A DNA stretch of 64,000 nucleotides from Pelagophyceae sp. CCMP2097. Its lineage: Eukaryota > Sar > Pelagophyceae. The notes under the pieces were generated by a model. It did no database searches and had not been told where the DNA came from. It saw only the letters and a program-made list of their open reading frames with translations. Shown piece by piece: positions 1-64,000 of the stretch. The stretch's first letter is position 1. Each line of letters begins with the position of its first letter. The stretch is from positions 58,803 to 122,802 of the forward strand of contig MU657195.1 in NCBI GenBank assembly GCA_026770575.1, read 5' to 3'. The position numbers and the translations under genes were made by a program.

Positions 1-1503
1 TTCGGGAAGAATTTATTATAATCTGCATTATTGAGATTTTGAAAAAACAGAATCGAAGAGCCCGCTCAAAGTGCCCTTGATCGGGTCCCAGGCCATCGAG
101 GCCAGAAATCGGGCCCGCACAAGGGCAGAGTGCCTGTAGAGGGGCCGTCAAAAGGGACCGCCGAGGCCCGCCATTCGATTCGAGTGCGCCATTCGAGTCG
201 AGTGCCCGTCCAGGGACCTTTGAACGGCTCCGGCTCTGGCCAGAGACCTGCATCAGGCCCGCCTCGAGTCGAATGTCCCTTCTCGGGCCCGATATCCGCC
301 TCGGGCTCTTCGGGCCCTCGAGGGAGCGTCGAGGCCCGCAAAAAAGGTCTGTCGCAGGTCGAAGCCGTAGAGAGGGCCAACAAAGGGGAGAGGGACAGTC
401 AAAAAGTGACCCTCAAAAAGTGACCCTCTCAAGTGACCCTCTCAAGTCAGCCTCGGGCCGACTGTCTGTCTCGGGGCCGTTTGGCGTCTCGGGCCCGTCG
501 GCCCGTCGGCGCCTCGGGACCGTCTCCGTATCCGGGTCCGGCCCAGGTCTGTATCCGGGTCTCCTCGGGTCGACTGTTTTTGTTCGAGGCGCCAGTCTTT
601 GGCCCGCATCGAGTCCGTCGCAGGGAAAGTCCGTCGGCGGGGCTGTATCGGGGCCGCCAAAGGCCCGTCGAGGTCCGTTAGATGGTCTTTGGGTCCGTTC
701 AGGTCCGTTAGATGGTCTTTGGGTCCGTTCTCGGGACGGTCGATGCTTCGCCTTCAACTCGGGGCTTGTCGAGGGACTTTGAAGTTCTTCACACCGAGAC
801 GCGCGTCCAGAGATACCGTCGCAGGGAGAATGCCCGTCAAAAGGCCCCACCGAGACCGCCAGAGGGGCCGCCGAAAGGTGCCCGGAGAGGGGCCGTTTGA
901 CCCTCCAAGGGTCTGTCTCGGGTCGAGTCTCGGTCTCGGTTCCGTCAAAGAGCCGTTCTCCGTCGAAGAGCCGTTCTCCGTCGAAGAGCCGTTTTCAGGC
1001 CCCGCCGCAGGTCTGCATCAAGTCCGCCTCGGGTCCCTTGCCAGCCCGACTCGCGCCGTCGCGGGTCCAGTGTCCGTCGATTTGACCGTTTGAGGTCCTT
1101 TCCCGAGTCGAGCGTCCCTCTCCGGGACCCTCTCCGCCTTTTGGTCCCAAGACCCCGGGTCGGTTCTGGGCCCAACTCGCCTCCGTCTCCACTGCCGCAG
1201 GCATCGGAGAGAGCCCGCGTCTCCGGAGGGGCCGAGTCTCTGCCGAGTTTGCCCCTTGAAGACCGGGTATCCGCCGTCCAAGGCCGAACCCTCTTTGGGC
1301 GCCTCTGGCCCTGAAACCGACCGGGCCCTTCAAGCAAGTCTGGCAAACCCGCACAAAGCAACCCGACCCGAAGACGGCCCATCCTGGGCCCTCGAGGGGC
1401 CGGTCCGTTGTCGCGTCTTGCTCGGGTCGGCGCCTGCTCGTCTTTCTTCGGCCAGGGCGCATGCCGCAAACGGGTTTTCCGAAGAGCGGCGCTGGAGACG
1501 CAC
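1..1503 (-). repeat. Open-ended PEPC intron made of degenerate repeats
   Basis: The intron after the exon ending at 1504 (donor GTGCGTCTCC) runs off the left edge. No PEPC exon could be found in it. It holds short repeated words on the plus strand, e.g. two copies of a 28-base unit at about 676-733, AAGTGACCCTCTC at about 405-447 and three copies of a CGTTCTCCGTCGAAGAGC-like unit at about 950-992. Confidence 0.7.
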
Positions 1504-4500
1504 TTGGCCGGCCGCGAGCCCAAGTTGAGCGCGGCGAGCTCGCGCTCGGGCGTCGCGGCGCGGAAAAAGGGGACGAAGTCTGGCTCGCCGCGGACGATTG
1601 CGCGGTATTTGGCGCACGACGTCGCCGAAAGCGCCGCCATCGTCGCGCGCCATTTGGGAAGCACCTACAAGAACGATCCCAGAGCCGCTTCCGAGTGACT
1701 CTTGGGGCGCCTTTGCACGATGCTCTCGAGACGGCGCCATCTCGACAGGCCCTCTCGAGGGAACGTCTCTCTCGGCCGTCTCAAGGGACCCTCGAGAACT
1801 GGCCCTCTCAAGGGACCGTCTCGAGAGGCCGTCTCGAGAGGCGCCTTAGAGAAGAGCCGTTTCAAAGGCCGTTTAAGGCCGTTTCAAAAGGCTGTTTCAA
1901 CGGCCCTTGGAGACGGCGCCGTTTCAAAAGTCGTGCAAGGCCCTCGGAGACGGCGGCGCCGTTCAAAAGGCCGTCAATGAGGGTCATTTCAAAGGGCCGT
2001 CTCTACGGCGCCGGCTCGAGGGGCCGTCAAAAAGGGCCATTTCCAAGGCCCCTTTGACAACGTCCCTGTGACAACGTCGCCTTGACCGGGACACCATGCC
2101 AAGGTTGAGGCATTCCCGCGACAAAGTCCCCGCGACGTTTCCTGAAACAAGTTCCCCTCGAAAGGACCACGATGCGAGTCCGTGCCACGGGGACCGTGGT
2201 CAGGTGCGACAAGGTCGCTCTGACGACGTCGCAGCGACAAGCTTCCTGGAACACCATCCCGTGACGAGTTTCCCGCGACGACGTCGGCCCTGGTCCCTGC
2301 GACGAGATCCCTGTGGCTCGCCCGTGACGGGGGCCCGATGGCAAAGGTCCCCGGGACGACTTTCCAGAGAGGTCCCTGCGACGACTTTCCCAAGATTGAC
2401 GTCCCGTTCAGGTCCCCGTGAGACGGCCCCTGTGGCAAGCACCCTGTGAGAGTAGCCCCAAGGAAGACATGGGCTCTATCAGACGACGCTGCAAGGTCGC
2501 ATCGCCGAAATCCCGTAGGCAAGTTTCCCCTGGACGAGTTTCCCGTGCCAACGTCCCTCTCCAAAGACCCGGGGGCTCCAACTCGCCGAGTTTCATAAAT
2601 CCGACGCAACGAGTTTCAGACCACTCCCTGCGCAGACGCTGAAACGGGCGTCGGGCGCGGCCTGGAAAGAGTCGCGCAGCACCGCCGCCGTGAAGATGTC
2701 CAGCGTGCGCGTCGCCACGTCGGGCGCGCCTAGACCGCGCCTCGGACGCCGACGTCGGACAAAGAGGGAAACCCGAAAACGTTTCCCGGAAGTTCAAAGC
2801 ATTCGCAGGTGAGGACGACGGTCCCTGCGACCACGGTCCGAGTGACAACGTCCCCGCGGCAACGTCGCCGTGACACGGTTTCGATGCCAATTTTCAACGT
2901 TCCAAGAACCCGTGTTTCACTGTTCCAAGACCCCGCGACGAGGTTCCCGCGACGAGGTTCCTGCGACTCCGTCCCTGTGGAAAGGCCCCTATAGCAAGGT
3001 CCCCGTGACTCCGTCCCCATGGCAAGGCCCTCGTAACAAGAACTCTGTGACAAGGTCTTGGTGGCAACTGGACAAGGTCTTGGTGGCAAGGTCCCTGAGA
3101 CACGGTCCATAATACAAGAACCGATTGAAAAGGTCCCTTTGCCAATGTCCCCGTGGCAAGATCCCTTTGACAAGGTTCCCGTGGCAGACGTCGCGTTCAG
3201 GCCCCTCGACCGAGGTCCGGCCCCTCAACCAAGGTCCCCGCGATACGGTGCCCTTGGCAAAGCCGTTGAGCGGGCCCTGTGGCGAGGTCCTTTCTCAAAG
3301 GCTGTCAGATGACATTTTCGCGACGAGGTCGTTCTGACAGGGCCCCGTGACGTGGCCCCGATCCCAGTTGCCCAGGACGACATTTTCCGTGACGAGATCA
3401 CTTTGACGAAGTCACTTTGGCGAGGTCCCTGTCTTGCAAAGGGCCGTCTAGAACAAGGCCGTCTCTAGCAAGGGCCCCCGTCTATCACAAGGTCCTCGTC
3501 GACCACGGCCCCCGTGGCTAGAACCCGGTACGCAGTCCATTCAAGCCCGGGACTGTCCATTCAAAACGTTTCCCAAATCTCGAATCCAGAGTCCTCGAGG
3601 GTTTTTGCGGTCCGATTATCAAACGTACCGAAGTTGAAGCCGATGCACTCGCCCTGCTCCGTGATGCGGAAGCGGCCGTCAATCGTCGCAGGCCTGCGGG
3701 TTTGCGAAATGCGCAGATTTGTTTGTGCTCGTCGAGTTTTCGGCATGACATTTTCGGCATGTCCCCTTGCGCCCGCTCCCAAGAACTCACGGGTGCGCGA
3801 GGATGGCGCGGTACGTTTCCGGGTTGCCGCCGCGGCCGACGGTGCCGCCCTTGCCGTGGAAGAAGGTGACCTCGACGTTGAACCTAGAGTCCGTTGATTT
3901 TTTTTAAAATATATGGACTTTATTTTTGGGGAATATCGTGATGCACGACTCATCGCACAGCCCCCCGACGGCGGGCCCGCGGCGTTGAGACCACGACGCC
4001 CGGAAATTCTCCGTCGGAACCTCTCGACAGCCAGAAACGCAAACAGAAACGCCTCGTGACCGAGTCCCCTGACTACGGTCCTGTGACTACGGTCCCGTGG
4101 CAACGTTCCGCGAGGTCCCGTGCGTGACGAGTGAATGGCAAGGTCCTTCTGACAAGGTCCCGAGACCGAGTCCCGTGGCAAGGTCGCGCGTGGCAAGGTC
4201 GCGCGTGGCAAGGTCCTTCTGACAAAGGTCCTTCTGACAAAGGTCCCCGTGACAAAATCCCTTCGGAGGAGATATTGCGACACGGTCCAACGTGAGACGA
4301 GGTCCCTGCGACGTCTATGAACCGTGACGCGGTCCCTGCGACGCACTCCCAGCGACGAGATCCCTGCGTCAAGGTCCTCGGTGTTCTCTCGACACAGTCC
4401 CGACATGGTCCCCGTGGCGAGGTGCCCGTGGCGAGGCCCCCGTGGCGAGGTGCCCGTGTCTCCGTGACAAGGCCCGTGTCACGAGGCCCCCGTGACGAGC

Positions 4501-7500
4501 CCCCCGTGACAAGGTCCCTGTGGCAAGGTCCCTGTGACAAGGACCCGTGACAAGTTCAACGTGAGAAAGTCCCTGTGCCAAACGTCTTGTTGGCGAGGTC
4601 CTCGTGACAGGTTTCCTGTGACCAGGACCCCGTGACAAGGTTCCAGCGAGGAGGTCCCTGTGACGAGGTCCCTGTGACAAAGACGACGTTCCCGTGAGCC
4701 CTTGTGAGAGGTTCCTTTGAACGAGTCCCCTTGTGGCAAGGCCCTTGCGACACTGTCCCCGGGACGGCGTCCCCGTGGCAAGGACCCCGTGACCAGGCCC
4801 CCTGTGACGAGGCCCTTGCGACAAGGTCCCGTGCGGCAAGGTCCCGTGAGACGGCCCTTGTGAGACGGCCCCCGAATTCAAACGGTCCCAGAATTCAAAC
4901 GGTCCCAGAATTCAAACGGTCCCAGAATTCAAACGGTCCCAGAGTCTCAGAGTCCCAGTCATCTCGATTCCCGTGGCGGCACCGTGCGTAGGCCCCTTTT
5001 GGTCCCGGGCAATGCGCCCCGTGATGAGGCCCCCAAAACAGCAAAGGAAGAGGCAAGGACAGCTCCCCCCGCCGCGGCCGAAAGACACGGGTCCAAACTG
5101 CTTCGCCACGGCCAGCATCTTCTCCTGCTGCTCGTACTGCGCCCACGACGCGGCGAGGCGGCCGGCGTCTTTTGCGCTGTCGGAGTAGCCCACCTAGTAT
5201 AAGATGCCCCTCGCCGACTCTCCCTCGACTCTCCAAAGCTCTGCAAAGCTCTCCAAGCCTCCCACAAGGCTCCACGTACCATTATCTCCTGGACGTGGCC
5301 GACGCGGTCGAGGTACCCCGGCGCGGAGAACCTATGCATCGTCATGCATCGTATTCGAGAGTCCCGCCGGAGCGCCGGCTTTCGCCTCCACGGGGCACTC
5401 GGTCCGTTCGCTTCGGTCCGTTCGCTTCGGTCCCTTCGCTTCGGTCCTTCGCAGGGCCCGTCTCCGGCCGTTGCCCGCGGGATCCGGAGCAGCGCGTCGT
5501 CGCCGCCTCGGGGGCCGTTGACAAGACCGCACAAAGGGCAAAACGGGCCCCGAAGAAGGGGCCGCTTTCGAAGCCTCGAGGACTGTCCCTCTCCGGGGCC
5601 GCACGGGGGCCGTCGACGGACCGCCGCGGGGCAGAGGAGCCCTCTCAAAGCGGCGTCGAGGGCCGTCTGGGGGCCTTTTCGAGGACCGCAAAGGGGCGTC
5701 CATCGGGCCCTCAAAAGGCGGCCCTCTGATGACCCTCTCCAGAGGGACCCTCGAAAGGGCCCGTCCCGGGTCCACAAAGGACCGTCTGGCGGAAGAGAGG
5801 GCAATCCAAGGTGTCCGTCTCCGGGGCCTCTCTCGGACCGCCGGGGCCAGTCTCGGACCGCCAAGAGCCCCTTTTGGACCGTGGTCGGGGCCGTAGACCG
5901 TCTACGCCCCCGTCGGCCCGCCAGTCAATTGCGCCACCTTTGTCAAAAACGGCGGTCGAATACGGCGGTTTCGGTCCACTGCTCAACTTTGGCGCGTCGC
6001 CCGCCGCCTTGCGCCGGGGGCTCTGCGGTGCGCAAAACGAGGGCCGCGGTCCGTCCCAAGGTGCGCCTTTCCCAGAGAGTGCGCCTTTCCCAAGAGTTTC
6101 GGGAACTCGGCCCAAACTCTGCGCCGCAGCCTTGCAGTTCGGCGAGCGCGGCGGGGGCGTTGTTCAAGTCGTCGAGCGTCTCGAAAAGCGGCACGATGCG
6201 CATCCGCGGCGCGCCCACCTCCGCAAGCAAGAGTTCGACGGCTAAAACGTCGGCGGCCGCCGTGGCCTGCGAGATGACGTAGGCCCCGACGGCGCCCGCG
6301 GGCGCGCGGGCCAAGTAGAGCGCCGTCTCGAGGACGTCGCGGTCGACGCCGTCGGTGGTTTCAGCAATGAGGGATTCGTACTCGCCGCGGCGCAGTAAAG
6401 GCCGGTGCTGCACCAGCTCGGCGGACAACCAGGCCAGCTTGGCGGTCGAGGACATGTCGAGGTAGCCTTTTTGGCCGGCTTTGCATCGGAGGGCGTCGAT
6501 GGCGCGCGCGTGCTTGTCCGACTCCTGGCGCACGTCCAGAGGGGCGAGCTGGAGACCGAAGCTAAATGGATGATTCAATCGGATGACACGGCCTTCAATA
6601 TCCAGAGTGGTGCAACGCCATGGTGCATCTCGAATTCGGCTGGATCCATGAAAGCAGCATTCAAGAATGGATTGCACGAGATTCAATCGAATCCAATATG
6701 GATTCATGAACGCAAAATGAAAAAATGAACAAGAACGCGCATCTTCCAAACTCGAACGTGCCCCGTGAAAAGGCCCCCGTGGCAAGACGATGGCAAGACG
6801 CCGTTTCTGAGGCCGTCCGACTGTGAAAACCACCATGTCAAGAGAGGGACCGTCCACAAAAACGTCTCCGGCCCGCCTTTGGGGCCGTCGCACGTCCCCG
6901 GGGCCGTTGAAAGGGGCCGTTGAAAGGGGCCGTTGAAAGGTGCCGTTGAAAGGGGCCGTTCTGTCGGGTCTCCGGGGCCGTTTGCGGGACGAGCCTCGTC
7001 TCGGGCCCGCCAGAGGGTGAAAGGGTCCCAATCGCGTCGTCCGGAGATGTAGACTGCCCGGAGTTTCAGCGTCGAGAAAGACCGTATCGGGCCGAATGGC
7101 CGTCTGCGGGACCGTCGCAGGCCCGTCGGAGGGCCCACCAGAGGGTCCGTTCTTTTCCGGAAACGCCCGTCTCGAGTCTCCTGGGCCACCGGGTCCGCCT
7201 ATTCGAGGACCGCCGTTTTGGAGGCGAACCGAAACGGAACCAGGCAACGTGGGACCGGCATTTGGACTACGACCTTGTCGACCGGGTTTTCCAAAACCCC
7301 CGACGCCCAAGCGCACGTCTGCACTCGTCGAATGGTATCCAGCAGCCTGCCCCCCGCCAGCGCGGCGTGGCCCGTCTCGCAGAGCGAGGCGTGCATGGCC
7401 GTTAAGAGTTCCAACAGTTCGTCTTTGTCGAAGATGCCGTCCGTTGAGGTGCGCGCGCCCATCAACGCTTCCGGAGACGCCGCCCACCTATTCGCGCCGA

Positions 7501-10500
7501 CTCTCAACGGACGGCTTTTAAAGACGCAACCTCCGGGCGAATTGCCGGCGGTGAAGCACTTGCATCGCGCCGCACCAAAGGCCTCTCAAAGGCCGGCTTG
7601 CTCACGCGGCGGTGAGTCGCAGGCGCGCGACGACCATGTCGATCAAGCGCTTGTACGGCTCCTGGGCGCGTTTCGGCGAGTTGGCGACGCCGGCGCGGTG
7701 GACAATGTCCGAATTGGCAGTGGTCACGGACAAATCCAGGCGCAAGGCGTCCAGCTCTGCGATGAAAAGCTCGGCGCCCTTGAGGCGCTGCGCTGCCACG
7801 ACTTGCGCGGTCACCTGATTTGCGAAACATCGCAGGCACCTCCCTTTTCCAAGACGCGCAGAGGGCCGCTCTCTGAGAAGCCGCAGGGCACCCGCCATAC
7901 GGTGCATCCCATGCCGGCTTGATTGCACTTTGGCGATTGCCCTTTTTGGATGGCGCGAAAAGGGCCTTCCCGAGTTTTGCAATTCCAGTTTTGCAATTCC
8001 AGTTTTGCAATTCCAGTTTCGCAAATCCAGGAGCGCGAGGGACCATGCAGGGCCCTTTCCGAGACGCAAATGGGCACGTGTGCCGAGGGCATTTTGGAGG
8101 TCTTGCAAGGGACCGTGCTTCAATGCCTCGCAAGGGACCGTGCTGCAACGCCTCACAAGGGACTGCTGCAATGCCTCGCAAGGGACCGTGCTGCAACGCC
8201 TCGCAAGGGACCGTGCTGCAACGCCTCACAAGGGACTGTGCTGCAAAGGGCCGAACTTTGGAGGCGGTCAAGGGGTCGGAGAGAGGAGGCCCTTTGCGCC
8301 TTGAAAGGAACTCGACGGGACCTTGGTCTTGGCGAGGCGCCTTCGGACCCGCCTTGCCGAGGAAGCATTGCCTCGAGGCCCACGAGGTGCGCCATTGAGA
8401 GGACACAAAGCCCTTCAAAAGGGGCTTTTGCCAGAAACCGCGTCAGAGGCCGTGCTCCGTGCCCTTTTCGACGAGTCGGGGCTGGTTCTCGGAGCTGCGT
8501 CAGGGGCCTCGCAAGGGGCCTCCATCGAAACAACGGCTCGAACGGGGCAAGGCCAGTTCCGGGGAAAGCGGTTCTTCTGTGCAGCGGTCTTGCAGGGATT
8601 CGGCAGGTTGCTCAGGGTCCGATTCGTCAGGGCCCGCCCTTTGGGGCCTCGCAGGAGGCGTCTTGGTGCCTGCACGGGCCCTTTTCGAGGGGCCCTTTTC
8701 GAGGGGCCCTTTTCGAGGGCCTTGCGGGGCAACCCTTTGGCTTCTCTCGGGCAGCGCATTGGGCGAGAGGCGCGACGGACTTTGACGGCCGTCAAACTGA
8801 AAGGCCGCAGAGTCAAAGGCCACAGAGAGTCAAAGGCCACAGAGTCAAAGAAAGGCCGCAGAGTCAAAGGCCTCAGAGAGTCAAAGGCCACAGAGTCAAA
8901 GAAAGGCCGCAGAGTCAAAGGCCACAGAGAGTCAAAGGCCACAGAGTCAAAGGCCACAGAGTCAAAGGCCGCAGAGAGGGACCCGAACCAAAGGTGTTTT
9001 TGCCACCGCCCTTTTCGAGGAGCCTTGTAGGGCCCTGCAAGGGCCCTTTGCAAGGAACCGTGCGTGGCAGCTTGATAGGGCTCGTCAAAGAGGCCCCACG
9101 AGCGACCGCGCACTTGACCCTCAAAGAGGCCCGTCCGTTTGGCTTTTGGCCCGTCCGTTTGGCTTTTCGAGGACTTCGGGAAGATGGTCCCGCCCTCTCG
9201 CAGCCGCGAGCCCATCTATCGTACGGGATGCCGTGAGCTCATATTGGAGAATTGTCGCGGCTCTGAGGCCTCTCGAAGCCTGTGGTCAACAAAAGGTCCT
9301 TAAGGCAAGGTCCCGGAACGCTGTGGCAATGCCCCTGTGACACCGTTGCGACAACGTCCCAGTGACAAGGTCCTTGTGCCAAGGTCCCTTTGACAAGGTC
9401 CATGTGGCAAGGTCTCTTTTGACAAGAACGCTGTGACAAGAACGCTGAGATAAGGTCCCCGTGAAAAGGTCCCTGAGACAAGATGCCCGTGAAAAGGTCC
9501 CTGTGGCCGAAGGTCCTTGTGGCAAGGACCCTGCGACAAAGGACCCTGTGGCAAGTCCATTTGACAAGAAGGCAGTGACAAGAAGGGCAATTACCCCAAA
9601 ATAAAGAGACCCGTGGGATTGGGGAGGGCCCGTCGAGCCCAAGACTCGAGAAGCCCGTGGTCTCTCGTGACCGAGGGTCTTCCCCGCTGGGGAAGGGGCG
9701 CATGGCCTCGAGGGGCGCGTGGCCTCGAGGGGCGCGTGGTAGAAGCGGGACCCCCAAAACTCATTGTATGGCGTTGTAGGACGCGCCATCACTGCGGGAC
9801 CCACGGGTCTCTCCAGGGACCGTCGGTCTCGAGGGGCTCGTGGGAGAGAAGCGGGGAAGCCGCCGTCTCGAGGGACGCGCGGTAGAAGCACCAAGATCCG
9901 CGGGACCCCATGGTACCGAGCCCCCAGGTCCATCTCAAAGGGGGGTCATCTCAAGGCACATTTAAAAATCCAAAGATGACAAATCCAAAGGATCAAAAAG
10001 GTGAACGCACCTGCGCCGTGACGTTTGGGTTCCCGTCTCGATCGCCGCCCATCCACGTCGCAAAGGCCACGGGCACCGCATCCAGGGGCAAAGCGCCGCC
10101 GTGCTGCGCCAGCGTGGCGTCCAACCTGGCGGGTTGCGGTGTTTGCGCGTCTTTTTGGGGTCATTTGGCCCAACGCGTTCCCGGAGACGAAACGCACCTC
10201 CGCAGGAATTGCGGCACCGCCGCCCACAGCGACGTCTCAATCACGGCCAAAGCGCCGCGCGCCTCCTTTTGCGGAGTCGGCTTGGACCGGCGCAGCTCGT
10301 CGCTGCCCCACAGAGCGCGGACCGTCGCAGCCAGGTCGCGTTCCAGCCTAGCGCAGTGCCTTGAGCGCAATTTCAACCGGCGGTTGTTTTCGACCAAGTT
10401 GGACGCAATTTCGACGATGCGATGATCAAGGGCCGCCTCGAGTCCCGGCCGTCTCCGGGCCCGTCAAAGGGCCGCCCGAGGTCGCCGTTGCAGCGCCGTC

Positions 10501-13500
10501 TCCAGGCCCGGGTTTTTCCGTTGGGCCCGTCTCGAGGCCCGTTTGGCCGTCTCGAGGCCCGTTTGGCCGTCAAAGGGCCGAGGCGAAAGTCCTTCAACTT
10601 CCCGAAACGGACCGGCGCAGTCGCCAAGCAGCGCCATCTTCGGTCCGGGCGACTGTTCAAGGTCCGTCCAAGGTCCGTTTCAGCGACGTTCAAGGTCCGT
10701 TCAAGGTCCGTCTCCGCGGCGTTCAAGGCCCATCGAGGCCTGCGGCATTCGGATCCGTCTACGGGTCCGTCCTTGGGGCGTCTTTCCGCAGTCTTCTCGG
10801 CCCGTTTCGAGGGACCGTCAAAGGGCCGTTTCGAGGGCCCGTCTCAGCGCCTTCTCGGCCCGTTTCGAGGGTTCCCGCCGCGACCCGTCGAAAGGTTCGT
10901 CGAAGGTCCGTCTTTGGGGCCGTTTGTATCAGCGCCGTCCTCAGGGCCCGTCCCCGGGGCCCGTCCTTTGTCAGTTTCAGCCCCGTCCAAGGTCAGGGCG
11001 CCTCCCGGGTCCTCCCCGGGTCCGTATCTGCCCCGTCTCGAAATCACAGAGGGTCAGCCTGTCAAAGGCCCGTCCAAGGCGCCATAGAAAATTCAAAAGG
11101 CATCCAAGCCCGGGTCCACCGGACCTGGGTCTGTCAAAGGGCCGCGTCGAGCGGCACCTTTGGACCAGGACGACCGCCCTCGCCTTTGGACCAGGACGAG
11201 AGTCGGTCAGAAGCGCGTCTCGGCCAGGACACTTTGCCAAAGGTCCAAACGCCGGGGGCCGAGTTCCCTCGAGTGCGAACGCTTAGGGTCCCACCGAGGT
11301 CAGCCCGTCAAAGGCGCCGTTGAGGGCCGTCCAACGTCGTCTCGGCGGACGTTTGGAAAGGCGCCGTTGAGGGGCCGTCCAACTTGCGTCCCTCTCGAGG
11401 CCTGGCCCTTGTCGAGTGATCTCGCTCGAGCCCGTCAAGATCCGTATCAGCGCCGCCGAGACCCGCCTCGGCGCGACGAGGCCGGGGTCCGTCGGGTCCG
11501 TCGGCGGGTTTTCCAAGTTGCCTTCCCCTCCGTCTCCGCGCCGTCTCCGCTCGGCGCGTCTCCGGCCCGGATCCAAACCGGATCCAGAGGCGCGGGCCTT
11601 TTGGAGGTTTACGGCGGCAAAGAAGCGCCTCCGGGCCGCCGCTCGCACCGCCGTTGTCGCCTTGTGCGGAGTTTCGCCGACGCTGCCACTCGCTCTTCCT
11701 TCTCAAAACCTCTGCCGCCGCCATCGGCGAGTTCGTGGAGCAGGTCCGTCACGCGGCGGTGCTTCACCAGCAGCGTGCGGCGGTGCACTTCTGTCGGGTG
11801 CGCCGTCAAAACGATCTCCACCTAGCGGCAAGGTCCACGAAAATCACGCTCGGGCGGCGCAAAGGTTCTTGAATCGAGAACGGTTTCGACTTTCGGGAAA
11901 AGGGTCTTTCAAAACGCCACTCTCCGCGGCGCAAGCCCCTCGACGCTCTCCGCGGCGGCGATGCGCAGCCACCGCGCAGCCACGCGCAAAGTTGAAGACG
12001 GAGACCAACGCTTCGAGTCCGTCGGAGGCAGTCCGAGGCCGTCTGGAAGACCAATGCCGTTGGGAAAGGCCGTCGAGGAGGCCCGCCGAGACGGCCGTGG
12101 CAAGAAGGCTGTCTCGAGGGCCGTCTCGCGGGCCGTCTCGAGGGCCGTCTCGCGGGCCGTCTCGAGGGCCGTCTCGCGGGCCGTCTCGAAGATCCAGAGG
12201 GCCGTCGCAAGGGGGCCGTCTCGAGGATCGAAGCCGTCTTAAGGGCCGTCGCAAGGCCGCTTTGAGGCCGTCGAGAGGCCTTGAAGAGGGCCGTCTCGAG
12301 CATCGTCTTCAGAGCCGTCTCAAGGACCGTCTCAAGGGACCGTATCAAGGGACCGTCTCAAGGGACGGGTCAAGGACCGTCTTCGGGACAGTTGCACCGT
12401 CTTTTTGAGGCCGCCGAGAGGCGGCCATCAAGGGACCGTCTTCTTGACAGCCTCTCGAAGACCGTCTCCTCTCGAAGACCGTCTCGATGCTGTCAAGAGG
12501 GCCGTCAAGAGGGCCGTCAAGGGACCGTCTCGAGGACCGTCTCGAAACCGCCTCGAGGGCCGTCTTGAGGGTCGTCTTCAAAGCCGTCTTGAGGACCGTC
12601 TTAACAGCCGTCTGAAGAGCCGTCTGAACGGCCGTCTGGAGACCGTCTCGAGGGCCGCACGAGGACCGTCTCGATGCCGTCTCGAGGATCGTCTCGAGGG
12701 CCGCCTCGAGGGCCGTCTTCAAAGCCATCTGAAGAGCCGTCTCAAGGGCCGTTTGGATATCGTCTCAAGGTCGTCTCGCGGACCGTCTCGAGAGCCGTCT
12801 CTGCCTCGAGGATCGTCTTAAGAGAAGAGCCGTTTGAAGGGCCGTCTCGAGGGCCGTCTTCGGAACAGTCTCAAGGTCGTTTGGAGGCCGTCGAAAGAGC
12901 CGCCAAGGGACTGTCTCGAAGACCGTCTTCGGGACCGTCTCGGGACCGTCAAGAGGGCCGTCAAGAGACCAGCTAGAGGACCGTCTCGAAGCCGTCTCGA
13001 GGGCCATCTCGAAAACCGTCTTAAAAGCCGTCGGAAGAGCCGCCTGAACGGCCGTCTGGAGACCGTCTCAAGGTCGTCTCGGTGCCGTCGCGAGGGCCGT
13101 CAGAAGAGCCGCATCGAGGACCGTCGCGAGGGCCGTCTTAAAAGCCGTCTGCAAAGCCTTTTGAAGGGCCGTCTCAAGGTCGTCTCTAAGACCGTCTAGA
13201 GGACTGTCTAGAGGACTGTCTCGATGCCGTCGCGGGGGCTGTCTCGAAGACCAACTCGATGCCGTCGTGAGGACCGTCTTGAGGACTGTCTCGAGGGCCG
13301 TCTCGACGACCGATTTTAAAGCCGTCTGAAGAGCCGTCTGAAGAGCCGTCGCGAGGACCGTCACGAGGACCGTCTCGAGGTCGTTTTGAGACCGTCTCGA
13401 GGGCCGTCACGAGGACCGTCTCGATACCGTCAAGAGGGCTTTCTCGAAGCCGTCTCCAGGTCCTTCCTGGCCGTCTAAAAAGCCGTCTAAAAAGCCGTCT

Positions 13501-15259
13501 GAAGAGCCGTCTGAAGGACCGTTTCTAGGTCGTCTCGAGGTCGCCTCGAGGATCATGTCGAGGAGCGACTCGAGGGGCGTCTCGAGGACCGTCTCGAGGG
13601 CCGTCTCGAGGACCGTCTCGAGGGTCGTCTCGAGGACCGTCTTAAAAGCCGTCTGAAGAGCCGTCTGAAGGACCGTCTCGAGGACCGTCTTAAAAGCCGT
13701 CTAAAGGTCGCATTGAGGCCGTCTCAAGACCGTCTCGAGGAACGTCTTCAGGGTCGTCTGAAAGACTGTCGAGAGGACCGTCTCGAAGCCGTCTCGAGGG
13801 CCGTCCGTCTCGAGGCCCTCTTGAGGACCGTCTTAAAAGCCGTCTGAAGAGCTGTCTTCAGGGCTGTCTTGAGGACCGTCTCGAGGTCGCCTCGAGGCCG
13901 TTCGAGACCGCCAAGAGGGCCTTCAAGAGGGCCGTCAAGAGACAGTCTAGATGACCATCTCGAGGACCGTCTCGAACCCGTCTCGAGGGCCGTCTTAAAA
14001 AGCCGTCTGAAGAGCTGTCTGAAGAGTCGTCTGAGACCTGTTTCAAGGCCGTCTCGAGGACTGTTCCGAGGACTGTTTCGAAGACCGTCTCGAAGACCGT
14101 CTCTCAGCCCGTCTCCAGCGACGTCTGAAGGACCGTCTTCAGGCTCGGGCCATCCTTTGAACGCGGGCGGGCCGCGGCATTCAACCACCGTCTCGAATCG
14201 GCGTCTCAAGTTTTGGAGCGTCGAAAAGACACACCGCAGCGTCGAAAAGACACCGCGACGAACCCGCTGCTTTGATATCTTCTCCACCACTTCGCCAATC
14301 GACTTGCCTTCGCCCAGCAAAAGCGCCACCGTGCCCGGGCACGAGTCGACCTGCGCGGGAGCGTCGGCGGGGCAAGAAGGGGGTTCTCGAAAGAGCAGTT
14401 CGTGGCACCCTTCCAAAAACGCCTCTTCAAACGGACCTTCAACGGAAACAAAGCGGACCCTTCGACGCGCTTCGTCTCGAGGCGGCGGCGGCGCTGTTCC
14501 GACTCTGCGGCGTTTGAGAGAGCGAGAAAGTGCGCAAACGCTCGCGACACGTCCCGCAGCTGCGCGGCCTCCAGAGAGGCCACCGACGCCACCATCTTCG
14601 AGAAAAGATCAGCCGCCAGGACCTCGTCGCCGTCGCGCCGCGCGGAGCGCCAGTGCGTGGCACCCTTGCGCAGAGACTCAATCGCCTTTAAAGTGCTTGC
14701 GCCGTCGACGTCACCCGCCGCCGCGTCTCCAAGTAACTTCCCCAATTTCTTCATCTCCCGGGCGTAGGGCGCCGCGGAGGCGTCGAGCTCCGATAAAGCG
14801 TGGAAGGTGTTGTGGCGGACACCTGACTTTGAAGACCTAGATGGGTTTATTACTATAGGCGTTGACTAGAGAGACAGATTGTTACTATAGAGACGGGTTG
14901 TTACTGTAGAGGCGGGTGATTCCAAGAGGGCGTCGACGAGAGGCCCCAGAGGGCCCGCCCGATGCGCTCCCCCCGCCTCCCGCCCGTCTCACGCGCCTCC
15001 CGCGCGTCTCGCGCCCCCGCGCGCTCAACAGGCCCCGCCGCCCCGCCGCGGCCGCCCCTCCGCCTTCTTGGACGCACAGGCCGTTTGGGGGCGTTGTGGA
15101 GAAGTTTGCGTGCTGGTCGCCTGCACCGGCGGCTCTGGCAAACGCGGAGAGCGAGGGCTGCAGGGCGACCGTCGTCGACCGGAAGCGCGCCGCGACCAAA
15201 GCCGCACGGCGCGCGTCCCGCGCCCGCGCGCGTCTCAGCGGCGCACGGCAAGCCTGCAT
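1504..15259 (-). CDS. PPC: Phosphoenolpyruvate carboxylase, multi-exon, 3' end outside window
   Basis: Carboxylates PEP to oxaloacetate (anaplerosis or carbon concentration). Exons, in order of transcription: 15259-15078, 14836-14467, 14422-14264, 11821-11682, 10347-10198, 10125-10011, 7814-7606, 7487-7317, 6561-6118, 5331-5280, 5193-5099, 3883-3791, 3693-3629, 2729-2638, 1664-1504. All junction phases agree. Seen motifs: [12 protein letters not shown] (exon 4), [11 protein letters not shown] (exon 5), [12 protein letters not shown] (exon 6), LDVRQES and [12 protein letters not shown] (exon 9), [11 protein letters not shown] (exon 11), [15 protein letters not shown] (exon 12), RITEQGE (exon 13), [11 protein letters not shown] and GSRPAK (exon 15). 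About 832 residues are present; families run 880-1000, so roughly 250 C-terminal residues lie past the left edge. The first exon is Arg/Ala/Ser-rich with few acids and resembles a mitochondrial presequence (a start at 15307 is also possible). The 44-base intron 14466-14423 is the least certain junction; several donors are GTGCG-type and two are GTTTGG. Confidence 0.93.
1665..2637 (-). repeat. PEPC intron filled with degenerate repeats
   Basis: 973-base intron between two phase-0 PEPC exons. The 1740-2060 part carries words such as GTCTCGAGAGGCC and AAAAGGGCC; the 2090-2470 part carries GACAAGGTCCC / GTGACGAGTTTCCC words. No conserved coding is visible. Confidence 0.75.
2730..3628 (-). repeat. 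PEPC intron filled with GGTCCC repeats
   Basis: 899-base intron. From about 2815 to 3530 the plus strand repeats GTGACAAGGTCCC and GTGGCAAGGTCCC in degenerate, roughly 15-base steps. Confidence 0.75.
3884..5098 (-). repeat. PEPC intron filled with GGTCCC repeats
   Basis: 1215-base intron between the exon encoding the SDSAKDAG region and the glycine-loop exon. It holds GTGGCAAGGTCCTTCTGAC-type units (4130-4260), GTGACGAGGCCCC units (4390-4870) and four near-exact copies of AATTCAAACGGTCCCAG (about 4874-4941). Confidence 0.78.
5332..6117 (-). repeat. PEPC intron with GGTCC/GGGCC repeats
   Basis: 786-base intron. GTTCGCTTCGGTCC is repeated about four times at 5402-5452, and GACCGCCGGGGCC-like words at 5820-5890. 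Confidence 0.72.
6562..7316 (-). repeat. PEPC intron with GGGGCCGTTGAAA array
   Basis: 755-base intron. Four tandem copies of a 13-mer GGGGCCGTTGAAA stand at about 6900-6955. The 6570-6730 part is AT-richer and not repetitive. Confidence 0.74.
7815..10010 (-). repeat. 2.2 kb PEPC intron with four different repeat arrays
   Basis: The intron joins GNPNVTAQ to the VTAQVVAAQ exon. It contains TTTTGCAATTCCAG copies (about 7975-8025), a 25-base array with the word CTCGCAAGGGACCGTGCTGC (about 8105-8250), AGAGTCAAAGGCCAC units (about 8810-8975) and GACAAGGTCCCTGTGGCAAG words (about 9290-9560). CTTTTCGAGGGGCC is tripled near 8690-8720. Confidence 0.78.
10348..11681 (-). repeat. PEPC intron with TTCAAGGTCCGT repeats
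   Basis: 1334-base intron; TTCAAGGTCCGT recurs near 10650-10725 and GTTTCGAGGGCCCGTC-like words at 10800-10870. No coding is seen on the sense strand. Confidence 0.74.
11822..14263 (-). repeat. 2.4 kb PEPC intron: degenerate GTCTCGAGGGCC array
   Basis: The intron runs from donor GTTCGTCGC (14263) to acceptor GCTAG (11822). From about 12080 to 14150 it is a nearly continuous degenerate 12-base array on the plus strand (CGTCTCGAGGGC, CGTCTCGAGGAC, CGTCTGAAGAGC). This gives long open frames on both strands rich in Arg/Ser/Gly or Thr/Ala/Leu, which I do not treat as genes. Confidence 0.85.
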
Positions 15260-15309
15260 GTCGGAAGCCGGGACGGCGGCAGGGGGCTCGGGTCGGGCCC
15301 TTCGCACGC

Positions 15310-17230
15310 TTTAGAACCGCATGGACGGGTGCTATACGTCAGCCTAACCCCGCCAAAGATCGTCGACTTTTTTTAAAATTCCCCCCGAGACGACTTTTTA
15401 ATTTTTGAGACCCGTGTGCGAGGTCGGGGCGGTTGTGCGAGGCCGCAAGGAGCATACTGAACTTCACGTCCCGAAAATCCTCGAGGAAAGCGGACATTCA
15501 CTATTGACATAAACACACACCTTTTTAATACTTCGGCGACCTGAATTGAAACCAGAACAAGGGTCGAGATCTGGCTTGCACGTTGTCGTCCGAGTTCAGG
15601 AGTTTGCACGAGTTTGCACGTCATCTCGTCGCACACGTGCTGTGCGGCGTGCCAAGTTTTGGAGCAGTTGGTGCAAAAGCGGCGTCTATAGCTCCAAAAC
15701 TTTGTTTCGAGAGTCACGCGCCCGCGCTTCGACGAGGCGCGTTGGCCTCGTAGTCAAAACCATTCGCGCGGATGGATGGTCAACGGTGATGCGAATACAT
15801 CTCGCATCAGAGGCCGCCGATTTAGCCCGTATTGACATCAGCGGATATCATTTAAGCCGGGAGCCTACTACAAAGGCCTCTCTGGTGGACTTAAGAACCC
15901 ATTTTGGATTTTATAAGTGCCTTTATGGGAAATGTCCGACGCATATTCGCCCAAAAAAGCAAAAGTGGCCACGGCCTCTCGGAGACAAAGATGTTGCAAC
16001 ATTCGTATATTTTTGACTCGGAGGCACTCTTCTCTGGACGAGAACGCGCGGGCGCGGATGTCCGCGCGCAGAAGAAGCGTTGAGGCCGCTCCGTATGGTA
16101 CCCGCGTCCCCTATAGGCCAAGAAGTTTGGGGTATAGAGGCCCCTGGGGAGCTCCAGCGCCGAGTCGACTCCTTTGAATTCAAAATTCAGCGCTCGACGG
16201 CAACGCGCGAAACGAGTGGGTCCGAGATCACACCTAAGGCATATGTGCCCCGGATGGCACTGTACGTGGGGATGGTAAATACAGATCACGAAAAGAAACC
16301 CGTCTTCGACCCGATTACACTCTGACGACGTAGCGTCTCCACGACACTCTCAAGTCGCCGATTGTGGCCGCTCGTGCCGCAAAACTCACTTGGGGCGTCG
16401 GCTTTATGGCCCTACAGACTCCGCACCAATCGATGCCGGGCTTATAGTGTTTTTCATGGGCATGACGTGCCTCGTACGAACGTCGGCCAAGTCATGGAAA
16501 GCGCGAAGTTCCGAGCGCCACATTTGTTTTGGTACCGGCTCATAGAGTCAGATGATTTCCGACACATGTGTCGTAGGTGTGATTTGCGCACCACTTTGAG
16601 CGCCGTGAGCGCCCCTCCAAGTTGAGACCATGTCACACTTCACCCCCACATCTGGCCTATACGTGCCGGCGTCGAGTAAAGGCGGTTCCCGCCCATAGAT
16701 GAAACCCTATACTCGGACCCCTGACCCTCCGCTCGGCGTCTGAGGCAAAGGTGCCCGCGCGCGAGGCGCCCGAAGAATGACCTCAAAATTGATCTCGCAC
16801 ATTTACTAATGTTACAACATCTCTGTCTCCGAACCGCGGTCGCGGGGGTCTCGCGGGTCGGGCCCTACACACGCGCCTCCGAACCGCAAAGACGGCGGTA
16901 TACACCAGTCGAACCTCGCAAAGATCTTTATTTCAAGTTCGCTATGTGCGAGGTCGCGGCGGTTGGGTGGGTCAATAGGTGCGTACTGAACGTTGGGATT
17001 AGGAACGTTAGGATAGTTGCCTTCTGAACCACCTTCATGGGTAAGAAACCCACTTGATCCATAGGGATATGAAATCCAAGGAGCGGCAAATGACATGTTA
17101 ATAAGACACCATCTTCACAGCTGACGGAGGGGGCGTTATATTCCTTCGCTTGCGAGTGCTGTGGTCAGGGTCGCCGTATGGGGCCCCGTGAACCCATATT
17201 GGGTAGGCTGGACCCCATACGGCCCCGTGG
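15310..17230. other. Intergenic, no gene recognised
   Basis: This is sequence upstream of PEPC. Open frames here are short and have no recognisable motif. Two diverged related segments containing TGTGCGAGGTCG stand near 15410 and 16944. The PEPC promoter should lie at its left end, but I see no clear core motif. Confidence 0.5.
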
Positions 17231-17233
17231 GAA

Positions 17234-17559
17234 GTCGAAATTAGATCAGCCGCCAACTGAAGTTCAGTTCGAAAATATTTGGGCGAATGGCGTATCGAGC
17301 GGAAGGTGTTCCCCTCCGGCACATCAAAGGTCCCTTGGCGTTGACCTGGGGGGACGCCCCCCAGGTCACTCTTTCAGGATCTCGGCTGTGGACTCAGGGA
17401 ACACCTTCCGCTCGATAAACCATTCGCTAAAAAAGTATCGTCCTTTTGATCGATAACTTGGACTTGATTGAAAAAGTAATAAAAACTCAGTTAAAACACC
17501 AGAGGCGCCTTCAACGGCTTTAAAACCTCAACGTCATTGTAGCCTGATCTAATTTCGAC
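17234..17559. mobile_element. Hairpin MITE with GTCGAAATTAGATCAG ends, copy 1
   Basis: Terminal inverted repeats GTCGAAATTAGATCAG and CTGATCTAATTTCGAC bound a 326-base element. Inside lies a long palindrome: ATCGAGCGGAAGGTGTTCCC opposite its complement, with GACCTGGGGGG/CCCCCCAGGTC at the centre. A second copy in inverted orientation lies at 26947-27311. Confidence 0.75.
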
Positions 17560-17573
17560 TGTGGGGTCCCATA

Positions 17574-19112
17574 CAGGGTGAATGTGAGAGTAAGAAAATG
17601 GCCAAAGGCAACCCGTTGCCTTTTGGTTCTTAAAACTTAAGCGAATCGACAGTGCCTGTCGCCTTTGCCTTCTTAAAATATAAGATAATCGGCCTTGGGG
17701 GCTGTCTTCAGCCGTCCTTGGGCGGCAAATATGGCAATGCAGTTGCCCGTCTTGTCCAAGTGGTGCACCTTGGGGCCGTCCCGAGCTGTTGCGTCGCGAC
17801 GAGTGTCGCCTCGAGGTCGCACCCGACGGCCATCGTCTCAGCGTGAACGAGCCGCTGACGGTGGAGTTCTCGAGCGCGCAAATTTGCAATCGCTTGCGAG
17901 TCCGCGCGATACCTGGAGCGCGATCATCTGCGCGCCGTAAGCGCCGCGGTGTGCCGTGGAGACGTGCAACCCCGTCGCCGTCGCTGCGACGGTGAGCACC
18001 AGGTAGGTACCTCCGGGGTCCCAAGAAGGGCCCCCAAAAAAGGGCCCGAGAAGGGTCCCCAACAAAATGATTCATACCGTACTCACGCTCCCTCGCACGT
18101 GGCCGTCGACTGGGGATTCTAGTTCCGCACTATGCATGGTCCAACACCGCCAGGCAAGCGCCGGGGCGTCGGTCGACCCGCGTGCTTACAGGGTTCGCGG
18201 GCGGGGTCAGGGAGGTTGCTCGACTGTTGGGTCAATGCTGGTCATAGGAAGATGCCCAACGGCGCGCGCCGCTCCTCACGGGCGATCCCCGCAGCCGAAC
18301 AGGTCCCATAAACGCCAAGAGGCGCGGCGCGGGCGCCGTCATCCTAGACGCCATGCCCACCTCACGGTCGTGCCTCGCGGTCGCATGCAGTCGCCTCATC
18401 CGCACCAGGGCGATTCCAGAGGATGGCGCGGCGTGTGCCCTCGCTCCCGACGTCACGGGAGCGCCGCGTGTGCGCGCCAACGCCACCGCCGACCGCCTAT
18501 TTGATTTTGGAACTTGGACGCCCTTCCGTTTCAAAGGCCTGGGNNNNNNNNNNGTCGTCGTCTGCGGCCTAGGTGATGGAGGCATGGACACGTTGAAACT
18601 GGTGCTATGCAGGTAGGCGCTTGACAGATTGATGCTATCGTTCCGTGGTGAGGCCCTCCACCAGCTCGGATCGACCTGTGGCAGGGAATACCCGAGACAA
18701 GTGCAATGTACGGCGCACACACGGCGCGCCTTGGACGACGATGCATTAAGCCAAGCGCATGTAGTGGGCCCTTATTTGTGCTTCTTTGTGCTTTCGAGAC
18801 TTTATATATTGACTGCAGCCTCTGCTGTTCACTTTAGAAAACAGCCTCCCATGCAGATACGGGGTGCTCTTCCTGCGTCCAGCATTCTGGTCCCGCTTCG
18901 AATCCCCAGTTTTTTTTGCCCTTCGCCTCTTGAGACATTTCTTTTTTTTTTTGTTTTCCACCACTCAACCACGCGCGCGGCGGGCGAAACGCCCTTTTAA
19001 GATAACGTCGGCCCGCCAGCGCCTTTTGCCTTCTTAAAAAATAAGCGACTGGCGGCAGAGACCGCCTTTGCCTTTAGATAAAATCCATTATCTTACTCTC
19101 ACATTCACCCTG
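17574..19112. mobile_element. TA-flanked TIR transposon, about 1.54 kb
   Basis: The ends CAGGGTGAATGTGAGAGTAA and its complement (28 bases with one mismatch), each flanked by TA, suggest a Tc1/mariner-type target. The interior holds no recognisable transposase; open frames of up to about 190 codons on the minus strand lack a DDE signature. There is a 10-base assembly gap at 18544-18553 and a T-rich tract at 18942-18953. Confidence 0.72.
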
Positions 19113-19390
19113 TACGGAAGCCATCGTGGTTTTTTTGCGTTAACGAAACGCTGACTGTATGGATGGATTTGATTAAGTGCTTAAGCGCAATTTAGCGCGA
19201 CGGAGAACGGTTGGGCGCCACTGTCCGGCCGGCAAGTGGGCGGCGAATCGCGCTGGCTGGAACCCCGCCGCCCCATATTGGGTAGGCTGGACCCCACAGA
19301 TCCATACCCCACGCGGAGACCCTGGCTGTGGTCGAGCTAGTGCACTCGGTGACGGTTCAGTTCCCGTCTGGCGTTCTGGGGTACGCCGAA

Positions 19391-19699
19391 GCGGCGGCGC
19401 AGGTCGAACGGCTTGTGGCGCGGCTCGCGGCGCACTCTGACCGACGGGCGAGGCCGCTCCGGCGCGTCCTCAACCGCCCGGCCGCTCGAGCGGCCGGCCG
19501 CTCGAGCGGCCAAAGGCCATCTTCCTTGGGGGAGCGCCCACCATTCATAACCGTCAAAGTTGGTGCCTCTGTGCGCCTCAGGGACGGCAGAGCGCGCCTG
19601 CGCGAGGCGCGCCTCTGCCAGCCGCGGCGCTCTCGCGCGCATCGGGGCGCGGGAGGCTGAGGACCCGCCGCCGCGGTCGAAGCTCGCACAGGTGGATAA
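19391..19699 (+). pseudogene. 3' remnant of a MYND-Sel1 gene
   Basis: The segment encodes the C-terminal AAAQVERLVARLAAHS stretch and then matches the 3' flank of the intact copy (the CGCGTCCTCAACCGCCCGGC and GTGCCTCTGTGCGCCTC segments). Everything upstream of the last few codons is missing. It ends at the TA of the next MITE. Confidence 0.7.
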
Positions 19700-19701
19700 T
19701 A

Positions 19702-19900
19702 GGAAGTTCCTGCCCCAATTAGAATCGGCTTTCGCGGAAATGCCCCAACTAGAATCTAACTTTTTCTGAACATATTCCCAATTTCGAGCTCCGTGATTGG
19801 TTCAAAATTTCTTTTTCTGAACATATTATATTTTCAAGTCACCTGATAGGCCAGATTGGATTCTAATTGGGGCCAGATTCTAATTGGGGCAGGAACTTCC
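19702..19900. mobile_element. 199-bp TA-flanked MITE with 25-bp perfect TIRs
   Basis: The left end GGAAGTTCCTGCCCCAATTA(GAATC) and the right end are perfect inverted repeats of about 25 bases, each flanked by TA (19700-19701, 19901-19902). The interior is AT-rich and non-coding. Confidence 0.85.
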
Positions 19901-19902
19901 TA

Positions 19903-20551
19903 GGTTGATCGAAGGTCGATAGGGATATAGGTGGCACTATAAAATAATTTGTAAAAACTGCATTTGATTTTACATGATTTTGCGTGAAATAAATAACATG
20001 ACCCCCAAATTTTGCCTTTGTAGTCACTTGAAAAAACATCCACAAATTCGTCGATATTCGCGAAATTCGGGCGCCTTTCATCGCGAGGTTGTGTTTTTTC
20101 CCCATTTTATTGAGGAAAGGCCGACTTCCACCCCAAAAACATGCTCACGCAGAGCCACACCTCGTATTTGAGCTCGTCAGTTCGCCGGGGCGACTCGGCG
20201 GAACCTCTCCTTCGCGCTAAGTCCCATTGCGCCTTGTTTAAGCGCCTCTTAAAATATGACCTTCAATTTACACTATATATACGCGCGTAGCAGTAATTGC
20301 ACTGTATTTACAGTAAATACAGGGGCCCGTAATCCTCTGCACTGTATTTGCCCACCTAGGAACCCTATAGTTAATCATAGGGATCGGACCTGGATTCGCA
20401 CAATTGTTCAACGAATCGTTCGAGGTTTTGTCGCCCGCGGCGCTCCCGGCGGCCCGCGCCGCCGTGCAGAAGCCGGCACTGCCGGCGTACACGCACCCGC
20501 TCGTCGCTCGATGACCGAGGTCGCTGAAATGGGCCCTTCATGTCAGCTTTT
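19903..20551. other. Intergenic, no gene recognised
   Basis: AT-rich sequence (19910-20110) followed by mixed sequence. No supported coding region. Paired TAAATACAG motifs near 20310-20325 resemble a short fold-back. Confidence 0.4.
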
Positions 20552-20958
20552 CGATCCCCCCTCTCGTAAACTGGAGGACACCGGTCCGTCTGTGACGAAA
20601 AATTGACCTTATGAGGCCTCATAATGACCGGTTCTCGGCCGGCCAGACGGGTTTTGGCTGGCGTGAGTCGCCTTAGGGGGTGTCATGAGTGTCCCGTGAG
20701 CTGCTCTGGGCATGCGGCTCCTCCTAGAAGGCAGGGTCTTAACGAGGAGCCAACGGGGACTAAATCTAGTCCTCTCCTCGAGGGCACCACGAGCGTTCCC
20801 GGCGCGCACAGCGCGCTGGATTGAAGCCACGTCCTTCCCCGATCTAACCCAGCCAACGCCGAGCATCACAGGCCGCCGCAACGCCTCGAACTGCTCCTTA
20901 GAACCTTTAAAACTGCACGGACGGACCGGTGTCCTCCGGTTTGCGAGATAGGGGATCG
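20552..20958. mobile_element. MITE with CGATCCCC ends, copy 1
   Basis: 407 bases bounded by CGATCCCCCCTCTCGTAAAC and its near complement ending GGGGATCG. The TIRs extend about 40 bases through GGAGGACACCGGTCCGTC. The inner palindrome TTATGAGGCCTCATAA lies near the left end. The whole element recurs in inverted orientation at 38184-38599 with high identity. Confidence 0.82.
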
Positions 20959-20984
20959 TTAATAGACCCGCTTTTGGTAAATGC

Positions 20985-23225
20985 GATTAAGGCTTTCGGA
21001 GGATCTGTTTGGTTCGATCGACGCGCCTCGACGCAAGCTTTCACGCTCCGTCTTTTTTAGCTCCGCGGGCGGGGTCCGCGCTGAGATACTCGCGCCCAAA
21101 GTTCAACGGAATCTCGTATTGAATTTCGAAAGTTTGACATTGGGGCATGCATGCAGTACCTGAGATTTGTTATAAACCTCCTGAGGCGCAGTTATCGAGC
21201 ACAGCGAGCCAACTTTTGCCAAAACGAACGCTCAAAGTGGGGGCTGGCGAGCCTAGGCCCGACGGCCTCCCCCGAGCCGCCAGGCGAGGTCTGGCGACTG
21301 TGCACGCACGCACGCGTGGTACCTCCCGGCCGTGGAACCGGCGTTTTATCGGATCAGTCTGACCGCATCGTGGCTGGGAAGCACTTCAGGCGACACCATT
21401 TTCGGGCACATCGGCCACAGCCCGTGCGCCTCCAGGGGAAAGGAGGCTTGTCATTCCGGGGTTCATACGTCGTGGCGCGTCCGTCGCGACACTCCTGACC
21501 CCAGGGGACGTCGGTGCGCGGCGGGGCGGCGCCTCTCGGTCCGAGGTTTGAGAGGAAAAGCGGACATTGATCCGTTAACCCGACCCAAGTCCGGTAGGAG
21601 GGCTCCTAGGCGCGAATCAGAGATGTTTAGCGATTATCGGCTCGCTGCAGTCCAAAAGCGGGTCTACACCACTGTCGAATTCGCCTAACACAAATCACCA
21701 AATTTAACTATTTTTAGCGCGTGCGTTCTTGCCGCCCCCTCCAGTCGTACTGGTTGCCGCCTCGGAGACCATCGCGCGAAGAGGAAACTTCCCAAACCGC
21801 GAAAAATCAAAAACCACTAAAGGAAGCAAGGAAAGGTCGTACAACTTGGACAGTCGCGATCGGGCACCGTCCTTGGCGCCTTTATCGACTTTTAATTTGG
21901 ACACTAAGGGTTCAGACTTGATTAACTACTAGATTAAGAAGCTTTCGCAGAGATTCGCCAAAATAAGGGTAGTTCATGAAAAGCCAACAAGCGCCTCCGG
22001 GGCGTCTCGTGGTAGTGGTTGGCGTGGCGCCACTCATCATTCAAGGGCAAACAAAAGTTAAATAATTTCCGGTGATAATCTAATTCGACAGTAGACGCGC
22101 TTTTCGAGCGCAGCGAGCCAAAATCGCTAAATAATTTTAGGCCGCTCGTGTAAAAAGCCTTACCGGACTTAGCTCCGGTTAACGGATCGAACTCCGTTTT
22201 GCTCTCAAACTCCGAATTTGGAGGCACCGCCCAGCCGCGCACCGACGGCCCCTGGGGTCAGGAGTGTCGCGACGGACGCGCCACGGCGCCTATACCCCGG
22301 AACCGCGAGCCTCCTTTCCCATGGAGGCGCGCGGGCTGTTTTCGGTGTGTCCGAAAATGGTCTCGCCTGAAGCGCTCTAACTTCGCGATGCGGTCAGCCT
22401 CATCCGATAAGAAGCCGGTTCCGCGGCCGGGACGTACCGCGCGTGCGCGCGCCGCCGCCAGACCTCGCCTGCCGGCTCGGGGAAGGCCGTCGGGCCGAGG
22501 CTCGGCAGCCCCACTTTTGCGCGTTCGTTTGGGCGAAACTTGGCTCGCTGCAGTGTGCTCGATAATCGCGCCTCGGGAGGTTCATATCAAATCTTAAGTA
22601 CTGCACGCATGTTCCAAAGTCAAATTGCCAAAATTTAAAACGACATTCCGTTAAACTTTGGGCGCGAGTATCTCAGCGCGGACTCCGCCCGCGGAGCTAA
22701 AGTTGGCGGATCGTGAAAGCTCGCGTCGAGACGCGTCGACTCCATCAAACAGTTTGTCTCAATTCGAGAATCGTAATATTGAGAAGCGGGTCTATCGACA
22801 GTGCACACACACTGTCGAATTAGATTATCACCGGAAATCTATTAACTATTTTTGGCTCGTGAAGGCGGTTGGCGCTGCGCCGGCCACTCCCGCGAGACGC
22901 CCTGGGCGCGCTTGTTTGGCTTTTTCGTCAACTGTCTTATTTTGGCGAGACTCTGCGAAAGCTTCTTAATTAGTAGTTAATCAAGTCTAAACCTTAGGGC
23001 CCAAATCAAAAGTCGATGAAGGCGCCAATGAGTTCCCGGCCAATTGAGGCAGACGTTAGGGGCACTGTGCCCGAACGTTATGTCCAAATTGGCCGGCAAT
23101 TCCTTGCCTCCAAAGTAGGCTACTAAAATTTCGCGGTTTGAAACGTTGCTTCTTCGCGCGCTGGTCTCCGAGGCGCCAACTAATACGACTGGAGGGGGCG
23201 GCAAGAGCGCACGCGCTAAAAAAAG
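20985..23225. mobile_element. 2.2 kb complex fold-back element (A-B-A'-B')
   Basis: 20985-21690 (A) pairs as an imperfect inverted repeat with about 22085-22765 (A'), and 21700-22085 (B) pairs with about 22800-23225 (B'). Landmarks: CCCGACGGCCTCCCCCGAGC against its complement near 22490; CTTGATTAACTACTAG near 21918 against CTAATTAGTAGTTAATCAAG near 22970. No transposase is visible. The element abuts the 5' flank of the intact MYND-Sel1 gene. Confidence 0.75.
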
Positions 23226-23359
23226 TTATCTTCGGCGATTTCTGTTGAGCAAATTCGACAGTGACAACAACTTTTGGTGCGGACGTTCACGACGTCGAGA
23301 GTCTCGCGACGCCCTGCAGGTCGAAGCGCAGCAGGAGAGACCCTCGCAGGACGGCCACG

Positions 23360-24391
23360 ATGGACGCGCCGACGGCCGCTTCGAAGCCCTGTTGCGTCTG
23401 CGCCGCGCCAAACGGCAAGCACTGCGCCAAGTGCAAGTCGCGCCACTACTGCTCCAAAAAGTGCCAGGTCGCCGACTGGCAACGAGGGCACAAGGCGCAA
23501 TGCAGGCAGCTGGCTGCCGAATTCCAGGACCGCCTCCTCGACGAGCTCATGCCGCCGAAGAAGCCAAAAGAGGTGCCGCCCATCGTCGAGGTCGTCTTGT
23601 TGGCGGACGGTTCCAAGGCGCGCTTATCGGCTGTTCGGGCGGCCAAGGCAGAGGCCGCGCCGAACGACGACGCGCCGTTCTGGCGCGGCACGTGCGCCAT
23701 CTGCCTGGACGCGCTTCCATTCGAAAATTCGAGAAAAACATTCTACGAGTGCTGCTGCGAGAGCATTTGCACGGCATGCTTCGAGAAGTGCCGGCAGCAC
23801 GACGAGCGCTGTCCGCTCTGCCGAGCGCCGCCCCCCACGTCGGACGCCGAGTCGCTGTGCATGCTGCAGAAGCACGTGGATAAGGGCAACGCCGAGGCGC
23901 AGATCATGCTCGGGCACGAATATTTTAATGGCATGGAAGTCCAGCAGAATTTTACGCGGGCATTCCAGTTATACGAGCTCGCTGCGGCGCAAGGCCGCGC
24001 AGAAGCTCAGCATGTTCTGGGGTTATGTTACGCTCAAGGGCGAGGCGTCGAGGTCGACTACAAGACCGCCGCGCTGTGGTACCGGCGCGCAGCCGAGCAA
24101 GGCTTCCCTCCCGCCCAGTACAGTTTCGGCCATATGTTTTACCACGGCGAGGGCGTGGCGCAGTCGTATAACGAAGCCGTGAAGTGGTTCCACCTCGCCG
24201 CGGCGCAGGGCCACGCAGACGCGCTCTTCAACCTCGGCGCGTGTCACGCAAACGGCCACGGCGTACCGCAGGACTACCACGAGGCGCTGCGTCTCTTCAA
24301 GCGCGCGGCGGCCAAGGGGCACGCCGGCGCGGCGGCGCAGGTCGAACGGCTCGGCCCGAGGCTCGCGGCGCACTCGGGCCGACCGGCGTGA
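23360..24391 (+). CDS. MYND-RING-Sel1 repeat protein (intact copy)
   Basis: 343 residues, uninterrupted. Order: a MYND zinc finger at about 10-50 (CCVCAAPNGKHCAKCKSRHY then YCSKKCQVADWQRGHKAQC); a RING-like module at about 112-155 (CAICLD, a CCCESICTACF knuckle, CPLCRAP); then five Sel1-like repeats to the end (A.Y..GHGVPQDYHEAL and related units). Such proteins are scaffold or ubiquitin-ligase adaptors; the substrate is unknown. The start was chosen at ATGGACGCG, which is conserved in the copy at 32428, although the frame stays open upstream to 23261. The copies at 32428, 38004 and 55184 are broken, so this is the only apparently functional member here. Confidence 0.88.
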   Translation: MDAPTAASKPCCVCAAPNGKHCAKCKSRHYCSKKCQVADWQRGHKAQCRQLAAEFQDRLLDELMPPKKPKEVPPIVEVVLLADGSKARLSAVRAAKAEAAPNDDAPFWRGTCAICLDALPFENSRKTFYECCCESICTACFEKCRQHDERCPLCRAPPPTSDAESLCMLQKHVDKGNAEAQIMLGHEYFNGMEVQQNFTRAFQLYELAAAQGRAEAQHVLGLCYAQGRGVEVDYKTAALWYRRAAEQGFPPAQYSFGHMFYHGEGVAQSYNEAVKWFHLAAAQGHADALFNLGACHANGHGVPQDYHEALRLFKRAAAKGHAGAAAQVERLGPRLAAHSGRPA

Positions 24392-25500
24392 CCGTTCCAG
24401 CGCGTCCTCAACCGCCCGGCCGCTCGAGCGCCCGGCGGCCATCTTCCTCGGGAACGCCCCCCATTAATGTCTGTCATAGTTCGTGCCTCTGTGCGCCTCG
24501 GGGACAGCAGAGCGCGGCTGTGGCGCCGCTCGCGCGCATCCGGGCCCGAGCGGTCCAGGAAGCCGCGCCGGTCGAAGCTCGCCCAGGTGAATCACGAGGG
24601 GTTGAATTGATATACTGGCAAGGAGTGTGAGGTGTGGCAATAGGAGGTCGGAGCGGCCACCAGGAGAGGACGGACGTATACGACGAGTGACGAACGCCGT
24701 CCTGTCGAGGGGACATGTCCTCGGGTGTGCATCTTCAACGCACCGTGATTATCGCACCGTTAGAACATTCCCTTGGGGCGCGGATTCTCAATGCACGTGA
24801 TCAGTCCACCCCGTTCAAGGGGGAAGCTTACGCGGCGCGTGTCGTGGACGAGCAGGGCGTGGACGAGCAGTGACAAAGAGAGCTCCGAAGATTTCCGTAG
24901 AAAGAGGACACCGAGTATACCTGGCGGATGGGACGCGTCCGACGAGAACGCGGGCCTTCGGCGCATCGAAGTTCAAGGGGGAGTGGCCGACGCGACGCGT
25001 GTCGTGGGCGAGTAGGGCGTGGACGAGCAGAATCAGACAAGGAGCCACAGAGACGTTCAAGGCTGGGGGGCAAGTCTTTTGGGGGGCCGGGGAGATTTGA
25101 GACATTTCGGAAAAGGCCTCGTTGAGCAAACTTCACGGAGGTGGGCCGCGCGCCATGCACCAGATGCAGACCTGAGGACCGTGTGCCCTGCTGGCGCGGC
25201 ATGAGGTGCGTGGGGCCGCGAGAGGAGAGCCTCAGAAGTGCGCGAGAACGCAGCGAACACGTTGGTCACAAATACTGCTTGACGCGGTGGGTCCGCGCGA
25301 TACGACGTGCGAACTCAGTGTACCCAATGTTGTGTAGGGAGCTGACCAAGGTGTGGCACTACTTGGTCCACCGGTCAAAACGTCGGCGCTCGTTGAATAT
25401 ATCGAGAGGCCAACCCTCAGCGTGGCCTCTCTGCGTGGGTAACAAGTCGCCGGACTGAGTCTATTTCAGAGCTAAAGGCGGATACCAGACCGAAGTAAAA
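24392..25500. other. MYND 3' flank plus interspersed about 100-bp repeats
   Basis: 24392-24600 is the shared 3' flank of the MYND family. At about 24829-24932 and 24989-25042 stand copies of a repeat with the words CGTGTCGTGGACGAGCAGGG and TCCGTAGAAAGAGGACACCG. Others are at 27159-27190 (partial) and 31327-31432 (inverted). No gene is supported. Confidence 0.55.
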
Positions 25501-26946
25501 TCCCCTGGCAACGTGCTGCCGCGCTCGCAGCCTCAATCTCGTCGAAATCGCCGTGGGGCACACTAGTATCTTGCGTGGTCGTCACACAAAAAAAAATTCT
25601 CGGATCGTCTCTGCGCGCGAGTTTAACCTCCCCAATTTCAGGTCATGTCTCGGTTCGGGTACTCACGCGGGCGCCTGCAAAAGAACGACGTCAAGCTCGC
25701 GCAAATTCGCTCCATTTTATGCTGCTACGAAGACGCAACGTGCCGCTTTAGGGCTCGTAGTCGTTGGAGCCGAGGTCTTGGCGCCCGAGGCTTGGTCCGT
25801 AGGGTCCGTACAACACTCCGAGTGGCGTCGCCATCGAGGGACGCGTCTCCAACGTCGGGTTCGATGGATAGCAAAACAGCAAAAAAGGCAATAAGGACTT
25901 AAAAGATTTTATTAAGTCCTAGTTATGCTCCTCAAACTCACACTGCTAGGTTTCGTTTGGTTCTCAGCGGAGACGAGGCTATGATTTTCTCCAATTGGAA
26001 AAAAAAGAAGGGTGGCGTGGTTGGCCATTAGTCCTGGGCCAGTTCTGAAGGGTCTGGGCCGTTTGGGGTGTGATACTACCCTCACCTCCACGTATAGACC
26101 CGCTTGGCGCCGCGCGTACGAGGCTGGCGGTATCGGTCCAAAATGATTTTCCGCGTAAACACACACAACACACGGGGGACGGGATGAATTCCGGGGATAC
26201 GATGCGCGGACGTAGCGTGGATCGGAACACGCGCCCGGCAGGTATACGCACAACCTCGCAGGGCGTCGAGTTCGATCCACGCTACAACGCAGCGCCGACG
26301 ATATAGGCTTGGTGGCGCTGTGTCGCCTAGCATTTCCCGCCCATCTCCGCCCAGAACCAGAGTAATCCTTGCAGGAAATGAGTGTGTTTCCAAGCCCCTG
26401 CGACGCGATGGCGATTCGGAGTGACGCATGCCTTCGTACAGTGAGGCAGTAGGACCACCACGCTGCCCGTCGCAGGGCCAACGCGCGTCCTAGAGCCCGG
26501 TTTTAGTTCAAAAGTATCGATCCCCACGGGTTTGTTGTCGCCTCAAGGCTCAACGGGTTAAGGCTCGTCTGGCAGCACGACGGCCTGCCTTTTCGAGCGC
26601 GCAGTGCGGGTGTGGGCGCGGGTGCGAGTGCGGGGAAGTGGGTGCCGGGGGCTTTTGGTCGAGGACGTGGGCGTCGGCGCTGAGGTTGACCGGATCCGGG
26701 ACAAGGAGTCTCTACTAATCGTCGGGCCAAACAAATCCTTGCATTTTACGCAAATTCAATAGCAAATTCAATGGCAGTTTACTTATAAGAATAATAAGAA
26801 TAGGAATAAGAAATTACAGGGCAGACAGATCGGGGGGTCTGCCATCCAGTCCATGAGGACCTTTCCCTGGCCTAGTCGGATCAACCAACTTAACACGAAT
26901 GCGGTAAACTTTAATTTAAAAAACGATAGATACCAATGTCAACACA
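25501..26946. other. Intergenic, no gene recognised
   Basis: Open frames of up to about 190 codons exist (e.g. 25912-26481 minus) but show no motif or splice structure I can support. Confidence 0.4.
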
Positions 26947-27311
26947 GTCGAAATTAGATCAGCCCACAAAAACGTTAAGGTTTTTTTTAAGCTCTTGAAG
27001 ACGCCGCTGGTGTTTTTATTGGGTTTTTATTACTTTGTCAATCAAGTCCAAGTTATCGACCAAAAGGACGATACTTTTTTTAGCGAACGTTTATCGAGCG
27101 GAAGGTGTTCCCCTCAAGCACCTGCGAGATCCTGAAAGGATGACCTGGGGGGGGCAGCTTACGCGACGCGTGTCGTGGACGAGCAGGGGGCGCCCCCCCA
27201 GGTCAACGCCAAAGGGATCTCGCAGGTGCTTAAGGGGCCACCTTCCGCTCGATATGCCATTCGCCCAAATATTTTCGAAGAATTTCAGTTGACGGCTGAT
27301 CTAATTTCGAC
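26947..27311. mobile_element. Hairpin MITE, copy 2, with an insertion in its loop
   Basis: Same ends as 17234-17559 (GTCGAAATTAGATCAG / CTGATCTAATTTCGAC) in inverted orientation. The central hairpin GACCTGGGGGGG...CCCCCCAGGTC is interrupted at about 27156-27190 by a piece of the interspersed repeat containing CGTGTCGTGGACGAGCAGGG. Confidence 0.75.
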
Positions 27312-27711
27312 TGAACAGCTGGGCTGTTGTTGTCACTCATTATATAGTCAACCTTCAGAGTGGTTGTAAGATCCGCAAAAGACAGAACTTTGGATTCAAT
27401 AATATGAGCAAAGCATGCGCCGCGGGGCTCCTTGTATGCACCGCAGACGCCCAAGACGTGATGAGCGGACTCACCGACTCTCTGATGACAACATGGAGTC
27501 GGCTTATGTGAATTTGTACAGGTCAACCGACCTTTAACCTCGTGCACATTGCGGTCTTTACCGAGAGCTTCGTGACAAGTGCAACGCAATTTAATTTTAA
27601 TTGCTTTCCCCTGGACAGAGTGTCCAGTTCATGGGTTGATCGCGTAAGAGTAACGGGGCTGTTTTGGGTATCGACGACCACCCCTGCAAGGCCAACAGAG
27701 TCCTCGATTCT
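27312..27711 (-). pseudogene. LINE-type retroelement remnant (RNase H / C-terminal Cys-His region)
   Basis: An open reading on the minus strand contains LDTLSRGKAIKIKLRCTCHE and, later, CCHQRVGESAHHVLGVCGAY followed by KEPR. This fits the C-terminal zinc-knuckle pattern C..C...E...H.L..C..Y...R of non-LTR retrotransposon polyproteins. The 5' part is missing, and the 3' side is cut by the MITE ending at 27311. Family assignment rests on the pattern only. Confidence 0.45.
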
Positions 27712-28892
27712 GGAGTTGAGGCTACTCGCTCATGGCGAGTATGGACCTTGACCTGATGCGCGCTCCATAGGAGCCCTTTATACGCCACCCGCCAGACGGG
27801 GGCCTCGGGGGAGCGGCCCAGGGCGCTGGTGAAGCGGGTGACGTATAAAAGCGGACCACAGCGCGCGCTGCGTCCTCCCCACCATCGTCCAATAATCAGC
27901 CATCAGTGGGTTATGGGCCATATTGAGGACGATTAGTAGAGGGAGTTCAGCAAAAGCCCGCCTTTGACTGAACCTTGAGCTGAACCTCCGGAACTGAACT
28001 GACCCTTAAGCTGGACCTTTGCGACATAAACTGATCCTCCTTTGCCCTTTTGTTTTCACTACGGGCTCCTTTTTGATTGCAGATCAACGGGTCGCGTTTT
28101 TTTTGGCTGACTGATAGAGTGACTTTAAAAACATAAGACGGCAAAAGAGCGTATAGGGGCCCTAAAAGAACGCGGTTGAGGGCGTAGCGTGGAGGGTGGT
28201 GTGGAGGTTTGGGGGTGAATTTGAGGCGGCATCGGCGCGATGATAACTCAGAAAAGAGGGGTCGTCCTCACTTTTCAAAAAAATAAAGAATCGCGCTCTT
28301 AAATAAAACCATGCTCCGGTCAGCGATATCATCGTCGCGGCTGAGCCGCACGTAGCCTCGAAGCCCACGGTGCGACTCTGAGCTTAGCAACTCGACAATA
28401 ACCGCCGAAATTCCCTCGTCGAACTCGATTTAGCGACTCGAGCGACGAACAAATAGGTGCTCTTGAGGGTTTAGCTGCGGCGGGGTGTCACTAGAGCGGT
28501 TCCCTGCGGGTGTATGATGGCTCTGGGGGGCCTCTCTCATAGGAATATGCGCCTCCTGTGTTTTTTCACGGTGGCAGTGACGGGCCAACAAGGAGTGGCT
28601 GATGCCCCGCCGATCTGCAAATCAAAAAGGAGCCCGGTACCAGGCTACCCCAAGTTTTGCCCAAAATGGAATTCTTTGCAAAGTCTTGGAGTGCCATCGA
28701 ATCCCCAAGACCCAGCAAGTGGGCGCGGACCTCCCCGGTGCCCGCGGGAGGACAAGCGCGACTACGCTTTGGGGCGCACCACCCGCTACCTCACGCGACG
28801 TGGAAGCACCGCCAAACGCCAGTACCGCACGGCCGATTGCCGGTTCCGCCGGCACGTTGCCGGGACTAGGCGCTTATGGGTGAGCAAAGGCA
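27712..28892. other. Intergenic, no gene recognised
   Basis: An open frame at 28514-28903 (+, 129 codons) starts with a hydrophobic stretch (MRLLCFFTVAVTG) but its last codons run into the MITE at 28893. I do not assign a function. Confidence 0.4.
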
Positions 28893-29161
28893 CTGCTCTT
28901 TAACAAAACAAGTCGTCAAAAATGGAGGGTAAGTCGAGTTCTTTTCAATGTTTTTTTGGATTTTTGGACCAGATTTTCGCCCGCGGCGCTGGAACGCGCG
29001 GTCGGATCGCAAATCCTTTTTAGTGGAACCTCAAATGGGCCCCGTCCGGTCGCAGCGCCCCCCAAATCAGCCCGATCCGACAGCGGCGCCCCCCCCCCAC
29101 CCCCGCGTCATTTTTTTTACCTTACCCCTCCTCGTTGACGATTTGTTTTGTTAAAGAGCAG
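28893..29161. mobile_element. 269-bp MITE with CTGCTCTTTAACAAAACAA ends
   Basis: Left CTGCTCTTTAACAAAACAAG(TCGTCAA) and right complement match over about 27 bases with one mismatch. No obvious target duplication is seen. A diverged relative of the end motif (AAGTCGTCAAAGAAGCTC) lies near 33523. Confidence 0.7.
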
Positions 29162-29267
29162 GAATCCTAAAGGAATCTGGGGCCCTTAATTTACTTTAAA
29201 TACAGTGCAGTTGCTGCTACACCGTATTCACAATGCGAAGTGAAGGTCGTATTTTAGACCTCCGGAG

Positions 29268-30221
29268 GGCAAGGTGGATAAAAACATGGCGGCGGGCTCC
29301 AGGGAACATGTTTAAAACAACGTTCTGAGGGGATTTCATAAAACATCCAAAAGCACGTGTTTTAATTTTAAACACGCTAAAAATATCGCGCGTGTCAGAG
29401 CGCATCCGCCACCCTCGCGGAAGACCAGGGAGTCGTATAAAGCGGCCTGGATGATCATTCCTCAATAATTTTGAATCCGCTAGGAATTCCTGTTCGCCAA
29501 AAGTTATTGCGAGAGCGACGTGGCCGCCACGCACTGAGGCCGATGTCGGGACGCGCGAGGGACCCGGTGCACGGGCACATCTTCCTGGAGGTGGAGACGC
29601 ACGAAGAAGAACGACAACCTCTACGCGCGGCTCCGGGACAAGTACCTGAAGATGGAACTCCGTGAAGCACTGGAGGAGGACGAAGACGACGAGACGGACG
29701 ACGACGACGACCCCGCCCCCGAGCCGCCGTACCACGGCACCGTCATCGAGATCGAGTTCAAGAAGAAGAAGGATGGCGCTTACCAGAAAGGCTACTACGT
29801 CAAGACGGCGCGCGTCGGCGACACCGACGCGACGTCGACGGGCACGCGCATCTACGCGATCAACGAAGCGCTCACGGGCCTCATCCTCCCCAAGGACAAC
29901 CCGCGCTACATCCTCCGACAGTCGTGAGCTTCCGACAGTCGCAAGGCGCGAACGAGCGGCAGCGGCCGCGCGGCCGCTGCGACGCCGCCGAGATACCGCG
30001 AGATGCCGCGGATTTAATCCTAATTTATTACCCCAATTTGAGCTATTCATATCTCCAGGGGGTCTGCGCGGGTAGACAGGGGCCCGGCGGCGGCCGCGGG
30101 GTTGCGGCGCCACGGCGGGGAACACAGAACATCTGTTTAAGCCCTGTTTAGGGAACATGTTTTAAACAACGTTTTAAGGGATTTGATTAAAATACGTTTT
30201 TAAGTTTTTATCCACCTTGCC
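29268..30221. mobile_element. 954-bp TIR element carrying a coding fragment
   Basis: The ends GGCAAGGTGGATAAAAAC (29268-29285) and GTTTTTATCCACCTTGCC (30204-30221) are a perfect 18-base inverted repeat. Inside, a related segment beginning GGGAACATGTTT occurs in direct orientation near 29311 and 30151. Between them lies a GC-rich, strongly coding-like segment (29600-29927). Confidence 0.6.
29652..29927 (+). CDS. Acidic gene fragment inside a TIR element
   Basis: 91 codons. The sequence starts with an acidic run (EEDEDDETDDDDDPAPEPP) followed by YHGTVIEIEFKKKKDGAY and KDNPRYILRQS. The frame stays coding-like upstream of the chosen ATG (NDNLYARLRDKYLKM), so the true 5' end is missing or spliced. 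Family unrecognised. Its position between inverted repeats suggests a captured gene piece. Confidence 0.45.
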   Translation: MELREALEEDEDDETDDDDDPAPEPPYHGTVIEIEFKKKKDGAYQKGYYVKTARVGDTDATSTGTRIYAINEALTGLILPKDNPRYILRQS

Positions 30222-31110
30222 GGCGGAGGGGGTCTTTGAATTTGATGAAATCGTGGCCCCTTTCCGGGGGGTCGTTATTGAAGATCTCACATTCGTAATT
30301 GTGTCTGTCTGATTCGCAGTTCCGTCCGCGCGGAACTCTTGGTCGCTAAACAGGAATCAAGGCGCTTGCGCATGCAGCATGCTACAATGCCAGTCGATTT
30401 TAGGCCAGCTTCGGATCTAACGCTTCCGTTAGACGACGCACAAAATTGAAATATTTTCCAGAGCGCGGAGGACGCTCCGTTTAAGACGCCGAGATGGGCG
30501 GGAGAGAGGCGTATCTCGGTGTCTTGAACGGAGCGTCTTCCGCCCTCTGAAAAATATTTCGATATTTGGCGCGTCAAAATATTGGAGTGTTCCCCAGGGG
30601 GCTGAGGACCGGCCCACCGAGCCAGGGGGGTGCAGCGTCTTATGCCACACCCGTGTGACTAAGTCTCTTTGCCGTCAGTCCCCCGGGACAACACAAAATC
30701 GGTATGGTGACTTTGGCAAGGAAAGCAATCGCCATACTTATCAATTTTCATCAAATATTTGTACTTGTAGCGAAACTTGAGTCGAACAAAATCTTAATGT
30801 ACCATGAAGCTGATCTAAAATGGGCTGATGTGCGGTTGCGAGGGTGGCGCGCTTGGACCGGGTATGCAGGTCCTACCTTTCGTCGCTGCGCCATCAACAT
30901 CGGAATAGGACATGACCTAAGCCAGCCTACTCGCGTTTCAAAGTGCCCTCTCACGACTGCACCAACATACCAAAGGGGCCCTCCGGGAGTCTGCAGTACC
31001 TCAGGCGCGCCATGTTAATTATCCTATTCTTCAAAAGAGAAAAGAGAAAAATTCTTTAAAAATCAAAATAAGGTAACTAAGTCGCCTTTTATTTGCCCCA
31101 ACGGACCCTA
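30222..31110. other. Intergenic with a 110-bp palindrome
   Basis: At about 30445-30565, GGACGCTCCGTTTAAGACGC(CGAGAT) faces ATCTCGGTGTCTTGAACGGA(GCGTC), and the pairing continues outward to AAATATTT on both sides. No gene is supported in the rest. Confidence 0.6.
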
Positions 31111-31978
31111 GAATAATGGTCAATTTAAGAACCTGGTCAGATTGAGAACCGGGGGCCTAAGGCGCCGCCGCCGGCGGAGCGTACGAAAACCGGTCCCCGC
31201 TGCCCCCCGCCAGCGCGGAGAAGGAAAATGGCGATAATTTTATGCTGACTTGGGCAAAAAAGTGCAGCGACGGGCTCGGACACGAAAACCTGCGCGACAT
31301 TCCTGCATACAAGTCCCCCACGCGCCCCATCCGTCAGGTATACTCGGTGTCCTCTTTCTACGGAAATCTTTGGAGCTCTCTTTGTCACTGCTCGTCCACG
31401 CCCTGCTTGTCCACGACACGCGTCGCGTAAGCCTACCCCCACGTTGCGAGTGCCACCATGATAATGTCAGAAGAAGCTTATGACGTTGCACAGCACCTGA
31501 CGCAAACACATATTTAATCAAAAAGTCCAGAGGGCCCCCCGTCGGGCACGTGGATTTCGCTAAATAAACCACCGCAAACTAAAAAGTAGTTATAAAAGGG
31601 CAATCACTAACTAACTGACTGAAAAGTAGTCCAGACAAAAGGTACGAGCGAGATTCTTAGACAAGCGAAAAGGTCGCGCCGCGCTCGTTGGCGCTATGTT
31701 CTTAAAAGTCTCGTGTGTCTTCTCCCTTTGAATATTCAGCGATAATATGTTAAAAACTGCGGTTCTTTATCTGACCAAGTGTTTTCTAAAGAACTAATGC
31801 CCGGTCCGGACTCTGCCTAAGCTAAATTTTCTCTCAGAGGTCCTCCGCGGATGCCATGATTGGGGGTTGGGCGGAGGGGACCCAAGCGCGTCTCCTGGCA
31901 GCGTCAAAACCGCTTACAACGGCGTCGCCGGGCTTCTGATTTTATTCGCTTAGCCGGTTCTTAAATTGACCATTATTC
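31111..31978. mobile_element. 868-bp TA-type MITE, GAATAATGGTCAATTTAAG ends
   Basis: The ends GAATAATGGTCAATTTAAGA(ACC) and complement are perfect for 23 bases. Flanks are TA on the left (31109-31110) and TG on the right, probably a mutated TA. The interior carries an inverted copy of the interspersed repeat (31327-31432). The right 230 bases are related to 33728-33945. Confidence 0.75.
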
Positions 31979-32427
31979 TGCATTCCGGCGAACAGGTTCC
32001 TGCATTTGCCCTGGCCTGCCCCAAATGGGGCAGTGACTCCGCCGGACCGCCGGAGACTCGAATCTGAGATCGAGGCGACTCCAGTGGGGTGTCAATGTTG
32101 ATTGTTGCTCTAAAGACTTGGTGATAGCTTTGGCCACTTGGGCCGTTCGCAATCGAGAAAGCACCGAAACTCACATAAGAACCGATTTTTTAAACCGACC
32201 GAGATTTGCCCCTGTTCTCGGATAGTTTGTGAGCGGCATCACCTTTGGAAGTTGTCCGCCTCGAGCGAAAGACCGAGGTCGCTGAAATCGACCTTTTTCG
32301 CGCAAACACACACGACAACAACTCAGGCTCAGGCTTTTGGTGCGACCCGGCCCATCGACGTCGCGAGTCTCGCGCGACGCCCTGCAGGTCGAAGCGCAGC
32401 AGGAGAGACCCTCGCAGGACGGCCACG

Positions 32428-33464
32428 ATGGACGCGCCGACGGCCGCTTCGAAGCCCTGTTGCGTCTGCCACGCGCCAAACGGCAAGCACTGCGCCAAGT
32501 GCAAGTCGCGCCACTACTGCTCCAAAAAATGCCAGTTCGTCGACTGAAAACGAGGGCACAAGGCGCAGTGCAGGCATCTCGCCGCCGACTTCCAGGACCG
32601 GCTCCTGGATACGCTCATGCCGGAGAAGAAGCCCAAGGAGGCGCCGCCCATCGTCGAAGACGTCTTGTTGGCGGACGGCTCCAAGGCGCGCTTATCGGCT
32701 GTGCGGGCGGCAAAAACGGTTGAGGCCGACGCGCCGAACGACGACGCGCCTTCCTGGCGCGGCTCTTGCGCCATCTGCCTGGGCGCGCTTCCACTCGAAG
32801 GTGATAAAACAACATTCTACGAGTGCTGCTGCAAGAGCATTTGCACGGCATGCTTCGTCAAGTGCCGGCAGCACGACGCTCGCTGCCCGCTCTGCCGAAC
32901 GCCACCCCATACGTCGGACGCCGAGTGGCTGCGCCGACTGCATAAGCACGTGAACAAGGGCAACGCCGAGGCGCAGATCACGCTCGGGGACGAATACTTT
33001 AAAGGTGGCATGGGAGTCCAGCAGAATTTTAAGCGGGCATTCCAGTTATACGAGCTCGCTGCGGCGCAAGGCCACGCAGAAGCTCAGCATGATCTGGGGT
33101 TATGTTACGCTCAAGGGCGAGGCGTCGAGGTCGACTACAAGACAGCCGCGCTGTGGTACCGGCGCGCAGCCGAGCAAGGGTATCCTTACGCACAATGCAA
33201 TCTCGGTGTGAACTACTCCGGCAGGGGGGTGGCGCAGTCGTACGAGGAAGCCGTGAAGTGGTTCCGGCTCGCCGCGGCGCAGGGCGACGCGGAAGCGCTC
33301 TTCCTCCTCGCCGTTTGTTATGGAAACGGCCAAGGCGTGCCGCGGACTTCGACGAGGCGCTGCGCCTCTTCAAGCGCGCCGCGGCCAAGGGGCACCTCGA
33401 CGCGGCGGCCTGCGTCGGACATATCGCGGTGTGGCTCGTGGCGCACCCGGGCCGACCGGCGTGA
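32428..33464 (+). pseudogene. MYND-RING-Sel1 pseudogene, copy 2
   Basis: Starts like the intact copy (MDAPTAASKPCCVCHAPNGK) but TGA at 32545-32547 replaces the conserved Trp codon of the MYND finger. The RING-like module (CAICLG...CPLCRTPP) and four Sel1 repeats remain open to about 33345, where a one-base loss shifts frame after GNGQGVP. The old frame (DFDEALRLFKRAAAKGH) ends at 33464. The 5' flank is near-identical to that of the intact gene, so the duplication included the upstream region. A start at 32617 would still give a RING-Sel1 protein without MYND. Confidence 0.85.
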
Positions 33465-33581
33465 CCGTGCCAGCGCGTCCTCCCCTACCTTCCTTTTAAA
33501 AGGTTCTTTACATGTAACAAAGGCAAGTCGTCAAAGAAGCTCTTTAAGAAATCACTGCCAGAGTGTCAAAATTGCCCTTTA

Positions 33582-33945
33582 GAATAAAACTCAGATTAAG
33601 AACCAGGTCAGATTAAGAACTGACGAAAAAATCGACAAACGACGTTCAATATCTCAATAAGACATTTATAAGACCCAATTAAAATCCATTAAATCCCTTA
33701 ATGGGGCATTATCCGGCTCCAGGAGCCCGGTTCTTAATCTGACCAAGTTTTTTTTAGAACCGACGGTCGGTCCGGACTCTGCCTATGCTAAATTTCTCTC
33801 ATAGGTCTTCCACGGACGCCTTGATTTGGGGGTGGAAGGAGGGGACCCAGCCGCGTCCCCTGGCAACGTTAAAATCGCAAACAACGGCGTCGCCGGGCCG
33901 CTGATTTTTTTTTCGCTTAGCCGGCTCTTAAACTGAGTTTTATTC
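33582..33945. mobile_element. 364-bp TA-flanked MITE, same family as 31111-31978
   Basis: Left GAATAAAACTCAGATTAAGA and right complement (two mismatches), flanked by TA on both sides (33580-33581, 33946-33947). Subterminal AGGTCAGATTAAGAAC words recur in both family members. Confidence 0.8.
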
Positions 33946-33947
33946 TA

Positions 33948-34890
33948 GCAGGAAGGAGTTTGCGAGGGGGTGCAGGGGCGGTAGAGCGTGAAAATGGCGT
34001 CGGGAGCGCGCGACGCGCCCGTACACGTGGCCACGGCGAGGCCTCTCCAATGGGAAGCGCTCATCCGCGCACGCGCTAGCCAAGCGATTGGACGCCGCCT
34101 CTCGGCAAGAGGCCAGAGGTCACTCGCGGGGTGGTGGCTGGCGGCCTGAGATTATTCGCAGTTCCGGAAATCTGTTGCCGGAAACGACCCTGTATAAGCC
34201 CGCAGTTGAAGGCCGCCCGTCGGCCAGAGGCCGACGGATTGGAGCCCCTCGCCGGCCAACAGCCTGCGGATTGAGGCCGCGCGTCGGTTGAAGGCAGGCG
34301 AATTGAGGTCATTGCCACCCAGATGGCCGGCAGCCGGATGGTGCTCGCCCGCAGTAGGCAGGCGATTTGAAGCCTGTTGCTGGCAGAGGGACGTGGGCCG
34401 AAGGCCGCTCGTCGTCCAGAGGACGGCGGCTTGGGCCATCTCATTGGTTGGAGGTTAGAGACCAGAGGCTAATGGACGGCGGCCATGAATATGGCATTGA
34501 ATGCCAGAGGCCACTCGTCGGTCAGCACCCTCGTTTATCAGCGTGGGTAGTCACCAGTAGTATGCGGCCCCGGTGTTGTCCCATAGACGGCCTTGGAGAA
34601 GGCCCTGGAGACGCCCTCCGAGACGGGTTCGATGCGTTTCCGGAGACGGCCCGATGCGGCCACTCGGCGGTTTATGATACCCCTTAAAGGCGCCGTCGAC
34701 GTCTCGCCGACTTTCACTTTGACGACCCCTTGGCGGTTTCCGACGTTCTTTTACGTCTTTTGTTGTCCGACGGGGGTCGGTTCGTAGACGGTCCGATGCG
34801 GACGGTCCCATACATGGTTGCGCGGCTGGGCTCGAGGAGTGCGGCGCAGAGTCTGGGCAGGCCACGTGCCGTAGCAGCCTCTAGAGCGGC
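33948..34890. repeat. Degenerate repeat tract GCCAGAGGCC / GAGGCCGCGCGTCGG
   Basis: About 34080-34560 consists of degenerate units of roughly 25-45 bases (GGCCAGAGGCCGACGGATTG, GAGGCCGCGCGTCGGTTGAA). 34580-34680 changes to GGAGACGCCCTCCGAGACGG-like words. This resembles the intronic arrays elsewhere, but no flanking exons could be proved except the methyltransferase-like piece to the right. Confidence 0.5.
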
Positions 34891-35127
34891 TCAGCGTTGC
34901 CATCGCGCTCTCGAGAGGTCGACGTTGTCTAGGCGCGCGAATTTGCCGCGTGCGCGTAGCGCGGCGTTGGAGAGGCCCATGCCGCAGCCGAGGTCTATGC
35001 ACGCGCCGAGGGACCTACCGGCGGCGGCGAAGAGCGCGGCGGCGCAGAGGGCGTTTGCGACTTGAGCGCCTCTGCCAGGTGCAAATCGTATCTCCCTCGT
35101 GCCGGGGTCGATGGCTAGCGTGCGCCG
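34891..35127 (-). pseudogene. SAM-dependent methyltransferase-like exon or fragment
   Basis: On the minus strand, LAIDPGTREIRFAPGRGAQV leads into a helix-forming ALCAAALFAAAG and then CIDLGCGMGLSNAAL, a classical motif I with GxG. The frame ends at 34893 (TGA) soon after motif I. The upstream side is closed by TAA at 35130, but CTAG acceptors at about 35117 and open frames at 35160-35320 (AQALSTWICQQSRAAADDPR) suggest further exons. Could be a live multi-exon gene or a remnant. Confidence 0.45.
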
Positions 35128-35329
35128 TTAGCCTCGGTCGCGACATCGGCGAGCTCGAGGCCCTGCGTCGCGCTGCCGTAGCCGAGCTGCATGGTCGCGT
35201 CCTACGTCGCAAAGCGGTGCCGCTCAAGAGCGTCTGTTGGGCGCGCGGGTCGTCCGCGGCCGCGCGAGACTGCTGGCAGATCCAAGTGGACAGCGCCTGG
35301 GCCCTAGCGAGGGCCTAGTCGCGGTCAGT

Positions 35330-36019
35330 ACGGACTTTGGCAATTGTAATATAAATCTCCGGGGTCGGAGAGGAGAGTACGGAGATGAGACTGGTCGAGG
35401 TCTCCCCGGAACGCGAGGGGGATAGAGTGGGGATAGCGAGTCGAAGAGCTCAACCGTTTCTTTGGTCTTCTCAAAGTTTTTGACAGCAGGCTCCTGTTGC
35501 CAACCTGGGTGGGGCTTCTCGAGAAGGACGCCGCGCTCCTCCCAGCACCGGGCCGCGCTACAATTGTAATCCCGTTTGCCGAAAGAGTGCGCCTTTCCGG
35601 GCTTAACCCTAACCGCACGGCAGCGACGGCCACTGTCGAGTGCGATGCAGCTACAGATAACCAGCACCCTCCACGGGTTGGATTCCCGACGCGCGGTCGG
35701 CCGCGTCTGCTCTCGACGCCGTATTCGGAGCTCCCTGGCGCTTTCCTCTCCTGAGCTCCCGCCGGACTGCGGGGGAGCACAGTCGGCGGGCCCAAAGAGG
35801 ACCCTCTCGTACTCTATTGTATAATACATTGCACGGGAGCAGGGCATCCTGCCGACAAAGGCTTACCGGAACGCCTCCCCAGCGTGATACTCGCCATAAC
35901 CAAAAAGAGGATTACGACGGAGGCCCGCGCGGGTCCCGCGTCTCGGCGGCATCCAGCTCGAACGGCCATGCACATCGGGGAACATCCGTTATACGGCGGG
36001 GCGGCCTGCCGCGTCACGC
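35330..36019. other. Intergenic, no gene recognised
   Basis: A long open frame on the minus strand (35224-35847) has no motif and its composition looks non-coding. The last part (35880-36019) may be diverged 3' flank of the MYND pseudogene. Confidence 0.35.
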
Positions 36020-36900
36020 CAGGAAGTTGTCGACCGCCGCCGCAGCGCCGTCGTGCCCAATTGGCCGCGGTGCGCTTGTAGAGGCGCAGCGCCTCGTCGA
36101 GGTCCTGCGGCACGCGGCACGCCTAGGCCGTTTTCAGAACACACGCCGAGGTTGAAGAGCGCCTTCGCGTCGCCCTGCGCCGCGGCGAGGCGCCACCACC
36201 GCGCAGCTTCGCCGTGCGACTGCGCCACGCCCTGGCCGTGGAACATACCGCCGAGATTGGCTTGAACGAGAGGAAATCCTTGGTCGGCTCCTCGTCGGTA
36301 CCACAGCGCGGCGATCTTGTAGTCGACCTTGACGCCTCGCCCTTGAGCGTAACATAACCCCAGATTATGCTGAGCTCCTGGATGCCCTTGCGCGGCAGCG
36401 CGCTCGTATAACTGAAAATAAGCTGAAAGCTCCGCTGGAGGCCCATGCCACCCTCGCGGTACATGCCTCCGAGCATGACCTGCGCCTCGGCGTTGCCCTT
36501 GTCCACGTGCTTCTGCACCCGATGCACCCACTCGGCATCCGACTTGGGGGCCGGCGCTCGGCAGAGCGGGCAGCGCTCGTCGTGCTGCGGCACTTGATGT
36601 GGCAGTCCCTGCAAATCGAATTGCAGCAGCAGTCGTAGAATGTCGCGTCAACATTGTCTGGAAGCAAATCGAGGCAGATGGCGCACGTGTCGCGCCAGGA
36701 CAGCGCGTCGTCGTTCGGCGCGGCCTCTGCCTTGGCCACCCGAGCAGCCGATAAGCGCGCTTGGCGCCATCCGCCAACAAGACGTCCTCGACGATGGGCG
36801 TCTCCTCTTTGGGCTTCTTTTCCGGCATGGGCGTATCCAGGAGGCGGCCCTGGAAGTCGGCGGCGAGCTGCTTGCACTGCGTCTTGTGCCCTCGTTGCCA

Positions 36901-37890
36901 GTAAAGGCCCCCGCAGGGGCCGAGAGTCCATCACTATCTAAGCACTGTACTTGTTGCCGTGTTCGCGCCGCAGCCGCGGTCACGTGGTAATTTTTGTTCG
37001 CTTACTTGGGGACCCAGCCACTTTGCCGGATTTGACCCTTCAAGGCAAAGTTTTTGGCAAACGTGGTTCCAAATTTCGGACCGGCAAAGTTAGAAAAGTT
37101 TTCGGGGTTCCTGGAATTTTGAGTTTAATATTTTAACATTTTGTTAGCGGCGTTTCAAAATTTCTAACGCTTTTCGGTCCTTTCATTACGCGCTCGACCT
37201 TAGCAGGTCGCGCTGAGGGCCGCGCTCGCGTCTCTCGCGACGGATTGTAAGGGGTCATGCAGCCCCGCATCGGCGGCGGCTCGCGGGCGTGGCCGTCCTC
37301 GGAGATGTATTTACTTTGAATCTTACTCCCAGGGATGGTAAATACTGGCAATTTCTTGAGTAAGGAAGCAAGCAGCAAGTACTATACGGTACGGGGTAAA
37401 CTACAATCCAGTATAGCCGACGAGACGACGACGACGGGCGTCTCTCGCGACCCAGAAGACCCCGCCAAGTCGGGGCGCTGCCGAAGTGCGTGGGCCGTGA
37501 CCGGCAAAGTTCAACGCCGACGAGGGTCCCTTCCAGCGGACGGCAAAAACGGGTTTTCTAATTTTGTCGCTTTTGATTTTCGGGGTCCAATTTTTGAGGA
37601 CTGCAAATGGCGAAATGGCAAAGTGGCTGGGTCCCCCAGTATATGCGTCCAAGGATCGGCGGGATGCCGCAAGCAAAGCTTTTTACAGGTGAAACTGAAG
37701 TTGCACTTTTAAAAACGTTCAAAAAATGAATTTTTAAATTACAAGAAATGTTTTGCTGAAAAATGAAAATGGCCGAGATTTCAAAAGGCCGCTAATTACG
37801 TTTACGGGACCGCGGCGGGCTACTATCAGTTCGAGGGAAGGTGCAGTTCTTAGATAGTAATAGGCGCCCGGCCCCTGCGGGGCCCTGTAC
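36901..37890. mobile_element. 990-bp TIR element with CCCCGCAGGGGCC ends (inside MYND copy 3)
   Basis: The two termini match as inverted repeats over about 49 bases with several mismatches: GTAAAGGCCCCCGCAGGGGC on the left and, read inward on the other strand, GTACAGGGCCCCGCAGGGGC on the right; both continue through ACTATCTAAG. The ends coincide with the two halves of the disrupted gene. Another TIR element is nested at 37005-37639. Confidence 0.82.
37005..37639. mobile_element. TA-flanked MITE (CTGGGGGACCCAGCCA family), nested
   Basis: Ends CTTGGGGACCCAGCCACTTT(GCC) and CTGGGGGACCCAGCCACTTT(GCC) read inward, each flanked by TA (37003-37004, 37640-37641). A related element is nested in another transposon at 55586-55967. 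Confidence 0.75.
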
Positions 37891-38183
37891 GAGCTGGTAC
37901 GCCTTGGAGCAGTAGTGGCGCGATTTGCACTTGATGCAGTGCTTGCCGCCCGGCGCGTGGCAGACGCAGCAGGGCTTCGGGGCGGCGGCCGGCGGCTCGG
38001 CCATTTTTTTCGGAGCGTCGGCCCGGCGCGCCGAAGCGGACCTCACCTCGCGAGGCGCAGCTGCTTGGCAGTGCTGCGAGGCGCACCGATACTACACAGG
38101 TTGGATTTGCCCCAGACCTCTCTTTTTAAAAATCTCTCTCTTGAGATCAAAGTTGCTTTTGGCGAAACACGTTCGGGATTTAA

Positions 38184-38599
38184 CGATCCCCTCTCTCGCA
38201 AACCGGAGGACACCGGTCCGTCCGTGCAGTTTTAAAGGCCCTAAGGAGCAGTTCGAGGCGCTGCGGCGGCCTGTGATGCTCGGCGTTGGCTGGGTTAAAT
38301 CGGGGAAGGACGTGGCTTCAATCGAGCGCGCTGTGCGCGCCGGAACGCTCATAAACACCGTAGTTGCCCTCGAGGAGAGGACTAGATTTAGTCCCCGTTG
38401 GCTCCTCGTTAAGACCCTGCCTTCTAGGAGGAGCCGCATGCCCAGAGCAGCTCACGGGACACTCATGACACCCCCAAAGGCGACTCACGCCAGCCCAAAC
38501 CCGTCTGGCTGGCCGGGAACCGGCCATTATGAGGCCTCATAAGGTCAATTGTTCGTCACGGACGGAGCGGTGTCCTCCAGTTTACTAGAGAGGGGATCG
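38184..38599. mobile_element. MITE with CGATCCCC ends, copy 2
   Basis: 416 bases, inverted relative to 20552-20958 and highly similar throughout (e.g. both carry TCCTCTCCTCGAGG-type and GGCATGCGGCTCCTCCTAGA segments). TIRs of about 40 bases contain GGAGGACACCG. Confidence 0.82.
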
Positions 38600-39108
38600 A
38601 AAAGAGCCCCCCGGGAGCTCGGAGTCCGACCTCAGCTAGCCGCGACGCGCGAGGACTCACGGGGCCGGGCTTTGCCGACGGGTCGAGATCGTGGCCTCTT
38701 ACCGCCCCTCGCGATTGCGCGGCGCCGGCGAGTCGGAGGCGGGCGCGGCGGCGGCGAGGCGGGTGCGGCGGCGTCGACGTTTGCGGGCGCGACGTCGGCC
38801 GCCGCGCGGAGCCGTTTGCCGCCGCGCGGAGCCGTCGGCCGCCGCGAAGCCGCGCGCGCGTCGGTGTGGCGTGCCGATGTGTGGCGCGTCGTTTGAGCCT
38901 CAGCGCGGTGCTTTGGGCCGCGCGCGGCCGGCTGAATGGCAAAAGTTTCCGCCGTGGTCTCGGGCCGCGGGTAACGGCGTCGAAAGATGCGGTCGCAGAC
39001 GTCAGCGGTGTTCGGCGCGGTCTGCTATTCGGTCGGCGATTCGGAGGAGCGCCCGCAGTTGCGGCGCGGAGAGGGAGAGCACGGCCTTCCGTTGCGAGGC
39101 GTCCAGAG
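38600..39108. other. GC-rich 3' flank of the RNase H gene
   Basis: Arg/Ala-coding GC-rich sequence with GCCGCGCGGAGCCGT repeated near 38810-38840. A minus-strand segment 39186-39002 (…VLTLDASQRKAVLSLSAPQL…) is coding-like and could be an alternative last exon of the RNase H gene after acceptor CACGTGCAG, but its phase does not match the candidate donor. Confidence 0.4.
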
Positions 39109-42100
39109 TCAAGACGTGGCCTTGCAGCTCCGCGTCGAAGACTTCGAGCCTGGCGACGCGTATATGCGCGGCGTGGAAAGGAACGACTGCACGTGGCACG
39201 CAATTACTGACCTTTCAACGAGATCTTCTCGAGGGCCGGAAACGTCGAGGCCGTGGCTCCGGAGCGCCATCTTCAAATCGGGAACGGCAAATGCGCGAAA
39301 CATGGAGACCCGCGGCGCCGCGCCGGACGCCGTCGAATCCGCCGAACCGTCCAAGTCGCCCGCTCGAGGCGGGCCGTCTTCGTCCACCAGAGTTGTGCGG
39401 CGGTCCAAAACGTCCGACGAAGCGAGGCCTTCCAATGCGGGCGGCGCGTGGCCCGCGAGCCTGGCATCCGATGTACGCCTGGGGTGTGGTGGGACGTCGG
39501 ACGCACCGTTCCAAAAGGCACCGTTCTAAAAGTTCGGATTTTCTCCCTGAAACTTTCAATCCCGCGGCGCGGAGGCGGGCCTGCAGTTCCGCCACCGTCA
39601 GCAACGCCAGGCCGGTGGACGACACCTTGAGCGCCGCCACCGCCGGCGGGCCCGCGGCCGTCGCCGCCGTCGGTCCGTCGGCCGGCTCCGTCGGGCCGGC
39701 GATTGCGGCGTTTGCGCCTCGCGCCGCCGGCGCTGCGAGGCTTTGGAGGACGCGGCGGCCGTCCATGGCTTGACCGGCGAGTTCGTCGGCGCGGTCGTTG
39801 AAGACGTCTCCGGAGTGGCCTTTAACATGGACAAAAGTGACACCGCCACCTGCACGCGACCATGCCAAAGGTTCCGCGCGGCGGGGTTGCATCCTGAAAG
39901 GGTTGCCATCGAGCCCTCGAATTGGGATGCCATTCGACCCATGTTGGATGGTCGAGTCCCAGAAAGGCCGTACGGGACCCATGCGCTTCCCTGCCCTGGA
40001 ACAAGGCCTTGCGAGCGACTGTGCAAGGGGCCGTGCAAGGCCCGTGCAACGAGTCAAGACTCGTCAAGGAGCCGTGCGAGGGTCCGTGCGAGGGGCCTCG
40101 CAGGGAGTGGGTTCGGTCTCCTCTGGAGACGCCTCTTTCGGACCCACGCCTCGACCAAGACGAAACTTGCTGTCCAGGGGCATCCCCACGACTCTAACAA
40201 ATGGCCTCGCAGGGGGCCGTACAGGAGGGGTTCCCCGCTCGAGTGAGGCGAGGGGCCGTCCAGAAAAGGTCTTCGGACGGACCGCGCAGTTCGGGCCCCG
40301 TGCAAGAGGGGGTTAGGCTTAGGCTTAGGCTTAGGGTTAGGCCCCTTTTCGAGGGAACGAGGGCCTCACAGGGCATCCAAAGGCCTTGCAAGGGCCCGTA
40401 CGAGGGGAGCGCATGAGAGGCCCGCCCTCCGACCGCACGAGGGCCGTTAGAGGCCAGGCGCCGTCACCCAAGCAGAGGGCCCTTGCAGATTTGGGCCGTC
40501 GCCCGTTTAGAGGCCCTTGCGAAGGATGAGTCGAGGCCCTTTGCAAGGAGCCTTGAAAGGAATCGTGCAGAGGGCAAGATCCTTGAAAGAGGCCTTGCAA
40601 AGGGCCCGTCCGTTTGGCTTTCCAAGGGCCCGGGAAAGGTCTTCTTGATCGGGCCTCGCACCCATGAGCCTATACGGCATCCCCGGCGCGAGCCTCTATG
40701 GGGTGCGTCTCGGAATCCCACGACCCAGTCGGCAGCTCAGGCAACACGGGCACTCTGTGCAAAAATTAAAGGCCCAGGGTAGATGGGTTCGAAGAAGCGT
40801 CAACAACGGCCGTAGACGTCCCTCTGCCGTTTTCTGCCGTTTCTCGGTCCGAGTCGGCCACCGTCCAGAGGGGCCGTGTAGAGGGGCCTTGGAAGAGGGA
40901 CCGTGCAGAGGGGCAGTCTCAAGATACCCCCTCCGTCCAGAGGCTGCGGCGGGTCCGACGCGGCCGCTGAGAAGTCCGCGAAAGAGGCCGCTGAGCGGCC
41001 CGGAGAAAGGGGGCATCCCAGAGGGGCCGCCTCCAAGGGTCTTGCAGAGGGACCGTTTCGAGGGACGGAGACCGTCGTCTCGAGGGGCCGCCGAAAAGGG
41101 ACCGTGCACAAGGGCCGTCTCGAGGACCCTTTCGAGGAGCCGTCGAGTGTTTGTCTCGATGGGCCGTCCAGAGGGACTGTCTCGAGTCACCCTCTGTCGA
41201 GAGACCGCCTCCAGAAACCGTCCAAAGGACCGGCCCTGATCCCTGTGCCGTCGCTCCGGGTCGGCCACCACACCGAGGGGCCGTCCAGAGGGGCCGTGTA
41301 GAGGTACCACCCAGAGGGGTTGTCCAGAGGGACCTTCGAGAGGGATCGTCGAGAGGACCGTCCAGAGAGACCGCCGAGAGGACCGTCCAGAGAGACCGTC
41401 TAGAGGGTCTTTCTAGAGGGGTCCAGAGGGGCCGTCTAGAAGGACCTTCCAGAGGGGCCATCCAGAAGAACCGTCCAGAGGGACCCTTTAAATAGACTGT
41501 CCATAGGGACCGTCCAGAGGGGCCATGTAGAGAGAGACCAAAGGGGCCATCCAGAGGGCCCATTCAAAGGGCCCGTCCAGAGACACCGTCCAGATACACA
41601 GTCCAGAGGGACCGTCCAGAGGGACTGTCTAGAGGGGTTCTGAGGAGCCGCCCAGAGGGGCCGCCCAGAGGGCTGTTCAAAGGGCCTGTCCAGAGGGGCC
41701 GTCCAGAGGAGCCATCTCAATGGACCGTCCAGAGGGACCGTCAAGAGGGGCCGTTTTTTGGGGCGGCACCGCGCGTCCTTTGGGAGCACCGCTGTGACGG
41801 TTCGGATTTTCCGGTTGCAAAGATCCGTGCGTGGGGGCTTGATAGGGCACGTAAAAGAGGCCTTGCAAGTGGCCGCGAAAGAGGCCTTGCAGGGGGCCGT
41901 CCGGAGATTGCAAGGAACCGTGGGTGCAGGCTTGCAAGGGCCCCGCAAAGAGGCCTCGCAAGTGATCGCGCAGAGGCCTTGACCACCCGTTTGGCTTTCC
42001 AAGGACCCGGGCAATGGTGGTTTCGACCGGGCCTCGCACCCAGGAGCCCAGACGACATCAAATATGAGCCCATCGTATGCATCCCACAATGTGGTACCTC

Positions 42101-44343
42101 GGTGGTTCCGGTTGCCGCGCTCACGCATGCTGCGACAAGAACCCCGTGAGAAGGTTCTCTTAGGCAAAGGTCCCTGCGACGAGGCCCCCGCGACAAGGTC
42201 CCTGCGTCAAGAACCCCGTGGCAAGTGTCCTGTGACAAGTTGCCCGTGACAAGAACGCTGTGACAAAAACGCTGTGACAAGATCCCCGTGACGAGGTCCC
42301 CGTGAAACGTCCCCTTTGACGAAATCCCTTTGGCGAGGCCCCCTTTGACACGCAACCGAGAACCCCCTTGGCAAGGTCCCCGTGGCAAGGTCCCATCGGC
42401 GACTTCCTACGACAAGTTTCCGTGCTTCCGGACGCGGCCCAGACTTCGCCGCTTGACTTCCGCCGAGAGCAGCCGCCGGCACGTTCGGGCCAAAGCGACG
42501 TTCTTGGCCGCCTTGTAAACACCCTGCGTGATAAGCGCCTAGTGGGGTGCGGAGGCTACGGAATACTGCAGATTTAATATCAACATCATAATATTTCAAT
42601 ATCAATAATATTTATATAGTAGTAGTAATAATATCATTATTATTAATATTATAATACTTAAACGTTTATTATTATATTATTATTCATTATATTAGATCTA
42701 TAATTATAATTATATAATAATTGTATAATAATATATTGTCATTGTTATTATTATATTTATTATTTAATTTATATAATTATTAATTAATTTGTAATTGTAA
42801 TTGTAATTGTAATTGTAAATACTAATATACTTGTATGATATAAATATGACAATAATATGGTTTTCCGGATTTATGCGCGGCAAATACCGCGTACTTGCTG
42901 TCGTAGTGGATCACGGCGGCGCCGTGCGACCTACCGCCAAAGTCAAGCGTCGAGCGGCAGATGCCAGACATGGATCCTATTCCGAGGACCAGGGCCGCCC
43001 GTGTAGGACCGAAGCATGTATGGACTTCGCAGAGGGCGCCGTGTCCATCGCCGTGTCCATCGAGCCCTTCGAGGCCCGAATCGGGGGCCCGTCTCCGAGA
43101 GAAGAGCCGCAGAGCGTCCGTCTCGAGGCCCGTCTCAAGTCCGACTCCGGTCGAGGCCCGTCTCGGGTCCGATTCGGTCGAGCGGCCGTAGAGGGACCGT
43201 TCTCAGGCCGTGGGTCCGCCTCGGGTCTGTCTCGAATCCGTCTCGGGTCCGTCTCGGGCCTCTGGACCGTCCGTAGAAGCCCTTTCTCGGGTTCCGCCGC
43301 CTCGTCCAACGCCGCCGCAAACGCTTCGCGTTCGAGCCAGATCAGCGCCTCGGCGATGGCGGTCAACTCGGCCGTGTTGTTCGAGCAGACCTAGAATGCC
43401 CCTCTCCGCGTTGCGAGTCTGATTCTCGAGTCTGATTCTCGAGACATTCCACCCACCTCTGCGCCTCTAAAGTGCGCCGCCGTCGCGTCGATGAGCACGG
43501 GCCCGCGCAGCTCGGCGATGGAGCGGTTCGACTGCGTCACGACGACCTACTCGAAGCTGAAGAGGCAACGAAATCCGAAGAGGCGCCGGTGCACCACGCC
43601 TCTGTGCAAGTCTTCGCATCGCCGCTCGTTAAAGAACTGTTCGCATCGCCGCACTCCCGCCGCCTCTGCCGCCTCTGCCTTCTTTCGCCGGCGCCGGCTA
43701 AGGACGCCCCAGCCCGCGGGCTGCGCGCTCAGGTGGACCTATTTGGCGGCGCCGTCGCTCAGGCGCCGTCGCTCGGGTGGACCTCTTGGGCCGCTCCACA
43801 GCCGTCATCGGCGCGCGTCTTCGGCGCCCGCGCGTCGCCCTGGGGAAGTCCCTGGGACCGCCGGTGCCGGTGCACGTGTAGCCTCGGGGATTTCCGCCTC
43901 TGCCGTCGGCCGGGAGAGTGGACGCCGTCGGCGGGGAGCGCTCCCCGACGCCGCCGCGTACGTTTCGGTTGCCCAAACATCCACCATCTGTATACAGCCG
44001 CAGCAACGCATCCGCCGCGGGCCTACGCACGATTCAGCCGCGAGGGTGGCCACGCCCCGAGGATTTGGGCTTCTCGGTCCCGAGTGGGCTTCTCCGAGGG
44101 CGCCGCGGCCGAAGGGGTCTTGGAGGGCGCCGCGGCGGCGGTACGGCGCCGTCCCGGAGGCCACTTGCACACGCAGGCGCACCGCGTCGAAAACGGCCTC
44201 GCGGCGCGCCGCGGCGAGGGCGCGAGGGCGGTGGCGGCGAGCGGCGCGGCGTACGGCCCGGCCGCGCCGCGCCGAAACGCGAGGCCGCGCGCGTGGCCGG
44301 CGAGGGCCGGAGCGCCGCGCAGCGCGGTCGCGCGCGCCGCCAT
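39109..44343 (-). CDS. Organelle-type RNase H1 with two SAP motifs
   Basis: Cleaves the RNA strand of RNA:DNA hybrids. Exons: 44343-44183, 44022-43962, 43738-43706, 43546-43457, 43390-43323, 42930-42888, 42523-42445, 39849-39507, 39460-39109; phases agree and give 409 residues. Residues 1-54 are Ala/Arg/Pro-rich without acids (RGLAFRRGAAGPYAAPLAAT, ending PFSTR), a mitochondrial-type leader. The RNase H fold carries all four catalytic acids: D in LYTDGGCLGN, E in NNTAELTAIAEAL, D in HYDSKYA, D in FNDRADELA, plus VKGHSGD. Two SAP-like DNA-binding motifs follow: LTVAELQARLRAAGLKVSGR at about 260-292 and VPDLKMALRSHGLDVSG at about 350-377. The 44183 donor and the 3' end are least certain: a donor at 39212 could lead to a further exon. 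The 2.6 kb intron (39850-42444) is a repeat array. Confidence 0.88.
39850..42444 (-). repeat. 2.6 kb RNase H intron of degenerate repeats
   Basis: 40000-40660 carries TGCGAGGGGCC / CTTGCAAGGGCCC words; 40850-41760 is an array of GTCCAGAGGGACC and GTCCAGAGGGGCC (roughly 15-base steps); 41820-42000 repeats GAGGCCTTGCA; 42140-42410 repeats GTGACAAGGTCCC words like those in PEPC introns. A short TTAGGC run lies at about 40312-40340. Confidence 0.85.
42524..42887 (-). repeat. RNase H intron with AT-only island
   Basis: 364-base intron between the DSKYA exon and the GVYKAAKN exon. About 42575-42860 is almost pure A/T (TAATTATTATT words and a GTAATTGTAATTGTAATTG run) in otherwise GC-rich surroundings. 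Confidence 0.8.
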
Positions 44344-44737
44344 GCGGAGCGCGCGATTCGATGCGCGTCCGTTTCGCGGAGCTTTGCGGGACTAGAGCCG
44401 ATGCGTGTAGTCGACGTTGGAGTCGACGTTGCAACTTAGGTCCTTTCAAAGAGACTTCGGCCCTCGCGCGGCGGCTCGGCGGCGCCGCGGAGGCGGCTGC
44501 GGCGCGGGGTCTCTCGAGGCCGGGCCAAAAAAACTAATGAAAAAGGCGTCGCTGAAGATGAAAACGTCGCTGAAGGGACACCGAAGAAGTCTGCCGCGTG
44601 CGCACGTGCACGGCCGGCACCTGCAGGCGCGAGCTCTATAGCACGGCTCGGGCCTGGGCGCAGCGTGGCCCCGCCGGATCCACGCGCTCGCGGCTGGGCC
44701 GTCGCCGACCAGGCTGCGGCCAGGAACCGGCGAGCAG

Positions 44738-46594
44738 ATGGTGGTGGTGAAAGAGGAGGAGGCGTTTGACGAGGATGCGTACGATTTGCTGCGGGCGCAC
44801 TACTTTGCGCCCGTCGTCGAGCACGACGTCGTCGACCCGCGGACGTCGCGCTCGGGCCACCAGCGCGTGCTGAAACGCAAGGTGTCGCCGCTGCGCATCG
44901 ACTCGAAGAGCCCGGGGTTCGTGAAGCTCAAGCAGGAGATCTTGGCGCTCGAGGGCCGCGGCGACCGGCCGCGCGCGCTCGCACTGCTCCGCGCGCTCCG
45001 CGAATGGGAGCTGCGGCCACAATCGCTCGGCGGCGCGCAGCCGCCCTGGGAGCGCGGCGCTGCGGGCGGCGAGTGCACGGAGACCATCGACCTGACGGCC
45101 GACGATCCCGACGTCGTCGACGTCGACCGCTACATCATCGAAGTGCTACTCACCAAGGTCGTCGCGATAAAGAGCGAGCCGGGCGGCGTGTGCGCCGTCG
45201 AGATTGCCGAGCCGCGTCGCTTCGTCGTCAAGCTCGAGCCGGACGCCGAGCTCGAGCCGGACGCCGAGCCGACAGCAGCGTCGCTGCCGAACCCGCTGCC
45301 CGGCATCGACGCGCAGCGCCCACCCGCGGCCGAGGGGCTCTGCGCGGAGAGCGCGTCCGTGGTCGAGGACGGGCCAAACTCGCGGCAGACGCACCAACAC
45401 TCAACGACTGCAAACGAGGCCACGACGAACAAAGTGGATGACAACCTCGCGTGTGAAGACGCCGCCCTCGTCGAAGCAGAGCGCGCGTCGGCGGCGGCGC
45501 GTGACGGCACTGCGGCAGACGACGACGCGAACGCGCAGCTGATGACGGCGCCGCCGCCCGACGACGTCGTCAAGCTGAACGTCGGCGGCGCGCGCTTCGA
45601 GACGACGCGGGCCGTGCTGGTCAAGGTCGAGGACTCGATGCTCTAGCGCATGTTCGGGCGCTGCGACGCGATGCTGCAGGCGGACCCGGTGGATGGGTCC
45701 ATCTTCATCGACCGCGACGGCGAGCGCTTCCGGGTGATCCTCGACTTCCTCCGCGGCGACCCTACTTCCTCCGCGGCGACCCTCCGGACGGCCCGCGCAT
45801 GCAGAGGGCGATCCGCGCTATGCCCGAGGCTGTGCAAGAGGCGCTGGTGCAGGAACTGAACTACTTTGTTCTCGCGACTGCCGTGTTCGGCGCACGGCCG
45901 TGGACCGACGACGCGGCGTTCCAACCGGGGCCGGAGATGGGCTCAGAATGTTCTGATAGTGCTGCCGTTTCCGCCGGGCTTGTCTATAGGTTCAAAAAAG
46001 GCTTCTGTAACGCTTTTCCACTTTTGGGTATTATTGTAATGTGCTGCGCCGCTAGCTTATAGTTTTCGTCAATCCACACACAAATCTCACGCGAACGGGA
46101 CGTGCGAAAAGCTAACCACTGGCAATCTGCAAACTATCGACGAAAATATTCGGCAAGAAATAACGTGATGCTTTATTAAAAATTACCAATAAATCACGAA
46201 AACAAGTAGCAAAATCTGAATCGCAGCGTCAGCGCGCTTCGAACGCGCTATATTTTATTAAAAAATAGTCAATGACCAATTATTAGGCGACGCATATAAA
46301 GTACCATACAATACCCACGTGATCGCGACGGCGAACGAACAAGCCGGTGCCTTCATCCCCGACGGCAAACAACGAACAATATAAATCCATTATGAAAACG
46401 TTCTTTTAAACAGTTACGAAACCAACAAACCCTTGGGGATAGCCCCTACGGGGGCCCTAATCGTGTTTGGCGGTTGGTCGGGCTATCCTGCTTTAAACAC
46501 GACGTTATTGCTCGACACGCAGACGATGACGTTTACGGCTGGGCCGAACTTGCTCACGGGTCGATATGGCTATGCGGCCGTCAAGATAGATTGA
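44738..46594 (+). pseudogene. BTB(T1)-kelch gene, decayed
   Basis: The 44738-45646 frame encodes an N-terminal region with acidic segments and two near-identical ELEPDAE/KLEPDAE units, then the start of a KCTD/T1-type BTB domain (VVKLNVGGARFETTRAVL...). An in-frame TAG at 45644-45646 follows DSML. The domain continues directly (RMFGRCDAML..., DGSIFIDRDGERFRVILDFL) but an exact 20-base tandem duplication (45743-45762 / 45763-45782) then shifts the frame. Beyond it EALVQELNYFVL and FQPGPEMGSE, the beginning of a kelch repeat, remain readable in another frame to 46062. A kelch unit (LIVFGGWSGYPALNTTLLLD ... YGYAAVKID) lies at 46454-46594. BTB-kelch proteins are usually Cullin-3 adaptors; this copy looks dead unless the stop is edited or read through. 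Confidence 0.75.
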
Positions 46595-46599
46595 GATTC

Positions 46600-46905
46600 T
46601 ACGGACCAAACCGCGAGGTCCCTTCTATGAGAATGAGGTAGCCGCTATAAACCCCGAAGGGCCTAGGCGTCTTCGGCACAGACTCGGGACTTGGGCTGAC
46701 AATCTGCGACGTAAAATGAGAATCTGCGACGAAAGGGCTGACAATTTGAGTTTGGGAGGTCGTAGAAGCCGCAATGTCCCTTGGATGAGAATGCAGAATC
46801 CAGCCAGCAACCCAGAAGGGCTGAGGGGGACTCGATTTAACTCTGATGCAAGCTCGGGACTTGGGCTGACAATCTACGACACACAATGAGGTTGTAGGTG
46901 ACCGG
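46600..46905. repeat. Two tandem units of about 155 bp
   Basis: Each unit starts near TCCCTTnnATGAGAATG and ends with CTCGGGACTTGGGCTGACAA followed by an ATGAG motif (about 46618-46720 and 46777-46890). Non-coding. Confidence 0.6.
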
Positions 46906-46984
46906 CACGGTAGTGCAAGATGCCGGCCACATTCAAGAGGCTGTAGGCTACCTACAGGTATGCGATCGGCAGACGTTTCTGGCG

Positions 46985-47660
46985 CTCTAGGTTTTCCGTC
47001 TCGGTATCTCTCGTGGTTCAGGTGTTCCAGAGTGTCCGGGTGTTCCGGACGGTCAGTCTGGGGTTTCTCCGAAATCCGGTAAGATCCGGTAAAGCTACGT
47101 TAGGTCCAATTTCGTCCTGTAAAGTCCCATTAAAGTCCTATAGAGTCCCATAATATCCCATAAAGTCTTAAAGCCCCGGTTTGTCCCGTATGCCTACAGG
47201 TTGGTGATCAGCGCGTGTTTGCGGCGCCCCAGGTGTCCCGTCTCAGTGTCTGTCATTGTGCGGGTGTTCCAGAGGGTCCGGGTGTTCCGGACGGTTCAGT
47301 CTGGGTTTTCTCCGAAATGCGGTAAAATCCGGTAAAGCTACGTTAGGTCTAATTTCGTCCTGTAAAGTCCCATTAAAGTCCTATAGAGTCCTATAGGGTC
47401 CCATATCCCATAAAGTCCTAAAGCCTCGGTTTGTCCCGTATATCTCCACGAGAGAGCGGGCGGCGGTAGATTGCGCGACGTTTTGGGATTTGTGACGTTT
47501 GGGGCGTCGACTGCAGTTGTTGTGACACGGCGGCGAGGCGCTGCGCGACTCAATCGGGGCAGCGGCTCCACCCATTAAAGTCTTATAGCATCCCATAAAG
47601 TCCGGTTAGATCATAAAGTGCCATAAAGTCCCGTAAAGTCCCATAAAGCCCCAGTTTGTC
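46985..47660. repeat. Tandem about 250-bp units rich in CCCATAAAGTC
   Basis: Two full units (about 46990-47208 and 47235-47440) contain GGTGTTCCGGACGGT, AAGCTACGTTAGGTC and CCCATTAAAGTCCTATAGAG. A third, partial one stands at 47575-47660. No coding is supported. Confidence 0.75.
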
Positions 47661-47689
47661 CCGTGTATGATCCGGGGGCTCCGGCAGTC

Positions 47690-48575
47690 GAGGTGATCTC
47701 TGGAGCGGCCGCGGCCGCCGCGGCAATGTCCATGGCAAACGCGAACCGCGCCGCGAGAGGGCGGCGCGTGCGTGGGCGGCATCGGCCGCGGCGCAGCGCT
47801 TGGCGTTTGCGTCGGCCGCAGCGAGGCGGCGGTTTCGCTTGGCANNNNNNNNNNNNNNNNNNNNNNNNNNNNNNNNNNNNNNNNNNNNNNNNNNNNNNNN
47901 NNNNNNNNNNNNNNNNNNNNNNNNNNNNNNNNNNNNNNNNNNNNNNNNNNNNNNNNNNNNNNNNNNNNNNNNNNNNNNNNNNNNNNNNNNNNNNNNNNNN
48001 NNNNNNNNNNNNNNNNNNNNNNNNNNNNNNNNNNNNNNNNNNNNNNNNNNNNNNNNNNNNNNNNNNNNNNNNNNNNNNNNNNNNNNNNNNNNNNNNNNNN
48101 NNNNNNNNNNNNNNNNNNNNNNNNNNNNNNNNNNNNNNNNNNNNNNNNNNNNNNNNNNNNNNNNNNNNNNNNNNNNNNNNNNNNNNNNNNNNNNNNNNNN
48201 NNNNNNNNNNNNNNNNNNNNNNNNNNNNNNNNNNNNNNNNNNNNNNNNNNNNNNNNNNNNNNNNNNNNNNNNNNNNNNNNNNNNNNNNNNNNNNNNNNNN
48301 NNNNNNNNNNNNNNNNNNNGGTTTCGCTTGGCATGCGCGGAGACCGCGGGGTCGACTGCGTCAGCCACAGCGTGGGCGTCGACGCAGAGAGCGGCGCGTG
48401 CGTTTGCGGCGTCGGCCGCTGCGCAGCGTTTAACGCAGAGAGCGGCGTTTGCGTCGGCCGCAGCGAGGCGGTCGCGTTCAGCCTCGGCGGCGAGGGCGGC
48501 GTCGGCTGCGCCAGCCGCGGCGTGGGCGTCGGTGGAGAGAGCCGCGCGGACCTCCTCCTCGTGAGCGATCGACAT
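47690..48575 (-). CDS. Ala-rich tandem-repeat protein, incomplete (gap)
   Basis: From ATG at 48575 the minus strand reads MSIAHEEEVRAALSTDAHAA followed by units of roughly 20 residues (ERDRLAAADANAAL, KRCAAADAANARAALCVDAH, AKRNRRLAAADANAKRC). Alternating Asp/Ala/Arg composition suggests a long helix. The unit structure continues across the gap; the 3' end is unclear because the frame then runs into the tandem repeats left of 47690. Divergently placed 86 bases from the kelch gene at 48661. Could also be a coding-like by-product of the repeat. Confidence 0.4.
47845..48319. other. 475-bp assembly gap inside a tandem repeat
   Basis: A run of N. The bases on both sides are the same repeat word (GGTTTCGCTTGGCA), so the true repeat number is unknown. 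Confidence 0.95.
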
Positions 48576-48660
48576 GTCGCCCCCGTGAAATTCTTCGTTG
48601 CGTTCCAGGGCTTCGTTTGGGGCGCGGTTTTGGGCTGGGGTATGAAACGATCCGGCGCAC

Positions 48661-49469
48661 GTGATGTCGTCCGTCGCTTGCCGATCAAGATTGTACGAGC
48701 CGCGCGGCGCCGACGAGAAGAACTTTTGCACGTTCTCAACAATATCGCCGAATTTGATGATCGACGCGGACCGCGTTCTTGTGGTGGACGGAAAATGTGG
48801 TGGACAATTTTTGAACACGACAGAGATCTTCCACCTCTCGACGCTCACGCCCACGCCGGGGCCGAACGTGCAATCACCACGATTCGACTGTGCCGCTGTC
48901 GCACTCGATGCTCGCAGGTTCCTCGTCGTTGGCGGCTACACTGGCAGGTCTCGCTTGTCGACTACCGAAATTTTCAGCCTGGACGCGATGGTCTTCGCGC
49001 CCGGGCCCGCCATGGCCACTAAACGCATTGGCTGCACGGCCGTCGCGCTCGACGAGCACCGCATCATGGTGGTCGGCGGACATTCGGGTTTAGGACAGTA
49101 TTTGCAAACGACGGAGGTCCTCGACATTCGGACCATGGCGTTCGCACCCGGTCCGTCGATGGGCTCGGCACGAGTTAACTGCGCGGCCGTGCCCGTCGAT
49201 GCTCGACACGTCCTCGTCATCGGCGGGTACGACGCATCAAGCACGGTGTTGGCCACGACCGAGCTCCTCGATTTGGCGACGATGGAGTTCGCGCCCGGGC
49301 CGACCATGCGGCCGCGCGCTACGAATGCGCGGCGACTCGACTCAACGTCGCGGGAGGACCACCGCGGATCCTCGTGATCGGGGAATACAATTGTGGCGCC
49401 TTGTCGACGACGTTGGTGCTCACCGCCGAGCACGAAGGGCGCGCAGTCGGGCGCCCGCCGGAACCATAA
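48661..49469 (+). pseudogene. Kelch-repeat gene with a late frameshift
   Basis: About 220 residues in one frame give four kelch-like units with the family pattern TTEIFxLdxM.FaPGPxM...RxxCxAVALDxRRxLVVGGY (FLVVGGYTGRSRLSTTEIFS, IMVVGGHSGLGQYLQTTEVL, VLVIGGYDASSTVLATTELL). Near 49318, within the fifth unit, the frame shifts by one or two bases; the neighbouring frame continues with RILVIGEYNCGALSTTLVLT and stops at 49467-49469. No BTB domain precedes it, so it may be the 3' part of a BTB-kelch gene like the one at 44738. A sequencing error at the shift would make it intact. Confidence 0.7.
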
Positions 49470-50836
49470 TTGCAAGCCATGGCTACTCCTCGGGGCGCCC
49501 GTTTCGGCGGGTCTGTCAGGGTTTTGACCTGTGATGCGCATGGGAGTCGAGCGAGCCAGACCCATCGGAGGAACTCCCGTTGGAGCACCCAAAGTGGCCG
49601 GCGCGCACACCCCGCCGCGCGCCCAGGCCGCCGCCGCGGGGCTCATCAGCCTTCGAGTTGGACGGCAGCGCGCGACGGCCCTCGTCCCAAAGGGCTGGTG
49701 GTATTCTTCTAAGAACGGCGTATGCGTCCCTGGCGAGCACAGCGTCGCTCGCGCGGCATCCTCCAAGAGGGATGCGCGCCGGCCGAGATCAGCGAGGGCG
49801 CGCTGCCACGAGCTCTTGGAGGTCCGCCGCAGCACGTTCTCCTTGAAGGTTCAGACTTAGTGCATTTCGACGGCGAGGATTCGATCTGAGTGCTTCAGGA
49901 CTCCTATATCCGAGTACAGCGGAAGAGACAACCGCAACTCTGCGAAGCGAGCGGAGGTTGGCGAGCCCGTTGCAATAGGAGTCCCGAAGCAATAGAGTGC
50001 AGCCGGACAGAATGAGAGGACTCCCGAACGGAAGCCACACCGCGACGGACGCCAAGACGACGGCCGGCCTTCCCGCAATCGCAATCGCCGGCGCCCGTGC
50101 GGCCGCGCGACGTTCGTTCCCCGGTTCTCTGCCCCGCTCGTCTGTTGCCATAGCCGGTCGGCATCGACCCGGGCGCGCACGTCGCCTTCGACGGCTTTCG
50201 ACGGCATTGCGCGTCGCCTTCGACGGCATTTCGGAGGACCGCGTCGACGCGGCGGGCTCAGCGCGTCCATGAATCTTCGAAGTGCTGATCACATACGGTC
50301 CGATATGAGTACAATTATAGTCCTGAAGAGTAGCCCCAAACGCCATTTCCCCGGCGTTGCCCATTACCACGGGCGACGGATCTGGAGGGCCCTGAACCTC
50401 CTCTTGCGGACGCTCAGTCTGTGAGCTGCCCGGAGGGCGACGCGCAGTCAAAAGCAACACTCGGTGATCTGAGCATGTGAGCAGATATAATACGTGGATT
50501 CGAACCCGGTGTTCTTGCGCGTCTTTTTTCGTTCTTGACAAAGGAAACTATGCAATTGAAAGCGTCCTCGTGGCGGATCTGGAGGTGGCCGAAAGGAAAC
50601 TCCAACGACTGCGCCAATAAGAACATGCCCGCGCGAGCCCCTGAAGGAAACTGACAACACCGGACAGGGTTCCGCGCTCGACGTCCCGCAGGAAGTATCG
50701 GTCGGCTCAAATCGAAAAGCAAAGCTCGCATGCAAGAAAATTCAAGTAAGTGCACGATATACCCTCACGTCCCACACGTAGAAAAATTCGCGGCTGCAAT
50801 TTGAGCGAACAAATAAAAACAAGCCGCGAGTAAAAA
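49470..50836. other. Unassigned; weakly coding-like open frames
   Basis: A minus-strand open frame 49789-50541 (250 codons) and a plus-strand frame 49531-49860 are present but show no motif. Imperfect TCGCCTTCGACGGC repeats lie at 50180-50230. I cannot decide whether a gene is present. Confidence 0.3.
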
Positions 50837-51340
50837 ATTATTGAGGACCCGAAGGGTCCTTGCCGTTTAATTAACGTCAGTTTACGGCAAGGGCCCTTCG
50901 GGTCCTTTGATTGGAGGATTACCAGGGGCAATTTTGTCTGTCCGTCTGTCCGTCCGTCTGTCCTTCTGCCCTTCCGTCTGTCCACGGGTAAATCCGTGAG
51001 GTTCCACCTTTGGGAAGAAAAGGACAGCAACTCGGCCGATTCAGCGATTGGCGGTTGATGCGATTGCTAAAATTGGGAGTGGAGGTCGAGCAGGAGCCTC
51101 ATTGGAATCATCATAGAAGAAGTTTTTGGTCACAGGTTCGAATCTGGTCGGCAGCAAAAAAAAGAAAAAATAAATAGCTCAATAAGAAATAAAAAAAGAT
51201 AAAAAAAAGATAAAGAGGATTTGAAGGTTCGGCGATAAGTTAAATAATTTTAATTATTTACGTGGGCATTGCAATGGGATTTGTCTGTATCCTTCGCTCG
51301 AAGTCGGGTCCTCCGTGTGACTCCGGCGCGATCTTGTAAT
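50837..51340 (+). mobile_element. tRNA-like SINE with 5' hairpin, copy 1
   Basis: Starts with the hairpin AGGACCCGAAGGGTCCTTGC / GGCAAGGGCCCTTCGGGTCC (about 50845-50910), then a GTCTGTCCGTCTGTCC run. At 51135-51144 GGTTCGAATC inside CACAGGTTCGAATCTGGTC matches a pol III B box / tRNA T-arm. An A-rich tract follows (51156-51215). A second copy stands 955 bases downstream. Confidence 0.6.
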
Positions 51341-51791
51341 ATATACTCTTTAGGAAAAACTTTTTGTCAAAATCGGACTTATTTTGAAACTCGGTTGTTG
51401 ATTTCCTCAGCGGCGGTGGCCGTTACCGGGGCGTTTTGTTGGCTGCGCTGCTCGGTCTCGTCCCTCTCTAGCCATACGCCAAGTTTGGACACCAACTCGC
51501 CGCGTGAATGGCACGTGGAGGTCCCATCGCGAGCCCCTGCCGTCCCTGCGCGTACGCGGGTGGTTTAGAGAGGTGGGTGCCGTAGCTGCGTGTACGGGTG
51601 TGTCGCGCACTCCCGACCATCGTCACTCCCCCGGCCCTGCAATTTCTTCATGCCAAAGGGCCATTCGACAATTTCTTAAAAGAGGGTGATTCGGGACTAT
51701 AGAGTTTTCTTTGCTGGAGTTCAGTACTCCTGCTTCGCATTCGCAGCGGAGGGTGTCGTGATTTCTTTCGAACTTGCATAATTGCGATTAC
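51341..51791. other. Spacer between SINE copies, no gene recognised
   Basis: Contains only short open frames without motifs. Confidence 0.4.
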
Positions 51792-52233
51792 AATTATTGA
51801 GGACCCGAAGGGTCCTTGCCGTTTAATTAACGTCAGTTTACGGCAAGGGCCCTTCGGGTCCTTTGATTGAAGGATTATCAGGGGCAATTTTGTTTGTCCG
51901 TCTGTCTGTCTGTCTGTCTGTTTGTCCGTCCGTCTGTCTGTCCATGGGTAAATCCGCGAGGTTTCGCCTTTGGGAGGAAAGGGCAGCAACTCGGCCGATT
52001 CAGCGATTGGTGGTTAATGCGATCGCTAAAATTGGGGATGGAGTTCGAGCAGGAGCCTCATTGGAATCATCATAGAAGCACTTTTTGGTCACAGGTTCGA
52101 ATCTGGTCGGCCGCAAAATTCAGCGATTATTTTTAAATAACTTTAATTATTTACGTGGGCATTGCAATGGGATTTGTCTGTATCCTTTGCTCGAAGTCGT
52201 GTCCTCCGTGTGCCTCCAGCGCGCTCTTGTAAT
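51792..52233 (+). mobile_element. tRNA-like SINE with 5' hairpin, copy 2
   Basis: Direct repeat of 50837-51340 with the same hairpin, GTCTGTCTGTCTG run and B-box-like GGTTCGAATC at 52094-52103. It lacks the long A-rich tract of copy 1 but shares the 3' segment TTTACGTGGGCATTGCAATG and GTGTCCTCCGTGTG-like end. Confidence 0.6.
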
Positions 52234-52305
52234 TAAATTATCATCATCAGCAGCAGCTATTCCTGCTATTATCAATTGTCATTTGATTCAAATGATTTCA
52301 ATTAG

Positions 52306-53698
52306 TTAAGTAATTATCGTTCGCGCGAGCGAGATGCGCATGACGTCTATTCGTCCAAAGTCGCCAAACGGCGCCTCCGTCCACACCGTCTCGAGAGACA
52401 GGCCGCCGGCGGCCGCCGCGGCCTCGAAGTGGCGCAGCACGGACCGGCCGCCTACATCGAGGGTCGCGACATTTTCTTGAAATTGACACAAGAACCCCCG
52501 CTCTCTTCCGCCCGTCGACGCAGGCCTCGGAATACGGCGGCGCACAAAAAGGCGCCTCACCGAGCACGCTCGCGACGGGCCGGTGCTGGTGCGCCAGCAG
52601 CGCCAGCGGCGCGCCTGCGCATTCGGAGACGCCGTGTGCATCCGGAGACGTGTGCATTTGGAGGCGTCGTTTGCATTCGGCGACGGCACGAACCAACGCG
52701 GCCGCCCACGCACCGTCGGCCAACAGTTCGGCGAGCGTGCGCACCAGCGCCGCGTGCGCCGCGTCGTCGTAGGTCACGTCGGACCTGCGGGGCGGGCGTG
52801 GTGGAGGCGCGGAGGTTGTTGAGCGAGTCTCGCCAAGATTGAAAATGTGCACACGCCCGTTATCCCAGTCGACGTTCTCTGCACACGCCCCGTCTCCCAG
52901 TCTCCCGCTATTCCGCGGCCACCGGGAGGGCGCCGGCTCTTTGCGCGAGGATGACGTCGTGGCCGCGGATGTCGGAGGTGTCGTCGCCAAAGGCGAAGTC
53001 GACGTCGCGGACGTCGGCACTATTCGGAAACAAGTGCCGGTTGCGCTCAATCTAGTACGGCGGCGCTCCGGGGCGCAGCGCTCCGGGATAGCCCGTGGCG
53101 CTCTGGGTATTTCGGACGCCGCGCTGGACGTTGCCTTGCCTTAGAGATTTCAGCGCCTTGTCCGTCAAGGTCACCCGCCCCGCCCCCAACGCCGCCCCGA
53201 CCCACAGACCCAGAGCGCCCGTGCCGCTGCCGAGCTCCAGGACGGAAGAGTTGCGCAGGAGTGGAATGCCGTTTTCCTCGACGGGTCGGTCGGCTGCAGG
53301 TTTCACCACGAGACGGTCCTCGAGGGACGCGTCCTCTGCCGGCGCCACGTTCGCCGCCACCCAACGAGCCAGCGACGCCGCCGCGGGCCACACCTACGCC
53401 GCGGTCCGAAACTCAAGATGACCGCTTTCACTCAAGATGACCGCTTTCCCGCCTCCGGTCCGGCCCAACCTTCTCTCCCGCGAAATGGCCTCGCCGCTCC
53501 CCCGCTCGCCCAACTCACTTGCGCCCCAGTGCCGTAGCCTCTCCCCCAGCCGGGCGCGTCGATGTCGAGGGAACCGTGGGGGAGAGGCGAGAGGCCGTGC
53601 GAAGGGACCTGGAGGCCTCGAAGACCTTTTGCCTGAACAGAGCCCGCCAACGCGTCGGCGGTCGCCGCCCATACGAGCAGCAGCCGCGGCGCGCGCAT
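52306..53698 (-). CDS. METTL21/FAM86-type protein methyltransferase
   Basis: Exons 53698-53519, 53393-53118, 53051-52945, 52784-52714, 52614-52561, 52451-52306 join in phase to 277 residues. Residues 1-20 (MRAPRLLLVWAATADALAGS) look like a signal or targeting segment. The conserved VWPAAASLARW precedes motif I, VLELGSGTGALGLW (about 111-124), then RVTLTDK. The acidic segment DVDFAFGDD follows, then GHDVILA-SDVTYDD across an exon junction (the DxxYD motif typical of lysine methyltransferases of this class), then a PLALLAHQHRP strand and a C-terminal FEAAAAAGL segment. The intron 52944-52785 appears to use a GC donor (CTCGC/GCAAAG), the only one that keeps the motif in frame. The substrate cannot be deduced. 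Confidence 0.8.
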
Positions 53699-54607
53699 CT
53701 TCGGAGCGCCGCGGCGGCGCTGGCCGCCCAAAGGGCTCGTCGCAGGCCCTCGCGCCGAGCGCTCAGTCCACTGCGCCGCGCGAGAAAAGGGTTCGTTACG
53801 AAACAAATCCTCTTCTGGAACAGAGAAAAAACGACTTTCTCGAGGTCTCTGAGACGGCCAGCTTGGTGAGAGTGTGCCCCCAGGGTGCATCAAGGCGACG
53901 TGACATCGCCCTGCAGTGTCTTGGCTACCTGGGGACGAGCGATAGTCGCCTTTCGTTTTTCGATTTCTCAAAAAGGTCGCATATCCAGGGGTTAGCTCGA
54001 CGCACCTACGAAGACACGGGCTGGCGTCGTTTACCGAACAAAAGTAAGGAGTTAGTCGACCTGCAGCACGTTTTTTCCTTCGTCCAAGGATCGGGTCGCT
54101 AAATATTTATTATCTGGCGACAAAGTGACGGGCGTGAGAGTTACCTTCGCAGTACTTTTCGGTAAACAGCGCGAGCCCGTGTATGTAGGCGCCCACGCAA
54201 AAATTAGAACCTTCCACGCTCTCTGAAACAAAGTACAAAAAAGTTCATATTTCAGCCACAAAAGTGCCCCTTGCTGCTTTGCTCACCCTCTGGATAGTGC
54301 AGCGCAAGCGCGCCATCCGCCAAGACGTATCGAGAGTTCGTCGCTGAAGTGACGATTTTGGTGATTTATTCCAGGCGCTCTATCGACGTCGGGGACACTT
54401 GCAGATAACACCAGAGTCGCCCCAATAGCATACGCCTTACCTCGTGGCCGTTCCAGCTCTTGTCAAAAATCGTTTGTTCAGTAACGAACCCCTGTAGATG
54501 GTCCCGGACACCACTTCAAAATTTTATTAAAACGCCGCGACGAGTACACTTTCCCGGGCGCAACTTTGGCGCTCGCCTCGTCGGGCGCAAACGGACCTGT
54601 AGAGTCA
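53699..54607. other. Intergenic, no gene recognised
   Basis: 5' flank of the methyltransferase gene. A plus-strand open frame 53437-54102 overlaps it antisense and is not supported. Confidence 0.4.
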
Positions 54608-54932
54608 AGGTTGAGCAACATCCAACAGGTGGAACAAAAGCTGGGAAAGGCGAAATTTAAGTCCTTTTGGCTTTAAAAGATCCAAAACAACATGTTGCGA
54701 AGCGACTAAGCCCTTCGTTTGGTATTACCAAGGAGGACGTTGTTTGCGCCTCGATGGCTGGCCGAGGGCGTGCTCGGCCCGGGTGGCGACGCGCCACCGA
54801 CCCTTCGCATTGTATCGCCAAACGTTTAGTCGCCTCACAACATATTGTTTTGGCCTGTTTTTGGACAGATTGGGGCTTAAATTCCGCCTTTCCTAGCTTG
54901 TGTTCTACCTGTTGGATGATGCCCAACCTCAA
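54608..54932. mobile_element. 325-bp fold-back MITE
   Basis: AGGTTGAGCAACATCCAACA at the left faces TGTTGGATGATGCCCAACCT at the right, and pairing continues through CCAAAACAACATGTTGCGAA / its complement near 54840, leaving a loop of about 120 bases. No coding. Confidence 0.75.
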
Positions 54933-55341
54933 GTGATCGCATGAGTCCGTATACGCCCAACCAGGCGCGCGCCAAAGTTGCGCCCGGTAACAATGCTCTC
55001 GTTGCTCACTTCAATTTTGGTGTCCGGGACCCGGAGGGCCCTGTCTCGAGCTTACCGGCGCTTCGCCAAAGCACTTTGAGCGATCGATCTCCGTCGCTCT
55101 GTCCGAGTTGGCCCGGGGAAAGCAAGGCTCCTCGGCGCTTTTGCCTCGGCCCCCCGCGCAGCGTCGAGTCGACTCCGCCGACGATGGGGGATACGCCCCC
55201 TCCGGCCCCCACGCCCTGCTGCGTCTGCCACGCGCCGAACGGCAAGCACTGCGCTAAGTGCAAGTCGCGGCACTATTGCTCCAAGGCGTACCAGCTCGTC
55301 GACTGGCAACGCGGGCACAAGGCGCAGTGCAGGCAGCTGGC

Positions 55342-56171
55342 AAGAAAACGCCGCGCAGCGGCCACCCGTTACTAATGCTGGTCTGTTTCGCTGTGACGCA
55401 GCCGCTGCATCGCCGTCCGTTGAAACTACGTTGTTGTTGCAATTACCATTTTCAGCCGCAATAAAATTTTCGTAACCGCATTTCCTAACAATTTCACCAT
55501 TTTCAAAAAAATGGCTGGCTCTAAGAGCACTTATTTAATAATTTCCAACAACAGTTGTGAAAAATGTCAAATTCAAAAACGGCTATTGGGGGGCTCAGCC
55601 ATTTTCCCGAATCGCCAATTCCCCGCGCCAAAAATCGAAGTCGGAAAAAAAAGGGGAAAATCAGCAAGTACGAAAATCCCGAAGGCTGAACCTCAACACC
55701 AAAAGATCAGACTTCCCGCCAAAAATCGTAGATTCTGACCTCCATTTCAGCTGAAATGGAAGCAATAACCTTGATTTTCACATGAAATAGAGTCAAATCT
55801 CTTGATTTTCACACGAAATTGCTGTATTTAAATTATTGAGTGACGTTTTGGAAATATTGAAAAAGTCCATAAATTTTAAAATATTTCCCGACCATAGGAG
55901 TCGTACTGCGAAATATTAAAAGGGTTCCCCGCGTAGTGAAAACTGGGAAGCTGGCTGAGCCCCCCAGTACCCGACTTCGCAGGAGTTGGTCTCTTCGCAG
56001 AAGTCGGTCCCTTCGCAGGAGTCGGTCAAAATCTTGTATTTTAAATTTTAAAAGATTGACGGGTGGCCCTCGGGCCTCCAAAGCCAATTGCACTAGAATG
56101 CAAACCGTTCTCCGTCACAGCAAATACAAACCGGCATCAGTAATGGCGAGGCCGCTGCGCGGCGTTTTCTT
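55342..56171. mobile_element. 830-bp TIR element (AAGAAAACGCCGCGCAGCGG ends) inside MYND copy 4
   Basis: Both ends read inward AAGAAAACGCCGCGCAGCGG, then CC..C..TTACTnATGCnGGT and TGCTGTGACG: an imperfect TIR of about 60 bases. The ends coincide with the two halves of the gene. No clear target duplication. It contains a nested TA-flanked MITE (55586-55967). A 5'-truncated relative ends at about 58291. Confidence 0.85.
55586..55967. mobile_element. TA-flanked MITE (CTGGGGGGCTCAGCCA family), nested
   Basis: Ends TTGGGGGGCTCAGCCA and CTGGGGGGCTCAGCCA read inward, each next to TA (55584-55585, 55968-55969). Related to the element at 37005-37639. Confidence 0.75.
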
Positions 56172-57105
56172 CCGACTTCCAGGACCGCCTCCTGGATGCG
56201 CTCATGCCGGAAAAGAAGGTCAAAGAGGTGCCGGCCATCGTCGAGGACGTCTTGTTGGCGGACGGTTCCAAGGCGCGCTTATCGGCTGTGCGGGCGGTAA
56301 AGACGGCAGAAGCCAGTGCGCCGAGCGACGACGCACCGTCCTGGCGCGGCACGTGCGCCATCTGCCTGGACATGCTGCCGGTCGAACGTAACCAGCAAAC
56401 ACTCTACGACTGCTGCTGCAAGATGATTTGCAAGGCATGCAACGTCAAATGCCGGCAGCACGACGAGCGCTGCCCGCTCTGCCGCGCGCCGGCCTTCAAG
56501 TCGGACGCTGAGTGGGTGCGCCGGCTGAAGCATGAGAAGCACGTGGACAAGGGCAACGCCGAGGCGCAGTTCGTTCTCGGAAGGGAGTACTGTGATGGTG
56601 GCATGGGCCTCGATCGTAGCTTTAAGCGGGGGTGCAGCTGTTTGAGCTCGCTGCGGCGCAAGGCCACGCAGAAGCTCAGCATGTTCTGGGGTTATGTTAC
56701 ACTCAAGGGCGAGGCGTCGAAATCGACCTCGAGGCCGCCTTGCAATGGAACCTGCGCGCAGCCGAGCAAGGACTTCCTATCGCGCAATCCAATATTGGCG
56801 GTATGTTCTACACCGGCAGGGGCGTGGCGCAGTCGTACGACGAAGCCGCGAAATGGATTCGCCTCGCTGCGGCGCAGGGCTGGGCAGACGCGCTCTACCA
56901 CCTCGCCGTGTGTCACCGAAACGGCCAGGGCGTGCCGAAGGACTTGCACGTGTCGTTGCGCCTCTTCAAGCGCGCCGCGGTCAAGGGGCACGCCAGCGCG
57001 GCGGCGGAGGTCGAACGGCTCGCGGCGTGGCTTGCCGCGCACTCGGGCCGACCGTGACCGTACCGGCGCGTCCTCAAACGCTCAGCCGCTCGAGCGAACG
57101 CAGAA

Positions 57106-57539
57106 TAAGGTAGGACTTAGTTATTTTTTCAACTTGTTTATGGCGAGTTATCCTTGCTTTTCGGCCGCCAACTAACTCGTAATTGGGAGAGTGGCATCCA
57201 ACTCGCCTCGAGTTAGTTATTCGGCGGTCGATGAGCCAACTACCTCCAAGTTGAGTTGAGACAGCATTAGTCAGATCCAAATATTTCAAGGCGAAATTGC
57301 TGTCAATTATTCGACATTTACCCTATTTTGAGCCTTTTTTTACCCATTTTCAACTAAAAATACCTGAGTTTCTATGTTTTCCCGTCAAAACCAACTCTAA
57401 ATGAGTTGACGAAAATTTGATTGACAACTAACGACTGGCCCAGTTGCCTCGAATATTTTGACCGACAACTCACTCAACTCAACTGGGAAAATACAGAGGC
57501 TTTAATCAACTCCAACTCCAGCAACTAGATCCTACCTTA
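57106..57539. mobile_element. hAT-like 434-bp MITE with 8-bp target duplication
   Basis: The ends TAAGGTAGGA / TCCTACCTTA are perfect over 10 bases and then diverge. ACGCAGAA occurs directly on both sides (57098-57105, 57540-57547): an 8-base target duplication as in hAT elements. The interior is rich in AACTC/GAGTT words. Confidence 0.82.
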
Positions 57540-57547
57540 ACGCAGAA

Positions 57548-58291
57548 GTCGGGTCGTAATCTTGTATTTTAAACTTTTAAAGATTGACGGGTGGGAATCG
57601 GGTTTCCTACAAGATGGTTTCGCCAAGAAAGTCAAGTATTTTTTGGACAAATTTGAAACGGTCTTTCGAGGTACAGATACCGGGGTCGCATGCAGCGCGC
57701 CGAGACGCCTCCAGCCGTGCCGGATGAACTTTGGCATGTCTTCTATGGGCTGAGAAAATCGATTTGGCGACTTTGGCGAGGGCCGTTACCACCCAAGGAG
57801 ACCTCGGATTTTCGTTCATCCACCGCCGATGGCCGCGCACGGCCGTGTGTAAGAAGGCTACGTCGAGCAACCACCGAAATACCTGACCTAAAATGCCCGG
57901 GGCTGTCACCAAGAAGCTACAGTTGACCCATATTTTTGAAAAATGGGCCGTTTCTTCTCTCTTTTTAAGAAAAGTGGCCGTTTTTTTAGAAACTATGTGG
58001 TGTGTGTTTATATAAAAAGGGTGTCTATATCTTTCGATCGCTGTAACTTTTGCAACAGACGCTCTTTGGTTAAAGTAGAGCTCTGGCGGACTTTTCCTTG
58101 GGGTGCATGCGCGGCCGCCGGAAGCTCAGCCCAATGCCCACTTTAGTTTTGCCAAAAAAACGCGCAATGCAAAATCAGTTTCTTGGCGAAACCATCTTGT
58201 AAGCCAATTGCACTAGAATGCAAACCATTATTAATCACAGCAAATACAGACCGGCATCAGTAACGGGTGGCCGCTGCGCGGCGTTTTCTTG
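57548..58291. mobile_element. Truncated copy of the 830-bp TIR element, with a nested MITE
   Basis: 57548-57607 and 58202-58291 match the right part of the element at 55342-56171 (AAAGATTGACGGGTGG, AGCCAATTGCACTAGAATGC, GGTGGCCGCTGCGCGGCGTT). The left terminus is missing. The sequence to the right (58292 on) is MYND-family 3' flank, so this insertion lies in the 3' flank of copy 4. Confidence 0.75.
57610..58199. mobile_element. 590-bp TA-flanked MITE with 21-bp perfect TIRs
   Basis: The ends CAAGATGGTTTCGCCAAGAA(A) and complement are perfect, flanked by TA at 57608-57609 and 58200-58201. The empty site can be read in the paralogous element near 56074 (CTCCAAAGCCAATTGC). No transposase frame. 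Confidence 0.88.
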
Positions 58292-58470
58292 CCATCTTCC
58301 TCGGCCCCGGGGCCCGGGACTCGGAAGCGCCCCCCATTAAAGACCGTCAGAATTGGTGCCTTTGTGCGCCTCTGGGACCGCGGAGCCGCGCCGTTCTCGC
58401 GCGCAACCAGGCGCGGGCGGCCGATGACCCGCCGCCGCGGTCGAAGCTCGCACAGGTGGATGACAGGTGG
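58292..58470 (+). pseudogene. 3' flank remnant of MYND copy 4
   Basis: GCCATCTTCCTCGG, GCGCCCCCCATTAA and GTGCCTTTGTGCGCCTC match the sequence downstream of the intact copy (24437-24500). It continues the flank interrupted at 57098. Confidence 0.65.
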
Positions 58471-58709
58471 ATCGTAGGAACCTCAACCTGTTGATAGAGA
58501 TCAATGGGGTCTCTCAGATCCGACCAGTTGTAAGACCGTTCGATGGGACGGCAGCCCGCGGCCCTCGAGGAGGCCCTTCAGTCGCGCCTCCCGACTTCCC
58601 GCGACTCCGTAAAGCGCTCCGCGCCGCCGTGCCTCAACTCGCCGAAATGCCTCGTTCAGCGAAGTCGAAGTCGGAGAACCCCACGTCACGAGTCCGTGGA
58701 CGGTCTCCG

Positions 58710-61700
58710 ATGCCGCTTCCACCGTCACCGCGCCCGGCGCATTGGCGCGCCGCGCTAATCGTCGCCGCCGCCGCGTATTCGGCGCACGGATTGAGCATGG
58801 ACGCATCGCGGTCGAAGCCGTCGCAGCCGTCCCCGCGGACCCTCGCGCCGTCGCCGGCGACCCAAGGCCGCCGTGGCTTCTGCGGCGGCGCCGCGGCGCT
58901 GTCCTTTGCCGCGGCGGTGCCCGCGCGCGCCGTGCCGCCCATCGACTGCAACCGGGCCGGCGTCTGGCAGAGGGCGGGTGTGCGGAGAGCCTTGGACGGA
59001 GCTTTGCAATCGACGGAGCCCCGAGGTCGCATCCGCCCTCGTCGACCTGTGGCGTCGCAGGCAACAGCTTCGGGTGCGCGCCGGCGGTTCAGCGCGGCGC
59101 GGGCACGCCGTGCGTGCATTTGACGCGGTCCGTCGCGGCACCTCCACCGGACGCTTATAGGCCTGCACCGGTGACAACCGTCTCGTCGCCGCGCGCTTTG
59201 CGCGTCGCCGCGGCGCTGGAGAAGAAGGGCATCGCGCTCTACGGGGCCTACTGGTGCATATTCTCCATTTCGCGTTTCGACCGAGCGCCTCCAGACGGTG
59301 GCCTTTGCCGTGGGTCGCAACCCCCCCAAAATGCCAGGTGCGGCTACTGCGAGAAGCAGCGAAACGTCCTCGGCGCAAAGGCGGCGGCGATGGTAATAAG
59401 GGGGCCTTGGGGTGGTGCGGGCCCGAGAACGCGCTTTGGAGTAAAATACTCGACATTGAGGTAAAATACTCGGTATTGAGGTTACAAATCCGTAGGTAAC
59501 ATACGTCGAGTGCGACCGCGACGGCCGCGGCTTTGCCGGCGCGCCGGCGTGCGCGGGCGTGCAAGCATACCCGACGTGGGCCGGGTGCGTCCGTTGGGGG
59601 GCATTGCGTCCGTTGAATCGCAAAACTAGGCCCGACGGCCAGCGCGTTGAGGGCAAGCTGAGCCTGGCGCAGCTCGAGCAGCTCGCGGGGATCGAGACTC
59701 GGCCGGTGCGCCGAGGGCGGACTCGCGAGAGAATACTGTAGAATACTGTAGAATGCCAGACGACTCGCTCGTGACTCTAGGCCGACGCGGCTGCGGTCCA
59801 CTTCGCGGCGTCCCCTTTGCTCCGCCATGCGGCGTTTACCGCTTTTTAGGACGCCAAAGCTGCTGCGGCTCCCGCACCAGTCCGCAACGCGAAAGCTCCC
59901 ATCGTACAAGGCCCCTCGTCCGCCCAGGCGAGCCTTTTGCCTCGCTCGCATTTGTCGTCCCTGCCTCGCCCGTTTTTTGCGATCGGGGCGTTTTAGGCGC
60001 TGGTCATCGCCGCTGGCCTGAAGAAGAGCGGCGCGCAAATGTTTGGTCAGTTCGGCGATCCCCGTCGGGGCAACCCGAAAGGCCGCAGTTGCCCTGATCG
60101 TGGGGTTTCTCGCCTTTGATTTTCCGGGCCTCATCCCTCGCAAGGGCCATTTGTGACGGCCCTCTCCGCGGCCCTCTCCGCGGCCTCTGACGGGCACGAG
60201 TGCGGTCCGAGGGCATGCGCTCCAATCGTACGGGCACTTGCAACCGGCAAGGCCCTCGAAAAGGGGAGTCTTGCACGGGCCCCGATGATGGTCGGTAGAC
60301 GCCTTCGAGACGGCCCCTCGCAAGGCTCCTCTCGCGGGCCCCGACGAGCCCCTTGGCCGTGGGAAAACCTCCCGTACGGTCCCCTGCGAGGCCGCGCGCA
60401 CGGGCTTATTCACGGAAATGGGGGTTCCCCGCCTTGGTCGAGCCGGGGGTCTTAAAGAGGCGCTTCGAGAGCGAGGGGGGCGTGGTCTTGGGACACTCCC
60501 CGCCCCTCGCACGGGCCGTTGACCAGGCCCGACTCGTTGCCCGACTCGTTGCTTGGGCGCTTGCACGGTCCCTCGCACGGGCCCTTGCGAGGCCTCTTTC
60601 ACGGGCGTCCGCAAAGTCTCTTGTGAAGGCCCCTCGTCAGGGTCCTTGCACGGTCCCTCGAAAAGGGCCCTCGCGCGGTCTCTTGGAGAGGCCACTTGGA
60701 CGGGCCGCGTTTCTGAAAGGTGAACATCCCCCCATGGGCTTGGAGGCGAGGCCGGACAAGGCTTGGAAACGCGGGTCCTCGCAAGGCGCCCTCGCAAGGA
60801 CCCCAAGGAGGCCCCCTTGCAAGGCGCCTCGCACGCCCTCTTCAAGGTCGAAAAGGGCCCTTGCCCTCTGGCTCCTCGACGGCTCCTCGCTCGGTCCGAG
60901 GGCGGGCCTTGAAGCACGGTCCCCTACCCTCCCGCATTGTCCCGTGCAAGGCCCCTCGGAAAGGGCACGGGTGCAAGAGACCGGAGGGACATGCCGCCCC
61001 AAGACTCCTTGTGGACATCCCTCGCAAGGCTCCTCATACGGGCCTATATGGGTCCATACGGGCACGTATCATACGTGACGTGTGGGCCCCACACGGCCTT
61101 GATGGGGTGCCACCGATCCGATGCGGGATTTTAAACATCACCCCTCACCTCGATCCCCCAAAATACCCCAAAATACCCCAAATACCTTCAAACCCGCAGG
61201 GACCTTCTGGTGTCCGTTTTGCGACGACCAGCGCCAGCTCTTCGGCAAGGACGCCTGGCGCGCAATTCCACGCGTCGAAAAACGAGGAAAAGACAGAGGG
61301 CAAGACAGCTTTTTCGCCGCCGTCTTTGGGCCGACGCCGGCCCGGGGCAACGGCCTCTGCGCTTCTTCGGACCCCGTGCTTCTAGGCCGTGGCCGACGTG
61401 GAGTGCGATTCGCGCGGCGCGGGTTTCGACGGCGCGGTCATTTTTCGGTGTCTGGGTGATTGCAACGTGTCTGGGTGATTGCAAGGCGTCGGGGCGAGAC
61501 GAGGGCAACGGCAGACTCGCAAGCTCAGCGTTTGGACAGTCCGATCGTATTCGGGGCGAGCGTCCAGAGTCGGCGCGCCCCGGGGCGAGCGGCGCGTGCG
61601 GGGGGATCGATCCACCGCCCTCCATCCCACAAAATCCCACAAAATACCTCCAACCCCGCAGGCCTGCACTGCCGCCGGCGTCGGCGGCATCCCCGCCTGG

Positions 61701-61793
61701 GTCATCCCGCGCGCGGATGGGTCGGCGCCGATGCGCCTCGAAGGCTTCCAGACTCTTGTTCAACTCGAAGCGGCCCTCAAAGCCGCAAATTAA
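58710..61793 (+). CDS. Tandem thioredoxin-fold protein, plastid/thylakoid-type leader
   Basis: Exons 58710-58977, 59061-59253, 59338-59392, 59496-59584, 59630-59705, 59997-60045, 61200-61273, 61386-61436, 61662-61793 join in phase to 328 residues. The leader combines a hydrophobic ER signal (HWRAALIVAAAAYSAHG), a Ser/Pro-rich transit-like stretch and a twin-arginine-like signal GRRGFCGGAAALSFAAAVPA. Two homologous domains follow, each with CxxC, an ECD segment and a cis-Pro region: ALYGAYWCGYCEKQRNVLG (CGYC 155-158), YVECDRDG, GVQAYPTWA; and GTFWCPFCDDQRQLFGKDAW (CPFC 248-251), DVECDSRG, GVGGIPAWV. The domains resemble the C-terminal thioredoxin domain of VKOR/LTO1 fusions, but no VKOR part is present. 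A disulfide oxidoreductase of the plastid lumen is inferred. Intron 59585-59629 is only 45 bases and in frame. An upstream in-frame ATG near 58647 would mask the signal peptide. Confidence 0.87.
60046..61199 (+). repeat. 1.15 kb intron of the thioredoxin gene, repeat-filled
   Basis: The intron splits the GTFWCPFC motif after its Gly. About 60130-61000 repeats CCCTCGCACGGGCCCTTGC, CCTTGCACGGTCCCTCG and CTCGCAAGG words in degenerate 12-18 base steps. The last 60 bases before the acceptor are C/A-rich (three copies of AAAATACCCC). Confidence 0.8.
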
Positions 61794-63292
61794 TCCACGC
61801 GATTCAACGGACACGAGGGCGTTGTTCAAAAGCGCAGTGGACGCCAAAAGTGGCGGAGATGAGGAGAACGCCACGCGGAGGAGAATGCGATGCGGAGTGA
61901 CTCCGAAATTCGCGAGGGGCGCCTCCGACGTTTTCGAGCAAGGCCCTTGCACATTGCGCCCCCAAAGAAGGGACCTCCTTTCGGAGTACATGGTGGGCAT
62001 CACGGCGGAAAAGTCGCTCGTGGCCGCCCGAGGGCGTTTCGACGGACCCGGCGCTCGACGTGCCGCATCTGGACCCGCCCTGCCGCGGCGCGGGTATGCT
62101 GCTGAGATCGGAGCGGGACCCTTGGTGACGTACTCTTGCTTGCTTCAGATCCAATCGAGGTGGGGCTGCCCCAATAGGGAATGCCCGTCTATTCGGTGCC
62201 AAAGTCGGGACTCTCGACACGTTTGAAACCTGTTGTTTCGAATACACCAGCCTGCAAGACTTGCCAACCATCTCCTCGAGCCCGGATGCGAAAGTGCACA
62301 AACGGAGGAAGAGATCCCGCAGGCCAAGACGCGGTACATCCTCCATCCGGATGAGCACGAGCACGCCCTCGGCTACCCCACCGAACCACGACCAACGTGC
62401 CAAAGAGATTGGTGGCCCATACCTCCGCGAGGACGCCGCGCTTCATGCGCCGACGCGCTCTCCGAGGCACTGGCACCCTCCGGGCCCGCAAGCCGACCTT
62501 TGATTCGGGTTTCCCTTTTGGGCCAGTCCCACCAATTTGGGCCAGCCCCACCAATTTTGGCTCTGAAGCGAGCCCTCGCGGGGAGCGATTCAAGAGACAC
62601 AGAGGCGCCCTCCACGTGTCAAGGGACCCCTAGGAAACTTCCCACGGTTCGGAGGAGCTCGTGAGGTCCACACCATCGTGGGGCCCGACTCGCAGCGTCG
62701 CAAGATGCCAGAGGGAATCGCCGCGAGTGCGGGTTTGGCGTCCTGGGTGGGTGTCGGGCCATCCCGCAAACGCCGTGACATCTCTACGGCCCGCACCGCA
62801 CGCGTCAAACGCGCGTGCGCGGCCGGTCCCAACGGCCCAGCCCCCGGGCAGAGGGCGGCGCCGGCCGCAGCACGTTTGTCATGCCTCATCACGCGCCTCG
62901 GGCCGCGAACGCGCCACACAAAGGCTTGCGTCCAAAAGCGCCCCTGCTGGAGCGTCTATAGCGACGACGGGCGGTGGCGCCAAATCTTTTGGCGATGGCG
63001 CCAAATCTTTTGGATCGGGCCCATGTAGACGCCGCCGGGGGTCGGCCCACCCCGTTTCCACGCCCGCAGCTGCGCCCGCCGCCGCGAAATCCCCGTTGTA
63101 CGGAGTGTGGCCGATTGAGAACGATGATATTTTGGTATTGAGTCCCGGCCCAAAGGGTCCGGCCTGGAGGACGCGGCCGATGCGCCGCTACGGCCGCGGC
63201 CACCTCGGACGTGGCCTGGAGGCTCCGCTGCCGGCTCGCCTCGACGCGCCCGGCGGACGGTTCTTCGTCGTATGCGAGGACGTAAAAGTCGG
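61794..63292. other. Unassigned; possible exons of an unknown gene
   Basis: After CCAATAG at about 62175 the plus strand reads NARLFGAKVGTLDTFETCCF and EYTSLQDLPTISSSPDAKVH, which is coding-like. Another plus-strand stretch, WPIENDDILVLSPGPKG...FFVVCEDVKVG, ends with TAG at 63294-63296. I could not link them or name a family. A direct repeat GGCGCCAAATCTTTTGG lies at 62980-63012, and GGGCCAGTCCCACCAATTTG words at 62520-62560. Confidence 0.35.
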
Positions 63293-64000
63293 CTAGAACT
63301 TCATTCGGCCGAGTGTGCACTGGCAGCACTGCCACGGTCCGTCTTCGACGTCATGTTCCACTGCCGGTAAGCCGAGCCGCAATAGGCAGTTATCGACTCG
63401 TTGATCCGGTGCGTGTCCGAATATAAGGTGCGATCGGTGCTCGTTCAGTTTTAACCCTGTCATCAGAAGCGGGGCACCGGCTTGTGCAAATGGCATAACC
63501 GACCGCATTCGGACGGCGCTGTTAGCAGACGCCGCGTCCCCTGACACCGCCCCCGGCGCCGTAATCGCCGTTAAGGAGCCCAGCGCATTTGAAATGACAA
63601 GCGAAATAGTCGCAGCTGCCGACAAAACAACTTGAAGTGGTAATCGCGATGTGGGTTGAGTGAGTGTCGCCCGGTCCAGATTCAAATCGATTGCCGTTGT
63701 TAAAGCCGGCTGCGATCTCCGACGCTGAACCTTTAGCACATACGCCCGTCCGACGCGAAGTAAAGGTACGCATTTTCCATCCGGCATACGCAGGTGTGCA
63801 TCCGAACCGGAGTGAAAAGATACACCCTGTTCCTCGAGCTGTGCCACTGCCAACAGTTCGTGCCGAATGTTTGGCACGATACAGGAAGTTATGTCGATGT
63901 CAATCACTCCGTTTAATGTATCCACTGAAGCAAATTCCGTGCGAATTTCTAAAACCGTGTGAGAAGTGTCGTCAGCTACGGCAAACTTTGCCGGAAAATA
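63293..64000 (-). mobile_element. Copia-type retrotransposon fragment (end of protease, pre-integrase zinc region)
   Basis: The minus-strand frame is open from the right edge to TAG at 63293-63295. It reads like the end of a Copia aspartic protease and the following linker (VPNIRHELLAVAQLEEQGVS, MPDGKCVPLLRVGRAYVL), then a gag-pre-integrase-type segment with HLIFGHAPDQRVDNCLLRL and CCQC. The catalytic D(S/T)G triad would be upstream, beyond 64000; integrase and reverse transcriptase would be downstream, but the frame stops, so this copy is probably truncated. Confidence 0.7.

Follow-up and report, generated by a model that had tools for sequence, protein, structure and literature searches.

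A Directional Minisatellite Family in Long Introns of Unrelated Genes of a Pelagophyte Alga

Long introns in nine genes of Pelagophyceae sp. CCMP2097, a relative of the brown-tide alga Aureococcus, contain tandem repeats whose motif points almost uniformly in the direction of transcription (219 sense and 9 antisense copies in 19 intron segments). This fixed direction suggests that the RNA strand of the repeat matters in some way. What makes introns expand, and what keeps that expansion in check, has long been asked; in this unicellular alga, a single identifiable repeat family with a fixed direction appears to determine how long introns are. The first-pass annotation of a 64,000-nt stretch of contig MU657195.1 (the window) had drawn attention to the repeats of one gene; their direction relative to transcription is new here.

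Results

The long introns of PEPC are spliced and repetitive

The window contains most of a single gene on the minus strand that encodes phosphoenolpyruvate carboxylase (PEPC), with PF00311 matching exon after exon (Table 1). Nine long introns had been proposed for it, one of them open at the window edge (intron 14), and all nine (755-2442 nt) were borne out by P0001, an MMETSP transcript protein that is identical to the exons. Because P0001 skips every one of the long stretches, these are true introns, proven at the RNA level, and neither the possibility that they are not introns, which had been named as a ground for rejecting the annotation, nor an assembly or annotation artefact can account for them. 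P0001 lacks 18 of the 19 PEPC introns and reads through intron 18 (100 nt). The intron ends are those of spliceosomal introns (16 GT-AG and 3 GC-AG); boundaries were taken from a first gene model and then corrected with P0001. Short contigs with relatives of the PEPC protein hinted at intron-poor genes elsewhere, but were set aside because they may be transcript assemblies.

Table 1. Features of the PEPC and RNase H/SAP genes in the window, with motif counts relative to transcription
Feature	Position	Strand	Description	Sense:antisense
PEPC gene, part inside window	1..15259	-	PF00311, P0001, gene model; start codon at 15259; leaves the window and continues to -1079 (contig C32 57723)	
PEPC intron 0 (241 nt, first intron)	14837..15077	-	short; small tandem repeat of a different word at 14865-14917	
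PEPC intron 1 (86 nt)	14351..14436	-	non-repetitive; real donor, AAG followed by GTCCGTTT, like the antisense repeat word	
PEPC intron 2 (2442 nt)	11822..14263	-	CTCGAGACGGNCC array fills intron	49:0
PEPC intron 3 (1346 nt, GC donor)	10348..11693	-	CTTGAACGGACC-like array	16:0 (count from first model, 1301 nt)
PEPC intron 4	10126-10197	-	short, non-repetitive	
PEPC intron 5 (2196 nt)	7815..10010	-	several arrays in mosaic, including sense GTCACAGGGACCTT	8:2
PEPC intron 6 (118 nt)	7488..7605	-	short, non-repetitive	
PEPC intron 7 (755 nt)	6562..7316	-	AACGGCCCCTTTC array	7:0
PEPC intron 8 (804 nt, GC donor)	5332..6135	-	GCGAACGGACCGAA array	4:0
PEPC intron 9	5194-5279	-	short, non-repetitive	
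PEPC intron 10 (1215 nt)	3884..5098	-	GTCACAGGGACCTT and TCTGGGACCGTTTGAAT arrays	5:2
PEPC intron 11	3694-3790	-	short, non-repetitive	
PEPC intron 12 (899 nt)	2730..3628	-	GTCACAGGGACCTT array	1:1
PEPC intron 13 (985 nt, GC donor)	1665..2649	-	mosaic array	3:2
PEPC intron 14 (1515 nt)	1..1503	-	array; final 12 nt beyond window edge	5:0
RNase H/SAP gene intron (about 3.0 kb)	39850..42860 (approximate)	-	filled by the same directional array as PEPC	26:0 (about 40.1-43.3 kb)

Measured against first-order Markov shuffles, the self-repetitiveness of all nine long introns is high, as the annotation had noted (z 5.9-42.7 with corrected boundaries, 8.2-48.4 on the first model); the PEPC coding sequence gave a z of 2.1 on the first model. 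Every PEPC intron above 600 nt bears an array, and one weak case occurs among the ten shorter introns (62-287 nt). The statement that short introns are free of repeats therefore holds for nine of these ten (z at most 3.2) and fails for intron 0 (z 6.4). Likewise, "almost entirely" repeats is a fair description of intron 2, where TRF coverage is 83%, and an overstatement for the other eight long introns (8-48%). A minisatellite is a tandem array with a unit of about 6-100 bp; the TRF units here are 12-14 nt and longer and are arranged head to tail in up to ~160 copies.

The arrays are internal to their introns. With shuffled introns as the reference, which avoids an edge effect, the final 80 nt are at shuffle level in all nine long introns (z -1.8 to 1.6), and the initial 80 nt are at shuffle level in six and repetitive in introns 2 (z 6.2), 5 (3.3), and 8 (3.2). 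This internal position, together with a higher-order duplication of 117 nt in intron 2, supports the earlier suggestion of recombination-driven expansion of the repeats. The observation that the repeat words centre on GGTCC/GGGCC also stood: GGNCC exceeds expectation in all 15 segments (562 observed, 191 expected), and in four control stretches (observed/expected 42/45, 49/53, 71/68, and 55/37) it is enriched in the fourth alone.

The same repeat unit recurs across genes and the genome

Five genes each have a long intron segment of which 82-95% is covered by a 13-nt unit, CTCGAGACGGNCC on the sense strand (PEPC intron 2, 95%; an SNF2 segment, C15, 93%; the first gamma-COP segment, 92%; a PIKfyve-like segment, 90%; and a myosin intron, 82%). 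Family members are 12-14 nt long, and some, among them GTCACAGGGACCTT and CTTGAACGGACC, differ in the spacer. Across the 66-Mb assembly, the counts for two repeat dimers were 3449 and 3708, and those for their reversed patterns 3 and 1. The claim that each intron has its own word was thus mistaken, since the words are common to introns and genes and present in thousands of copies genome-wide. One unit had no match among phage records, in a BLAST search whose low-complexity filter may hide such repeats, and one dimer had none among viral contigs.

Within the window, the motif arrays are not spread equally over intergenic DNA, the second ground that had been named for rejecting the annotation; they are concentrated in introns of PEPC and of the RNase H/SAP gene, the latter at 40.0-43.3 kb. 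Weaker repeat patches lie at 38.6-39.1 kb, with no motif, and at 60.3-60.9 kb, with 5 motifs and outside any assigned gene.

Array direction follows the gene

Among the 19 intron segments, 18 have a majority of sense motifs and one is balanced (1:1). The genes counted lie on the minus strand (PEPC, gamma-COP, myosin, RNase H, and SNF2 C126) and on the plus strand (Cpn60, PIKfyve-like, SNF2 C79, and SNF2 C15), so the direction is tied to the gene rather than to the contig. In a motif-free comparison, 9-mers common to introns of different genes were found 2286 times in the same and 1154 times in the opposite orientation, whereas coding sequence was almost unbiased (278 and 253). Over the 19 segments, 10523 nt align to the sense unit and 2035 nt to the unit in the opposite direction.

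The bias has exceptions. Opposite-orientation 9-mers predominate in 6 of 36 PEPC intron pairs and 13 of 67 between-gene pairs, and of the RNase H segment 1954 nt align to the sense unit and 964 nt also to the opposite-direction unit. Within PEPC, the motif counts of introns 12 and 13 (Table 1) speak against a fixed direction.

The total of 219:9 excludes a 2.3-kb SNF2 gap that consists mostly of coding sequence and short introns (L053; 1 sense, 3 antisense) and seven further gaps (one sense motif each in L043 and L048, one antisense in L044, none in four), the myosin intron being the only member of that gap set to be counted. It also excludes a tRNA synthetase stretch (L039, no motif), the rest of the PIKfyve-like locus (L040; 11 sense, 6 antisense, a less clear case), the rest of L041 (1:0 upstream; 0 sense and 3 antisense in the Cpn60 3' flank) and of L038 (2:0), and the loci with no assigned gene (L016, L022, L037, L009/L010, and the 60.3-60.9-kb patch). 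In such DNA, arrays of opposite directions lie within 10 kb of each other at L016 and within 3 kb at L037, and at L016 a minus-strand coding-like segment adjoins an array of plus-gene direction.

Discussion

On balance we lean toward the interpretation that a single minisatellite family expanded within ordinary short introns in unrelated genes, and that a constraint acting on the RNA strand set its direction; this growth would then be what makes the long introns long. Replication slippage and unequal exchange may have enlarged the arrays, copies from existing arrays may have seeded new introns, and wrong-direction arrays may have been lost as their RNA does harm, most simply by offering extra cryptic splice sites. 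The last step fares poorly, because shuffled introns are nearly as asymmetric in splice-like sites as the real ones: donor-like sites number 21 sense and 42 antisense (26 and 40 after shuffling) and acceptor-like sites 26 and 43 (50 and 71). Simple avoidance of GT was also rejected. Donor counts are near the shuffle values, and in L050-L052 the GT and AC counts are similar (43/45, 49/56, and 44/46) despite strong direction bias; over the sense strands as a whole GT occurs 792 times and AC 1202 times. At the N of ACGGNCC on the sense strand, T (84) outnumbers A (34), and GT is thus not avoided at that position.

A more far-reaching proposal, which we consider doubtful, is a genome-wide, strand-specific intronic code in which ACGGNCCT every 12-14 nt makes long introns long and is read or tolerated by the splicing or transcription machinery in a single direction, so that the strand of a gene could be predicted from its arrays even where the DNA is unannotated.

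It is unlikely that the arrays are kept because the sense RNA motif ACGGNCCT, at intervals of 12-14 nt, serves as a functional signal through which long introns are coated by a putative protein of splicing or packaging. Such a signal would explain the direction relative to transcription and the uneven conservation of columns in ~700-830 aligned units (T, 0.89; ACGG, 0.78-0.89; other fixed columns, 0.70-0.76), but these units were picked by similarity to the consensus, mutation rates could produce the same unevenness, and the short introns of PEPC splice without the motif. Structure-forming RNA, proposed in the first-pass annotation, was rejected: most 200-nt windows fold at 0 to -2 z of shuffles, with both strands alike, and outliers are few (-3.6 and -3.8 sense, -4.6 and -4.8 antisense). 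No Rfam family reached its gathering score within the window.

We think it rather unlikely that the long introns derive from introner-like elements that splice one way only and from which the inner repeats inherit their direction. Earlier work describes introners in Aureococcus (PMC9860276) and introns of introner size in Pelagomonas (PMC9481584), and the fixed direction and the presence of the same units at many places fit such an origin. The PEPC introns, however, lack its marks. The longest common stretch, as a measure of target-site duplication in the 19 introns, averages 4.58 (4.46 +- 0.36 when permuted), and the ends of the nine long introns share 28 (5') and 11 (3') 7-mers, compared with 24 and 20 after shuffling. 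We rejected an introner origin for PEPC on these grounds and retain it as an alternative because decay may hide the marks.

Growth in one direction could also be driven by transcription, through an R-loop or hairpin slippage on the displaced strand, a mechanism we hold to be very unlikely. The direction does follow transcription, and the CTCGAGACGGNCC unit holds two palindromes, CTCGAG and GGNCC, that could form hairpins. The sense strands, however, have no consistent excess of G over C, and palindromes were rejected as a driver, since their enrichment (1.13-fold of expected for 4-mers and 1.23-fold for 6-mers) falls inside the range of four controls (1.02-1.31 for 6-mers). Independent local slippage in each intron, giving each its own word, is scarcely credible: subfamilies do vary between introns, and intron 5 is a mosaic, but several unrelated genes carry the same unit in the same direction, which already contradicts it.

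The direction bias offers a handle for telling mutation from selection on RNA and from RNA-mediated spread, and many further loci in this alga are available for comparison. At one locus the array direction indicated on which strand a gene lies, and its remaining exons were then found.

A literature search, limited to papers outside subscription, brought up no account of intronic minisatellites with a fixed direction in pelagophytes. The closest systems each share part of the pattern. Like the algal arrays, introners of Aureococcus, a related alga, and of other algae are a repeated family inside the introns of many genes; unlike them, they are recognised by similar intron ends and often have target duplications (PMC9860276), neither of which is found in PEPC, and the intron body here is a tandem array. 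CeRep25B of Caenorhabditis elegans is an intronic minisatellite, with 75% in introns, a partly palindromic unit, and a possible link to splicing, but its unit is 24 nt and is confined to clusters, chiefly on chromosome III and to a lesser extent on II (PMC4039745); the words "strand" and "orientation" are absent from the main text of that paper. In the gigantic introns of Drosophila kl-3 and kl-5, as in this alga, satellite DNA lengthens introns of genes that are still expressed. Those introns are megabases long and confined to few genes (PMC6508621), whereas the algal introns are 0.75-3 kb, occur in the several ordinary genes surveyed, and share a directional unit.

The Long PEPC Introns Are Spliced Out

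The long noncoding stretches of the phosphoenolpyruvate carboxylase (PEPC) gene were taken for introns in the first-pass annotation. Ten pieces matching PF00311 lie on the minus strand of the window's contig, C32, and a 19-exon model built by hand yields a single open reading frame. The closest known protein, P0001 from an MMETSP transcriptome, shows full identity over the exons to both the model and the DNA, shifts one acceptor and four donor positions, and extends the gene by a first coding exon that begins at 15259. None of the long introns is retained in P0001, which bears out their identification. P0001 reads through the 100 nt intron 18 only, reflecting either intron retention or an unspliced transcript; its C terminus runs into that intron, and so the last PEPC residues are missing.

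The corrected set comprises nine introns of 755–2442 nt and ten of 62–287 nt. Intron ends were tallied over all 19 (window 1–15077, five wholly or partly beyond the window). GC donors occur in three of the nine long introns (3, 8, and 13) and in none of the ten short ones; the three begin GCGAGT, GCAAGG, or GCCCGT. TAG ends were seen in eight of nine long versus four of ten short introns.

Repetitiveness Lies Mostly in the Middles of Long Introns

We scored repetitiveness as the best 14 nt match for each position, 8 to 120 nt away, taking resampled first-order Markov sequences (shuffles) as the reference. Once the boundaries were corrected, z values were 5.9–42.7 for the nine long introns and −1.5 to 3.2 for nine short ones. 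The proposed division into repetitive long and nonrepetitive short introns thus stands for these 18, but not for the short intron 0 (241 nt, z 6.4), which carries a small repeat of a different word. Under the first gene model, the range for the long introns was 8.2–48.4, against 2.1 for the coding sequence. Twenty further stretches of the window were scored: 18 gave 1.0–9.4 and two, at 41.3–43.3 kb, gave 16–18. The final 80 nt of all nine long introns (z −1.8 to 1.6) and the initial 80 nt of six showed no repetitiveness, and the middles scored 6.5–40.2. We saw no sign of target-site duplications in the PEPC introns and found no similarity between the ends of the long ones. The suggestion that the arrays form structured RNA was not borne out: on either strand, folding of most 200 nt windows departed from that of shuffles by 0 to −2 z, with a few stronger windows.

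One Repeat Unit Recurs across Genes

The GGTCC/GGGCC core attributed to the repeat words was recovered as an excess of GGNCC (562 observed versus 191 expected in 15 intron segments). In contrast, the idea that each intron has a private word failed. In wrap-around alignments, the sense unit CTCGAGACGGNCC covers 95% of PEPC intron 2, 92% of one gamma-COP segment, 93% of an SNF2 segment, 90% of the PIKfyve-like segment, and 82% of the myosin intron; coverage of the RNase H segment is 61%, that of the five remaining non-PEPC segments 10–50%, and that of the eight other long PEPC introns, where related or different words occur, 0–43%. Genome-wide, 3708 matches to its dimer, allowing at most three mismatches, compare with a single one for the reversed control; the GACAAGGTCCC dimer has 3449, against 3 for its control. 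Among pooled units, the best-kept columns are ACGG and one T (0.78–0.89; others, 0.70–0.76). In units from intron 2, leaving aside the variable N in the 12 nt form, conservation is lowest at the CpG of CTCGAG (0.60–0.65).

Counted Arrays Mostly Face along Transcription

The sense form ACGG(N1-2)CCT was recognized in PEPC and then counted in eight further genes with exons that establish their strand (see the table). Across 19 segments of the nine genes, it occurs 219 times in sense and 9 times in antisense, with a sense majority in 18 segments and a 1:1 tie in the other; one gamma-COP segment contains an unlocated exon, the 3′ side of the PIKfyve-like segment is still without an exon, and the SNF2 segment on contig C15 is bounded at its 3′ end only. 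All eight genes outside PEPC agree, although the three SNF2 places were chosen with a nearby dimer and its strand already visible and are not blind tests. By coordinates alone, among the matches listed, dimers are concordant with two more SNF2 genes (C64 and C128) at 3.0 and 4.4 kb.

A motif-free test gave the same direction. PEPC introns share 1348 9-mers in the same versus 730 in the opposite orientation (36 pairs, of which 29 favor the same orientation, 6 the opposite, and 1 neither), and different genes share 2286 versus 1154 (67 pairs: 52 same, 13 opposite, 2 ties); the coding-sequence control gave 278 versus 253. This sample is nine genes on a partly masked assembly, with RNA-level proof of splicing for PEPC alone.

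Several observations count against a strict rule. Stretches L016 and L037, in DNA without an assignable gene, hold opposite-direction arrays within 10 kb and 3 kb, respectively, and in L016 an array of the other direction abuts a minus-strand coding-like segment; these are possible exceptions. Outside its counted segment, the PIKfyve-like locus has 11 sense and 6 antisense motifs, and the Cpn60 3′ flank has 0 and 3.

Direction held as a strand pointer for the RNase H/SAP gene. The array at 40.0–43.3 kb sits upstream of plus-strand coding sequence, yet its direction implied a minus-strand gene. To its left, that strand encodes a SAP domain and the final part of an RNase H domain, whose score of 21 bits is below the cut-off of 25.8. 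A search for the remainder, guided by the array, found three minus-strand RNase H pieces to its right, identified by eye: LYTDGG (near 44.0 kb), SNNTAELTAIAEALIWL (43.3 kb), and HYDSKYAVFAAHKSGK (about 42.9 kb). A Pfam search with one of the three gave no match.

Features of the window and of the genes counted for array direction (gamma-COP, plastid-type, and PIKfyve-like are our own readings; Pfam detected Adaptin_N and Cpn60_TCP1 domains)
Feature	Location	Strand	Basis or remark
PEPC, PF00311 pieces	C32 57726-73559	minus	
gamma-COP	L038	minus	exons
Plastid-type Cpn60	L041	plus	exons
PIKfyve-like gene	L040	plus	exons
Myosin	L042	minus	exons
RNase H/SAP gene	window	minus	exons
SNF2 gene	L050	minus	exons
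SNF2 gene	L051	plus	exons
SNF2 gene	L052	plus	exons
Sel1-repeat stretches	window 23249-24391, 32548-33582, 35989-36930		Pfam; one with MYND finger
AT-rich short tandem repeats	window 42580-42818		in otherwise GC-rich RNase H intron
Coding stretch	window 44642-45646	plus	top coding score in window
Kelch-repeat stretch	window 48646-49377		adjoins masked stretch around 47.8-48.3 kb

Pfam gave no match for the top-scoring coding stretch, which by our reading ends in a potassium-channel-tetramerisation-like motif. By eye, a stretch of ~55 nt recurs in opposite directions in the myosin intron, near its gene-sense 3′ part, and in a kinesin gene gap (L046); it is perhaps a short mobile element.

What Could Fix the Direction

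The simplest reason for arrays to face one way would be that the sense direction offers fewer cryptic splice sites, and this is mildly supported. Donor-like sites number 21 in sense versus 42 in antisense, and acceptor-like sites 26 versus 43. Because shuffles show a similar difference (donors 26 versus 40, acceptors 50 versus 71), most of the asymmetry is compositional. The real donor of intron 1, with AAG before the junction and GTCCGTTT after it, resembles the antisense word; such words can therefore act as donors. Besides avoidance of cryptic sites, a functional RNA motif may set the direction, or it may be inherited from an introner past or arise from transcription-coupled growth.

The assembly comprises 66.18 Mb in 638 contigs (window, C32 58803–122802) and is partly masked with N: of 20 sampled stretches, 4 had no readable base and 7 more were partly masked. 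A published account of the pelagophyte CCMP2097 genome gives 62% GC and 85.8 Mbp (PMC9756366). The organism is a eukaryote close to Aureococcus anophagefferens, a protein of which shares 61% identity with the predicted PEPC.
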